From positions 560,501 to 624,500 of the forward strand of contig OY987226.1 in NCBI GenBank assembly GCA_963920705.1: DNA of 64,000 bases, given 5' to 3'. The notes under the pieces were generated by a model, which saw only the letters and a program-made list of their open reading frames with translations, made no database searches and was not told the DNA's origin. The translations under genes were made by a program, and so were the position numbers. Numbering within the stretch: the stretch's first letter is position 1; the number at the start of each line of letters is the position of its first letter. This stretch comes from Odiellus spinosus (lineage: Eukaryota; Arthropoda; Arachnida; Opiliones; Phalangiidae). Below, in pieces: positions 1-64,000 of this stretch.

Positions 1-3000
1 GATTCATTTGAATCTTGTTTTAGCGCGAAAATTATAAGCTTTCGCGCCATTTTCGAATCCCCTACGCTTGAACGAAGACTTGGAATGACCTTTTCAATAC
101 AATAATTATATACATTGAGAAATGATCTTTACAGTTGACCAGAAAATTTTACAATTTGACCTTTCGAAAAATTTAAAAAAACAGTCATTCAAATTAAGTC
201 TCATAGCGCGAAGACGACTTCATACCCTCTTCAGACGTAATTAGCCACACTGTTTAATCAGATTTAACTGAGATTTACGTCCTACAGACCCAAGGTTAAT
301 CCAGATTAAACAGCGGCTAATTACTCCTAATCCGAAGAGGGTATTACTCGACATCTTAGCGGAGCGGTATTCGTATACCCGCAATTGGTAGGGTTGGTTC
401 TTTTGATCCGCAGTTTTTAAAAGGTTAATTAACAACGGGAAAAAACTTAACCCCGAGTTTTTCAGGGTTCATAGGTGAACAAGTTTTTTAGTTATCTCGA
501 AATATTTAAATTAATTTGTAATTTCTCCAAATCGAACTATCCGGTAATACGAGTTTTGACGGTATAGTGACCGCGTAACCAAGTCTTACGTTATAAAATT
601 GGCTAACAATGGTTGTAGCTAAGAAAATGAGAAGTTTCACCTATATAGCGTGAAGCTTCAAAAAAACAACAAAATAAGAATAACTATGACGTCTAATTAA
701 TAATTTTTTCCTACCGTATATTAGTACTTTGGCGCGTACCGTTTGCCGTTAGAGGACCCTTATGAACAAACTCATTTGGATCACGAAAGACTTTAACTCG
801 TAACGCGTGTTTTAATGAGCGGAAAAAGTTTTTAGGAAAGCTAGGAGAGTTAATCGCGATTCCAGTTTAACTAGTTGGACCTAGACCGATATCAGCGTTT
901 TAAAATATCTTAAATTCTCGTGGTTGGTTTTTGTAACACCAGCTTGAAACCCGTACCAATGCTTGACCTATATATTTCAATCAAAAAAAAGAAAGTCAAA
1001 GTTTTCCTCAAAAATCCCAACTTAGACATCTTCTTTATACGTTATTTTAAAAAATAAATGCCCACATATAAATGAAAAACATTAAAAATTAAAATTAAAT
1101 ACTTTTTTTAGAGATCAGTAACTGAAAAAGTTATTCGTTTTTTAATTTAATATAAATTGGACCTTTTTAACAATTTTTAATTAATTATTTCAATAAGAAA
1201 TTATTTTTTACTTCTATTTTAGTATAGTTCCTTTCCGACCAATCAGTGACTAGGAATGTATCTCGTAACGTTCTAAAATAAAAGAGAATTTTTGATTTAC
1301 AGTTTAACTAATTTTTGGAAGGTTTTAGAGATGCTGGTGCAACAATTTAGTGAAACAAAAAAATTAATGATTAGATTTTAAGCTAAGCCTAATTTTGAAA
1401 TTAATAGATATAAAAGTTGAAAACCCGAATAATTTTTCGAATACCTTTTGACATGAAATTACGGTAATTTCGTAACTAGAGATTACAGCCAACGTTAGAG
1501 GCTCGTGAAATTTTGATAGACGATCTTTGTATGATTCCCAAAATTTCATAAAAAAGCTTATTTTAAGCCCCATTTTAAATAAATTTTTACAAGCTTCTAA
1601 TCCAGGCTTGCGCCTTACTTCTAACGGAAGTTTATATCATTTCTATATCAGTCGCTCGAAGCTCGTTAAAGTGTGGGTTAAACTCTAAGTTTAATTTAAG
1701 TTTTAACTTTGATTTGACGCGAAATTTGGATTTTTGGCCAAAAATTGAAAACGCGCCTTTACTCTCATCTATCCAGGGTTATTAAGACATTTTTTGCTCG
1801 TACGTTTCTACGCGATTTCCTGGTATTTATATTCAGTCAACGAAGCTTGAGTTTTACCAATACACGCGATTTTATAAAAATAATAATAATAATAATAGTA
1901 TATTTCACCTTGTTTTTTCTATTTTTTTTTTTTTTGTTTGTTCGCAGCACGTGTAAGACTTGTATACTTAAAATTAATTTCAGTTAAAAATAAATATAAT
2001 TAAAGTGTACAAATCTAGTAAATACTATTATAATTTAGATTTTAACAGATTTTTCTAGGGGGTCAAGGGTTAAATAAATTAATTCGTTGTTTAGATAGCG
2101 GGCGAGTGAAAATAAACAAAGATTATTACGCGTGCCTCAACGCGTGTCCCGGGGGTTTTATTAAGCCAAAGGTGTACGGCTTGTTGTAAAGACAAAGTCA
2201 AAATCTTTTCCAACTAGTTAATTTATTATTAAGTTAATTTAAATGATGGACGTCATCTGAAGCTCTTATTCTCGAAAACATGATTTAAACTAAATTAGGT
2301 TCAGGGCTGCCAGTTCGTAACTTTAATTATCAATGGTTCAGTTCAGTTCGTGTAATTTAATACTAATTTATATTACAATATAACAAAGTTACCATTCGAA
2401 CGTGGCTGGGCGTCTTTTGATTGGTCAGAAGTTCTAATTTTAATTCGATAGAAATATTAGAAAGTTTCCAATATTTTGCACCATTTTTAAAATATTTATT
2501 TTTATCCTCTTCATTTATGAAACGAAGTAAATATTTGCTTCTGATCTTACGAATTCCACATCCCATAAATGCTTTTCAAACTTATACCAGGAAACCTTTC
2601 GACGTTTATTCGAAGAAAATCAGAGTGGAGCCTTAATATATATCGGGACATACGAAAGTAATTAAGGATTGTACTTCTTTAGAAATAACTCTCCCCTGGG
2701 CCATTCTAAATGACTCTCCACTAGTAATAGCTTAACTTAGAACACGAACTTAGCCCCCCCTGTATTAAATCCGCCTAGAGCGTCTAATCTAGCTACCATA
2801 ATGTCATTTAATAAGAAAATGGAAAGTTTTTCACGGTTAAAAGAAAAATATTTTCCCGAAGCTGAATAACCGGGAAAAAAAATTCTGCTGGAGAAATTTA
2901 TAGAGCTTGAAAAAAAACGGCGAAAACATAAATTAAATTTAATTATTATTTAATTATAGTTAAACGCGACTGTCTTCTTTTAAAGTCGATATTATTTTAA

Positions 3001-4347
3001 TTAACCTTTTTGGTTCAAATAGAATTCGTAGATAAATATCAAATATATTTTTTAGAGCTCGGAATTGGATAATAAATAACTTATCCATAGCCAAACTTTT
3101 TTTCCAAATATTTTAATCTCGGATAAATTTAAGTTAATATAAATTCACAAATTATATAAACAGAATACGAATTAATTTTAATTATTAAACAAATTACCTA
3201 TCTAATTTATTAACTTGTTAAATGTTAATTTAGATAAACTCAACCTCAATTTAAATATTATCTGAATTTTTTGACGCAATCATTATCCGAAAATTAAATA
3301 TCTAAAAAAATAAGATATAATATTTATCTGATCCAGTATAGCGATGAAAAAACAAAAGTTTCAGATACGTGAACGGATAATTCGTAATTATAGACAAGGT
3401 TATTAAAACAATTCAAAGTTATCCAGCTTCCGTTATATTTATCATAATTATGGCAAATGCGTCAAAAGCAGATTTTGAAACCTTTCCTCATAACCGGATT
3501 TTTTACCGTATTTGTCAATTTAACCTTTTTCAATGATGATTGCCAAACGATTCTCCATAAAATTTGCTTTCCTCTTTATATCGAGAATGGAATGGAATGA
3601 ATTTGGATAGCATCCACTAGCTGTACATGTTTGCAGTTTCGCAAGATGATCAAGCGCGGAAATAAAACTAGGGTTCAAAAGTTCATTTCATAGCAATCCT
3701 GCATTTTAAAACGAAAAATAAAAATGAATATAATTATAATATCAACACGCAAAAAATTATTTTTAATTTTAATTTATTGGAAATTAAAATTAAATACTAG
3801 TTGATTAAAAATTATAATTATTATTAATTAAACTAAATTTTTAAATATTATTAAAAGTGTTATAATGGAGTAATAATCAAAATTACGAAAGTTTTTATTC
3901 GATAAAAAATCTGATTCTTTTAATTCATTTCCGGATTAATTGGTCGCGAATAATAAATGAAATTTATTAATTCAGATAATAAATAAATGTATATTTTGGG
4001 TTTAATAAAATAAATATAATTAAAAATTCGCGATTACAATTCCAGGAAAATAAATTTTTACAATTTAATTTATTATTTTTCCATATACCCTATAACACGA
4101 ATAATGCTTTAAGTGGTCCTATTTGTTTACCTTTGACCTCTTTGACCTTCAATTTTAATGTTTTAAATTACAAAATAACGTTAATTACCCTGGATAACTA
4201 AATTACCGATTTCGATTCACGGAGATGTTTTAAAACGGGCAAATGAATCTATTAACTGGTTTAGACGAAACACGATTTTTAATAATTGTAAAAATTATTT
4301 ATTATAAAAAAAAAATAGTAAATAAAATTTTCTTATTTATTTTTCAG
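1..4347. other. AT-rich upstream region, no gene seen
   Basis: I find no convincing coding exon on either strand. Open frames are short, lack codon structure and are not bordered by paired splice sites. The region holds a small inverted repeat at 222-345 and long AT-rich stretches. It includes whatever promoter and untranslated first exon the ZP gene has, because the first coding exon begins at a 3' splice site at 4347/4348. No core promoter could be placed. Confidence 0.6.
222..345. repeat. Short imperfect inverted repeat (MITE-like)
   Basis: The left arm reads ATACCCTCTTCAG and then AATTAGCC near CTGTTTAATC. The same words appear in reverse complement at the right end (GATTAAACAG, GGCTAATT, GAAGAGGGTAT). 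The arms are about 35-40 bp with small gaps. This is the form of a small non-autonomous DNA transposon or foldback element. No target-site duplication was identified. A segment at about 7,510-7,605 shares the word ACCCAAGGTTAA and may be a decayed relative. Confidence 0.5.
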
Positions 4348-4520
4348 GTACTGATATTTTGATGGTTCACCCGAGAGTTAACCCTTGAGGTTGCGACCTC
4401 TTCAGGCAATCGAACGATTTCTGGTAAATGAAGATGGCCCGAGTTTCACTCCGAACACTCCGAAGAAAAGCAATTGCCACAACTATCCTTGGAATTCTAT
4501 TATTCCTCGAAGAATTCTTG
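4348..4520 (+). CDS. ZP gene exon 1: 5' UTR and signal peptide
   Basis: The exon starts after a T-rich tract ending TTTTCAG and stops at the donor TTG|GTAAGC. Translation starts at ATG 4428, directly after an in-frame TAA at 4425. A second in-frame ATG lies at 4434. The 31 residues have a basic N-region (RVSLRTLRRK) and a hydrophobic core (ATTILGILLFL), a typical signal peptide. The exon ends in phase 0, matching the phase-0 start of the exon at 7677. Cleavage is expected near the join, after LVA. Choosing this exon rather than another 5' exon rests on phase, splice sites and the signal-peptide shape. Confidence 0.7.
4362..4388 (+). promoter_or_regulatory. Upstream ORF in the 5' UTR of the ZP gene
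   Basis: If exon 1 begins at 4348, the first ATG of the message is at 4362. It opens an eight-codon frame (MVHPRVNP, stop TGA 4386-4388) that ends 39 nt before the main ATG. Short upstream frames commonly lower translation of the main frame. A second possible acceptor (CTCTTCAG at about 4398-4405) would remove this uORF, so alternative 3' splice choice could switch it off. This is inference. Confidence 0.35.
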
Positions 4521-6054
4521 GTAAGCAATCGCGAATATATTGGCGGAGATATATACTTATGTTTAAGTGAAATTAATTTACGAATTAAAATATCTATTAC
4601 TCTCCGTGTAGCAATGTCTGTCTGTCGGACACGAACGCTAAAGTGATGGTCAGACGCTCTTGAATTCGCTGTACACCCGAGTTCACTTAGTTCAGCTTTG
4701 ATATTACATTGAGTTCAAACTCTTAATGAACTCCCAGTTAAGCTTTAATAGTGCAGAGTTCAAAAAAATTGTTCGCGTTTAATCCAAAATTTTATCCAAA
4801 GTGAGAAAAGTTTGGCGCTTTTTTAATTGGTTGTCTGTTTTTTTCTTAATTATTTAAATTTAGTTTGTACTAAAGTTGTAGGTTACATTTGCCAAATTTC
4901 CAGCCCAAATTAATCTCTTGAAAGTACAATTCGTGGTCCACGAGGACCATATTTTAGACAAAACTAAACCCCTACATAAAAATCACCAGAAAAAACAAAA
5001 GATTCTTTACTGAAACAAAATGGCGGATATCGCCGTAAAAAATGCGAGTTTTTTCCTTATCCCATCACTTGTTCTCTGAAGCTAGAATTTAATGTACCCG
5101 ATACTAATTTCACGGGTCGAGTTCATTCAACTTTCTTCCAAAGTTGCAAACCGAACCATACTTCGCGTTGAAAAAAAAGTAAAAAGCGAAAAACAGTAAA
5201 GACTGAAGATTATTTATTTTTATCAGCGTGGCATCGTTGAATGATAATTGCTGGTCGATTCGCCCGGGTAACCCGTTCATTAACGCCTTGGTCTCGCTTG
5301 AAAATAACTCCTACACCCGCCCGCGTACCACTCTCTCGAAATCTAAACTCATCTCTTTGGAAAAATTGCGACCTACTTTTGCCAAGTTTCGTCCAATAAC
5401 AAAAAATATTATTATTAACTACAATAGGAAAACATCATCTCGAGCATATTTCGAGCAGTGGGCTAAAAGTAATTTAATCCGGGAAATGGCAGCGCCATTA
5501 TCTATAGACGCAAATTTTTGGGAATCACTCGAGCGTCACCCCCCCTCGTCTTGAAGTCGAGGTTATTTTCAAACGCGTATATCACGGCTAGTTGTATTTT
5601 TAAAGGTACAATGTAACCTAACAACCCGCTTAAAATTAAACCTTTACAAACATATATTAAACTTGAAATAAATTTAAAACTTACCCGAGAAATAGGCTTA
5701 AGTGGATCTCCATGAATCCAGCTAAGCCTATTTTGATTGTAAGTTATTTCTAGTTCAATATTTGTTTGTCTATGTTGTTTTTACAGTTGGACTATCATTT
5801 GAAACTGTAAAATCAAACCGATCAATTTGAATCACCCCCAGGAATCTTTTTAAGCGTCACGTCGATTTCAAGCTGCCTAGTGTGAACGCGGCTATTGCTA
5901 GGTTGCATTTTCCCTTTAATTGTAAGTTGCATATGCCAATGAAAATTACTCTTATTTTTAAAAAAATGTCCGAACCCCGAATTTGATTACGAAAGTGTAA
6001 CGGACATCTCTTTTGTTTCAATTTTATTTTAAATATTAATGAAAACCCAAAATA

Positions 6055-6085
<31 letters not shown>

Positions 6086-9000
6086 AGAACACGTGTAGAC
6101 TTAATTGTTTGACAAGGAAATTAGCGAATCAGATCATTGTACTCTCATCACGATATATTTTTTTATTGTTTCACGGACATGGACCTCTTCGATCATTACG
6201 GGCAATTTTCGCTTCCACGTTCAACCGTCATTCCCACATTATTAATTTCGAGCGTACTTTTAACGAACAATATATTGGAACACTTGTTAACCTACATATT
6301 TAATTTATTACTACGTTATAGCTTGACCTACTAGCGTTAATATCTGATGCCAATTGTCGCTTTATTGTTTCCTGATCAAATAACTTAATATTGAAACGTA
6401 TAATTGGTTTTAAGGCAATCTAGACACAATGTCATCACACGGTCTGGGACGTCACGGGTCGAATGACGCGCAAATTGCGTCAAACTATCAAAATTCTTGT
6501 TTTCTCTCTTAAAGTGACGCTAACGCGGAATTTTCATATAAATTAAACAGTTTTAAAAAAACTTGAAAATTACATCGTAGAAAACAATTACAGGCTAGAT
6601 AATGATGTTTATGGACTAATTCCATCGGAAGTTAAGAAAAAATTACTTAAAAATCTACGACCAGCGAAAACGTGAAAAAAAAAATGTATTTTAATATTCA
6701 AATTTGTTTATTGAAATATCATTGAGTTAATAACCTAATGACCATAGGGGTTAGACACTGTACACCCGAGTTCACCGAGTTCAGCTTTGACAGTGCATTG
6801 AGTTGGAACTCTTTATGAACTCAGAGTTCAGCTTTGTTCAAAAAATTTGTACACTTGAATCTTCTCGAGTGTCAACCCCCTTATGACAACCTATTGGATC
6901 TTAACATTGCAGATTTGAAAGTTTCAAATAAGTATTTTGTTGTTCACTCCCCCAGGTCCTAATTAGTCCGTATCCATTGTTATTTAGTGGAGGATATGAA
7001 TATAGTAATTCGAAATTTTTAAAATAAAATTCCCCGTAATATTATAATTAACGAAAATAACATTTTACTTCGTTTGACGCGGTTTTATTTCCAAAATTCC
7101 CTTTCATAGAGACGGTGTTTTATTTCATTTAAAAGATAATTTAATACATTAAATCTAAATATTATTTAAATTTTAACGTTTGTTAATAATATCAAGCGGA
7201 TTCTTGAAACGCTAAGACTGAAGCCTTAATAAATAAATCAAATTAATTATCTACCTAGCTCTTAGAATTTAATTTAATGTTAATTAAGCGTTTGCGATTA
7301 AAACTCGCGTTTCCATACACCCATTCAAGGGGAGTTTCCATAGACTACATTTTTCAAAATAAGTTTAACAAGGTGTATCAATCAATTTGCTATGGTTTTA
7401 TATTGACTATGGTCAATTTCTATAGTTACTTTTTTGGCCCAAAACCCTAAAAAATTGTTCATTGAAAACGGGCCTTAATATCTATCGAAACTGATCAGTT
7501 TAAACTAAAGTTTTATGTCGTAATATCCGATTTAACCGAGGCTTAGGTAACCATTTTAGTTCAATAAACCCAAGGTTAAGCCTCGTCCAAAGAGGCTATT
7601 AGTCTTAGAAATGATTTGTTGACGTAGTGTATTAACAAGGTAATAAATAAACTCTTATTACTGTTCTTTTGTCAAGGTCGCTGAAGGACAAAATGGCGCC
7701 CAAACTGTTGACAGCGGTGGCCAGTCGTCATTGGCACAAGCTTTTCAGCCCAGACGAGACGATACTCACGTTGGAAACGTAGTAAAACAGGCTGTAGCGG
7801 ACGAATTTAGCAGCGAAATTAACACGAACAGAACTAAAGGTAATTACAGTTTTATTAATTACATACGGAGACGGTGACGCCATCTAAATTCGAATAAACA
7901 AAACACGTTATAATTAATATTTGCCCAACGTAAAATCTGATTGGCTGTTATCTCATTTTCTAAATATACGAAACAATATGGCGGACGATTGGGGTTAACC
8001 TTAATTTTCAAGTAATTAAGTAAAGTTAATTATATTTGACTTTAATAAGGTACTTTTTTGATAACTTTCTTACTATTTTTCATTCGGACTCCAATATAGC
8101 TTGTCCAATAGTGATTAAGGTCAGGTTCAAAGATATTAAATAGCCAATCACTGAACGGAATAACTCACTCGTAATACGTTAAACCTTTTTTGTAAAATTA
8201 TAAATTAGCATTTTGTTAGGCCTAATTTTACCGGAGCAATTTCAGCAAATTCCCATTACGCATTTAACCCTAATTATTTTTTATTAATTATACATAAATT
8301 AATAGAATTATTTATCGATTTAAAATTTAGGTAAGCTATATTAATTGGATAGTTTTTAAAGTAATGTTTATCTATAATTGGGACAAAATAATAAATTTCG
8401 CGGAACAAGGTCATCAACATTCGCGTCGGCGATTTTTAGCCTCACTTTCTAGTAATAGCCAGGGCTTTATCGACAGGTGTGTCTAAATATATTGGTACCT
8501 GTATTCGCTCCTACGCTCGGGATGTTATTTTAAAAGAAATAATCTGGTTTTTACTCCTAAAGGGAAAGCCACGCTTAAAATCATTGAACTAGAGATACTA
8601 ATTAGATAATCACGGGACCGGATTAAGGGATTTGGCGCCCCCGGGGGCAAATATTATATACGCCCCTTAAATTGAAAATCCAAACGTCCAAAGCTTCGAG
8701 TTCGGAAATCATTTCAAATCCAATAACTAACGTAAAGTCTTCCCAAATTTGGGTATCACCGGATTTCTTGGGCGCCCCCATTTGCCTAGCGCCCAGGGGC
8801 ATGTGCCCCCTCTGATCCACCCTTAATCCGGTCCTGCTCCGATAATTAATGGAGAACCAGTAGGGAGTAGGAATAATAAAATGAGAGCACCTTTTTTGTA
8901 ACTCGTAATTTTGAACTCTGGCGCGAAAACGAGTCGTGACGCGTCCAGCCCCACGCTGAGCATCTTATTAATAATAGTGTCACCCTCTCTTTAAAGAGTT

Positions 9001-12000
9001 TTTGTCATATCTAATAATTTAAAAAACCGTGGGAAGATTCCAGTCTATCTTCTTAGCGGCAACAGCGTGAGTTAAATAGTTTTTTCACATTCATTTAAAC
9101 CCACGCTCGATTAAGGGCGTTATTCCCTTTAAAGCCGTATTCCCACTTTTATTTTGGCTTCTGTAGTCAACGTTCTTTTATTTTAAATATTTTTTGAACC
9201 TCGGTTTATGGACCTCTTTTAACTTTCACTCTCAAAACTGGTTTCATCAATATATTCTAGCAGAAGCCGATGAAACCCTCCTTTGAAGTCTACTACTCTA
9301 ATGTTCGATATAGCGCTCCTCTCTGTATGGGTAAAATTCCCAATTTTACGAGATCGGAGGGGTCCTACTTCATCCCCCCTGTCTACGCAAAATTGGAAAT
9401 TCTCTCTCTCCACAAACGACGACGTTTTTTTGACGAACTCCGAGGCTGCTAGAGATATTCGCTCGACGAACTCCCGCTCCGAAAATATCTACCGTTAGGA
9501 GGCGTACGAATCGCGCTTTTTTAAACTAACCCATACAGAGAGGGGTAGACAAGACCAGGGAGTAATAGACTTCAAAAGAGGGTTTCATCGGCTTCTGATA
9601 GATCTAAAGTACGCGCCATTTCTTAGGAATGAATTTAACGCCTCGAAAAACAATAATATGGTCATAAAATTAAATGTATAAATTATAAATTAACCTAACC
9701 AAAAATGTCTTTAGTTAAGTATCGGGAACTGATTAACTAATCAGGAAATAACTTCAATTTCTTATAGAAAATATTAGATTATTTTTTTTAATTATAGGAA
9801 TATATGGGACGCAAATTTAGGATCTATAGGATAATATAGGAATAAGATTATCTTTAATATTTAATATGGTGATTATAAAATATGTAAATTTGGTGTTACA
9901 CTATATCAAGATCTTATGTTTCACGAATTGCCTTTGTTAAAGAGCTAGTAATATATACACTAATTTAAAGGGCTAGTACCACGGAACAAACTAACTACGC
10001 TGATTTTGAAAGTTTTGTGAGCTAAAAACAAATTTACCAGTTGTAATTTTTTCTATGACTTATCTAGATTTATTTTTAGTAGTTTTAATGATATCTCCGA
10101 AGATGTTACTCAAATTACGTTTTGAATTCGTGAAAAATCAATGACTGCCACAAATTAGGTGGATAAACGAAAGATTTTAAAAAGGTTGGGCTATTTTAAA
10201 AAATACCCCTTTTGCGCGAAATCAACAAAATGTATAAAAGGAGCGCTTTTGACATCTAGACGTCTAAAATTTGTTACGGTGCGCTAAGACCTTAGAGTGA
10301 TACCTTTTTCAAACACCTACATTCCTAGCTTTTTAAAGGGAAGGCGAAAAAGAAAATTATTTTTATTCAATCGCGCGTAAACTAGTTCTTTATCATTTTC
10401 ACTCGAACAATATTTTGATTAGTAGGAGGTTTTGTAATCTAAAGGGAGGATGAAACCTAACTCTCGATTCCTTATCGTTTAAATGGGCCTAATCCACCAG
10501 TTAATTTTTTTACAAACAAAAACTAAACTAGAAATAAAATTAAAAATAATCGTAGTTGGTTGCTGAATTTCTTCGCGTTGAAGGGTGATCAACCAATGAG
10601 CAAAGCCCGTTCCAATAACATTTGATTGGTCGCTGATTCTTAAACGCGAAGGAATTCGTTAAATTTATTTTCTAGTTTCAAATTTTATTACCGTTGGATT
10701 AAACTATAAGGAATCCGTAAGATTACATTCTACCTTTTAATTAGACGCGAATCTTTTCCCATTTTTTCATCGACATTTGACGAATTAATTTTCATTTTCA
10801 CTCTCCCTTTAACGAAGTCCCAGATAATACAAGAAAGAGACGATTCGCTTGATTCCAAAGTATACCACGGATACGCCCAGATTAGCACCATTTTAAAATA
10901 GGTTACGTGATGCCGCAATGCGCGGAGAGGGTTTCGTGATATATTTACACGAATGTTTTAAAGAAATTATACTCGTAACGAGAAAAGTCAGCGGATTATT
11001 AAAGTATTTAGTATTTAAAAGAATATCCGTACGTAGACTACGATTCGTTGAACCCTTTGTTATTAGTTTCCGGTTATTTATATTCGAGAAAAGTGTCAGA
11101 CTGTAATTGCGGGGTATTTCGAAATTCGCTACCTTCTTACCTCCATATTTGGGTTTCGGTAACTAACATCTAACTCGACATCTAGGCCCTACTTGAAATT
11201 AGAATTATTTCACGAAGAAAAAGACATTGAACGAAACACTTATTTACTATTGACATTTCGAGCCAAGGCTTAACAGTCGATCGTTGATGTAAATGCTTTA
11301 ATTTAAAATTAGATCTCGCGCCAAATTGAAATTCCAAAATCACGTGAATAAATTGGCGCGTGATAAATAATATATTTATTTTTCAAATCTACCAATAGTA
11401 CTCGTTCGCGCCAAATTGAAATTCCAAAATCACGTGAATAAAATGTCACGTGACAAATATATATTTTTTCTAAAACTACCAATGGTACGCGCTTCGAAGT
11501 TAAAATAATTTTAAAATGAAACTTTGAAAAGACACGCGTTTGAACTTTAACCTTTCATTTAAAATTATTTTCAACCGTAACAAATAATTCCTTCTTTTAG
11601 TTCTGCCGTGAATGGGGACATATCCTCCAAAAATTAGATTTTAATTTTATTTCAATTGGAAAATGGACTGTTCAGATTGTCTAATTTGTCTAATTAGGGG
11701 AATTGAAATTAAATTAAGCCCATAACATTGGAACATTTTCCAATTTTTCGCACTTTCCTCGAATATATTAATATTTTTAATAATACGCCGCTTCATCATC
11801 CCTTTAAATTATGCGGAAATTTTAAAAATCAAATCTTATCGCGTATCATATAGCTAGGTTTGGCAAACATCTAATTTGAATAAAGGCGCAATTAAGAATT
11901 CTTTTACACCTACATGTTTTTTTAGAGATAAGTTCCCGGTGTCTGCCCTTTTTCTTTTAACCTCCCCGAGTGAGTCGCGTTTGTGGGAACGTTTTGCCAC

Positions 12001-15000
12001 GGTTATTCTCTCCAATGTGTGTCTGTTCACGTCGTTAGGACTAAGGGATGCGTCTGTTCACAGCCTCTTAGCAATTAGCTTCGTCTTAGGTTAAGTTCCT
12101 CACGCGTAGACATCCATCAATGTCTCGCGGAAGTGGAAATGACGAAATTGATAACTGAAATCAACTCGCTTTACCAGTTGGACAAATGTTGCCAATCTTA
12201 ACGTCCAGCAGCCCAATTGATATTCGTTGGTTTACTAGTAATCTTTACCAGTTGGTCAAGTTGACTAAGCACCAGTAGTTAACACGATAGAAGTTAACTA
12301 ACTTGAAATATTTATTTCAACTTAATTAACTTCCACCAAAACATATCCATTCTCACTGATGTCCAGTCAACTTCCATCGTCAAACTAATCCATCTACGGG
12401 TCAAGATGACGCGCCGACCAAATGCCCAGGGTCCTACCAGACGCCCCAGTACTTCTTGGACTGAGCGGATAAAATTCTAGACCGAAATACCCGTCACTAT
12501 AATTCCGGGAGTTAAAGTTTAGGTTATTTCCAACTTGTCTGCCTTAAAAAATCCCTTAAAATATCCCAACCTCTTTACGTAAAATATAAATCAAACAGCC
12601 TACGTACGTGCCTTCGCAATTTTTCTACCTTTTTAGAATTTTAATTACCTCTTTCTCAAGAAATAAAAAAACACTAAGATTTTTTTTGTAAACTTCAAGA
12701 ACACCCACATTAAATTCGTAGCAAACATTTCTTATTTTCAACATTTTAGACTCCTATGCTATAGCTTTTGATTTTGTCCGCTTTCTTTCAACCGTATATG
12801 ATGGTGGCACACCCAAAGTTACTCATTTACTTTCCTCTGAATCCAAACTATCGTGGGCTTTACATTTTTAAGCAGGTACATACAACATAGAAGAATTTGT
12901 TCGCGCCCCTTTAAAGGGAAGATTAAGAGGATAATTTACCAATTTTTATTTAATCTCGCTTCTAAAAGACATTCAGGAAGTGTCTAGGAATTGTTCCCAA
13001 TAGAAAAGAAATCTGATTTTGGTTAATTCGATTAAAAGGAGTACCTTCGACCAATCAAAAGACTCCCCGTGACACTCGCTATGGCATTCGCTTTCTGAAT
13101 CGCGATACTAAATCTCGCGCGCATTCGCGACACGTGTCGCGAATAACTTATGAAGAAAAAGGAGTATTTTGATTGGTCAAGAATATCTCATTTTAATTGA
13201 ATGCCAAAATATTTTCCTATTTTTAGCGCGATTGAAATATATTTAATAATTATAATAATCTTATTTTTAATACTTGTTCTAATCGATTTTCCATTTCACC
13301 CTCCCTTTAAATCATGGTTTGCGATTATTTTTAGTCCCATTTTCGGTTTAGATATATTTGTGGGTGTAATTATGTACCATATACGCCGTGTTCCTACGAC
13401 AATTCTAAATAGAAATGAGGTTAAGGTCAATTATGAGCGTAAGTATATATCTTGGCCCTTTGCTGATAGTATTTAAGCTACGTGGCGTTGTTTACTTTTA
13501 AGGATTAAAGTTATTGACTTTTGAGTAAATAAATTACCAAGATTCGTATTATCAGAGGTATATAATAACCCCCTTCGGGGGGGAAGTATGAAAGCCCCTA
13601 TACTACCAATGCTAAAAATCACGAAGAACAAGAGCCCGCTGCTGACTATCTAGGCCACTAGCTCGCGCTGGACTTCTCAATGTCGCTACTCTAGTAAATG
13701 GTCTTTGTATAAACAAGACGGCTCGATTTGCGTTTAGAACTTCCTCTCTCGGGAGTCAGGCTGTCTGTTAAAATGGAGTCGAAGGTTGACTTCGGCTCGC
13801 GAGTTCCGGAAGTGCGCGTAAGGAAAATTTAGTGAGGTTCAAAATGGTGTAACTATTTTTTGGGAGTAAAGCGGTGTGTCGATCCGCCGCGATTTACGCC
13901 GGGCACTCGTTGTTCGTCGATTTTGCCTACCTTTCATACTTCCCCCCGAAGGGGGTTATTATATACCTCTGGTATTATTATAGTCATATTCTGTTCCGCA
14001 ATTTGAAATTTCGTTAAACAATGAATAAATTTTGCGTTTCCAGCTTATCTTTCGTGCGAATCTGGTGAAATGCTAGTGAAAATCAATTTTTCCGAACCAT
14101 TTCGAGGAGTTGGGTACGCCGACTACGACCGGTCTAGTCCTTGTCGATTTTACGGTGATGGTAGCAAGTACTACGAACTTCACATTCCTCTAAAAGGATG
14201 CGGCACCAAACAGGAAGCTCCGAGACTCTTCATCAATAACATAATTGTCAGGTTCCATCGATCCCTCGAATTAGAAGAGGACGAAATCAAAACCATCATT
14301 TGCAGATACCCACCACCTTTCGCGCCATTACCAACCAATGTCGTTGCTCCCGCGTAAGTGACCAATCAAATTACTCGTATTATAGTTATATAAGTAGAAA
14401 TTATAATTAGCTTCGTAGATGTTGAAGTAATTAAAACCCGTGGTAGAAAAAATTTGGAGAATTAGCTTGAAACTTGTGTCGCGTCTATCCTGGTACTCGT
14501 AATATTAATTAAGAATTTTTATAGCCACGTTGACACTTATTTAAAAGCCGTGTAGTACGCGATAAAGGTTAAAGGTCAAGTTTAGTAAAGAGTTAAGCCG
14601 ACCATCTGCCAAGTCGCGTGACTGTTTGCAATGGATCCTGGTTTGATTTTGAAGTTCTGTTGAAAAATAATAGAACCACGCGTCTCTGTTATAGTTTTAC
14701 CGCGCTGTTTTGGCCCTTAGAGTGCGCTTATGAACCCAGGAATTAGATTAAAACTACGAGGTATTTAATTATTAAATTTAATTTTGATTTCAGAATCGCC
14801 CCGTTGCCGGTGGCACCGGCGTTGATCCCGGCTAAGCTCTCCGAAATCGAGCTTCTTCTTATCATATGCGCATTGTTATTCCTTACCCTACTTTTACTAG
14901 GAATAGGAATCGCGTATTATTGTCTGAAAAAGCGCAACATTAAGGTTGTCAAAAAGAAGAAGGCTTTTTCTTCGGCTCCTGGCAGCGAAATTACGAAATT

Positions 15001-18000
15001 AAGCGGTTCCACGCTAGGAGCTCCGGCTTTATCCATCTTCGAACCTATTAGAATCCCTCGAGCGCAAGCCGCTCTGTCCATGTACGGCTCCGAAGCCGCT
15101 CTACTGACTCCTTCTAGATCAGTTTCCCAACAAGAGACGATTCCTTCCGATTATCCGAGCGAATCTCCTTCTTCTCTAAGCTCCGATGTCGACGAAATGG
15201 TGGTGGATAATCGAAGAGCTTTAGTTGTAAATGATATCGCTACCATGAGAGAAGATAGGTACGTTTAAATCGCGTTTAAATTAGACGATTTGATAAAAAT
15301 CAAGATTAGAACTTGGGAAAGAAGTGTTCGTGGGCGTAGGGAGAGAAATGGGGTGCCAACACGGATTGAAATGGAATTATTCCGTTGACTGAGATGGGAG
15401 AACACGAACCACCGCGACCTCTTGGGTAACAGTACCAACTAATTTGGGCGTAGGACAATCACTGAAGAGGATGGTAGTTTAAATCTTCACCGAAGCAATT
15501 GGCACCTTTTTTGTCTCAGGGTAGCGAGGAATATTAATATCTATAAGCAATCGGCAATTTAACAAAAGAGTTCTTATTCTAAATAAATTAAGAATTTCTC
15601 GACTGTAAAAATTATCATAGTTTACTTTAATCGAGGTTATGGATAAACATTTATAATAACAGTTAAATTTGTTGCCAGAAATAAATGGCGTAACATATTT
15701 TACGTGTTTTTCTAATATTAGGTATCGATTTGAAAACCTCGCGTTCATTCCGGATGAAGCCAGTATTCGATCCGGATATCCGGTCGACCAAGAGCGAGCC
15801 GAGAGCGTATCTTCGGTTCCAATATTTACAGTTCCCAAACCACCGACCAAAATAGAAATGCCGAAGCCAAGATTGGCGAAGGAACAAACTTTAACCACGA
15901 TACACGAGAGAGAGGATTCCTTGATGTCGGACAAATGGGCCACCAGGTAGGCGAAGATATAGAAATTACGTTGGCAATTCTTAAGGGTTGGGGATAGCAA
16001 AATTTCTCGAGTGTGACGTCATCGCGTCAGATAATAATACAAAAGTTAGCATAGTTAAAAATATCTTCCTTAGGTCTAAGAATTCCTAGACCACATTTTT
16101 CGTTGGTTCGGCAAACGTGTAAATTGTCTTACAGGCTTTAATTTCAATTTTCTATCAGTTACGCTCATCAAACCATGATTGAACGTGAACTCTTGCCACC
16201 TGTTGAGTCGCAAACTACTAGAGTTAGACGCAAAAAGGTTCCTCCACCTCCCCCAAGCGTTTCGTCATACGCCCCATCCCTTTACGGTAGCATTCCCGAC
16301 AATAACGGTAGAGCCGTGTCCGATGTCATTGAGATCACCGCCGAAACAACCAAATCAGTTCCACCACCACCGCCACCACCAGTACCACCGAGCGAGTCGT
16401 CGTACGCTCCCTCCTTGTACGGTAGCATTCCCGACAACGATATCTGTTCCCGTTCCGAAGTTATGCAAATAACTCCTGTCCATCAAAAAGTACATCAACC
16501 TACTGTCAAGGTAAATATATCGATTTAAACCGAATCGATTTGATTCGATTTCTCGAAACTGCTTCGGGAACCAGTTTCGTACACGCCGACATAACCCAAA
16601 GAGTTTTTTTCTTAAATTTCGATTAAGATGGCCACTTTGACTGACTATTACATTGATACTCAAAACACAACGGATATCCGTGAAGACGTAACCACTTATA
16701 AACAACATCTGGAATCGGCTCCCCCTGTTCCAACTGAAATACCGGAAGAAATAACCGAAGTAACCGAAACAACCATCATTCCGCATAAACCGAAAATAAC
16801 TGTTAAGAATATCGACGATGTCTACGTCACGACATTGCACGAAATTGACGCGTCGGAACATATCACGAAAAGAACGAGGGACACAATCGAGGAACATCGA
16901 CTGATTCAAGAACCACCTTCATCTCCACCTCCACCACCTCCTCCACCAACTACTTTTGACGTCACGATTCGAACCTACCCAAGACCACCCAACAAGCCAG
17001 TATCGTCCGCTTCGTCTACTACAACCGAGAGAGAAGTTAGGAGCCCAATTTCGCCGGAACCGGAAAGAAATGTAACTAATATTACTTCAACTACTAACAT
17101 CGATCATACCACGATCGATCATCGATACCAACGTAATTGGGACGATACTTACTCGGAAGTAAGCGAGAGATTTAGCGACATTTCGGAACCACTACCACCA
17201 AATTTGGTTATATCTCAACCACGTACCGGAAGTCCTCCACCACCGCCGCAACCGGAATCGCCATTACCGGAAGCCGTATCTCCGACACCATTGCCGGAAA
17301 GAACCAGAACCCCGGATACTGACATTATAAGCGGGATACATCCGATTGAACCCGAAAGCAATACCGGAACCGTACCCAGTTTGCCAGTCTTGGATGAGAA
17401 ACCCACCTTACCAACTACTTGGAGCGTCCTAGTCAGAGTTTTGAAACCACCTCCCAATACGGAGGGTGTCGAAGAACTAACTCCCCATGTTCGGGAAAAA
17501 TGGCGTTCAGTAATAACTACGGACACCGTATTTAGGTCTCTTATTCAAGAATGCACCACGACGGAGGAATACGTTCGCGTTACGAGAATAGATCGTTATT
17601 ATCGGCTTTTTACACCGACTACTTGGGAAGTAATTATTAGAGTTTTGTCAGCGCCATTAGAACCGTCGGAAAGAGATAACGTCTCTTATCATCATCCTGG
17701 AAGGAATTTACCCAATAGATTTAGAAGAAAAAGCGACACTTCGGAGCCAAGTAGACCCAGAAAAAATTCACTGCCACCCGTTTACGAAGGGGATAGCTCA
17801 AATCCACCGTCAGTGGAAAGAACGGAACCCCAAACTTATTATACTCCCGGAAGTCCTCGTTCCAGACGTACTTCCAAGTAAGAAATTTGCATATTTATAC
17901 CTAGTTTTCACTAAAGGGGGTTAATCCGGTACCCAGGGGTGTAAGAAGTGTTGGGGGGCAGGGTGGGCACAAGCCCCATCGACCGTCGGACCTGGGGTAA

Positions 18001-20225
18001 CTTAATGAAAAATAAATGGGCTTTGGCCAACTTAACCCCGATATAATTGGGCCTTGGTCAACTTAACCCTGATATAATTGGGCCTTGGTCAACTTAACCC
18101 CGATATAATTGGGCCTTGGTCAACTTAACCCCGATATAATTGGCCCTTGGTCAACTTAACCCCGATATAATTGGGCCTTGGTCAACTTAACCCCGATATA
18201 ATTGGGCCTTGGTCAACTTAACCCCGATATAATTGGGCCTTGGTCAACTTAACCCCGATATAATTGGGCCTTGGTCAACTTAACCCCGATATAATTGGGC
18301 CTTGGTCAACTTAACCCCGATATAATTGGGCCTTGGTCAACTTAACCCCGATATAATTGGGCCTTGGTCAACTTAACCCCGATATAATTGGGCCTTGGTC
18401 AACTTAACCCCGATATAATTGGGCCTTGGTCAACTTAACCCCGATATAATTGGGCCTTGGTCAACTTAACCCCGATATAATTGGGCCTTGGTCAACTTAA
18501 CCCCGATATAATTGGGCCTTGGTCAACTTAACCCCGATATAATTGGGCCTTGGCCAACTTAACCCGATATAATTTTGCTCGAAGGGCTGGTTCAATTTGG
18601 GAGTATGACGTAAGATCAATGACTGAAGAAGACGTAGACTTCACGAGAGCCGACCGAGAGTCGTTATGGAGCGTGGACACCGGGTACACTTACCAAACTG
18701 GTAAAAGTTACGCCGAAAGATCCACGTCCGAGTTTTTGGAGGATGTGCCAACGGTTAACCGGCGTTACGGTCAACCACCAAGGGATTCCGGAGTACCATT
18801 GTCTTCCTCCGCACCAAATCCGTCATACAGGATTCCCATGGGATCGGATCCCGAGGATGATGACGACCAAATCGAGCTTCCAATTTACCCGGTAATTTAT
18901 TCTGTCTAATACCAAAAGTCGATGACTGCATTCGATTTTAAGAACATTTACCCAGACCTTTGTTTACTTTTGTGGAATAAAGCTATAGACTTTTGTTAAT
19001 ACTAATAACGATGGAATCGTCGGAATTTCGACAAGATATTTCTATTTTATCTTTATTCGTAATATGAAATTATTCAACATAATCGATAAATTTAACTAAC
19101 TATTATTAATAATTAACCAATTAGTGTTAATAAATAACCGATTAGTATTATTAATAATTAGCCGATTAATATTATTAATAATTTGGCGATTAGTATTATT
19201 AATAATTAGGCGATTAGTATTATTAATAATTAGGCGATTAGTATTATTAATAATTAGGCGATTAGTATTATTAATAATTAGCCGATTAGTATTATTAATA
19301 ATTAGCCGATTAGTATTATTAATAATTAGCCGATTAGTATTATTAATAATTAGCCGATTAGTATTATTAATAATTAGCCGATTAGTATTATTAATAATTA
19401 GCTGATTAGTATTATTAATAATTAGCTGATTAGTATTATTAATAATTAGCCGATTAGTATTATTAATAATTAGCCGATTAGTATTATTAATAATTAGCCG
19501 ATTAGTAATATTAATAATTAGCCGATTAGTAATATTAATAATTAGCCGATTAGTTTATATTAATAATTAGCCGATTAGTAATATTAATAATTAGCCGATT
19601 AGTTTATATTAATAATTAGCCGATTAGTAATATTAATAATTAGCCGATTAGTTTATATTAATAATTAGCCGATTAGTAATATTAATAATTAGCCGATTAG
19701 TTTATATTAATAATTAGCCGATTAGTAATATTAATAATTAGCCGATTAGTTTATATTAATAATTAGCCGATTAGTATTATTAACAATTAGCCGATTAGTA
19801 TTATTAATAATTAACCGAGTATCCAAATATTTGCGTCCAAACCTTGACCCCTAGTAAATATTTATATTTCGAACTAACAAGATTAAATTTAAATAACATG
19901 GTGTAACTAAATTTAGGAAGAATCAGCTATTTTAGCTGAAGGTTATTAACTATTAGAATGTTGTCCACAGGTGACTACGATAAGTAATCGCTCCGGTAAT
20001 ATGTACACGACGGATTCTCGAGCCTATACTCAGGTCAGCCAAAACATCCAATCATCTTACTCCGCCGTCCAATCTTCTTCATCCAACATCCGTCAAGAAC
20101 GAGATCACCAGGAGCGGAGGAGGCAGAGAAACCCCAGATCTATCGGTCCACCGCCGAGCAGCGTCGGAGAAAGAGAAGAGATACATTCGGTAACCGAAAC
20201 TGATATATACGATTGGAATCGGTAG
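4428..20225 (+). CDS. ZP-N-domain type I membrane protein, nine coding exons (spliced)
   Basis: Assembled CDS: 4428-4520, 7677-7839, 14044-14353, 14794-15258, 15722-15946, 16159-16510, 16628-17877, 18585-18891, 19971-20225. The sum is 3420 nt, an intact frame of 1139 residues. Every junction is GT-AG and every phase matches, which supports the model strongly. Layout: signal peptide about 1-33; sequon NRT at 82-84; a four-cysteine module (Cys90, 119, 138, 172) resembling the ZP-N half of a zona pellucida domain; a proline/alanine linker; one membrane helix about 207-231; basic stop-transfer KKRNIKVVKKKK; then a cytoplasmic tail of about 900 residues rich in Pro, Ser, Thr and Glu. Arthropod ZP proteins usually link apical membrane to cuticle or other extracellular matrix, and a similar role is inferred. 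No ZP-C half or furin site is seen, so this is not a standard ZP protein. I cannot name an ortholog. Confidence 0.8.
4627..4780. repeat. Dispersed repeat, family of the 58-kb array
   Basis: Contains GGTCAGACGCTCTTGAATTC, GTACACCCGAGTTCA and AGTTCAGCTTTGATA in the same order as the units at 58018-58395 and the element at 6747-6880. It lies in intron 1 of the ZP gene. It is repetitive DNA with no coding content. No clear right terminus was found. Confidence 0.6.
5600..5919. mobile_element. TTAA-flanked MITE, copy 1
   Basis: Bounded by TTAA at 5600-5603 and 5916-5919. The ends read AGGTACAATG and, in reverse complement, AGGGAAAATG, a degenerate terminal inverted repeat. Inside is AGCTAAGCCTATTTTGATT, shared with the copy at 28084-28288 and in part with the copy at 56886-57131. 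A TTAA target duplication is typical of piggyBac-type transposition, so this is probably a non-autonomous element of that kind. It has no coding capacity and lies in intron 1 of the ZP gene. Confidence 0.6.
6054..6083. repeat. (ATT)n microsatellite
   Basis: Roughly nine uninterrupted copies of ATT in intron 1 of the ZP gene. Nothing else is notable around it. Confidence 0.9.
6747..6880. mobile_element. Short element with GGGGTT-type inverted termini
   Basis: The left end GGGGTTAGACACT is matched by the right end AGTGTCAACCCC, whose reverse complement is GGGGTTGACACT. The interior (ACACCCGAGTTCA, GAGTTCAGCTTTGACAGTGC) is the repeat that occurs in tandem at 58018-58395. This copy appears to have both termini and so defines the family. 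It is non-coding and intronic. Confidence 0.6.
7677..7839 (+). CDS. ZP gene exon 2: start of mature ectodomain
   Basis: Acceptor TTCTTTTGTCAAG and donor AAAG|GTAATT enclose 163 nt open in the phase-0 frame. It encodes residues 32-85 plus the first base of codon 86. The peptide begins VAEGQNGAQ, fits the end of a signal peptide, and is hydrophilic, with QPRRDD and the sequon NRT near its end. The donor leaves phase 1, which matches the two-base start of the exon at 14044. A shorter open frame in another phase starts at an internal ATG but hits TAG within the exon, so it is less likely. This exon is too small to be found by ORF length alone. Confidence 0.7.
8611..8840. mobile_element. MITE with GGACCGGATTAAGGG ends
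   Basis: The left end has GGGACCGGATTAAGGG and the right end CCCTTAATCCGGTCCTG, a 15-bp inverted repeat. GATAAT occurs just outside both ends (8605-8610 and 8841-8846), a likely target-site duplication. Inside are GC-rich GGGGGC/GCCCCC words on both sides. The form is like non-autonomous hAT elements, but the class is an inference. No transposase is encoded. Confidence 0.65.
9261..9597. mobile_element. CAGAAG-ended MITE, copy 1
   Basis: The ends CAGAAGCCGATGAAACCCTC and its near-perfect reverse complement bound about 337 bp. The inverted repeat continues inward with gaps (TTTGAAGTCTA, then CTCTCTGTATGGG matched by CCCATACAGAGAG). A second copy lies at 62494-62813 with the same interior. Flanking duplication is not clear at this copy. 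CAG-type ends are compatible with hAT elements, which is inference. Open frames within are palindrome by-products. Confidence 0.75.
10439..10740. mobile_element. TTAA-family MITE, copy 2
   Basis: Left end CTAAAGGGAGGATG, right end CATTCTACCTTTTAA, the same degenerate termini as the copies at 5600, 28084 and 56886. It shares the inner segment with CTTCGCGTTG and ACCAATGA with the copy at 56886-57131. The left target is CTAA rather than TTAA, so this copy has decayed. Non-coding, in intron 2 of the ZP gene. Confidence 0.5.
11316..11495. repeat. Tandem duplication of a 90-bp unit with E-box motifs
   Basis: The word TCGCGCCAAATTGAAATTCC starts at 11316 and again exactly 90 bp later, each time followed by AAAATCACGTGAATAAA. 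Each unit holds CACGTG. The second also has GTCACGTGAC, a perfect 10-bp palindrome. The pair could bind bHLH factors, but such motifs occur by chance and no function is claimed. Confidence 0.7.
13049..13178. repeat. Hairpin element with CCAAT-containing arms and a central perfect palindrome
   Basis: The arms 13049-13066 (GACCAATCAAAAGACTCC) and 13161-13178 match in reverse complement at 17 of 18 positions. Between them, 13123-13144 is a perfect 22-bp palindrome centred on CACGTG. It may be a decayed foldback element. As written it also puts two opposed CCAAT boxes around an E-box, but nothing shows promoter function. Confidence 0.6.
13553..13971. mobile_element. 419-bp MITE with 41-bp terminal inverted repeats and 7-bp target duplication
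   Basis: The ends begin CAGAGGTATATAATAACCCC and mirror each other for about 41 bp, with one extra G in the left arm. GTATTAT is duplicated at 13546-13552 and 13972-13978. Termini and duplication are almost intact, so the insertion is young. The interior has no transposase. The CAGAG start resembles hAT termini, but hAT duplications are usually 8 bp and P-type ones 7-8 bp, so the class stays open. It sits 72 bp before exon 3 of the ZP gene. Confidence 0.85.
14044..14353 (+). CDS. ZP gene exon 3: ZP-N-like four-cysteine domain
   Basis: Acceptor TTTCCAG, donor CCCGC|GTAAGTG. Encodes residues 86-189 (both ends split codons). The first Cys in LSCESGEMLVKINFSEPF, the Gly/Tyr-rich turn, the SPC and KGC cysteines and the last Cys in TIICRYPPP follow the ZP-N pattern (Cys90, 119, 138, 172). 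The domain ends directly in a Pro-rich spacer, without the ZP-C half. ZP-N modules alone can polymerise or bind ligands in other proteins. Codon usage is clearly richer in GC than the flanking introns. Confidence 0.85.
14794..15258 (+). CDS. ZP gene exon 4: linker, transmembrane helix, start of tail
   Basis: Acceptor TTTTGATTTCAG, donor GATAG|GTACGT. Encodes residues 189-344. A Pro/Ala linker is followed by LLLIICALLFLTLLLLGIGI, a clear single membrane helix, then YYCLKKR and a lysine cluster that fixes the tail inside the cell. The tail start has Ser-rich stretches, SMYGSEAALL and an acidic patch. There is no consensus furin site before the helix, so the protein probably stays membrane-anchored. 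Confidence 0.9.
15722..15946 (+). CDS. ZP gene exon 5: cytoplasmic tail
   Basis: Acceptor CTAATATTAG, donor CCACCAG|GTAGGC, both phase 2. Encodes residues 344-419. No domain is recognised. The segment VPKPPTKIEMPKP is a possible SH3-type ligand. The splice sites and frame continuity with exons 4 and 6 are the evidence. Confidence 0.85.
16159..16510 (+). CDS. ZP gene exon 6: tail with a duplicated SYAPSLYGSIPDN motif
   Basis: Acceptor TTTTCTATCAG, donor GTCAAG|GTAAAT (phase 0). Encodes residues 419-536. SYAPSLYGSIPDN occurs twice, at about 455-467 and 500-512, each after a poly-proline run (five, then seven prolines). This is an internal duplication of about 45 residues. The conserved Tyr could be phosphorylated and the proline runs could bind SH3, WW or EVH1 domains. 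These roles are inferred. Confidence 0.85.
16628..17877 (+). CDS. ZP gene exon 7: long proline/threonine-rich tail
   Basis: Acceptor CGATTAAG at 16627, donor TTCCAA|GTAAGA. Encodes residues 537-953 and starts in phase 0 at an ATG that is probably internal. Three related motifs stand out: PTTFDVTIRTYPRPP (about 643-657), PTTWSVLVRVLKPPP (about 798-812) and PTTWEVIIRVLSAPL (about 866-880). Between the last two lies a compact segment with EKWRSVI and RYYRLF that may fold. The rest is low-complexity with PPPPPPPP runs and many S/T sites. Intron 6 before it is only 117 bp. Confidence 0.85.
17878..18584 (+). other. ZP gene intron 7, mostly a tandem array
   Basis: About 560 of 707 bp are the 31-bp tandem repeat described separately. 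The array ends some 12 bp before the acceptor, and the tract before the AG is weak in pyrimidines (TTTTGCTCGAAG). The phase-2 join gives an uninterrupted frame (TSK|AGSIWEYD), which supports the acceptor despite its weak look. Confidence 0.75.
18020..18573. repeat. 31-bp tandem repeat (about 18 copies)
   Basis: The unit contains AACTTAACCCCGATATAATT followed by GGGCCTTGGTC. Copies are almost identical in the centre, with single changes near the two ends (GGCCAAC, CCCTGAT, GGCCC, and a CCC for CCCC in the last). The near identity suggests recent expansion and likely length polymorphism. Confidence 0.95.
18585..18891 (+). CDS. ZP gene exon 8: acidic cytoplasmic tail
   Basis: Encodes residues 953-1055 between the acceptor CTCGAAG and the donor TACCCG|GTAATT (phase 0). 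It contains SIWEYDVRSMTEEDVDF, a Tyr-rich stretch (TGYTYQTGKSYAE) and an acidic DPEDDDDQIE run. Reading through the donor gives VIYSV and a TAA at 18907-18909, which may be used in a shorter isoform. No domain is recognised. Confidence 0.8.
18892..18981 (+). terminator. Possible alternative 3' end in intron 8
   Basis: Read-through of exon 8 adds five residues and stops at 18909. AATAAA follows at 18976-18981, with T-rich sequence after it. If cleavage occurs here the protein would be 1060 residues and lack exon 9. This is a sequence-based inference. No AATAAA lies this close after the exon-9 stop. Confidence 0.4.
19085..19815. repeat. 24-bp tandem repeat with a dimeric higher-order section
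   Basis: The basic unit is AATAATTAGCCGATTAGTAT plus TATT, about 30 copies. Early copies vary at one base (GGCGATT against GCCGATT, GCTGATT). From about 19,505 two variants alternate, one with GTAATATT (24 bp) and one with GTTTATATT (25 bp), forming a 49-bp higher-order unit. The open frame across the first part exists only because 24 is a multiple of three. Confidence 0.95.
19971..20225 (+). CDS. ZP gene exon 9: C-terminus
   Basis: Acceptor TTGTCCACAG, phase 0. Encodes residues 1056-1139 and stops at TAG 20223-20225. The sequence is Ser/Gln-rich, then very basic (RQERDHQERRRQRNPR), and ends EIHSVTETDIYDWNR. The frame joins exon 8 without change (IYP|VTTISN). The short basic tail could bind membrane lipid or a PDZ-independent partner; nothing specific is recognised. 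Confidence 0.8.
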   Translation: MTTISNRSGNMYTTDSRAYTQVSQNIQSSYSAVQSSSSNIRQERDHQERRRQRNPRSIGPPPSSVGEREEIHSVTETDIYDWNR

Positions 20226-23200
20226 ACAATAAGTGTCGCCTTTAGAGCGAAATTATCAAATCGCAATTAGGCTTAATTTTTGCGACACCACGCGTTTAAA
20301 TTTTTTTTTTAATCGTCAGATACGGTTTGTTCGTAACAATTGCGCCTTTTAGGCCCTAAGTGTTGAATAGACAATTTTATTTAGCGTTCATCTTGTGGGT
20401 AAGACTTGATATGTCAACGGAGTTTAGTACGGTGGAGCCTCGCTAGCCTTCCACCGTACTAAACCTCTTGAACCGTGTTCATCAACGCTCCCTTTTAGCC
20501 CACCCTGTATCTTCTACTTCTCTAGAAGTTTAGGGTACCACCTGCTGAGGTACTCTGTTGATTTTTCTATTCTTTGTCCTAATGTTTCGCCAAATTTACG
20601 AATCTGTCTATTGGAGTGGACATTTTCAATTTAGATTCCTTTGGCCAAAAAAATAATTTTTCGTCTTGACTAAGGTGAATTTCTTTACTTACGACGAAAT
20701 AGTTACTTATGGTCAAAAAATCTAGATTGATGTTCAACCTGAGGCGGATTGATAAACAATGTTAAATTTCATAGAAAGAAAGTAGTCTTTGGCAACTCTC
20801 CTTGAACAGAGAATATGAAAACTTTTTAATTTTTTGAGAATGAGTAATTTAAGGCTGGATGTTAAAGTTACGGTTAAAAATCACCTTTTTTTTGCGTAAA
20901 ACTTCACAATTTTACGTAATTTGTGATTAATCGGTTGTTCACGATCCTCTAACAAATCTAATTATTTTCTACGAATTTCTAACAATAGAGACGAAATTCT
21001 AATTTTTAACGTGATATTCTGATGAACCGAATAATTTCAAAGTTGAAATTATAATAATTTAAAATAGTGGAAAGAAATCCCGGTGATTTTTTTTTTTTTT
21101 TTTTTAAATGTCTAACCCAAATATTTTTAAAGGTTTTTTTAACTAACTGCAGTCATAATATAAACTAAATTTACTAATAAAACGTTAAAATGGTAAAAAT
21201 CCGAGGTGGATTAGTGGAGAATACGAATTTCAATCAATTTTCAAATTTTCGCTCGAAGTAAAAATAGATTTTACAAAATAGAAAATAGTGTGTGGTATTT
21301 CTCTAGTCTAGATACAGGTGGGTCGTGACGTGTCGAAGAACGATAAAAGCCCTATACTGCCTTTTCAATCGTTAATTACTCCAAGATCGAGTACATTAAC
21401 GAATTAAAATTAAACTTAAAACCTTTAAGCAGCCAAATTAGAATGATTTTAATTTCATTCGCGAATGATAAGAAAAATCTGATTTTCAAATAATTGAAAT
21501 TTATCAAAGATTGTCAGATTTCCCTGTACCATTACTTTTTTCTTACTGGACAAATGTCCAGTATTTTTCCTAATGGACAAATGTCTAGCAATTATCTTAC
21601 TGGCTAAATTTCCAGTATTTTTCTTACTGGACAAATGTCCAGTGAACCCAAATCTCAAAAATAAGAAGTTATTTGTAAAATGTTATTTCCGGACATTCGC
21701 TGCTAGAGGACCACGTTAAAATTTGGCTACTTATGAGGTTTTAATTTAAGATTAGACTAATCTACTGTCAAATCTCGGTTTAAGGAGATTATTTATCCAT
21801 TCCTATAAGTTTTACATTATTTTATTTCCGAATTTATGTTAAGTAATTTTCGTTCGACCCGCGGTTTTTGAATGATTGTGCGCTAATAACATTTTATAAA
21901 GAGGTGGATGTAAGTTCTATTTTTAACACTAAAACTGACCCGTGGGTTTTTTGTAAATAATAATCGAAGGAGTGTAACCCGATGAAATTAATTTTAATAA
22001 TAAAAATGAGAACATTTTAATAGAGCTTAAATCGCCCGTGATCGATTTCCGTTCGTATACAGGCAGCTTGGAATCGATAGAACGGAAAACAGTCTTTTAT
22101 CAAATCGATTTGATTTAATTTCTAGAAACTGCTTCGGGAACCAGTTTCGTACCGATTCGGTTTCAACAACCGATAGAGGAAGCTACGATAAATCGATTTA
22201 TAAAGATAAAGCTTGAACAAATGAGGCTTAAAAAGATTCCTGGCGATTCGAATATCGATTTGATTTTACCGTTTAAAATCGATTAAGAATTTCAAACTTT
22301 TTCTTATAGACTTATGATAATAATAGAGAGATGTAGTTATTAGGTGGGGTTTGATAATTCGAAATTGTGGCTCGATAAGTTGGTGTAATCTTATTGGCTT
22401 CGACTCTCAGGTTTAAAGTTCCAATGAGATAACCAAAAAAACAAAATTATTCTTTGATAAATACACTCTTATTAGATTACTGCCTAAGGTAACTGTAACA
22501 ACAGGTTAATCAGTGGGGAAAAAATCGTCGGAGATCGCGCGTCTCGAAGACACCTAACCAAAGCCCCGTAAGTCTTCGAAATCTTTACCATTTCCACTAT
22601 TTTTAACGAACTGCGAAATATACGTTTCAAACTATTACGTTTACTTACTAGTAAATAATATTATAAATAGGGGCGTAAAATATTGCTGCTGTAGCCGAAA
22701 AGGTGATAATATTGAAATTAGATTTTTTAACACACCCAAAATTTCAAATAAAATCCACTTTCAAGTCAATTATCCAATTTTTGCGGCAAAATTTCCTAGA
22801 AATAAATTTATCTTTTCTATCAAGTCCATATCCCTCCAATTAGGCAGTCTTTCGAACTAGTTCGCGTGTAAATTAAACTAGTTAAAAATATATATTTCAT
22901 CTTGCTTATTATTGTTTTAAATAATATCCAGTTGCAATATTATGACGTCACTAATTTAAAAGCGTATATACACGGGCGTATATTTTCCAAATTTAATTTT
23001 AATACTTCTTGTGGAATAGATATTTGTGATTAATAACCCAATGTTAAGGAATTTAGATTAACACTTAGAACAGTTAATTTAACACCATAAACAATAATTT
23101 TAAAAGTATATAATGGCGATTTAAATAGCAATTAATAATTTCTGTCCCTTCTCTGGTTTGAGCCAAAGTAATTGTTCTTTATTAAAGGGTTACCAGCATC

Positions 23201-23379
23201 CTCTATTTGTATAAATAGTTAATTATTTTAATCACGATTAGATTTATTAGGTTTAAATTAATTTCTGCCTGCAACAGCCTAAAAAGAATAGGTCTAAAGT
23301 ATTTTCATAAGCTCTTCTATTTCCCTTTAAATGATTATAGATATTTAGGATGTTAATTAAAATAATTAAATTTATTTTA
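20226..23379. other. Intergenic region between the ZP gene and the first innexin
   Basis: No gene is seen. It holds a 19-T run at about 21,087, the hairpin array at 21545-21643, and at 22103-22152 a 50-bp segment that also makes up part of ZP intron 6. It must include the innexin promoter and an untranslated first exon, because 23380 looks like a 3' splice site, but neither could be placed. Confidence 0.6.
21545..21643. repeat. Four 27-bp units, each with a small hairpin
   Basis: ACTGGACAAATGTCCAGT starts at 21545 and again at 21626. Variant copies sit at 21572 and 21599, giving an exact 27-bp period. In each perfect unit ACTGGACA pairs with TGTCCAGT. The variant at 21599 keeps pairing through a paired change (ACTGG/CCAGT), while that at 21572 is weaker. 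Confidence 0.75.
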
Positions 23380-23407
23380 GATCTCTGAAAAATCGTCGTA
23401 ATTGAAA

Positions 23408-24568
23408 ATGGCCTCGGCTTTGTTTATCTCAAACTTAGCGCCGCTAATTAAAGTATCGCAAATAACCACGGACAATCGTATTTTCCAATTACATTACAAG
23501 GCGTCAACCGTGTTATTCTTCGCGTTCAGCATCGCTGTTAGCGGGTACCAATTTTTCGGTGATCCCATCTTGTGCATGAACAACGATGACGTCGGCAATC
23601 CGGCGGATGGTAAAGCCAGTCGGATACTGAACAATTTCTGCTGGGTCGAAGGAACTTTTACTTTACCGAAATACTTGAACCACAAGGTTGGAGAAGAAGT
23701 ACCGCATCCTGGCGTTCATAAGTTCGTGGAAGGTGATGACGTCATAGAACACGCTTACTACCAATGGGTCTGGGTCGTTCTTTTCTTAATCGGATGTTTG
23801 TCTTACGTACCGAGATTGTTGTGGAAAATATTCGAGGGACAGAAAATCAAGAACATCGTCAGCGAACTTTACAAGAGCGTCTTGGAGGAAGAATCCAAGA
23901 AAAAACTGGAAGGCAAAGTGGTGGATTACTTCATTTCTCATAAGGGCGATCATTCGGCTTACGCCTTCAAGTTTCTTCTCTGCGAAATACTGAACTTCGT
24001 CAATGTCATTTTTCAAATGTGTCTGTTGAATAGATTTCTCGGTGGAGAGTTTTTTACCTACGGCTCGCGGGTTTTCGAATTCATCAGGAAAGACGATGAT
24101 GCCGACGATAATCCCATGATTAGAGTCTTCCCTAGAGTGTCGAAATGCATTTTCCATCGCGTCGGACCTTCTGGAAGCGTCATGAAATACGACGTCATGT
24201 GCGCGTTGCCATTAAACATCTTAAACGAAAAAGCTTTCGCCGCCATTTGGGTCTGGTTGATTTTACTGTCGATACTCTCCGGATTGGCCATCGTTTACAG
24301 AGTAATCGTCTTCGTTTCGCCGAGTCTTCGATTCTTGCTGACCAAGACCTACAATTATTTGACACCCGAAACCGTTATCGACGACGTGCTGACCAGACTT
24401 TCATTCGGCGATTGGTTCGTCCTCTATCAAGTCGCGAACAATATTGATAGCGTTCATTTCATGGAACTTATGTACGATTTGGACGATAAACTGAACGCTC
24501 GGGAGTCGGCGTTATCAAGTACTCCATCGACTCCTAGGAGTAAGAAACACGACGAGACCATGATTTAA
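23408..24568 (+). CDS. Innexin (gap-junction channel subunit), single coding exon
   Basis: 386 residues, a normal innexin length. Start at ATG 23408 (AAAATGG context), with an in-frame TAA at 23399. TTTATTTTAG ending at 23380 is probably the acceptor of a 5' UTR intron. Four membrane helices lie near 33-49, 121-138, 186-207 and 277-300. The innexin signature YYQW is at 117-120. Each extracellular loop has two cysteines: Cys56/Cys78 and Cys247/Cys265, the latter in KCIFHRVGPSGS. The tail carries SSTPSTPRSKK, likely phosphorylatable. Innexins form hexameric channels that dock between cells. Loop 1 has 22 residues from Cys to Cys against 15 in the neighbouring innexin, because of an insertion with NPADGKASR. 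It is diverged from Innexin-1 and -2 and may be an Innexin-3-like or lineage-specific paralogue; I leave the symbol empty. Confidence 0.95.
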   Translation: MASALFISNLAPLIKVSQITTDNRIFQLHYKASTVLFFAFSIAVSGYQFFGDPILCMNNDDVGNPADGKASRILNNFCWVEGTFTLPKYLNHKVGEEVPHPGVHKFVEGDDVIEHAYYQWVWVVLFLIGCLSYVPRLLWKIFEGQKIKNIVSELYKSVLEEESKKKLEGKVVDYFISHKGDHSAYAFKFLLCEILNFVNVIFQMCLLNRFLGGEFFTYGSRVFEFIRKDDDADDNPMIRVFPRVSKCIFHRVGPSGSVMKYDVMCALPLNILNEKAFAAIWVWLILLSILSGLAIVYRVIVFVSPSLRFLLTKTYNYLTPETVIDDVLTRLSFGDWFVLYQVANNIDSVHFMELMYDLDDKLNARESALSSTPSTPRSKKHDETMI

Positions 24569-26713
24569 AAATTAATTTAGTTTTATGGGGAAATAGATTT
24601 CGTCAAAAACCAATTGAAATTGGTAGTCTGTCTGTGCAAAATTTATTTAGGGCATAAAATTTATGAATTTTAAGATGATTAAATTGGTTGTTAAGAATAG
24701 TTTTAGCAACTTAGAGATTCAACTCGTGAAATTTCAAACATTTTCGGGGCATGACGTCACTCAAAATTACGACAGAAATCGTACAATACTTTTATAATTA
24801 CAAATTAGTAATTTTAAACAATGATATATTAGAAAACACAATCAAATAATTTAATCATTATTTTTCATTTCATCAAACTTGATTTTCCAAATATATTATA
24901 ATTTAAAAAAAAATCCCGACACTTTTGCTACTCCATTATTAGTTAAATAACCATTGTAATATTTTTAATTAAATTGTGTGTTAGATTCAGTCATGCTTAA
25001 TAAGTTTAATAGAAAATTAATTAATATAATCAACGAAAATTAGTTAAAATTGCAAATTCGATAATCAAGCGAACTTAATTACGAATTAAAAATTTTGTAT
25101 CGATAAAAATTGGTTTAAATTTAATAAATAAAACCAAGAAAGGTTAGAATATTTAATGATCATCTTTCAATCTTGCAGTTCCTCGGCCAGCCGTAATCTC
25201 AAATTATAATGGCCAAGGCTTAACGAAAAATAACTAAATAGAGGCAGTGTTTTTTTTACATTTTTAGAAATTCTTTCATCTATTTAAAGATTAAAGTTAT
25301 TTTTCCTTTATTTTTTCAAAGGCTGGGAATTCAATTTTGGGGATCATCTCTGATTCAAGCAACCAATCAGAAAAATCCGTTAGACCTCGTAACGTAAGTT
25401 AATAATAATTCTGTCCCTTTACGCGTTTTACCGCTAATGAGGTAAATGTCATTTTTAAGAGCGCGTGGCAGCCTCTTTTTGTATAACATATTAAATCAAT
25501 TCTATATTATTTAGCAATCTACGCGATACGGAAATATACTTAAAAGCTGAAAATGTCAAATAAATATAGATTAAACTATAGTTACTGACCCGCGCAAGGC
25601 GAGATGTCAAAGTCCAAATTTTGGGTACACATTTCGTGTCAGAAGTTTCGACGATCATAATCACGCGTAGTGCAAATACAAATACTCCTCTTTTTAGCTA
25701 CACCTCTCCCCTACCATGGGGGTGACTGTAGGTCCTATTTTGTTCGCGGCGTTGAAGGTGTCGTTGATAAAGTCAAAAAACACATAGCCGCGTGAAATAT
25801 TTCGCAATGACTTCGCCACGAATGCAAATGATTTCACGATACATTTAACTAATTTGACAATGAAATCAAGCTATTTAACTATAATTTCGAATGATTTCGC
25901 AATGAGTTCAAGAAATTAAAAACTGGAAAGTTTAAAGAGAATCGTATCTTGATATTTGCGTTGGTTTTTGGGCTTTACACGTCTCAGAGAAAAAAGTTAA
26001 ATTTTCCCACAATTTTGGCATATTTAAGATAAAAACTACTCAAATTGCAGCAACTTAAAACCAATTTTGTTTCCCACTATTTCAGAATACTCCAGTTGGT
26101 ATCTAAATGATATCACTTTGTTTATGTTTATCGTAGTGATAAGATCGTCATTTTTGTCAAGAGTGACAAATAAGATTTTCAATCGAGCACTAAGATTTAA
26201 GAAAGACCTATTTTTTAAGTATAAGTTAGAATTTTCCATTTTATTTTCAATCATAAAGTTTAAAACATTAAGCAATAATGTAAGAATAAACTCGTAAAAC
26301 TTGATTGCGAGTAACGCGTTTAAAAAGGGGCGCAAAAAGGAATAAAAGAACGTACCACGCGTCCAAAAAAAATTACAGTAGATTTTATAGTGGTTTTATT
26401 GGGGGCAAAACTCCGAAAGGAAAGACAGAGGACCTTGGAACGAGCTTTTTTAAAAACCTTTATCAGCCAATCGGGAGTTTGCCCCTTTTTTCTAAGGGGG
26501 GGCGAGAGATAAATTTTGAAACTATAGACGTCCCGTATCGGAGTAAATAAGCGAGAAGTTGAATTCTACGAGTAGGGGTTTTGTTTCGCTTAATAAGCGT
26601 CGGCTGTTCGGTAGTCAGTAAAGTCTAGACCCTGGCGCGGGTCACTTCGATACCAGCGTCCTTTAAACCGAGTTTAATCTTATTTACGAGTAAACTTCTA
26701 GAAGAGTTCCATC
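24569..26713. other. Intergenic region between the two innexins
   Basis: AT-rich at first, becoming more GC-rich after about 26,280. No coding region is supported. The 400 bp before the second innexin probably contain its promoter and 5' leader. Confidence 0.55.
26615..26619 (+). promoter_or_regulatory. Candidate initiator element of the Inx2-like gene
   Basis: TCAGT, the arthropod initiator consensus, occurs 97 bp before the ATG in a GC-richer stretch. It would give a leader of about 97 nt with no intron. No good TATA box or DPE is seen at the expected distances, so this is only a plausible start site. Confidence 0.25.
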
Positions 26714-27093
26714 ATGTATCCCATGTTCGAATCCCTAAAAGGGGTTGTAAAAGTACCTCATACGGTGATTGACAATAACGTCTTCCAGTTGCATTACAGG
26801 TTTACCGTACTGGTACTTGTAGGGTTTAGTATATTAGTTACTGGAAGGCAATACTTCGGGGACCCGATTGATTGCATTAATAACGACGACATCCCGGAAG
26901 CTCTTCTCGAAACTTTCTGCTGGATCCATTCCACTTTCTCTCTACCCGCCGCTTGGAACAAAACTGTCGGAGAAGAAATACCATATCCTGGTATCGAAAA
27001 ATACAAAAAAGGTGAAGAAAGAGTCTATCACAAGTACTATCAATGGGTCTGCTTCGTTCTTTTTCTACAAGCAATTCTCTTCTATATGCCAAG
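26714..27093 (+). CDS. Inx2: Inx2-like exon 1 (residues 1-127)
   Basis: Encodes the N-terminus, first helix, first extracellular loop and second helix. It ends with AG of the Arg127 codon before GTGAGT, a strong donor. A four-residue continuation into the intron is not supported because the family sequence resumes at 36752. Confidence 0.95.
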
Positions 27094-30000
27094 GTGAGTG
27101 TTGATGACATTTTCAATTTAGTAATAGTTTAAAACTTGAATTTTGCTTTGGAATTGACAAACAAATTGAGGGTTTGTTGTTGGAATATTTACCTAAAACT
27201 TAGGCCTTGGTTTCGCCATTATACTTTAATGGTATTAGAGATCTTGTAATAATTTAGGGTTTTTGTAAATAATTGACAAACTAATTAGTTATTCGTGTCA
27301 TCTGGTTTTTTGATTTTGGTCCCAAGTTCTCGCCTTTGAAATGTTATATTTTAAGTTAATGTTAACTTATGAATTAGTTGTTGATAAATTTAATTTAAAT
27401 TGAATGTAATTAAGTCCGATCAGAGGCTAGGGTTTAACTTTGAGTTTCCCCTGCCATAACAGAAACCTATTCGATAATTTTTTTCACAATTATTGAACTC
27501 GTTTTTGGTGTTTAAATTATATTTAAACTTAACCAAACTTTAGAAATTAGGTGTAAAATCGAACAAATCATATGAATCCAATGGCTCACGCCTTCAATGT
27601 ATGGTAGAGATACCCTAATTATTCTGAAGGCGACTATTACGCCATGTGGCGACGTTGGCGACGTTTCAAACAAACTATCCCGTGATTCCAAAATTAAAAG
27701 CTATTAATTTTTTAGCTCTTAGTTCCCCTTTAATTATTAACTAAATTGGCATATTGCCACATTATGAAAGTCAATGTGTGGTGATTTAGTCCCTGAACTA
27801 GTGGTAAATAAATAGCGTTGTTTAAGTAACACACTTCCGCGTATCTTGCGTGTCAAAAAAAAAAAGAAAGATTACCACATACAGGGTTAACGAATTAACA
27901 TTCAGATCTGAAATTAATTCGGATCTTCTTACTGACATAAATCGCGAGCTTACGCTTTGGCTGCGGTGTCTTGTATTTAGCAATAGCCTTGGTAAATAGG
28001 CTTAAGTTATTTAGAAGAAATGAAAGTCGTGATAATTATTTTGCTTGATTAAAATTGTGGGAACAAAAATGTGGAATGTATTATTAAAGGGAGAATGAAA
28101 CCTTATCGTTTAAATATGCCTTATCTAACGGTAAAGAAAATTTAAAAACAGCTAAGCCTATTTTGATTTTTAATTTTATTTCTAGTTTGTTTGTAAATTT
28201 TGTTTGATGTTAGATTAGGCTGCTATTTAAACTCGAAGGAATTGATTAAAAAAAAATCACTCGTTGTTCGATTGCATTCTCTCTTTAAAAAAAAAATCTT
28301 ATTTGCGCTGAACAATTAAACTTAAAACGAGTTTGAACAATGGCGTCTGCGTGGGCTGTTAACCAATATTGGTTATATTTTTGCGGTGTCATGTTCAACA
28401 CACGCTATTTTCTTGTTCACATTCTGCGTAATAAGTACTAGAATGCACTCTGGTGTTACATTTTTCTTCCGATATTAATTTACTAAGCTGCTAAGCCTTG
28501 TCATTTCAAATCAATGACTGTGATTTGAAACTTTCATAAATCTATATCGAGTACGCCACGATTGGTTTAGAGCTTTTTGTTCCCACGTTCTTAGGAACAT
28601 AAATGTGTTCTTGCTAACTATGAAATACTATCTTCAGTGTTAATAGGTTAACTTTGAAATAGGTTTACAATGTCCCGCCTACTTTTCAGTACTTGTTGGT
28701 TATGTTGATATTTACTACCATACATGAGGTAAAGAACCAACTAGAAACGACTGATAATCGTATACGCCTCTTTCACGTAACGCTTGGGGTCCAAATTGCC
28801 CCCAAAATATTTACTTAGACAGGATTGGGAGGCGTTGGATCTTAGACAAAGATTACGCGCGGGTTAGGAGAATTCCGGTGAACCTGTTTCTCAAGAAAAA
28901 ATTCTTGGAGGCTAGCTACTCTATCTTGAGCAATTTCAGTCTACATTACTACTTGTAAATAATGCTTCAAGTCGGGTATAGTAGTAGTCGAGGCGAATGT
29001 GTGAAGTTATTTCTAATTATCCCTCATTTTAAAAATAAAATTTAGGCCTAATTATCCGATAACGATTTCATTTTACATAGCACACCTTTTTTTAAGCGTA
29101 ATTTTAATTTCGAAACTGATATTTGATAGCCCGTGAGAAGCTTAATGTTAGAATAAATGCCCTGGTGGGGAAAAATGGAACTATTCAGTCTACGTATTAA
29201 AAATTGATAATTAATAAAATCTGAAATAAATAATGAAACCACCTCTACGTTTAATTTTGGGTCACGTGTGGGATTGGAATTCGCGGCTTTCCTCGTTTAT
29301 ACAATTCTTTTTTTTTAATTCATTTTAGACCTAAAAATCTTTCTAGACACGTTTTATTTTAAAAGAAGTTTTGACACGCATTGTGTATGGTTTCTTTTGT
29401 TGCAAATAAGAATTTCGAAGAGGCTCCTTCATGCTTAAATACTATTTTAATAATTAGTTAAAATTCGTAATTGCGGGTGCAGCCATAGATGCTATTTTAG
29501 GATCCTTATTTTGGTAACGGTACCACAGTTGAGGGCTAAAATGTGCGCCCATATTTGAGAATGCGATAGTTCAATGACACCCCTAACAATTACGAACATC
29601 AATCACTATCAAGAAATGATCTAAATATACACTCAAGTTTGCCAATAGACAGATTCGTACCACGCTGAGAAACGTAATAATATGTCCAGATGGACATAAC
29701 TGTGGCATAGGGCTTGAAATGCTCAAACTTACGGGTGAACAATTAATAGACTTACGGTTTTACCCAGTTATGGCCGAAATATTTCAATTTAATTTTAATT
29801 CATCTTGATTGTGGATAATTTGAAGCTTTTAATTATCCATTTAACTCGTAGCGTATAATTATCTAAACATAGTATTAACCTAAAGTTAATTATTATAATT
29901 TTCCCTATTCAATCTAAATTACTAAGAGCATAAATCTAAGTAAAATTTATTTTCAAATATCTCCCCTAATGATAATGACTATCGTATTCCTAGCGCTATA

Positions 30001-33000
30001 TATGTTCGACAGTCGCTGCCCGGGGAGAAATGTGGCTAGACTGAAACAAGCCGCCTTGTATTTCGAGGAAGAAATTGTTTTGGCTTTCAAAATAACCCTC
30101 AATTCTATATTGACCCCATCCCCCGCCGTGTTGATTTGGAAAAATAGCCCTTGGCCTAACGCGCCCTCGCAAAAATACCACTCCATTACTTATCTTTCTC
30201 CCAAATCGTAATTGTAACGGAGTTAAAATAGAAGAATTCAAGGGAGATTGAAGTGTCATTTTTGCTGATTTTTAATTTTCTAAGTAGTTTTCACTACCAG
30301 CAAGAATCCATTCAGGTTCCGTAAGAATATGGGAGGGCCGCGATTCAATAACCATCCTCCCAAACTTTGTAGCGAAAGTTCGTCCGCTTCGAATCGATTT
30401 TTCAAGTAAATCGCTCCTGACATTATATTATTAACCCGCGCCACTAACGACCTTGACGTAATATTTTGGGTAATAAAAATAGAGCCGACCGAAAAAAGAT
30501 CTAAGCGTACAAATGTTGCGAAAATTGCGGACGAACTTTTGTTACAAAGTTTGGGAGGATGGTACCAGAGGCTAAAGCTACTCTCCCATATTCTTATGGA
30601 ACCTGAATGGATTCTCGCTACCAGTATTTCCAACAAAAAAATAATAATAGGGCCGCGTTGGATGCCCCATCAAAAACGTGTCTTAAAATTTGAAAAATAA
30701 ATTCAAACGCTATTCAATATTTAGCTCCAAGTTTCCCTTTAATATTCGCGTATAACAAGCGTATCGGGATTTACCATATGTAAAGTAGAATTACTCGGAA
30801 TTTGGCCAGAAAACGTGGGTTTTGTCGGGGGCCAGGCTGCCGCGCGTGGATGGATGCTTTTGAAAGAACCGAACAAGAAACTCGCGTCAGGGAATCCTCT
30901 CTTTTGACCTTAAAAGCGAGGGTTGACCCCATCAGCATCGGACCCCCGTACGTTCCCTTCAACGGAATATTAACTTACTCCGCAACGCTGACGCCAAACG
31001 GGAAACGTGGAGCTAAAAATGGAATCGGCTTTTGAATTTTATTTTGGGAAAGGGTGTATGTTATATATTCGCGAATGACCAACAACGGAATACTCGCCAC
31101 CTCCATCCAAGAGACGATAAAAATGATTTGTTTTGATTTACGATCGTAGATCCTATCTATTTTAAGGTCAAAGTGCACCCAAAAATATTGAAACGCTATA
31201 AAGGGACTCGTAAAATAAATAGTTATTATTGGTTGTAAAGAATAATGGGCGCTCGAAAGATAAGGCGCCCTGATATAGACGAATTTAAGAATATAGCCAA
31301 TGATTAGCCTTCTGAATCTTCATTATTAATCCGTAGACTTTACCTATCGTGTTACAACCCCTTTAAATTAAAATTAAGCCTAACTCGATAATAATAAACT
31401 AATAGACCTTGTCCATAATTTTGTAACACGACGTTCATGGGCAGACACGTGTAGTGATATTTATTTCACTACGTTTGAATAGAGTGAAACGTTCCAAACA
31501 TGAACTATACCTTTTTGTTTTAAAAAAGAAAGACCTAGGCTCGCGTCTATTTTTAACCAATAATAGATTTATTTTAAATGGACACCAAATTTCAATTTAA
31601 TTTCAAGCAATAGGAAATTAATTTAAATACAAATAAGTTCGAAATTATAATAATTGTGATCTTACTCGGGAGTGTAGGTTTTAATTACGTTGAATCATAG
31701 ATATATTTAAAAGTCTCGCCTCCAGGGCGTATACCCAACCCAATTTCCAGTTTGACTGAGTACTTGAGCCAACTTATTTGGCAAGATGATATCAATCTTT
31801 CCAGGGAACTGTGTTAAGCCTAGTAAATTTTTTAAGCCTACTTTCAGAATTAGTTAAAACACTTACTATTTCTATCTGGTTTTTAAATTACGTCTATTTT
31901 AAATAGCGAAGGTATAGTGGCGCCTCTAGTGGATTTTTGGGGAACTTCAATTTTATTGACAAGTGAGGAATAGTATATTTATGGGCACACTCTAAAGTTA
32001 TTACTGGAGATAGATTAAGACCACTGTATCATCGTGCCAATAACTTAGAATTGATTGGTAACAAAATTTAAACGCAAATTTGAACATAAATGTAATTAGA
32101 TTTAAGATATAGGAGTCTCAAATCGTATCATTGACTAAGCAAAAGGCCTAAGAAAGACCCCCGAACTTTCCAATATTAAAATTTGGGTGAATAGAAATTG
32201 AGATTCAAGGTTAATTTATTTTTTATTTAATGTTATAAATAATAATTATTTAACTAAAATAGCTAAAACTGTATCAATCACGATGTAATATACATTCAGT
32301 TCATTTTTAAAATAAACCCCAAGTTCAAGAAATTTACCATTAAGGTTTTTTTCGGACTAACATTACTGCTATATCAAAAAATTTCATTTTTTTTACCCGA
32401 AAATGTGACAATTATTCGGAAAAAAATTCCACAAATTTATTGAAGTATTTATTGCTCGTAATATTGTCCAAACAAATATAATTGTACGGACTAAAGATTC
32501 TAGTTAAAAACATCAATTACGCAAATATACGTTAATTAGTATATTAATTAGATCAAATAGACGAAATTTAATCGGTCTATTATTCTAATTATTGGGCACG
32601 CGAACATGGAATAGCGAAATAAAAACAAATTACCAGGAATCTTCTAATTAAACTTATTAATTTATTAATTTCCCCTAATTATTTCCCGCGATAAGCTTCC
32701 ATGGTCCTTTTAAAACAGAAAATAGACTCTAATTAATATTTAAACTCGTTTAATTGGTGGATAGATTAAAAAAATTAAATTAAATGAAACCTTTTTCTTG
32801 TAATTAAATATTTTTTTAATTTTGATTTCTTCTTTCAATGTAATTGTGACTGGCAAACCTTTTTCTCTTTTAATTTAATATTCCCTCGAATATTTTTAAT
32901 TTATTCACGTATTACCACTTTTTTCGCCGGAGATGATTAAATATTTTAGCACAGAGTTATAAATTTTGACGTCATTGGCATACCTTCGTCGTGGCATCGA

Positions 33001-36000
33001 AGGTATTTCCATTGACGGGAGACTTTTCGGAAAACTGAATAACCATAGGTATAGAATAATGCGTATTCACGCTAAATTCGGCCTTGTCTGTCCGCAGCCT
33101 CGTGGAAATCGTTCGCTTTCCCAATTTTCAGCGTAAAACTAATTGCTTTTCGATTGGGCTGTTTTTTTGAAAGAATTTTCCGAGTAATTTCGGAGGAAAA
33201 AACCATTTTCAAAAATGGATTTTTCTCGATCTAAAACTAGTTTACAAATTAAATTTATTTTATAAATTGGTAAATTACGCGGTAATTTACCATCTCGCGG
33301 TAATTTATCCTAAATTTTCTTACTAAACAATATCTAAGCTTCCAAGATACGCTTCAATTGAACTATTGAAAAGCAGATTTTTAGATAATTTTAAAACAAT
33401 TAACTTTAACCTCTTATAGTAATTTGTAAGATTTTAATTCTTAAAGGTAAATTACCATTACTCTAGTATAATTACCGCGTAATCCAGAACGGGCTCGACG
33501 CAAAATTAATCGCCGCTCTCTGCAACTTTGGTTGGACTTAATTTTTAATCATTTTTAATTAATATTTAAAAAATATTTTAAATAGTTATAATTCTAATAA
33601 ATTAATTTATTCAGGATTAACTTAATTTAAAAACTAAATTCAAACAATTTTATAATATTGGTTAAATCTAATAACTATTATTAATGTGGCATTTTTTTTT
33701 TCTTCGTTTTCACTTGAAAAAACTGTCCTTGGAAAATAATCCCTTATCTATAAGATTAATATAAATCGTACGATTACGTGGAAGAATCTTTTTTAGGCCA
33801 TAAAACTCGAATCCAACGGGACTTATTAGAATTATAGGCGTATAGAAGTGTCATTTCAAGGTGCTTTTATTTATAACCAAAAACTCGGGTTTATTCCAAC
33901 AAAAATGGTCGTAATAACGAATGGAATCGTAAAATCATTTTTCTTAAATTTCCCGTAAAATATTCGTTGTTTTTTCAACTAATGAAGATAAATAGCCTTA
34001 AAATACTGAAGAATTGTCGAAAGACAAAGCGTAGAGATACCATAGAGATTAGGATAGCCATGGTCTGTGTAGATATAAGGAAAAATGGAGGTATATTCGG
34101 AAAATGTGTTTTTCTTAAACATGTAACGGAAAAACTAAAAAATTAAGCATTTTCTCTGTTTAATCAGGGTTCGTACACGACCTGGAAAACCTGGAAAAGT
34201 CAGGGAATTTGGAAAGTGGCCCCAAGGTTCAGGGAAAAGTCAGGGAATTTGAAAATAGCTAAAAATGGTCAGAGAAAATAAATATTTTGGTACCAGTGTC
34301 AAGGAACTGTTTACGATTGGTTTACCAATCAGTTGTAACGTAATTATTATAAACTGAAAATATTTCCCTAAAGATTCAAATTGTTTCTCATATTCCGAGT
34401 AAACTATCAGCCGACCCCGATTGATAAACTATATCAAATAAAATGTAGGAATTCCCAAAAGCTCAAGCTCCTAAGAATTAATTCGTGAAAAAAAAAAATA
34501 TTAAAATTGGTCAGGGATATTATTTGGAAATGGTCAGGGAAAACCCAGAAAAGTCAGGGAAATTAACTTCCAAAATTTTGTACGAACCCTGTTAAAACTA
34601 AAATATTGGAAAGCTCTAATCGAGAAACCGATTGAAATCGATTCGAGAAAAGACTTGTTTCCAGTTGAATCGATTTCCAAGCTGCCTAGTGTGACCGCAA
34701 CCTTCTTGATGTCGTCTCTCTAGTTTTTCACTTTTGATATTCTTGAACTGTGTAATGAACATCAGGATGGTCCTTCTAAGCTTGCACTAAGTTTTAATAC
34801 TAATAATTCAATGTAAAGATTTTTAAATAGATTTTTTTTTATATACATTTAATTGAAAAGCACGTAGGTTATTTTAATTTCACGGGGTTGTACTGGATTT
34901 TATATTAAGTAATTATTATTGGCCTTCGTAGTAGCTTTTTATTTCATCTGACGTAAGCGCTATTAAAAAAAAGGGGAATAAACTTCCTTCTATACGCTAT
35001 ATACGCAACAGTGACGTTTTACAAAGGTTGATTCAATCATTTCAAACGAGGCTGGCAAAAAATTAACATTTTTCCCATTCAAATAGACAACGCAATATGC
35101 TGACTACAGTAAGGCTTCGTCAGATTGACAGGGTTGATACTAACTTACTATTTTCACACATTGAATATATAGGAATTTGTAGGAACACATTGAAAATATA
35201 GGATCTTATAGGAACACATTGAAAATATAGGATCTTATAGGAACACATTGAATATATATAAACTTATAGGAACACATTGAAAATATAGACACTTATAGGA
35301 ACACATTGAAAATATAGGAAACATTATAGGAACACATTGAAAATATAGGATCTTATAGGAACACGTTGAAAATATAGGATCTTAAAGGAACACATTGAAA
35401 ATATAGAAACTTAAAGGAACACATTGAAAATATAGAAACTTAAAGGAACACATTGAAAATATAGAAACTTATAGGAAGACATTGAAAATATAGAAACTTA
35501 TAGGAAGACATTGAAAATATAGAAACTTATAGGAAGACATTGAAAATATAGGAAAAATTATATAGGAAATGTGGTCAACCTTCATTACGAAAAGTTGCTA
35601 TTTTTGTTTTGGGCGGGTTTTTTTATTAAGCCTTGCCAAAAAAAAAAATGTATAATTAAGCGGGTTGCATTCGATTCCGCGTTTTAAACAGTATCTGTTT
35701 ATTAAATTTCTTTCATAATGGATAATTTTCTTTCCCGTTCACCTTCCCTTTAAGATTTTGAATTTTGCCGAAAGCGAAAGTGTAAAAAATGCATTTTTCA
35801 TTCGATTTACTTTTACTTTTGGCCAAAATATTTCCTAGTTGAGTGGTCACGCGACGACGCGTGCAAAAATTTGTAAAAACAAACCCCCTTATCTCGGTGA
35901 ATATATCACGTTTTTAAGGTCTAGGTTATTGGCGTCTGTTAAAATTATAATTTTGGTTTTATAATAAGGTTGGTTAACTTTCACTCGTATACAATGACGG

Positions 36001-37478
36001 AGTAATAAAATTCCCGCGCTTTGCTTTAAAATTAGATAAGAGTGGTTTGTCATTTCGTGGTTTTGATTAGCCCTTGGCTTTGACAAAAGTTTTACCTATT
36101 TACGTGTCAGAAAGAATGAAAATATTAAGACAATTTATGGCCCCGTTTCAATTTAATATATAAAATTGATTTTAACTCTAACAAATAATTCCTATTTTAG
36201 TTCTGCCGCGCGAGGGACATGTCCTCAGGGTTGCCACAGTTCAGGGAAAACAGGAAAATATCAGGGAATTTGAAAATGAGCCAAAAAAACGCGGGGAATT
36301 TCAAGATATTTTAAAAAGTCGGGGAATTTCATGATCTTTCGAGAAACCAAGGAATTGCCATCATTATCCGGGGAAAATATTCTCAGCTGACGGCGTGTCA
36401 GTTCTATAGATTAGAACAAAGATACGCCCGCAGTTTGGCGAACGCGACTATATAAAACAATAAAAGGTTAAAAATTGCGTAGTATTAGCCGAAACGGTCA
36501 GGGAAAATCGTTGGAAAAGGTCAGGGAAAAACCTCGAAAAGTCAGGGAATTTGAATCTGAAAAAACTGTGTCAACCTTTTGTTTTATTTCTATGGGAAAA
36601 TGTAGAGTTCTGATTGGCTAATGGGACAATTTAAGGAAATTGCGATTACGGATGAGGATGGGATCATAACATTGCACGCTGAATCTAAAAATATTAAAAA
36701 TTTAACCATATATTGTAAAATGAACGTATTTTCTTAAATTTTAAATTTCAGATATTTATGGAAAATGTGGGAAGGACGTCGTGTAAGCAGCCTGGTCCTA
36801 AGTTTGGATCTCCCAATCTTGGGCGAAGACGAAAGAAAGAAAAGCAGAGGTCTTCTGGTCGAGTACCTCAAGACTCATATGGGCCATCATAAACTCTACG
36901 TCAGCTATTACATTCTTTGCGAGATGTTCAATTTCGCCAATGTCGTTGGTCAAATGTATCTGATCGACACGTTCCTCGGAGGAGAATTCACCACGTTTGG
37001 TTCCGAGGTCCTAAAGTTCACGGAGACCGATCAAGAGTTTCGTAACGACCCGATGGTCCGGGTTTTCCCACGCATGGCTAAGTGTTCGTTCCACCGATAC
37101 GGGCCTTCCGGTGACGTGCAACGTCACGACGCCTTTTGCATTTTACCCTTGAACATTATTAACGAAAAAATCTACATCTTCTTGTGGTTCTGGTTCATAA
37201 TCTTGGCGGTGTTATCGGGTTTCATATTGGTGTACAGAATCGTTACCGTCGCGTCCCAAAAGGTACGTTCAGCCATGTTGAGGCGAACCGCGAAATTGTC
37301 GGATCGCAGGGCCTTGGATCGCGTCATGAGTAAAGCCGAATTGGGCGATTGGTTCATCATCTACTTGTTGGCGAAGAACTTAGATCCTTTGAACTTCAGA
37401 GACTCTATGAACGATCTCTCTCTCAAATTAACGTCTAGTGAACCTTTGCTCGACAAAGAACGCGAAGCCAATGCTTAA
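26714..37478 (+). CDS. Inx2: Innexin-2-like gap-junction protein, two exons (26714-27093 joined to 36752-37478)
   Basis: The splice AG|GTGAGT to TTTCAG|A restores Arg127 in the conserved run YMPR|YLWKMWEG and gives 368 residues, the usual Innexin-2 length. Four helices are expected near 31-46, 112-127, 176-195 and 266-290. YYQW is at 108-111. Loop cysteines are Cys54/Cys69 (GDPIDCINND and FCWIHSTFS) and Cys238/Cys256 (KCSFHRYGPSGD and CILPLN). IDNNVFQLHYR, KYYQWVCFVLF, EKIYIFLWFWFIIL and GDWFIIYLLAKNLDP are typical of insect Innexin-2, the main epithelial innexin. An in-frame TAG at 26699 fixes the start. It lies about 2.1 kb after another innexin on the same strand. Innexin-2 can form mixed channels with other innexins in insects; pairing with this neighbour is only a possibility. 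Confidence 0.93.
28084..28288. mobile_element. TTAA-flanked MITE, copy 3
   Basis: TTAA at 28084-28087 and 28285-28288 flank AGGGAGAATG and its near reverse complement CATTCTCTCT. The interior AGCTAAGCCTATTTTGATT matches copy 1. With intact TTAA on both sides, this is one of the best copies for defining the family. Confidence 0.7.
30299..30619. mobile_element. 321-bp element with about 110-bp terminal inverted repeats
   Basis: The ends AGCAAGAATCCATTCAGG and CCTGAATGGATTCTCGCT mirror each other, and matching continues through TAAGAATATGGGAG and, after a short gap, CCATCCTCCCAAACTTTGTA and AAGTTCGTCCGC. Flanks read CTACC and ACCAG, so a duplication of ACC is possible. Long arms and little unique centre suggest a foldback-type or MITE element. 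It has no coding capacity; open frames across it are by-products of the arms. Confidence 0.75.
30790..31035. other. GC-richer unexplained segment in the Inx2-like intron
   Basis: Noticeably richer in G and C than its surroundings. On the + strand 30802-31035 is open from a non-ATG start for 77 codons (GPGCRAWMDAFERTEQETR), and part is open on the other strand. I recognise no family and see no clear paired splice sites. It could be a transposon fragment, a regulatory island or an unrecognised exon. Confidence 0.35.
34165..34591. mobile_element. CAGGGTTCGTAC-ended element with internal short repeats
   Basis: The 12-bp ends CAGGGTTCGTAC and GTACGAACCCTG are perfect inverted repeats. Near both ends short repeats with GTCAGGGAATTTGGAAA or GTCAGGGAAA recur. 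Non-coding. The CAGGG start fits hAT-type termini; class by inference. No clean flanking duplication was seen. Confidence 0.75.
35157..35568. repeat. 29-bp tandem repeat (about 14 copies)
   Basis: Units contain GGAACACATTGAAAATATAG followed by a variable GATCTTATA or AAACTTATA. The left part is more variable; the right part carries GGAAGACATTG in three units. Located within the Inx2-like intron. Confidence 0.92.
36226..36581. mobile_element. CAGGGTTGCCACAGTT-ended element with internal short repeats
   Basis: The left end CAGGGTTGCCACAGTTCAGG is matched at the right by AACTGTGTCAACC. Inside, TCAGGGAATTTGAAAA-type words recur (36262, 36541 and others), as in the element at 34165. It ends about 170 bp before exon 2 of the Inx2-like gene. 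Non-coding. Confidence 0.65.
36752..37478 (+). CDS. Inx2: Inx2-like exon 2 (residues 127-368)
   Basis: Begins with A completing Arg127, then YLWKMWEG. It encodes the cytoplasmic loop, third helix, second extracellular loop with Cys238 and Cys256, fourth helix and the C-terminal tail ending LLDKEREANA. The stop TAA is at 37476-37478. The frame extends upstream of the first ATG (36765), as the family alignment requires. Confidence 0.95.
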
Positions 37479-39675
37479 ACGTCATTTCTTTTTTTTAAAT
37501 ACGCGTTGGAAGTTTACGAAACTATCAAATTTAGTGAAAATCTAAAACACTAAGTATAAATCGTAAATTTTTCGTCAAAACGGTATAATTAGAATTATTA
37601 ATCATCAATTAAAATTAATTTAGTACAAATGAGATTTCATTTTCTTACAGTTAACATATTTATTACGCGATACGGCTTATAGAGATGCAAAATTTTATCG
37701 TATACGACTTTCATTTAGTCTTAACATTTCCCCGTGCCAAATATTTTAAATGTAGGGGTTTTTGGCGAATATATTTAGACCACTGCCAATGCAAAGTTCA
37801 ATCAAAATTTTACAAATTCCAATTTAGTGGAGTCTATTTTTATAATATGGTGTATAATATTAATATTTTTTTAATTGCCCTCAAATTTAAGTAGTTTTGG
37901 GTGGTTTTAGATGGTAATTAAATATATATAGATACATATAGTTGAATTTTGTATTCAAAACATTCGTAAGGCCAGTTTTTTTTTTTAAATACCGCGTTAA
38001 ATAAGTCCGAAAATTAATTTTAATGGAATTTAACTCGATTTATTTAATAAATACGTAGTTATAATTCCAGGGACTTTTTAAGAAAATTTCTTTGTAGGGT
38101 GAAGTATGCTTGAGCGCTTAATATCAAACTTAATTTTAATTATTATCCCTAAAATATGATATTTAGTTAAATAAAATCATCTAATAGTTAAATTTAGTTG
38201 AAAAAAAAACTGTATTTGAAAAAGACCACCATTTTGAGTCCTTTTCTAGAGATAAGTGGATACTAGCCAATCAAATCGCGTCTTTTAAAGCAGCTATACA
38301 AACGGCAAACCCTCAAAATATGGCGCCACATTTCATATATAGTAAGAAAAATTATCTAATATCCAGGGAAAAAAACTGTATTTGAAAAAAAAAAATACCA
38401 TTTTTTGAGTCCCTATCTGGAGATAAGTGGATACTAGCCAATCAAATCTGTTCTTTTAAGGCAGCTATACAAGCGCCACATTACCTATATCGATATTTAA
38501 CCGAAAAATATCCAATTTATAGCAAATTACGTGGATTGAACAGATAAAAATTCAAATTTGGTTACTCATGAAGTAATTAACCAATCTTACTTAAGACACG
38601 CGGATGGTTTTTTAACACGAATTACCGTCTAAACATCAAGTTATTGGTGCCATTTTAAATCCAGTTAACAAAACAAACTTTGCCCAAAAGTAAAATTTGA
38701 TTGGCTGGAATATATTATTGTACGTGGAACAAAATGGTGGACGATTGGTGGTTAAAACTCTTGACTTTAAACCCTAATTTTGTCGTAATTAATCCGAGTT
38801 ACAAATATTTTAACTGTAAACAAAATTGGCTTTTGAATCATTTTTTTTTTTTTTTTTTTTCATTTAGGGTCACTTTAAAGTTTACTTTTTTATTATTCTA
38901 AACTCATGATTCATATAGTCTTAAATTTCCATGGGGGGATCAAATCTCATATTACATTGTTCTAAAACGTGAACGAAAGAAAAAGCAAAAACTAATTTAG
39001 ACACGTTTTTCAAAATAAGAGAATATTAGGTTGCGACAAATTCTCGTATTTCAAATTTCTCTGTTGCCACGGTCGCGACACTTTTCATTTCAATAATTAA
39101 AAAAGTCGCTAAATAAAGTTTATAAAATAAAATATCAACAATTAACGAAGTTGTTTAGGCTGGATTTTTTATTATTTTTTTAAACATATGGAATTGCCTT
39201 TTTTTTGTACCGTGACGTATTCCTTATTAATTATGAAATTCGTATATTAATTTAGAAGTAATGATTGCCTTTCATTCCGAGGAAGAGCCTACCCCTTAAA
39301 GCGGCCTATTTAAACTTTATTGGCTCTCTTGAATTGGACTGGCGCTAAAACAAAATTTAAGCCTTGGTTACATTCCTTCAATACGCGTAGAAACATATTT
39401 TTAATTGTTTAAATATATCAGATTTAATAAGTCTATTATGATTTATTTTCACCAATCTGTAATTCTATAAAATGATTACAAATTTTTACTTAAGGTCGAA
39501 CAGGAAGTGACGTCATCAAAAGACTGATTAATAATAATTGTTTCGCGTTTAAATACTGTCTAGAATCATATTACATTAAAATGTGCCTTAAATCGTAACG
39601 CCAAGCTGTAAAATATTACTAATATTAGTAATAATTGTAATAAAATTATTTTAACATAATATATCTGTTTAATTT
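37479..39675. other. Region between Inx2-like gene and the satellite
   Basis: Includes the 3' UTR of the Inx2-like gene. AATAAA-type words lie further down (for example near 38,047), but no cleavage site can be chosen. A tandem duplication (38195-38490) and an AT-rich stretch with an 18-T run near 38,840 are the only other structure seen. Confidence 0.55.
38195..38490. repeat. Tandem duplication of about 166 bp
   Basis: ACTGTATTTGAAAAA, GATAAGTGGATACTAGCCAA, TCAAATC and GCAGCTATACAA occur twice in the same order, about 166 bp apart. The copies differ by several substitutions and small gaps, so the duplication is old. Non-coding. Confidence 0.75.
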
Positions 39676-39950
39676 AAATAATCAAAGATTTTACAAGGGG
39701 TACCCCTTGTAAAAAAAAATAATACACCCCCTGTAAAATATATAATCTAAGAATTTACAAGGGGTACCCCTTGTAAAAAAAAAATAATACACCCCCTGTA
39801 AAATAAATAATCAAAGATTCTACAAGGGATACCCCTTGTAAAATAAAAATAATACACCCCTGTAAAATACATAATCAAAGATTTTACAGGGGGTACCCCT
39901 TGAAAAAAAATAATACACCCCACGTAAAATAAATAATCAAAGATTTTATT
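39676..39950. repeat. Satellite module P: about four 65-bp units with a KpnI-centred palindrome
   Basis: Each unit holds TTTACAAGGGGTACCCCTTG (the palindrome extends to TAAA), then ATAATACACCCCCTGTAAAA and AATAATCAAAGA. The fourth is altered in the palindrome. The same palindrome recurs singly at 40441-40660, 45160-45205, 51908-51965 and 54920-55020, mostly between arrays. Confidence 0.9.
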
Positions 39951-40441
39951 TGCAAAGAGAGTTTTATTTTCAAAGGGCGTGTTATTTTCAAGGGGCGTGT
40001 TATTTTCAAAGGGCGTGTTATTTTCAAGGGGCGTGTTATTTTCAAAGGGCGTGTTATTTTCAAAGGGCGTGTTATTTTCAAAGGGCGTGTTATTAACAAA
40101 GGGCGTGTTATTAACAAAGGGCGTGTTATTAACAAAGGGCGTGTTATTAACAAAGGGCGTGTTATTAACAAAGGGCGTGTTATTAACAAAGGGCGTGTTA
40201 TTAACAAAGGGCGTGTTATTTTCAAAGGGCGTGTTATTTTCAAAGGGCGTGTTATTTTCAAAGGGCGTGTCATTTTCAAAGGGCGTGTTATTTTCAAAGG
40301 GCGTGTTATTTTCAAAGGGCGTGTTATTTTCAAAGGGCGTGTTATTTTCAAAGGGCGTGTTATTTTCAAAGGGCGTGTTATTTTCAAAGGGCGTGTTATT
40401 AACAAAGGGTGCGTTATTTTCAAAGGACGTGTTATTTTCAA
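39950..40441. repeat. Satellite array A1: 18-bp unit TTCAAAGGGCGTGTTATT
   Basis: About 27 copies of an 18-bp unit. A block of seven has AACAAAGGG in place of TTCAAAGGG. Because 18 is a multiple of three, both strands are open for 180 codons (for example KGVLFS and ITRPLK repeats), which is not evidence of a gene. Confidence 0.95.
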
Positions 40442-40660
40442 AAAGGGGTACCCCTTGTAAAAATATCCTAAAAAAAAAATCTAATTTTTTACAAGGGGTA
40501 CCCCTTGTAAAAAATCGAGAATAAAATATTTTTATTTTACAGGGGATGTATTATTTTACAGGGGGTGTATTATTTTTTTGACAAGGGGTACCCCTTGTAA
40601 AATCTTTAATTATTTATTTTACAGGGAGTGTATTATTTTTTTTACAAGGGGTACCCCTTC
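40441..40660. repeat. Palindromic spacer (P) between arrays A1 and D1
   Basis: Four GGGGTACCCC cores at about 40446, 40496, 40586 and 40649, mostly flanked by TTTACAA and TTGTAAA, separated by AT-rich sequence and copies of TTTTACAGGG-GTGTATTATT. It carries fragments of both the P and B modules. Confidence 0.9.
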
Positions 40661-43325
40661 TCAATTTTCTCAATCTCAATTTTCTCAATCTCAATTTTCT
40701 CAGTCTCAATTTTCCCAATCTCAATTTTCCCAATCTCAATTTTCCCAATCTCAATTTTCCCAATCTCAATTTTCTCAATCTCAATCTCAATTTTCTCAAT
40801 CTCAATTTTCTCAATCTCAATTTTCTCAGTCTCAATTTTCTCAATCTCAATTTTCTCAATCTCAATTTTCTCAATCTCAATTTTCTCAATCTCAATTTTC
40901 TCGATCTCAATTTTCTCAATCTCAATTTTCTCAATCTCAATTTTCTCAATCTCAATTTTCTCAATCTCAATTTTCCCAATCTCAATTTTCCCAATCTCAA
41001 TTTTCCCAATCTCAATTTTCCCAATCTCAATTTTCCCAATCTCAATTTTCCCAATCTCAATTTTCTCAATCTCAATCTCAATCTCAATCTCAATTTTCTC
41101 AATCTCAATTTTCTCAATCTCAATTTTCTCGATCTCAATTTTCTCAATCTCAATTTTCTCGATCTCAATTTTCTCGATCTCAATTTTCTCGATCTCAATT
41201 TTCTCAATCTCAATTTTCTCAATCTCAATTTTCTCAATCTCAATTTTCTCGATCTCAATTTTCTCGATCTCAATTTTCTCAATCTCAATTTTCTCGATCT
41301 CAATTTTCTCAATCTCAATTTTCTCGATCTCAATTTTCTCAATCTCAATTTTCTCGATCTCAATTTTCTCAATCTCAATTTTCTCAATCTCAATTTTCTC
41401 AATCTCAATTTTCTCAATCTCAATTTTCTCAATCTCAATTTTCTCAGTCTCAATTTTCTCGATCTCAATTTTCTCGATCTCAATTTTCTCAGTCTCAATT
41501 TTCTCAGTCTCAATTTTCTCAATCTCAATTTTCTCAATCTCAATTTTCTCAATCTCAATTTTCTCAATCTCAATTTTCTCAATCTCAATTTTCTCGATCT
41601 CAATTTTCTCGATCTCAATTTTCTCAATCTCAATTTTCTCGATCTCAATTTTCTCGATCTCAATTTTCTCAATCTCAATTTTCTCAGTCTCAATTTTCTC
41701 AGTCTCAATTTTCTCGATCTCAATTTTCTCAATCTCAATTTTCTCAGTCTCAATTTTCTCAATCTCAATTTTCTCAATCTCAATTTTCTTAATCTCAATT
41801 TTCTCGATCTCAATTTTCTCGATCTCAATTTTCTCGATCTCAATTTTCTCAATCTCAATTTTCTCAATCTCAATTTTCTCGATCTCAATTTTCTCGATCT
41901 CAATTTTCTCAATCTCAATCTCAATCTCAATTTTCTCAATCTCAATTTTCTCAATCTCAATTTTCTCAATCTCAATCTCAATCTCAATTTTCTCAATCTC
42001 AATTTTCTCAATCTCAATCTCAATCTCAATTTTCTCAATCTCAATTTTCTCAATCTCAATTTTCTCAATCTCAATTTTCTCAGTCTCAATTTTCTCAATC
42101 TCAATTTTCTCAGTCTCAATTTTCTCAATCTCAATTTTCTCAATCTCAATTTTCTCAATCTCAATTTTCTCAATCTCAATTTTCTCAATCTCAATTTTCT
42201 CGATCTCAATTTTCTCGATCTCAATTTTCTCGATCTCAATTTTCTCGATCTCAATTTTCTCGATCTCAATTTTTCTCAATCTCAATTTTCTCGATCTCAA
42301 TTTTCTCAATCTCAATTTTCTCAATCTCAATTTTCTCGATCTCAATTTTCTCGATCTCAATTTTCTCAATCTCAATTTTCTCAATCTCAATTTTCTCGAT
42401 CTCAATTTTCTCGATCTCAATTTTCCCAATCTCAATTTTCCCAATCTCAATTTTCCCAATTTCAATTTTCCCAATCTCAATTTTCCCAATTTCAATTTTC
42501 CCAATCTCAATTTTCCCAATCTCAATTTTCCCAATCTCAATTTTCCCAATCTCAATTTTCCCAATCTCAATTTTCCCAATCTCAATTTTCCCAATCTCAA
42601 TTTTCCCAATCTCAATTTTCCCAATCTCAATTTTCCCAATCTCAATTTTCCCAATCTCAATTTTCCCAATCTCAATCTCAATTTTCTCAATCTCAATTTT
42701 CTCAATCTCAATTTTCTCAATCTCAATTTTCCCAATCTCAATTTTGCCAATCTCAATTTTGCCAATCTCAATTTTGCCAATCTCAATTTTGCCAATCTCA
42801 ATTTTGCCAATCTCAATTTTGCCAATCTCAATTTTGCCGATCTATATTTTGCCGATCTCAATTTTGCCAATCTCAATTTTCCCAATCTCAATTTTCCCAA
42901 TCTCAATTTTCCCAATCTCAATTTTCCCAATCTCAATTTTCCCAATCTCAATTTTCCCAATCTCAATTTTCCCAATCTCAATTTTCCCAATCTCAATTTT
43001 CCCAATCTCAATTTTTCCCAATCTCAATTTTTCCCAATCTCAATTTTTCCCAATCTCAATTTTTCCCAATCTCAATTTTCCCAATCTCAATTTTCCCAAT
43101 CTCAATTTTCCCAATCTCAATTTTCCCAATCTCAATTTTCCCAATCTCAATTTTCCCAATCTCAATCTTCTCAATCTTCCCAATCTCAATCTTCTCAATC
43201 TTCCCAATCTCAATCTCAATTTTCTCAATCTCAATTTTCTCAATCTCAATTTTCTCAATCTCAATTTTCTCAATCTCAATTTTCTCAATCTCAATTTTCT
43301 CAATCTCAATTTTCTCAATTTTCTT
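40659..43325. repeat. Satellite array D1: 15-bp unit CTCAATTTTCTCAAT
   Basis: About 175 copies of a 15-bp unit. Variants change TTCTC to TTCCC or TTGCC, and AATCTC to GATCTC or AGTCTC, in local blocks, showing local homogenisation. Shortened or joined units (CTCAATCTCAATCTC) mark slippage. The unit gives open frames in several phases on both strands up to 899 codons (SQFSQ, SISIF, RKLRL); these are artefacts. Confidence 0.97.
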
Positions 43326-43339
43326 AAAAAAAATCAATT

Positions 43340-45160
43340 TTTTTTACAGGGGGTGTATTTATCATTTATTTTTTTTTACAGGGGGTGCATTTATCATTTA
43401 TTTTTTTTTTACAGGGGGTGTATTTATCATTTATTTTTTTTTACAGGGGGTGTATTTATCATTTATTTTTTTACAGGGGGTGTATTTAATATTTTTTTTT
43501 ACAGGGGGTGTATTTATCATTAATTTTTTTACAGGGGGTGTATTTATCATTTATTTTTTTACAGGGGGTGTATTTATCATTTATTTTTTTATAGGGGGTG
43601 TATTTAATATTTTTTTTTACAGGGGGTGTATTTATCATTTATTTTTTTACAGGGGGTGTATTTATCATTTATTTTTTTACAGGGGGTGTATTCATCATTT
43701 GTTGTTTTTACAGGGGGTGTATTTATAATTTTTTTTTACAAGGGGAGTATTTTTCATTAAATTTTTTTACAGGGGGTGTATTTATCATTTATTTTTTTAC
43801 AGGGGGTGTATTTATTATTTATTTTTTACTTAGGGTGTATTTATTATTTATTGTTTTTTTACAGGGGGTGTATTTATCATTTATTTTTTTACAGGGGGTC
43901 TATTTATCATTTATTTTTTTACAGGGGGTGTATTTATCATTTATTTTTTTTACATGGGGTGTGTTTATCATTTATTTTTTTTTACAGGGGGTGTATTTAT
44001 TATTTTTTTACAGGGGGTGTATTTATCATTTATTTTTTTTTACAGGGGGTGCATTTATCATTTATTTTTTTTTACAGGGGTGTATTTATCATTTATTTTT
44101 TTTACAGGGGGTGTATTTATTATTATTTTTTTTTCTACAAGGGGTGTATTTATCATATATTTTTTTTACAGGGGGTGTATTTATCATTTATTTTTTTTCG
44201 GGGGGTGTATTTATCATTTATTTTTTTTACAGGGGGTGTATTTATCATTTATTTTTTTACAGGGGGTGTATTTATCATTTATTTTTTTTACAGGGGGTGT
44301 ATTTATCATTTATTTTTTTTACATGGGGTGTGTTTATCATTTATTTTTTTTAACAGGGGGTGTATTTATTATTTTTTTACAGGGGGTGTATTTATCATTT
44401 ATTTTTTTTTACAGGGGGTGCATTTATCATTTATTTTTTTACAGGGGGTGTATTTATCATTTATTTTTTTTTACAGGGGGTGTATTTATCATATATTTTT
44501 ATTACAGGGGGTGTATTTATCATTTATTTTTTTTTTACAGGGGGTGTATTTATCATTTATTTTTTTTACAGGGGGTGTATTTATCATTTATTTTTTTTAC
44601 AGGGGGTGTATTTATCATTTATTTTTTTTACAGGGGGTGTATTTATCATTTATTTTTTTTACAGGGGGTGTATTTAATATTTTTTTTTTTACAGGGGGTG
44701 TATTTATCATTTATTTTTTTTACAGGGGGTGTATTTAATATTTTTTTTTTTACAGGGGGTGTATTTATCATTTATTTTTTTACAGGGGGTGTATTTATCA
44801 TTTATTTTTTTTACAGGAGGTGTATTTATCATTTATTTTTTTTACAGGGGGTGTATTTATCATTTATTTTTTTACAGCTCGGGGTGTATTTATCATTTAT
44901 TTTTTTTTACAGGGGGTGTATTTATCATTTATTTTTTTACAGGGGGTGTATTTATCATTTATTTTTTTTACAGGGGGTGTATTTATCATTTATTTTTTTA
45001 CAGGGGGTGTATTTATCATTTATTTTTTTTACAGGGGGTGTATTTATCATTTATTTTTTTTTACAGGGGGTGTATTTATCATTTATTTTTTTTACAGGGG
45101 GTGTATTTAATATTTTTTTTTTACAGGGGGTGTATTTATCATTTATTTTTTTACCCCTTG
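43340..45160. repeat. Satellite array B1: about 32-bp unit with TTTACAGGGGGTGTATTTAT
   Basis: Several dozen units: a T-tract of variable length, ACAGGGGGTGTATTTATC, then ATTTA and T-tract. The unit length drifts by one to three bases through the T-run, so open frames across it change phase. The T-run followed by ACAG resembles a 3' splice site in every unit. Confidence 0.95.
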
Positions 45161-45205
45161 TAAAAAAAATCATTTATTATTTTTTACAAGGGTTACCCCT
45201 TTTTT
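45160..45205. repeat. Degenerate P palindrome between arrays B1 and A2
   Basis: ACCCCTTGTAAAA at the left and TTTTTACAAGGGTTACCCC at the right keep the P elements in an altered order, one with GGGTTACCCC. It marks the boundary between two array types, as at the other junctions. Confidence 0.8.
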
Positions 45206-48200
45206 ATTTTCAAAGGGAGTTTTATTTTCAAAGCGTGTTTTATTTTCAAAGGGAGTTTTATTTTCAAAGGGAGTTGTATTTTCAAAGGGAGTTTTATTTT
45301 CAAAGGGAGTTTTATTTTCAAAGGGAGTTTTTTTTTCAAAGGGAGTTTTACTTTCTAAGGGAGTTTTATTTTCAAAGGGAGTTTTATTTTCAAAGGGAGT
45401 TTTATTTTCAAAGGGAGTTTTATTTTCAAAGGGAGTTTTATTTTCAAAGGGAGTTTTATTTTCAAAGGGAGTTTTATTTTCAAAGGGAGTTTTATTTTCA
45501 AAGCGTGTTTTATTTTCAAAGGGAGTTTTATTTTCAAAGGGAGTTTTATTTTCAAAGGGAGTTGTATTTTCAAAGGGAGTTGTATTTTCAAAGGGAGTTT
45601 TATTTTCAAAGGGAGTTTTATTTTCAAAGGGAGTTTTATTTTCAAAGGGAGTTTTATTTTCAAAGGGAGTTTTATTTTCAAAGGGAGTTTTATTTTCAAA
45701 GGGACTTTTATTTTCAAAGGGAGTTTTATTTTCAAAGGGACTTTTATTTTCAAAGGGAGTTTTATTTTCAAAGGGAGTTTTTATTTTCAAAGGGAGTTTT
45801 ATTTTCAAAGGGAGTTTTATTTTCAAAGGGAGTTTTTATTTTCAAAGGGAGTTTTATTTTCAAAGGGAGTTTTATTTTCAAAAGGAGTTTTATTTTCAAA
45901 GGGAGTTTTATTTTCAAAGGGAGTTTTATTTTCAAAGGGAGTTTTATTTTCAAAGGGAGTTTTATTTTCAAAGGGAGTTTTATTTTCAAAGGGAGTTTTA
46001 TTTTCAAAGCGTGTTTTATTTTCAAAGGGAGTTTTATTTTCAAAGGGAGTTTTATTTTCAAAGGGAGTTGTATTTTCAAAGGGAGTTGTATTTTCAAAGG
46101 GAGTTTTATTTTCAAAGGGAGTTTTATTTTCAAAGGGAGTTTTATTTTCAAAGGGAGTTTTATTTTCAAAGGGAGTTTTATTTTCAAAGGGACTTTTATT
46201 TTCAAAGGGAGTTTTATTTTCAAAGGGAGTTTTATTTTCAAAGGGAGTTTTATTTTCAAAGGGAGTTTTTATTTTCAAAGGGAGTTTTATTTTCAAAGGG
46301 AGTTTTATTTTCAAAGGGAGTTTTTATTTTCAAAGGGAGTTTTATTTTCAAAGGGAGTTTTATTTTCAAAGGAGTTTTATTTTCAAAGGAGTTTTATTTT
46401 CAAAGGGAGTTTTATTTTCAAAGGGAGTTTTATTTTCAAAGGGAGTTTTATTTTCAAAGGGAGTTTTATTTTCAAAGGGAGTTTTATTTTCAAAGGGAGT
46501 TTTATTTTCAAAAGGAGTTTTATTTTCAAAGGGAGTTTTATTTTCAAAGGGAGTTTTATTTTCAAAGGGAGTTTTTTTTTCAAAGGGAGTTTTACTTTCA
46601 AAGGGAGTTTTATTTTCAAAGGGAGTTTTATTTTCAAAGGGAGTTTTATTTTCAAAGGGAGTTTTATTTTCAAAGCGTGTTTTATTTTCAAAGGAGTTTT
46701 ATTTTCAAAGGGAGTTTTATTTTCAAAAGGAGTTTTATTTTCAAAGGGAGTTTTATTTTCAAATTGAGTTTTATTTTCAAAGGGAGTTTTATTTTCAAAG
46801 GGAGTTTTATTTTCAAAGGGACTTTTATTTTCAAAGGGAGTTTTATTTTCAAAGGGAGTTTTATTTTCAAAGGGAGTTTTATTTTCAAAGGGAGTTTTTG
46901 TTTTCAAAGGGAGTTTTATTTTCAAAGGGAGTTTTATTTTCAAAGGGAGTTTTTATTTTCAAAGGGAGTTTTATTTTCAAAGGGAGTTTTATTTTCAAAG
47001 GAGTTTTATTTTCAAAGGGAGTTTTATTTTCAAAGGGAGTTTTATTTTCAAAGGAAGTTTTATTTTCAAAGGGAGTTTTATTTTCAAAAGGAGTTTTATT
47101 TTCAAAGGGAGTTTTATTTTCAAAGGGAGTTTTATTTTCAAAGGGAGTTTTATTTTCAAAGGGAGTTTTATTTTCAAAAGGAGTTTTATTTTCAAAGGGA
47201 GTTTTATTTTCAAAGGGAGTTTTATTTTCAAAGGAATTTTTTTTTCAAAGGGAGTTTTACTTTCAAAGGGAGTTTTATTTTCAAAGGGAGTTTTATTTTC
47301 AAAGGGAGTTTTATTTTCAAAGGGAGTTTTATTTTCAAAGCGTGTTTTATTTTCAAAGGAGTTTTATTTTCAAAGGGAGTTTTATTTTCAAAAGGAGTTT
47401 TATTTTCAAAGGGAGTTTTATTATCAAAGGGAGTTTTATTTTCAAAGGGAGTTTTATTTTCAAAGGAAGTTTTATTTTCAAAGGGAGTTTTATTTTCAAA
47501 AGGAGTTTTATTTTCAAAGGGAGTTTTATTTTCAAAGGGAGTTTTATTTTCAAAGGGAGTTTTATTTTCAAAGCGTGTTTTATTTTCAAAGGGAGTTTTA
47601 TTTTCAAAGGGAGTTTTATTTTCAAAGGGAGTTTTATTTTCAAAGGGAGTTTTATTTTCAAAGGGAGTTTTATTTTCAAAGCGTGTTTTATTTTCAAAGG
47701 GAGTTTTATTTTCAAAGGGAGTTTTATTTTCAAAAGGAGTTTTATTTTCAAAGGGAGTTTTATTTTCAAAGGGAGTTTTATTTTCAAAGGGAGTTTTATT
47801 TTCAAAGGAAGTTTTATTTTCAAAGGGAGTTTTATTTTCAAAAGGAGTTTTATTTTCAAAGGGAGTTTTATTTTCAAAGGGAGTTTTATTTTCAAAGGAA
47901 GTTTTATTTTCAAAGGGAGTTTTATTTTCAAAAGGAGTTTTATTTTCAAAGGGAGTTTTATTTTCAAAGGGAGTTTTATTTTCAAAGGGAGTTTTATTTT
48001 CAAAGGGAGTTTTATTTTCAAAAGGATTTTTATTTTCAAAGGGAGTTTTATTTTCAAAGGGAGTTTTATTTTCAAAGGGAGTTTTTTTTCAAAGGGAGTT
48101 TTACTTTCAAAGGGAGTTTTATTTTCAAAGGGAGTTTTATTTTCAAAGGGAGTTTTATTTTCAAAGGGAGTTTTATTTTCAAAGCGTGATTTATTTTCAA

Positions 48201-48640
48201 AGGAGTTTTATTTTCAAAGGGAGTTTTATTTTCAAAGGGAGTTTTATTTTAAAAGCGTGTTTTATTTTCAAAGGGAGTTTTATTTTCAAAGGGAGTTTTA
48301 TTTTCAAAAGGAGTTTTATTTTCAAAGGGAGTTTTATTTTCAAAGGGAGTTTTATTTTCAAAGGAAGTTTTATTTTCAAAGGGAGTTTTATTTTCAAAAG
48401 GAGTTTTATTTTCAAAGGGAGTTTTATTTTCAAAGGGAGTTTTATTTTCAAAGGGAGTTTTATTTTCAAAGGGAGTTTTATTTTCAAAGGGAGTTTTATT
48501 TTCAAAGGGAGTTTTATTTTCAAAGGGAGTTTTATTTTCAAAGGGAGTTTTATTTTCAAAGGGAGTTTTATTTTCAAAGGGAGTTTTATTTTCAAAGGGA
48601 GTTTTATTTTCAAAGGGAGTTTTATTTTCAAAGGGAGTTT
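45205..48640. repeat. Satellite array A2: 18-bp unit TTTTCAAAGGGAGTTTTA
   Basis: About 190 copies. Variants include AGCGTG, AAAGGAGT (17 bp), AAAAGGAGT and TTTTTATT (19 bp). They recur in fixed order, so multi-unit blocks of several hundred bp are themselves repeated (compare 45.45-45.85, 45.98-46.35 and 46.6-47.0 kb). Long open frames (up to 984 codons, SFIFKG and YFQREF) arise from the 18-bp period. Confidence 0.97.
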
Positions 48641-49330
48641 TATTTATTATTTATTTTTTTTTACAGGGGGTGTATGTATTATTTATTTTTTTACAGGGGG
48701 TGTATTTATTATTTATTTTTTTTACAGTGGGTGTATTTATTATTTTTTTTACAGGGGGTGTATTTATTATTTATTTTTTACAGGGGGTGTATTTATCATT
48801 TATTTTTTTACAGGGGATGTATTTATTATTTATGTTTTTTTACAGGGGGTGTATTTATTATTTATTTTTTTAACAGGGGGTGTATTTTTATTTTTTTTTT
48901 ACAGGGGGTGTATTTATTATTTATTTTTTTTACAGTGGGTGTATTTATTATTTATTTTTTTATAGGGGGTGTATTCATTATTTATTTTTTTTTACAGGGG
49001 GTGTATTTATTAATTATTTTTTTTACAGGGGGTGTATTTATTATTTATTTTTTAACAGGGGGTGTATTTATTATTATTTTTTTACAGGGGGTGTATTTAT
49101 TATTTATTTTTTTTTACAGTGGGTGTATTCATTATTTATATTTTTTTACAGGGGGTGTATTTATTATTTATTTTTTTTTACAGGGGGTGTATTTATTATT
49201 TATTTTTTTAACAGGGGGTGTATTTTTTTTTTTTTTTTACAGGGGGTGTATTTATTATTTATTTTTCTTACAGGGGGTGTATTTATTATTATTTTTTTTA
49301 CAGGGGGTGTATTTATTATTTATTTTTTTA
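48640..49330. repeat. Satellite array B2: about 32-bp unit, + orientation
   Basis: About 21 units like array B1 but mostly with TTTATTATTTA in place of TTTATCATTTA. Variants TACAGTGGG and TATAGGGG occur. It ends at the symmetry point of the satellite block. Confidence 0.95.
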
Positions 49331-49480
49331 CACCCACTGTAAAAAAAAATAAATAATGAATACACCCCCTGTAAAAAAATAAATAATAAATACACCCCCC
49401 TGTAAGAAAAAAATAATAAATACACCCCCTGTAAAAAAAATTAATAAATACACCCCCTGTAAAAAAAATAAATAATAAAT
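49331..49480. repeat. Satellite array B3: B unit in inverted orientation
   Basis: About five units reading ACACCCCCTGTAAAAAAA then ATAATAAAT, the reverse complement of array B2. The switch from + to - orientation occurs within a few bases of 49,330. Confidence 0.95.
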
Positions 49481-51908
49481 AAAACTCCCTTTGAAAATAA
49501 AACTCCCTTTGAAAATAAAACTCCCTTTGAAAATAAAACTCCCTTTGAAAATAAAACTCCCTTTGAAAATAAAACTCCTTTTGAAAATAAAACTCCTTTT
49601 GAAAATAAAACTCCCTTTGAAAATAAAACTCCTTTTGAAAATAAAACTCCCTTTCAAAATAAAACTCCCTTTGAAAATAAAACTCCCTTTGAAAAAAAAA
49701 AACTCCCTTTGAAAATAAAACTCCCTTTGAAAAAAAAACTCTCTTTGAAAAAAAAAAACTCCCTTTGAATAAAAACTCCCTTTGAAAATAAAACTCCCTT
49801 TGAAAATAAAACTCCCTTTGAAAAAAAACTCCCTTTGAAAATAAAACTCCCTTTAAAAATAAAACTCCCTTTGAAAATAAAACTCCCTTTGAAAATAAAA
49901 CTCCCTTTGAAAATAAAACTCCCTTTGAAAATAAAACTCCCTTTGAAAATAAAACTCCCTTTGAAAAAAAAACTCCCTTTGAAAATAAAACTCCCTTTGA
50001 AAAAAAAAACTCTCTTTGAAAAAAAAACTCTCTTTGAAAAAAAAAAAAAACTCCCTTTGAAAAAAAAAACTCCCTTTGAAAATAAAACTCCCTTTGAAAA
50101 TAAAACTCCCTTTGAAAATAAAACTCCCTTTGAAAATAAAACTCCCTTTGAAAATAAAACTCCCTTTGAAAAAAAAACTCCCTTTGAAAATAAAACTCCC
50201 TTTATAAATACAACTCCCTTTGTAAATACAACTCCCTTTGAAAATAAAACTCCATTTGAAAATAAAACTCCCTTTGAAAATAAAACTCCCTTTGAAAATA
50301 AAACTCCCTTTGAAAATAAAACTCCCTTTGAAAATAAAACTCCTTTTGAAAATAAAACTCCCTTTGAAAATAAAACTCCCTTTGAAAATAAAACACCCTT
50401 TTAAAATAAAACTCCCTTTGAAAATAAAACTCCCTTTGAAAATAAAACTCCCTTTGAAAATAAAACTCCCTTTGAAAATAAAACCCCCTTTGAAAATAAA
50501 ACTCCTTTTGAAAATAAAACTCCTTTTGAAAATAAAACTCCCTTTGAAAATAAAACTCCCTTTGAAAATAAAACCCCCTTTGAAAATAAAACTCCTTTTG
50601 AAAATAAAACTCCTTTTGAAAATAAAACTCCCTTTGAAAATAAAACTCCCTTTGAAAATAAAACTCCCTTTGAAAATAAAACTCCCTTTGAAAATAAAAC
50701 TCCCTTTGAAAATAAAACTCCCTTTGAAAATAAAACTCCCTTTGAAAATAAAACCCCCTTTGAAAATAAAATTCCCTTTGAAAATAAAACTCCCTTTGAA
50801 AATAAAACTCCCTTTGAAAATAAAACTCCCTTTGAAAATAAAACTCCCTTTGAAAATAAAACTCCCTTTGAAAATAAAACTCCCTTTGAAAATAAAACTC
50901 CCTTTGAAAATAAAACTCCCTTTGAAAATAAAACTCCCTTTGAAAATAAAACTCCCTTTGAAAATAAAACTCCCTTTGAAAATAAAACTCCCTTTGAAAA
51001 TAAAACTCCCTTTGAAAATAAAACCCCCTTTGAAAATAAAACTCCTTTTGAAAATAAAACTCCTTTTGAAAATAAAACTCCTTTTGAAAATAAAACTCCC
51101 TTTGAAAATAAAACTCCCTTTGAAAATAAAACTCCCTTTGAAAATAAAACTCCCTTTGAAAATAAAACTCCCTTTGAAAATAAAACTCCCTTTGAAAATA
51201 AAATTCCCTTTGAAAATAAAATTCCCTTTGAAAATAAAACTCCCTTTGAAAATAAAACTCCCTTTGAAAATAAAACTCCCTTTGAAAATAAAACTCCCTT
51301 TGAAAATAAAACTCCCTTTGAAAATAAAACTCCCTTTGAAAAAAAAATTCCTTTGAAAATAAAACTCCCTTTGAAAAAAAAAACTCCCTTTGAAAATAAA
51401 ACTCCCTTTGAAAAAAAAAACTCCCTTTGAAAATAAAACTCCCTTTGAAAATAAAACTCCCTTTGAAAATAAAACTCCCTTTGAAAATAAAACTCCCTTT
51501 GAAAATAAAACTCCCTTTGAAAATAAAACTCCCTTTGAAAATAAAACTCCCTTTGAAAATAAAACTCCCTTTGAAAATAAATCTCCCTTTGAAAATAAAA
51601 CTCCCTTTGAAAATAAAACTCCCTTTGAAAATAAAACTCCCTTTGAAAATAAAACTCCCTTTGAAAATAAAACTCCCTTTGAAAATAAAACACGCTTTGA
51701 AAATAAAACTCCCTTTGAAAATAAAACTCCCTTTGAAAAAAAAAACTCCCTTTGAAAATAAAACTCCCTTTGAAAAAAAAACTCCCTTTGAAAATAAAAC
51801 TCCCTTTGAAAATAAAACTCCCTTTGAAAATAAAACTCCCTTTGAAAATAAAACACGCTTTGAAAATAAAACTCCCTTTGAAAATAAAACTACCTTTGAA
51901 AATAAAAA
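49480..51908. repeat. Satellite array A3: 18-bp unit in inverted orientation
   Basis: About 135 units of AAAACTCCCTTTGAAAAT, the reverse complement of array A2. Variants (CTCCTTTTG, CCCCCTTTG, ATTCCCTTTG, CACGCTTTG) again occur in repeated order, and CACGCTTTG is the complement of the AAAGCGTG variant of A2. Runs of A vary in length near the left end. Confidence 0.97.
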
Positions 51909-51965
51909 GGGGTACCCCTTGTAAAAAATAATAATTGATTTTTTTTACAAGGGGTACCCCTTTGA
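51908..51965. repeat. P palindromes between arrays A3 and D2
   Basis: Two GGGGTACCCC cores with TTGTAAAAA and TTTTTACAA flanks, separated by AATAATTGATT. It repeats the boundary arrangement seen at 40.45-40.66 kb. Confidence 0.9.
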
Positions 51966-52930
51966 AATTTGGAAAATTGAGATTTTTGAAATTTGGAAAA
52001 TTGAGATTTTTGAAATTTGGAAAATTGAGATTTTTGAAATTTGGAAAATTGAGATTTTTGAAATTTGGAAAATTGAGATTTTTGAAATTTGGAAAATTGA
52101 GATTTTTGAAATTTGGAAAATTGAGATTTTTGAAATTTGGAAAATTGAGATTTTTAAAATTTGGAAAATTGAGATTTTTGAAATTTGTAAAATTGAGATT
52201 TTTGAAATTTGTAAAATTGAGATTTTTGAAATTTGGAAAATTGAGATTTTTGAAATTTGGAAAATTGAGATTTTTGAAATTTGGAAAATTGAGATTTTTG
52301 AAATTTGGAAAATTGAGATTTTTGAAATTTGGAAAATTGAGATTTTTGAAATTTGGAAAATTGAGATTTTTGAGATTTGGGAAAAATCGAGATTTGGGAA
52401 AAATCGAGATTTGGGAAAAATCGAGATTTGGGAAAAATCGAGATTTGGGAAAAATCGAGATTTGGGAAAAATCGAGATTTGGGAAAAATCGAGATTTGGG
52501 AAAATCGAGATTTGGGAAAATCGAGATTTGGGAAAATCGAGATTTGGGAAAATCGAGATTTGGGAAAATCGAGATTTGGGAAAATCGAGATTGGGAAAAT
52601 CGAGATTTGGGAAAATCGAGATTTGGGAAAATCGAGATTTGGGAAAATCGAGATTTGGGATAATCGAGATTTGGGAAAATCGAGATTTGGGAAAATCGAG
52701 ATTTGGGAAAATCGAGATTTGGGAAAATCGAGATTTGGGAAAATCGAGATTTGGGAAAATCGAGATTGGGAAAATCGAGATTTTGGGAAAATCGAGATTG
52801 GGAAAAATCGAGATTGGGAAAATCGAGATTGGGAAAATCGAGATTGGGAAAATCGAGATTTTGGGAAAATCGAGATTGGGAAAATCGAGATTGGAAAAAT
52901 TGAGATTGTGAAAATTGAGATTTAAAAAAT
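51961..52930. repeat. Satellite array D2: unit shortening from 24 to 17 to 16 to 15 bp
   Basis: About 17 units of a 24-bp repeat (TTGAAATTTGGAAAATTGAG plus ATTT), then units GGGAAAAATCGAGATTT (17 bp), GGGAAAATCGAGATTT (16 bp) and GGGAAAATCGAGATT (15 bp). The core AAAATTGAGATT is the reverse complement of array D1's AATCTCAATTTT, so D2 is D-type in inverted orientation. Confidence 0.95.
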
Positions 52931-54448
52931 AAATGATTAATTCACCCTCTGTAAAAAAAAATAAATGATAAATACACCCCCTGTAAAAAAAAATAAATGA
53001 TAAATACACCCCCTGTAAAAAAAAATAAATGATAAATACACCCCCTGTAAAAAAAAATAAATGATAAATACACCCCCTGTAAAAAATTAAATAAATGATA
53101 AATACACCCCCTGTAAAAAAAAATAAATGATAAATACACCCCCTGTAAAAAAAAATAAATGATAAATACACCCCCTGTAAAAAAAATAAATGATAAATAC
53201 ACCCCCTGTAAAAAAAAAATAAATGATAAATACACCCCCTGTAAAAAATTAAATAATAAATACACCCCCTGTAAAAAACATAAATAATAAATACACCACC
53301 TGTAAAAAAAATAAATGATAAATACACCCCCTGTAAAAAAAATAAATGATAAATACACCTCCTGTAAAAAAAATAAATGATAAATACACCCCCTGTAAAA
53401 AAATAAATGATAAATACACCCCCTGTAAAAAAAAAATATTAAATACACCCCCTGTAAAAAAAATAAATGATAAATACACCCCCTGTAAAAAAAATAAATG
53501 ATAAATACACCTCCTGTAAAAAAAATAAATGATAAATACACCCCCTGTAAAAAAATAAATGATAAATACACCCCCTGTAAAAAAAAAAATATTAAATACA
53601 CCCCCTGTAAAAAAAATAAATGATAAATACACCCCCTGTAAAAAAAATAAATGATAAATACACCCCCTGTAAAAAAAAAAATGATAAATACACCCCCTGT
53701 AAAAAAAATAAATGATAAATACACCCCCTGTAAAAAAAATAAATGATAAATACACCCCCTGTAAAAAAAAATAAATGATAAATACACCCCCTGTAATAAA
53801 AATATATGATAAATACACCCCCTGTAAAAAAAAAATAAATGATAAATACACCCCCTGTAAAAAAATAAATGATAAATGCACCCCCTGTAAAAAAAAATAA
53901 ATGATAAATACACCCCCTGTAAAAAAAATAAATGATAAATACACCCCCTGTAAAAAATTAAATAATAAATACACCCCCTGTAAAAAACATAAATAATAAA
54001 TACACCACCTGTAAAAAAAATAAATGATAAATACACCCCCTGTAAAAAAAATAAATGATAAATACACCCCCTGTAAAAAAAAATAAATGATAAATACACC
54101 CCCTGTAAAAAAAATAAATGATAAATACACCCCCTGTAAAAAATTAAATAATAAATACACCCCCTGTAAAAAACATAAATAATAAATACACCACCTGTAA
54201 AAAAAATAAATGATAAATACACCCCCTGTAAAAAAAATAAATGATAAATACACCCCCTGTAAAAAAAAATAAATGATAAATACACCCCCTGTAAAAAAAA
54301 TAAATGATAAATACACCCCCTGTAAAAAATTAAATAATAAATACACCCCCTGTAAAAAACATAAATAATAAATACACCACCTGTAAAAAAAATAAATGAT
54401 AAATACACCCCCTGTAAAAAATTAAATAATAAATACACCCCCTGTAAA
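52930..54448. repeat. Satellite array B4: B unit in inverted orientation
   Basis: About 48 units of ATAAATACACCCCCTGTAAA plus an A-run, the reverse complement of array B1. Variants with CACCACC, CACCTCC and AAAAATTAAATAATA recur in order, showing that multi-unit blocks (about 190 bp at 53.9-54.4 kb) are themselves amplified. Confidence 0.95.
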
Positions 54449-54781
54449 AATTGAGATTGGGAAAATTGAGATTGGGAAAATTGAGATTGGGAAAATTGAG
54501 ATTGGGAAAATTGAGATTGGGAAAATTGAGATTGGGAAAATTGAGATTGGGAAAATTGAGATTGGGAAAATTGAGATTGGGAAAATTGAGATTGGGAAAA
54601 TTGAGATTGGGAAAATTGAGATTTTGAAAATTGAGATTTTGAAAATTGAGATTGGGAAAATTGAGATTGGGAAAATTGAGATTGGGAAAATTGAGATTGG
54701 GAAAATTGAGATCGAGAAAATTGTGATCGAGAAAATTGAGTCTGAGAAAATTGAGATTGAGAAAATTGAGATTGAGAAAAT
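54446..54781. repeat. Satellite array D3: 15-bp unit ATTGGGAAAATTGAG
   Basis: About 22 units, the reverse complement of the TTTTCCCAATCTCAA variant in D1. The right end grades into GATCGAGAAAATTGAG and GATTGAGAAAATTGAG, which are complements of other D1 variants. Confidence 0.95.
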
Positions 54782-54784
54782 TTG

Positions 54785-54915
54785 TAAAAAAAATAAATAA
54801 TAAATACACCCCCTGTAAAAAAAAATAAAAAATACACCCCCTGTAAATAAAAATAAATAATAAATACACCCCCTGTAAAAAAAAAAAAAATAAATACACC
54901 CCCTCTAAAAAAATC
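54785..54915. repeat. Satellite array B5: four inverted B units
   Basis: Four copies of AATACACCCCCTGTAAA with an A-run of variable length. They lie between D3 and the last P palindromes. Confidence 0.92.
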
Positions 54916-55150
54916 AATTATTATATTTTTACAAGGGGTACCTCTTGTAAAATCTTTGATTATTTATTTTACAGGGGGTGTATTATTTTTTTTACAAGGG
55001 GTACCCCTTGTAAAATCTTTGATTATTTATTTTACAGGGGGTGTATTATTTTTTTTAATAAAACACGCGTTGAAAATAAAACACGCTTGAAAATAAAACA
55101 GGATTTGAAAATAAAACACGCTTGAAAATAAAACACGCTTGAAAATAAAA
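54915..55150. repeat. Right edge of the satellite: P units and decayed A units
   Basis: TTTACAAGGGGTACC occurs twice (one copy with GGGGTACCTC), each followed by TTGTAAAATCTTTGATTATT and TTTTACAGGGGGTGTATTATT, nearly the reverse complement of the 39.7-kb units. Then five to six short units like AAAATAAAACACGCTTG, a worn A module. Unique sequence resumes after about 55,150. Confidence 0.9.
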
Positions 55151-56885
55151 CACTCTAGTGTCGGCTGCCTCATTTTTAACTAGCCATATTTAAGGCGTAC
55201 AATTGAAAAACCTATATTCAAAATGAAATTTCAATATTGCAGAATTATTTTTGATATAAATCCTATATGTGGTTGTCTTGACAGTTAATATATAACATCT
55301 TGACGGCGAATACGTGACTATTAGATTAAATGTTTCGAGAAATGGCATTGACTGACCTAGTTTTTCGAAAATTTTCCCTACACACGTGGGAGGTCTTGCA
55401 TTGATTGAGTGTGTGCTTGCGCCTGTTCGCCCGGGTGACTGTTGGTTCGTATTTGTTGGAGGAAATCCTTTTAAAAAGTAAATCTTGAAGAAAATGCGAT
55501 GTTTTTCGTGATACCATTAACCATTTGACTTCGTATTGATTGGAAAAAGTGACCTGGCCATTAAAAATGACATTAACGCGCCCTTAACGACTGGAGGCCT
55601 ATGACGTAAAAGTATTTGGTTTTCGCAACCTGTTCGTCATTAAAAATACGTAGATATAAAGATTTAACGACGCTTTTTAATCTCTCGGGGGTGTTGACTT
55701 AAGTTTTGCAAGTCAGGATCGCTTCGTACCCCAGATACAATAAACACTTATGTATATTAGATTAAAAATTTTGAAGAAATGGAAACCTTTGTCGATTCAA
55801 ATTGTTCGTTGGGATAATTTTCTAGGATATAAGTAGCCATTTTGGGATGAAAACGATGGCTATAGGAGGTAGTATCATTGTTTTAATTCATTTTGAGATA
55901 AATGATAATGGTTTAAACAAATGAAATTAGTAAAAGATAGACTATAGAATACTATAGTCTACTTATCCTATAGATTAATGTCAGTTATTTACTACTAAAA
56001 ATTAGGTAATTATTAGATCATAAGGAATAATTATTTGTCTATAATGAAATCTTATTTTTGTATAATTTCTAATTCCTGTTTTCTCGCAATTTGGCCTAAT
56101 TAACGTAGCTTTAATTAACTCACCATAACACGAGTTTATTTTAAATATACGCCACGCAAACCCTAGTTAAAATAAACTTTGTAATTGTGATACAGTTCTA
56201 TATAATTAATAAAAATTACGCAAAGTTTTTGCTTAGTTTAAAGTAGAAATATTGTTTTCAGAGCGTACTTTTTTGTTGAAATGGAAAAGTAATATTAATA
56301 AATGAATTTAAATCCAAGTCCCTTTCAGCTCCCTCATTTTGCTGCACTAAATTAAGTATAATACTAAATTGTCTAATATATTTTCGAAAAAATGACTTAA
56401 AACTATGTTCCAGTTAAAAACTCCAACGGTATTTAGATAAGCGATGATAATATTTAATCTTACGACAAGTGTTTAGGCAAATACTCAAAATTGATAATTT
56501 CTAAGGTTTTTTTTTTTCATTTATCGGTTTAGAATATTACTGTATATCTTAACTGATGTCGAGTTTGCAAAAACGCGTATATCCAATTTCCATAAACAAC
56601 TTGATAAGGTGTAGATAAGAAAGGAACGTTTTATAGGATTAAAAGACACCCTGGGAGAAGTTTTAGATACTTTGGATTCGTATATATATTACATTACAAT
56701 ACGAAAAAGAATAGCGATAATTTACAAGTTTTTAAGTTCGCGGTATCTATTGAAAATATTCGAGTGTTTAGTGATAAACCTGTCTTTCTTTATTATCAAA
56801 AGTTATATCTGGAGTGGCAGCTTATACGCGTGCAATTTACGTATATTCTTGTAAAATAAATTTTGATTTTATTCGGAAAATACGC

Positions 56886-57131
56886 TTAAAGGGAGAATGC
56901 GATCGTTTAAATTGACTTAAAATTACGAAACAAATATTAAACTAAAAATAAATTTAAATTTATTTAGCTGGATTCGTGGAGATGGGCTGAACATCTTCGC
57001 GTTGTTTAGTCAGCGACCAATGACGCGAGACTGCCAATAACATTCCAGGAATCCCGCTAAGCCTATTTTCCGGGTAATTCTAATTTAATATTTGTTTGTA
57101 ACTGTGATTTACTGTTGCATTCTCTCTTTAA
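56886..57131. mobile_element. TTAA-flanked MITE, copy 4
   Basis: TTAA at 56886-56889 and 57128-57131 flank AGGGAGAATGCGA and TTGCATTCTCTCT, near-perfect inverted ends. The interior shares CTTCGCGTTG and the AAGCCTATTTT segment with the other copies. Followed 16 bp later by a 44-base A run. Confidence 0.75.
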
Positions 57132-57147
57132 AGGTAGGATGTAAAGG

Positions 57148-57191
<44 letters not shown>
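57148..57191. repeat. Poly-A run of about 44 bases
   Basis: An uninterrupted A homopolymer. It could be the tail of a retroposed sequence inserted next to the MITE, but no retroposon body or target duplication is seen. Its length may be uncertain in the assembly. Confidence 0.9.
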
Positions 57192-57194
<3 letters not shown>

Positions 57195-58017
57195 AGGCAA
57201 TTTTGAATTTATTTCCTTTATTGAGAATAATAATTGTTGGCGTGTGAATTTATTTACCTAGTTGTTACATCTACAGAATTATATTCGAATATTATCCGTT
57301 CGCTTGATCATAATCATTCCAATTAATTTATCCCGAGATAAAGTTCAAAGCTCGTTTGTCTTCGGATAAGCTCAACATTCATTTGTCTACGTTATCCTAA
57401 TTTATGAATCCGAAAATGAAATATCTGAAAAAATTTGAATAAGGCAAGATAATTTACGGTTTTTCCCAACTAGTAGAAATTCCTTACGTCGATGATTTTA
57501 AGAAACTTTCGAAGTAGACCGGGTATAGAAAATACGATTGCTTATAAAAGAACCCGTTTTATTTTCGTAATTTGTCACCAGGTTGATTGACCGTTAATCT
57601 CGGGTTTTAGACCCGATGTAAACTAATATGACCCATGGATTACGACACTCATTCCATTAGATCGTTCTGTAGCCGCTCTCTCAATCTAATTTCGGGCAAT
57701 TTTTAAACACGTTTTTGTTGTTTAAATTAATATTGTTTGGTAAAATATTTCTTTAAAATTAAATTAAAATTCGAACCAATCGAATTATATCAGCCTTCAA
57801 CGACTATTTGATGCCTAAGACCAGAGGGCTTCTAACTTGATGGTTACGCGTATAATGAACTAATATTTCTATAAACTGATATAAAAGCGGTGTTTCAATC
57901 CCATCTCTTCGCGTATGATCTTCTTAAACTAGAAATTCAGAATATACTAAGCTTAAGTCTTACCATTCGTTTTCTTCTAGTTTCGCGCCAAAATTAAAAT
58001 ATACGTAACACGTATGC

Positions 58018-58395
58018 TAGGGGTCAGACACTCTTGAATTTGCTGTACACCCGAGTTCAGCGTTGACAGTGCATCGAGTTCGAGCTCTCGTGAACTCCGA
58101 ATTCAGCTTTGATAGTGCAAAGAGTTCAAAATTTTGTACAACTCGGGTCAGACACTCTTGAATTCGCTGTACACCCGAGTTCAGAGAGTTCAGCTTTGAC
58201 AGTGCATTGAGTTCGAGCTCTCGTGAACTCCGAGTTCAGCTTTGATAGTGCTTAGAGTTCAAAAATTTTGTACAACTCGGGTCAGACACTCTTGAATTCG
58301 CTGAGTTCAGAGAGTTCAGCTTTGACAGTGCATTGAGTTCGAACTCTTAGCTTTGATAGCGCAAAGAGTTCAAAAAATTTGTACACCCGAGTTCG
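58018..58395. repeat. Three tandem copies of the GTCAGACACTCTTGAATT repeat
   Basis: GGTCAGACACTCTTGAATT starts at about 58020, 58145 and 58279. Each copy continues with GAGTTCAGCTTTGACAGTGC, an AGTTCGAGCTCTCG-type segment and ATAGTGC..AGAGTTCAAA. The third copy is shortened. Dispersed relatives are at 4627-4780 and 6747-6880. Confidence 0.85.
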
Positions 58396-59939
58396 CTCGT
58401 ACGATTAAGTTCCTTGACCTCTCATTTTCGTATAGAAATTAAAGCTCTTCAAATTAATTATTTTCATAAAAGGGCTACTCTTTATATATCCGCGTTTTTT
58501 CGGAAACTAACGTATTCGTAAAATAGCCGTCCAACTTCGTATGTTCCATCGGAGTGGGTGAAATGGATAGAATAAAATAGAATCTATTATAATTACGTTT
58601 GAATGGGTTTCCTCGAGGGTTTCCTGGCCACGTTGAAAGACTTTCCTCTGTTTTTATACAGCGACAGAGGGGGCGGAATACGCTTTAAATTCCGTGGTGC
58701 TCGCTTGATGAGGACGCGATGACATCATTAGCCGCGATAATTGTCATTACTGTCAATTGCTTTGAGAAATTGTAATACGCGCGGCCTGGGAGATCGGGTG
58801 TCTGCCTAATTTCGACATTAACTCCCTTAATTAAAGGCACGATGAACGGGAATAAGAGGGAGGCTTTTCATTGGTCGGATCGGATCTAAATTCGTAATAA
58901 TATAAAATAAAAAAATTAAAGAAGTTACTTCAATAACTTAATTTTAAAAAATAAATAGTATCTTGATTAAAACTGGTATTTCACGATTGAATTACTTGTT
59001 AGATAATTGAACTGAAATTAAAGCTCATTTAAGCTTAATTTAACTTTAATCTAGCTTGCCTGTATGGTCTAGAAGTCAATACTGACTTGGCCCTCTATCG
59101 CGGAGTTACTAATTAAATATTTGCTTTTTAGAAATAAATTTAATTAATCTATTGTCTTTTTGGTTGTAAAAAAATATTTTTAACTCCCAAGCACACGTAC
59201 GCGGTTTTGCTTACGTTCAAAGGGAGGATATAATATTTAAATATTAATTAATCTTGTAACTTATTACATCATTTGAAATTTGAAATTGAAATTTTCAAGT
59301 TTAAAATTTTTCTAATTAAATAAAATAAATTTTTAAAGGCCAAAATCTGAATCTTTTCTGTTTTATTTTTCTTCATAATTCAGACAAATACATTTTCTTA
59401 ATGTTTTAGTTTTTACTAAACAAAAGAGTCATATTTTTAATAATATAATCGATAAAAATTCAATTAATTTTCCTTTTCATTTTCCCTTTAGAAAAATGGA
59501 GTTCAAAGGCAGGAAAACGTAGCAAAGTGTAACGACTTCGTTGGGAGTATCTTTTTCTTCCAGACTTTCATAGCGACGTCTCCTATATTTAGGGCAGAGA
59601 ATTAAAATATAATACCAACAGTGATCTCAAATACGGAGTGAGATACAAATAGATGAGATGATATAAATTCTGACTTCGTCCCAACCTTGCAAAAAGGCAA
59701 CATCTTTGATAGAAACGGCTTCTATTTAACCGTACGGCTATTTTTGTTAATTTCAAGATTGGCAACCAAGTATAGAAAATCCTATACTTTGAACCAATCT
59801 TGAAAAAACGCTACATCCGAGATAGAAACGGGTGCTTTTTAACGCCTCTTTTATCCCTTTCCAAGATTATTTTATAAAAAGGCCTATTACTTATTATTCT
59901 GTTTAGATTTCGATCTCGCAAATTAACCATAAATTTTCT

Positions 59940-60150
59940 CCGATTTTTTGGACTCATTTACAAATTCCCTGACTATATCTGGGCTCATTTTGAAATCCCC
60001 GACTTCAATTTCCTTGGCCGGTACCGAAATATTTTTATTTCCCTAATTTTTCTGATATTTTGGGCTCATTTTAAAATATCTGAATTTTCGGTCTCAATTT
60101 GAAAATCCCTGACTTTTTTGAGCCTTTTTTTTAATTCTCTGACCTTTCCA
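59940..60150. repeat. Degenerate repeat related to the CAGGGAATTT elements
   Basis: Recurring ATTTGAAAATCCCTGAC, TTTTGGGCTCATTTT and CAAATTCCCTGAC words match, in reverse complement, the internal repeats of the elements at 34165 and 36226. No termini were found. Confidence 0.55.
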
Positions 60151-62493
60151 GGTTTCCTAAGAATGAATATCATTTTTTTTTTCTCGGTTTAGAATCTACT
60201 TTCCAACGAATGTCTTTAAAAAAATTGTAATTAAATCGAAACCCAAAGTGTGGAAATCCTGGTTCTTTATTATGACGCAATAAATGAGTGAATTGTGACG
60301 ATTTCCGTTCCCGGAATCTCGTTCCTTACACGTTTTCCCCTCGTTGCGTGAAACCAAGAAACTCCTTCGCTAGCCGTGCCTATTCCGTTTTGAGAACCAG
60401 TCTCGGTCTCATCCGATTTATGATTTTCTCGCCATAATAATACTAGGTAGATCTCCCGTGACGTCGATAGTGTTTTGGGTGTGGGTGAAGTCGTAATAAA
60501 TTTCCAGGGAATTCGAGGGACATCCCAACCTTAAATTAAATTTAAATAGTAGAATTAGTTTTTTTACACAAAATTTGTTGATCAAGGTAACTAAATAATT
60601 TAATATTTAAACGAAATAGTTTATTTAATAAACGTTTTATTAGATCTTTCTGACGTACTAGTTACTTTTCAATTCGTTTCTAAACTAAAAAAAACAAAAA
60701 TATTCTCCGTGAAAAGATGGTCGAAAGATAAAGAATAGAAAACTACGTAACACTGCTCACAAAATTCGTTATTCTCTAACCTTTGACCCTGCATTTTTGA
60801 CCAATTATACTTAAAATAATTAACAAAGGGTCAATTAAGGAGACGAATGTTAGTTTCAGACTTTCAGTACAGCGGGTGAAAACGGTATTATAAACCATTG
60901 ACGAGTTAACAAGATGGCCAAGACTATAATGAAGCCACACCTCGTTGCCTGACTTTATCAGAACACCGTGAACAAGTTCATCCTCGCATAAAAAATATTT
61001 AAGCTACAAATACTGACATATTTGTCTCTCTATTAAACTATATTTCCCAAAACCCTAGATCTTGGAATCGGATAAAGAATAATTTCGGATATCCATTGAT
61101 AACTTCAGATATTTTAATCTCGGATAAATTGAGTTCATATAAAAACCGCAAACTATATAAACAGATATATGTCAAATGCTGGACACGAATTAAACCCGAT
61201 TAGCTCGATTAATCTTACATTAAGATCTTTGGTTTAGGCTTTATTTCTAGAGATCGGGGTTTGGACAAGAAATTTCTAATTATTTTATCTTTATTCGTAA
61301 CTTAAAATTTTTCGAATAAAGTCTATGATAAATCCAACGTAATCGCGAATAATTTTCAGATTATTTTTTTATGATTAACTGATTAACTGATAGTTGCGGA
61401 TTATTTTGTCCAAACCCCGATCTCTATTTATTTCGCAATTTCAGCGTGGTATTATATCTAAACTAAAAATTAAGAAATTATTTATGGTGGTGCGCCAAAC
61501 AACCCATTTATACAGAGCTTGGAATATATATTAATAATAAAATAAATTATTAAAACTGGTTCCAAAAACCTTTGCAATTTAATCTGATCTGAAAGTGTTG
61601 AAATATATACTTAGGATGATGCAAGAAATGAGTGAATTGTGGCGATTTCCATTCGCCGAAATTTGTTCTTGTAAGTTAATTCCCTCTTGCGTTAGACAAA
61701 GCAACGCTCCGATAATAAAGCCGGGCCTTTTTCTGGAAGATTTCATTTATTTATTTTCGAATATTTAAGCGGATAAACGAAACAAAAACTTAAAGTTTTT
61801 CTAATAAAAATGGTTAATATAAAATTGTAGTTTTATAAAAAAAAATCGATTCAATATAGATATTAGCTTAAAAATATAACAACAACCAGAAATACGAGTA
61901 TACAACCCTAATATAACACTCGTATAAAGAGTTTATTATAATTTAAAAGGCTTGGGGAGATAAAAAGTGGGTCGGCAAAAGTAGGTTATTTTATTTAAAT
62001 TTTAACATCAAAGGCTCCCTAGGTAGATAGTGACATTAAATTATAGTTAATTTACATATTTATAGCCAATAATCTCGCCACCTACTTAAAGATACGTCTG
62101 GGAAATACGTCTCGAGTTAAAACTACTTTTTTTCTACGCGCTTTTGTCACTTTTAAGTTTGGAACTATTTTTTTCGCAAATATGTTAGTATAATGCTTGT
62201 CAAAAATGACCGAATTAAAATTAAATGATAACGAATAAAGTTATTTTTTATTAACCAGATATTAAAAAGCGGACACTCTAAGCACCAGAACATTTTTTTT
62301 TCAAAACGTCTACGAGCAGAACTTAACAAATGAAATTTCTTAGAAGTTCTGTTCTTAGAAGTTTCGCTTTAAGGGGCTTTGCTTATGGGTTGTTTTCCGT
62401 TCAACCCTCTTTTTTTGGGACTAGTGGAAACCCCCACACCTTTTGACTAATTTATGTTGCAATATTAAAATGAGGAACCATTTGCAATGGTAC

Positions 62494-62813
62494 CAGAAGC
62501 CGATGAAACCCTCCTTTGAAGTCTACTACTCGAATGTTCCATATAGCGCTCCTCTCTGTATGGGTAAAATTCACAATTTTCCGAGTTAGAAGGGGTCCTA
62601 CTTCATACCCCCTGTCTACGGAAAATTGGAAATTCTCTCTCTCCACAAACGACGACGTTTTTGGACGAACTCCGAGGCTCGACGAACTCCCGCTCCGAAA
62701 ACATCTACCGTTAGGAGGCGTACGAATCGCGCCTTTTGAGAAAAACCCATACAGAGAGGGGTAGACAAGACCCGGGAGTAATAGACTTCACAGGAGGGTT
62801 TCATCGGCTTCTG
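62494..62813. mobile_element. CAGAAG-ended MITE, copy 2
   Basis: Same ends and interior as copy 1 at 9261-9597. Flanks ATGGTAC (62487-62493) and ATGGTTC (62814-62820) look like a 7-bp target duplication with one change. Two copies about 53 kb apart show the family is repeated in this genome. Confidence 0.8.
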
Positions 62814-63439
62814 ATGGTTCGGAAAACGTATCCAAGAGTGGTTCTTTCTTTATAGTTAATATTTTTCCAACTTAAGCGCGTCTTGTTTTCAGTATAATTT
62901 CACTGATATAATTTATTTTTTAATAAAAATGTTTAGTAAAGGCCCTGGATGGTTTTATAATTTAATACAAGGCGTTCTTCTGTTGACACTTTTCATTTTA
63001 AATCTAGTTTGCGGCGTGATTTGAACGTTTAAGAAATATTCTTAAGATATTTGCGAACACGAATATACACGCTTGCCTTTGTAAACCGGATGTTAAATAA
63101 TAATTTTCCTAATATTTAATTAAGTTGGTAATGACCGTGAAACAACGCGATCCTAAAGAGATTAATTTCCAACGAATATTCAACAATTTTATACACATAC
63201 TCAAAAAACAGACGTTTTTTAAGAAAGATCATTATCAAAAAGGGCAGATTTACGGTTGCGCTAATTAGTTTAAATGATACGGGCAACGAACTCTAAATGA
63301 CAAGACCGAGAAGAAGAAAAAAATTCAATTGAAAGTAGATTGTGACAAAAACAATTTTTTTTAAAGATAGCTCTCTCTCTTTTTTTTTTGTTTCAAGGAT
63401 ATCGAGTTAAAATCTTTATAAAATAGAAAATGGATTTTT

Positions 63440-64000
63440 ATCGAATTTCCTGACCTTTTGGCCCAATTTTCAAATTCCCCGAGTTTTCCCTGGGATTTTG
63501 GCCCTTTTTAGAAATTTATTGACCTTTTGGGTCTCTAAATTCCCTGATTTTTCCCTGACCTTTTGGGATAATTTCCAAATTCTCTAACTTGTTCCCGACC
63601 TTATTTTAGACCTTTTGTGCCAATTTCCAAATTCCATAACTTTTCCCTGAGATTGTGGACCAATTTCCAAATTCTCTAACTTTTCCCTTACTAATTTGGC
63701 TAATTTCCAAATTCCCTGACTTTTGGGCCAATTTCCAAATTCCCTGACTTTTGGGCCAATTTCCAAATTCTGACTATTACCTGACCTTTTTTTGGGTCAA
63801 TTATAAAATTCCCTGACCAATTGGATGAATTTTAAAATTCCCTGACCAATTGGATGAATTTTAAAATTCCCTGACCAATTGGATGAATTTTAAAATTCCC
63901 TGACCAATTGGATGAATTTTAAAATTCCCTGAATAGTCCATGACCTTTAGGGCTAATTTCTAAATTCAATAACATTTTGGGCGAAATTCCAAAATCCCTG
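63440..64000. repeat. Degenerate 28-29 bp tandem array, open at the window edge
   Basis: Units of about 28 bp built on CCAATTTCCAAATTCCCTGA plus CTTTTGGG. At about 63812-63928 four near-identical 29-bp units with CCAATTGGATGAATTTTAAA occur. The theme is the reverse complement of the internal repeats in the elements at 34165 and 36226, so this is probably one expanded element that continues past the window. Confidence 0.85.

Follow-up and report, generated by a model that had tools for sequence, protein, structure and literature searches.

The closest described case to the locus reported here is Tribolium madens, whose satellites TmSat1 and TmSat2 show macro-dyad symmetries that are reported also in T. 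freemani and T. castaneum (PMC13081366). The units of these satellites are ~110–704 bp long, they form megabase (peri)centromeric arrays and their inversion sites are highly conserved (~98%), and the same account, dated 2026, states that macro-dyad satellite arrays are documented only in the genus Tribolium and proposes a role for them at the centromere (PMC13081366). A second system with long inverted arms is Tetris of Drosophila virilis, for which the published account gives target-site duplications of 8–10 bp and defined arm domains placed around a middle domain (PMC4079207). Within the portion of the open-access literature consulted we found neither a macro-dyad satellite described beyond Tribolium nor, among the matches listed, a similar description under mirrored, foldback or composite satellite or subtelomeric inversion, and this is a statement about that literature rather than about all that is in print. 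Human and ape satellite arrays also contain strand switches, which are changes of orientation like those described below; different satellite types are not known to flank such a switch in a fixed, mirrored order.

The DNA analysed here, referred to as the window, is a 64,000-nucleotide stretch of the Odiellus spinosus genome (C2:560,501–624,500; assembly of 443 Mb in 286 contigs). Three of the five open reading frames tested in the window gave an innexin family match, with an innexin exon located at 36,738–37,478, and ~2.2 kb beyond this exon begins a series of back-to-back arrays spanning 39,675–55,153, as detected by TRF and in agreement with the motif maps (Table 1). The cassette of repeats contained in this 15.5-kb stretch is mirror-shaped and non-coding, and further copies of it lie near the ends of several chromosomes. 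Read outward, the left arm (9.66 kb) is ordered B1, A, P, B2, D, P(B), A2, P(B), and the inverted right arm (5.8 kb) is ordered B1, A, P, D, B2, D, B3, P(B), A2. TRF and the motif maps thereby recover the module order given in the initial annotation, which was made from the letters of the sequence, and the turn that it had placed at ~49,330 falls at the best dyad found, an imperfect one with 61-bp arms, 5 mismatches and a 5-nt loop at 49,334–49,338. The order matches on both sides overall, as had been claimed, except that on the left no D stands between P and B2 and that the outermost P/B pieces are unmirrored, those at 54,919–55,056 being oriented like those at 40,442–40,658 and those at 39,675–39,945 having no partner on the right. 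The accompanying description of four unrelated-looking units does not hold for B, P and A, in each of which a T-run followed by (A)CA and then a G-run can be seen. Scans of the window with Rfam (gathering scores) and for tRNAs gave no match, and no coding sequence other than repeat-derived frames was seen in the arrays, the long open reading frames within them having been rejected as genes by eye because their frames derive from the repeats. The P/B unit found at both edges was also considered as a pair of terminal inverted repeats and dropped, since P/B arrays are common elsewhere and often lie in one orientation.

Table 1. Positions of the array modules, linkers, turn and inverted block within the window.
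Feature	Position	Strand	Evidence
Outermost left P/B pieces (64-bp unit, B inverted), without mirror partner	39675..39945	-	TRF, motif maps
A2 array, 18-bp GGGCGTG type	39946..40441	+	TRF, motif maps
P palindromes with B units (left)	40442..40658	+	TRF, motif maps
D array, 15-bp (left)	40659..43324	+	TRF, motif maps
B2 array, TCATT type, 31-bp (left)	43337..45152	+	TRF, motif maps
Inverted block, left copy; private unit at 44482	44364..44877	+	alignment, genome search
Left linker: first P halved, spacer, second P joined to A; without D	45153..45203	+	
A array, 18-bp GGGAG type (left)	45204..48645	+	TRF, motif maps
B1 array, TTATT type; begins with 32-bp A/B fusion (left)	48646..49333	+	TRF, motif maps, fusion probe
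Loop of central dyad (turn)	49334..49338	.	
B1 array, inverted (right)	49339..49481	-	TRF, motif maps
A array, inverted (right)	49482..51906	-	TRF, motif maps
Right linker: two P with spacer between, joined to both A and D	51907..51964	-	
D array, 24-bp form (right)	51965..52371	-	TRF, motif maps
D array, 16-bp form (right)	52372..52923	-	TRF, motif maps
B2 array, TCATT type, inverted (right)	52924..54446	-	TRF, motif maps
Inverted block, right copy; private unit at 53785	53452..53933	-	alignment, genome search
D array, 15-bp form, inverted (right)	54447..54782	-	TRF, motif maps
B3 array, short, TTATT type (right)	54786..54913	-	TRF, motif maps
P palindromes with B units (right), same orientation as 40442..40658	54919..55056	+	TRF, motif maps
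A2-like array, 17-bp, inverted (right)	55057..55153	-	TRF

The order of module letters alone is weak evidence of mirroring, whereas the evidence at the level of bases is strong. With letters alone an LCS of 7 was reached in 918 of 20,000 shuffles, and when unit subtypes were scored as well (B as TTATT or TCATT type, A as GGGAG or GGGCGTG type) the observed LCS was reached in 106 of 20,000. These subtypes also pair across the mirror according to TRF and the motif maps, and the GC skew of the A and B arrays flips sign at the turn. Both arms carry the 32-bp A/B1 fusion without a single difference, and the linker, consisting of P, spacer and P fused to A, is present in both, the fusion to D being kept on the right, and D together with half of the first P being lost on the left. 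Within the B2 arrays, the left block at 44,364–44,877 (514 bp) and the inverted right block at 53,452–53,933 (482 bp) are identical at 480 of 480 aligned bases, the gaps in this alignment comprising one of 30 bp, one of 2 bp and four of 1 bp; splitting the left block at TACAG gives 18 pieces, two of which are end fragments and 10 of which are distinct. For one B2 variant unit a search of the 443 Mb, in which repeat counts are lower bounds, gave two exact matches, at window positions 44,482 (+) and 53,785 (−), and its sole one-mismatch match lies at 44,146, also in the left B2 array.

Whole-array alignment scores do not separate pairs of loci, the 3.3-kb B2 array of C2:3.34 Mb scoring 1,245 against the left B2 array compared with 1,183 for the two window arms, and private k-mers and the mismatch-free block were therefore used instead. 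By this measure the 40-mer containment of B2 was 0.59 between the window arms and at most 0.22 to six other B2 arrays. The outer B arrays of the window carry locus-private variants in inverted orientation, and the B2 block has been made identical between the two arms. The longest exact match shared by the inner B1 arms is 34 bp, and exact matches of at least 40 bp were looked for and not found either between these arms or between the 24-bp and 16-bp D arrays on the right and the D array on the left; the A and 15-bp D arrays are too uniform for a comparison of arms to be informative. The A/B fusion, the linker, the identical block and the private unit mark the arms as inverted homologues, which bears out the initial view that independent expansion is unlikely, and the later remodelling that it envisaged is visible in the length of the A array (3.44 kb on the left, 2.43 kb on the right) and in the loss of D beside the left linker.

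Probing of the genome for the fused junctions showed that the mirrored core, fusions included, also stands at five further mapped loci. The probes matched single arms, so that a mirrored partner was not selected for; the A/B fusion (≤2 mismatches) was found at 10 places on C2, C4, C5, C6 and C11, being exact in both window arms, both C4 arms, C5 and C11, and the P/A fusion at 9 places, whilst a looser A/B probe gave 12 places and added C2:0.86, C7:20.74 and C13:2.25 Mb. Fused junctions are thus present at 13 loci in all, and the 10 that were mapped are those other than these last three. A arrays stand on both sides of a B><B turn at six of the 10 mapped loci, the window included, and at the other five (C2:1.45, C4:25.07, C5:22.58, C6:23.74 and C11:23.48 Mb) each A array is followed outward by D, from which it is separated by two B units and P on the left side of C11:23.48. 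Extra direct copies of the cassette occur in one arm at C6 and C11:23.48. A turn with A on one side only was seen at three loci (C2:3.34, C3:28.83 and C11:20.34 Mb, ~3.5 kb of the right arm being covered at the last of these), and at C2:0.21 Mb the core is absent within the 3 kb covered. A B turn was also noted at C2:859,347, ~0.15 kb from an A/B fusion, making C2:0.86 a further candidate locus.

The linker is present, in whole or in part, in 15 of 17 cassettes, a count that leaves out C4+@9206 (the same array, split), the A2-like arrays C2_3.34M+@2010 and C6+@292, C11-@1243 (where the flank cuts off an A array that has no linker) and the two rows from C2_0.21M. The motif P-spacer-P alone was rejected as a marker of the cassette, its 46 matches comprising, as judged by eye, 7 with the D fusion and 39 general P stretches. 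The core can be written D-(linker with P)-A-B><B-A-(linker with P)-D, and its copies have the fused junctions in common, run in both directions from the B><B turn and sit between unrelated flanks; the flanks fetched have dispersed repeats and a 22-bp A-like array in common, and no shared unique sequence was found in them. The junctions of the cassette share descent, and array lengths have changed. The large ancestral palindrome or inverted duplication first proposed for the window is upheld as regards the inverted homologous arms, but not as an event of this locus alone given the recurrence on C2, C4, C5, C6 and C11, and a purely local ancestral palindrome is too narrow. Clear excess likeness between arms is confined to the B2 arrays of the window and, more weakly, the B1 arms of C11 (0.38 compared with ≤0.24); in neither the C4 arms nor the arm pairs of C5, C6 and C11:20.34 did likeness clearly exceed that to other loci. 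Two long exact matches, one of 516 bp linking C5 with C11:20.34 Mb and one of 503 bp joining the arms of C5, were set aside as evidence of exchange, being made of near-uniform 17–18-bp repeats, and no informative match directly showing interchromosomal exchange was found, the long C5/C11 matches being of low information.

All 11 loci on contigs of known length (C2–C6 and C11) lie ≤3.6 Mb from a contig end, a limit that was set after the data had been seen and that delimits zones making up ~20–30% of these contigs. Arrays of (TTAGG)n stand at the right ends of C1–C6 and C11, the telomere repeat of Tribolium being TCAGG, and the nearest end carries TTAGG for the C3, C4, C5, C6 and C11 loci; no telomere was seen at the nearest end for the C2 loci.

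The sequences of the eight turns examined all differ, so that either an ancestral turn has eroded or inversion occurred more than once, and they do not show a single ancestral turn. Folded as DNA, the 135-nt centre of the window turn gives −53.2 kcal/mol compared with a shuffle mean of −14.45, as is expected of any such inverted repeat and is no demonstration of extrusion in vivo; the extrusion, replication block or fragility suggested in the initial annotation would be candidate properties of the turn. The dyad TACA-N5-TGTA sits at the turns of the window, C4, C6 and C11. The proposition that turns always fall at this dyad or at P did not hold on inspection by eye, since turns occur at several unit phases among the first 100 matches listed, and for the same reason fold-back at one fixed dyad is not upheld. 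Those 100 matches to the B head-to-head pattern cover C1:19.3–34.1 Mb, C2:0.6–34.2 Mb and the first part of C3; across the whole genome the pattern, which is distributed more broadly than the cassette loci, gave 329 forward matches compared with 4 in the control, where one turn may give more than one match, and the P palindrome has 3,753 exact copies.

We consider it likely that the cassette in the window, a mirror-symmetric composite of satellites that codes for nothing, is one of several dispersed copies, having been copied between chromosome ends and remodelled by unit turnover, with its arms homogenised at this locus. An ancestral cassette would have acquired an inverted copy of itself, probably when fold-back led to template switching at a short dyad, for example the TACA-N5-TGTA of the B unit or the P palindrome. 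The mirrored unit may then have reached other chromosome ends through ectopic recombination or break-induced replication rather than through a transposase. Unequal exchange and slippage would have altered array lengths and removed pieces, whilst the identical B2 blocks could have arisen by conversion, or by a later inverted duplication, between the paired arms. The role of the cassette would be structural and non-coding, through recombination between the paired inverted arrays and possibly the formation of hairpins. The more general proposition, that a self-inverted composite of several short satellites spreads as a whole among non-homologous chromosome ends without a transposase, its mirror symmetry being maintained through exchange from one arm to the other, is possible and is put forward tentatively. 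Locus-private variants common to both arms offer markers for inverted-arm exchange and for copying between chromosome ends.

A foldback-type transposon, that is a non-autonomous TIR element whose inverted arms are built of tandem repeats and which a transposase mobilises in trans, would account for inverted tandem-repeat arms dispersed in unrelated flanks, and according to the Tetris report foldback elements with such arms have seeded satellites in Drosophila virilis (PMC4079207). We regard this as unlikely, since a target-site duplication was looked for and not found at the window and C4 (the best candidate at the window was 7 bp, lay away from the edges and was equalled by 85 of 500 random pairs), the outer ends differ between these two loci and nothing coding beyond the repeat-derived frames was seen in the arrays. 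Neither an element nor a transposase could be assigned to the cassette. Less probable again is the explanation of the initial annotation, in which a composite satellite was duplicated in inversion at the window locus only and then remodelled; it fits the private variants and the identical inverted block common to both arms, and may still account for the recent B2 block, but it is largely contradicted by the mirrored core with its fusions at the five other mapped loci. Satellite arrays are prone to misassembly, and one arm might in principle be an assembly fold-back of the other. Such an artefact predicts arms that are most alike beside the turn; the inner arms differ instead, as do arm length and module content, yet a block >4 kb from the turn is identical, and with mirrored cores with different turns at several loci we hold it to be very improbable. 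A chance order of common units expanded independently, to which the abundance of P and of head-to-head B and the weakness of the letter order would lend themselves, is contradicted by the private shared variants, the identical block and the fusions shared at base level, and its probability is close to negligible.

The preferred reading, a dispersed cassette copied between chromosome ends, can be set beside both described systems. With Tetris and foldback elements the cassette shares long inverted arms with tandem repeats, a non-coding nature and a tie to satellite arrays, the terminal position of such arms in an element being putative here; unlike Tetris, it shows neither an 8–10-bp target-site duplication at the window or C4 nor defined arm domains (PMC4079207). 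The likeness to the Tribolium satellites lies in strand switches within arrays built from two or more satellites, which leave inverted subarrays several kb long, as found here, in conserved transition zones, represented here by the A/B fusion and the widely retained linker, and in a cassette of fixed frame with a variable number of repeats (PMC13081366). Unlike those satellites the sequence of the inversion site is not conserved among the turns, several short unit types (15–64 bp) stand in mirrored order at single loci, and the setting is a 15.5-kb block beside an innexin gene, with loci near TTAGG ends, apparently in contrast to the megabase (peri)centromeric DNA of Tribolium (PMC13081366). 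Since it departs from them in the conservation of inversion sites and in location, we have not filed the cassette as a Tribolium-type member. A mirrored multi-satellite cassette near telomeric ends, with conserved junctions and variable turns, suggests that such symmetry can arise and spread without a centromere, and, should the transposase-free reading be true, the cassette would be a macro-dyad satellite outside Tribolium, near telomeres, in which the dyad frame rather than the unit sequence is inherited.

P palindromes with B units, two of the unit types of the satellite block, form a single-orientation array of more than 20 kb at C1:2.385-2.407 Mb (L014-L016), within which irregular spacings recur, suggesting a higher-order repeat. 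A P/B array is also adjoined by a tRNA-like sequence, GGGATTCGAACCC (fetched stretch L013, ~7470-7560), which was spotted by eye and, judged in the same way, is perhaps a tRNA-derived repeat.

Three consecutive innexin genes or exons were found in the window, with a gap of ~2.2 kb between the last of these and the start of the satellite block. Proline-rich ORFs lie close to a 31-bp and a 24-bp array. The two window copies of a dispersed repeat are 89% alike, and the copy in the C6 flank is 95.6% alike to the window repeat. Directly past the C6 cassette, a mirrored copy of the composite satellite, this flank (L041) is GC-rich and repetitive from ~6860 onward and, by eye, looks like repeat-rich coding sequence.

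Positions of repeats, arrays and innexin genes or exons
Feature	Location	Details
Dispersed repeat	window 9258-9599	~340 bp
Dispersed repeat	window 62491-62815	~340 bp
Dispersed repeat	L041 (C6 flank)	~340 bp
31-bp array	window 18012-18574	18 copies, 98% matches
24-bp array	window 19101-19818	30 copies
Innexin gene or exon 1	window 23402-24568	PF00876
Innexin gene or exon 2	window 26702-27097	PF00876
Innexin gene or exon 3	window 36738-37478	PF00876

The left end of C1 (C1:1-300, L058) carries 5-bp TGACC repeats, which differ from the TTAGG found at right ends.
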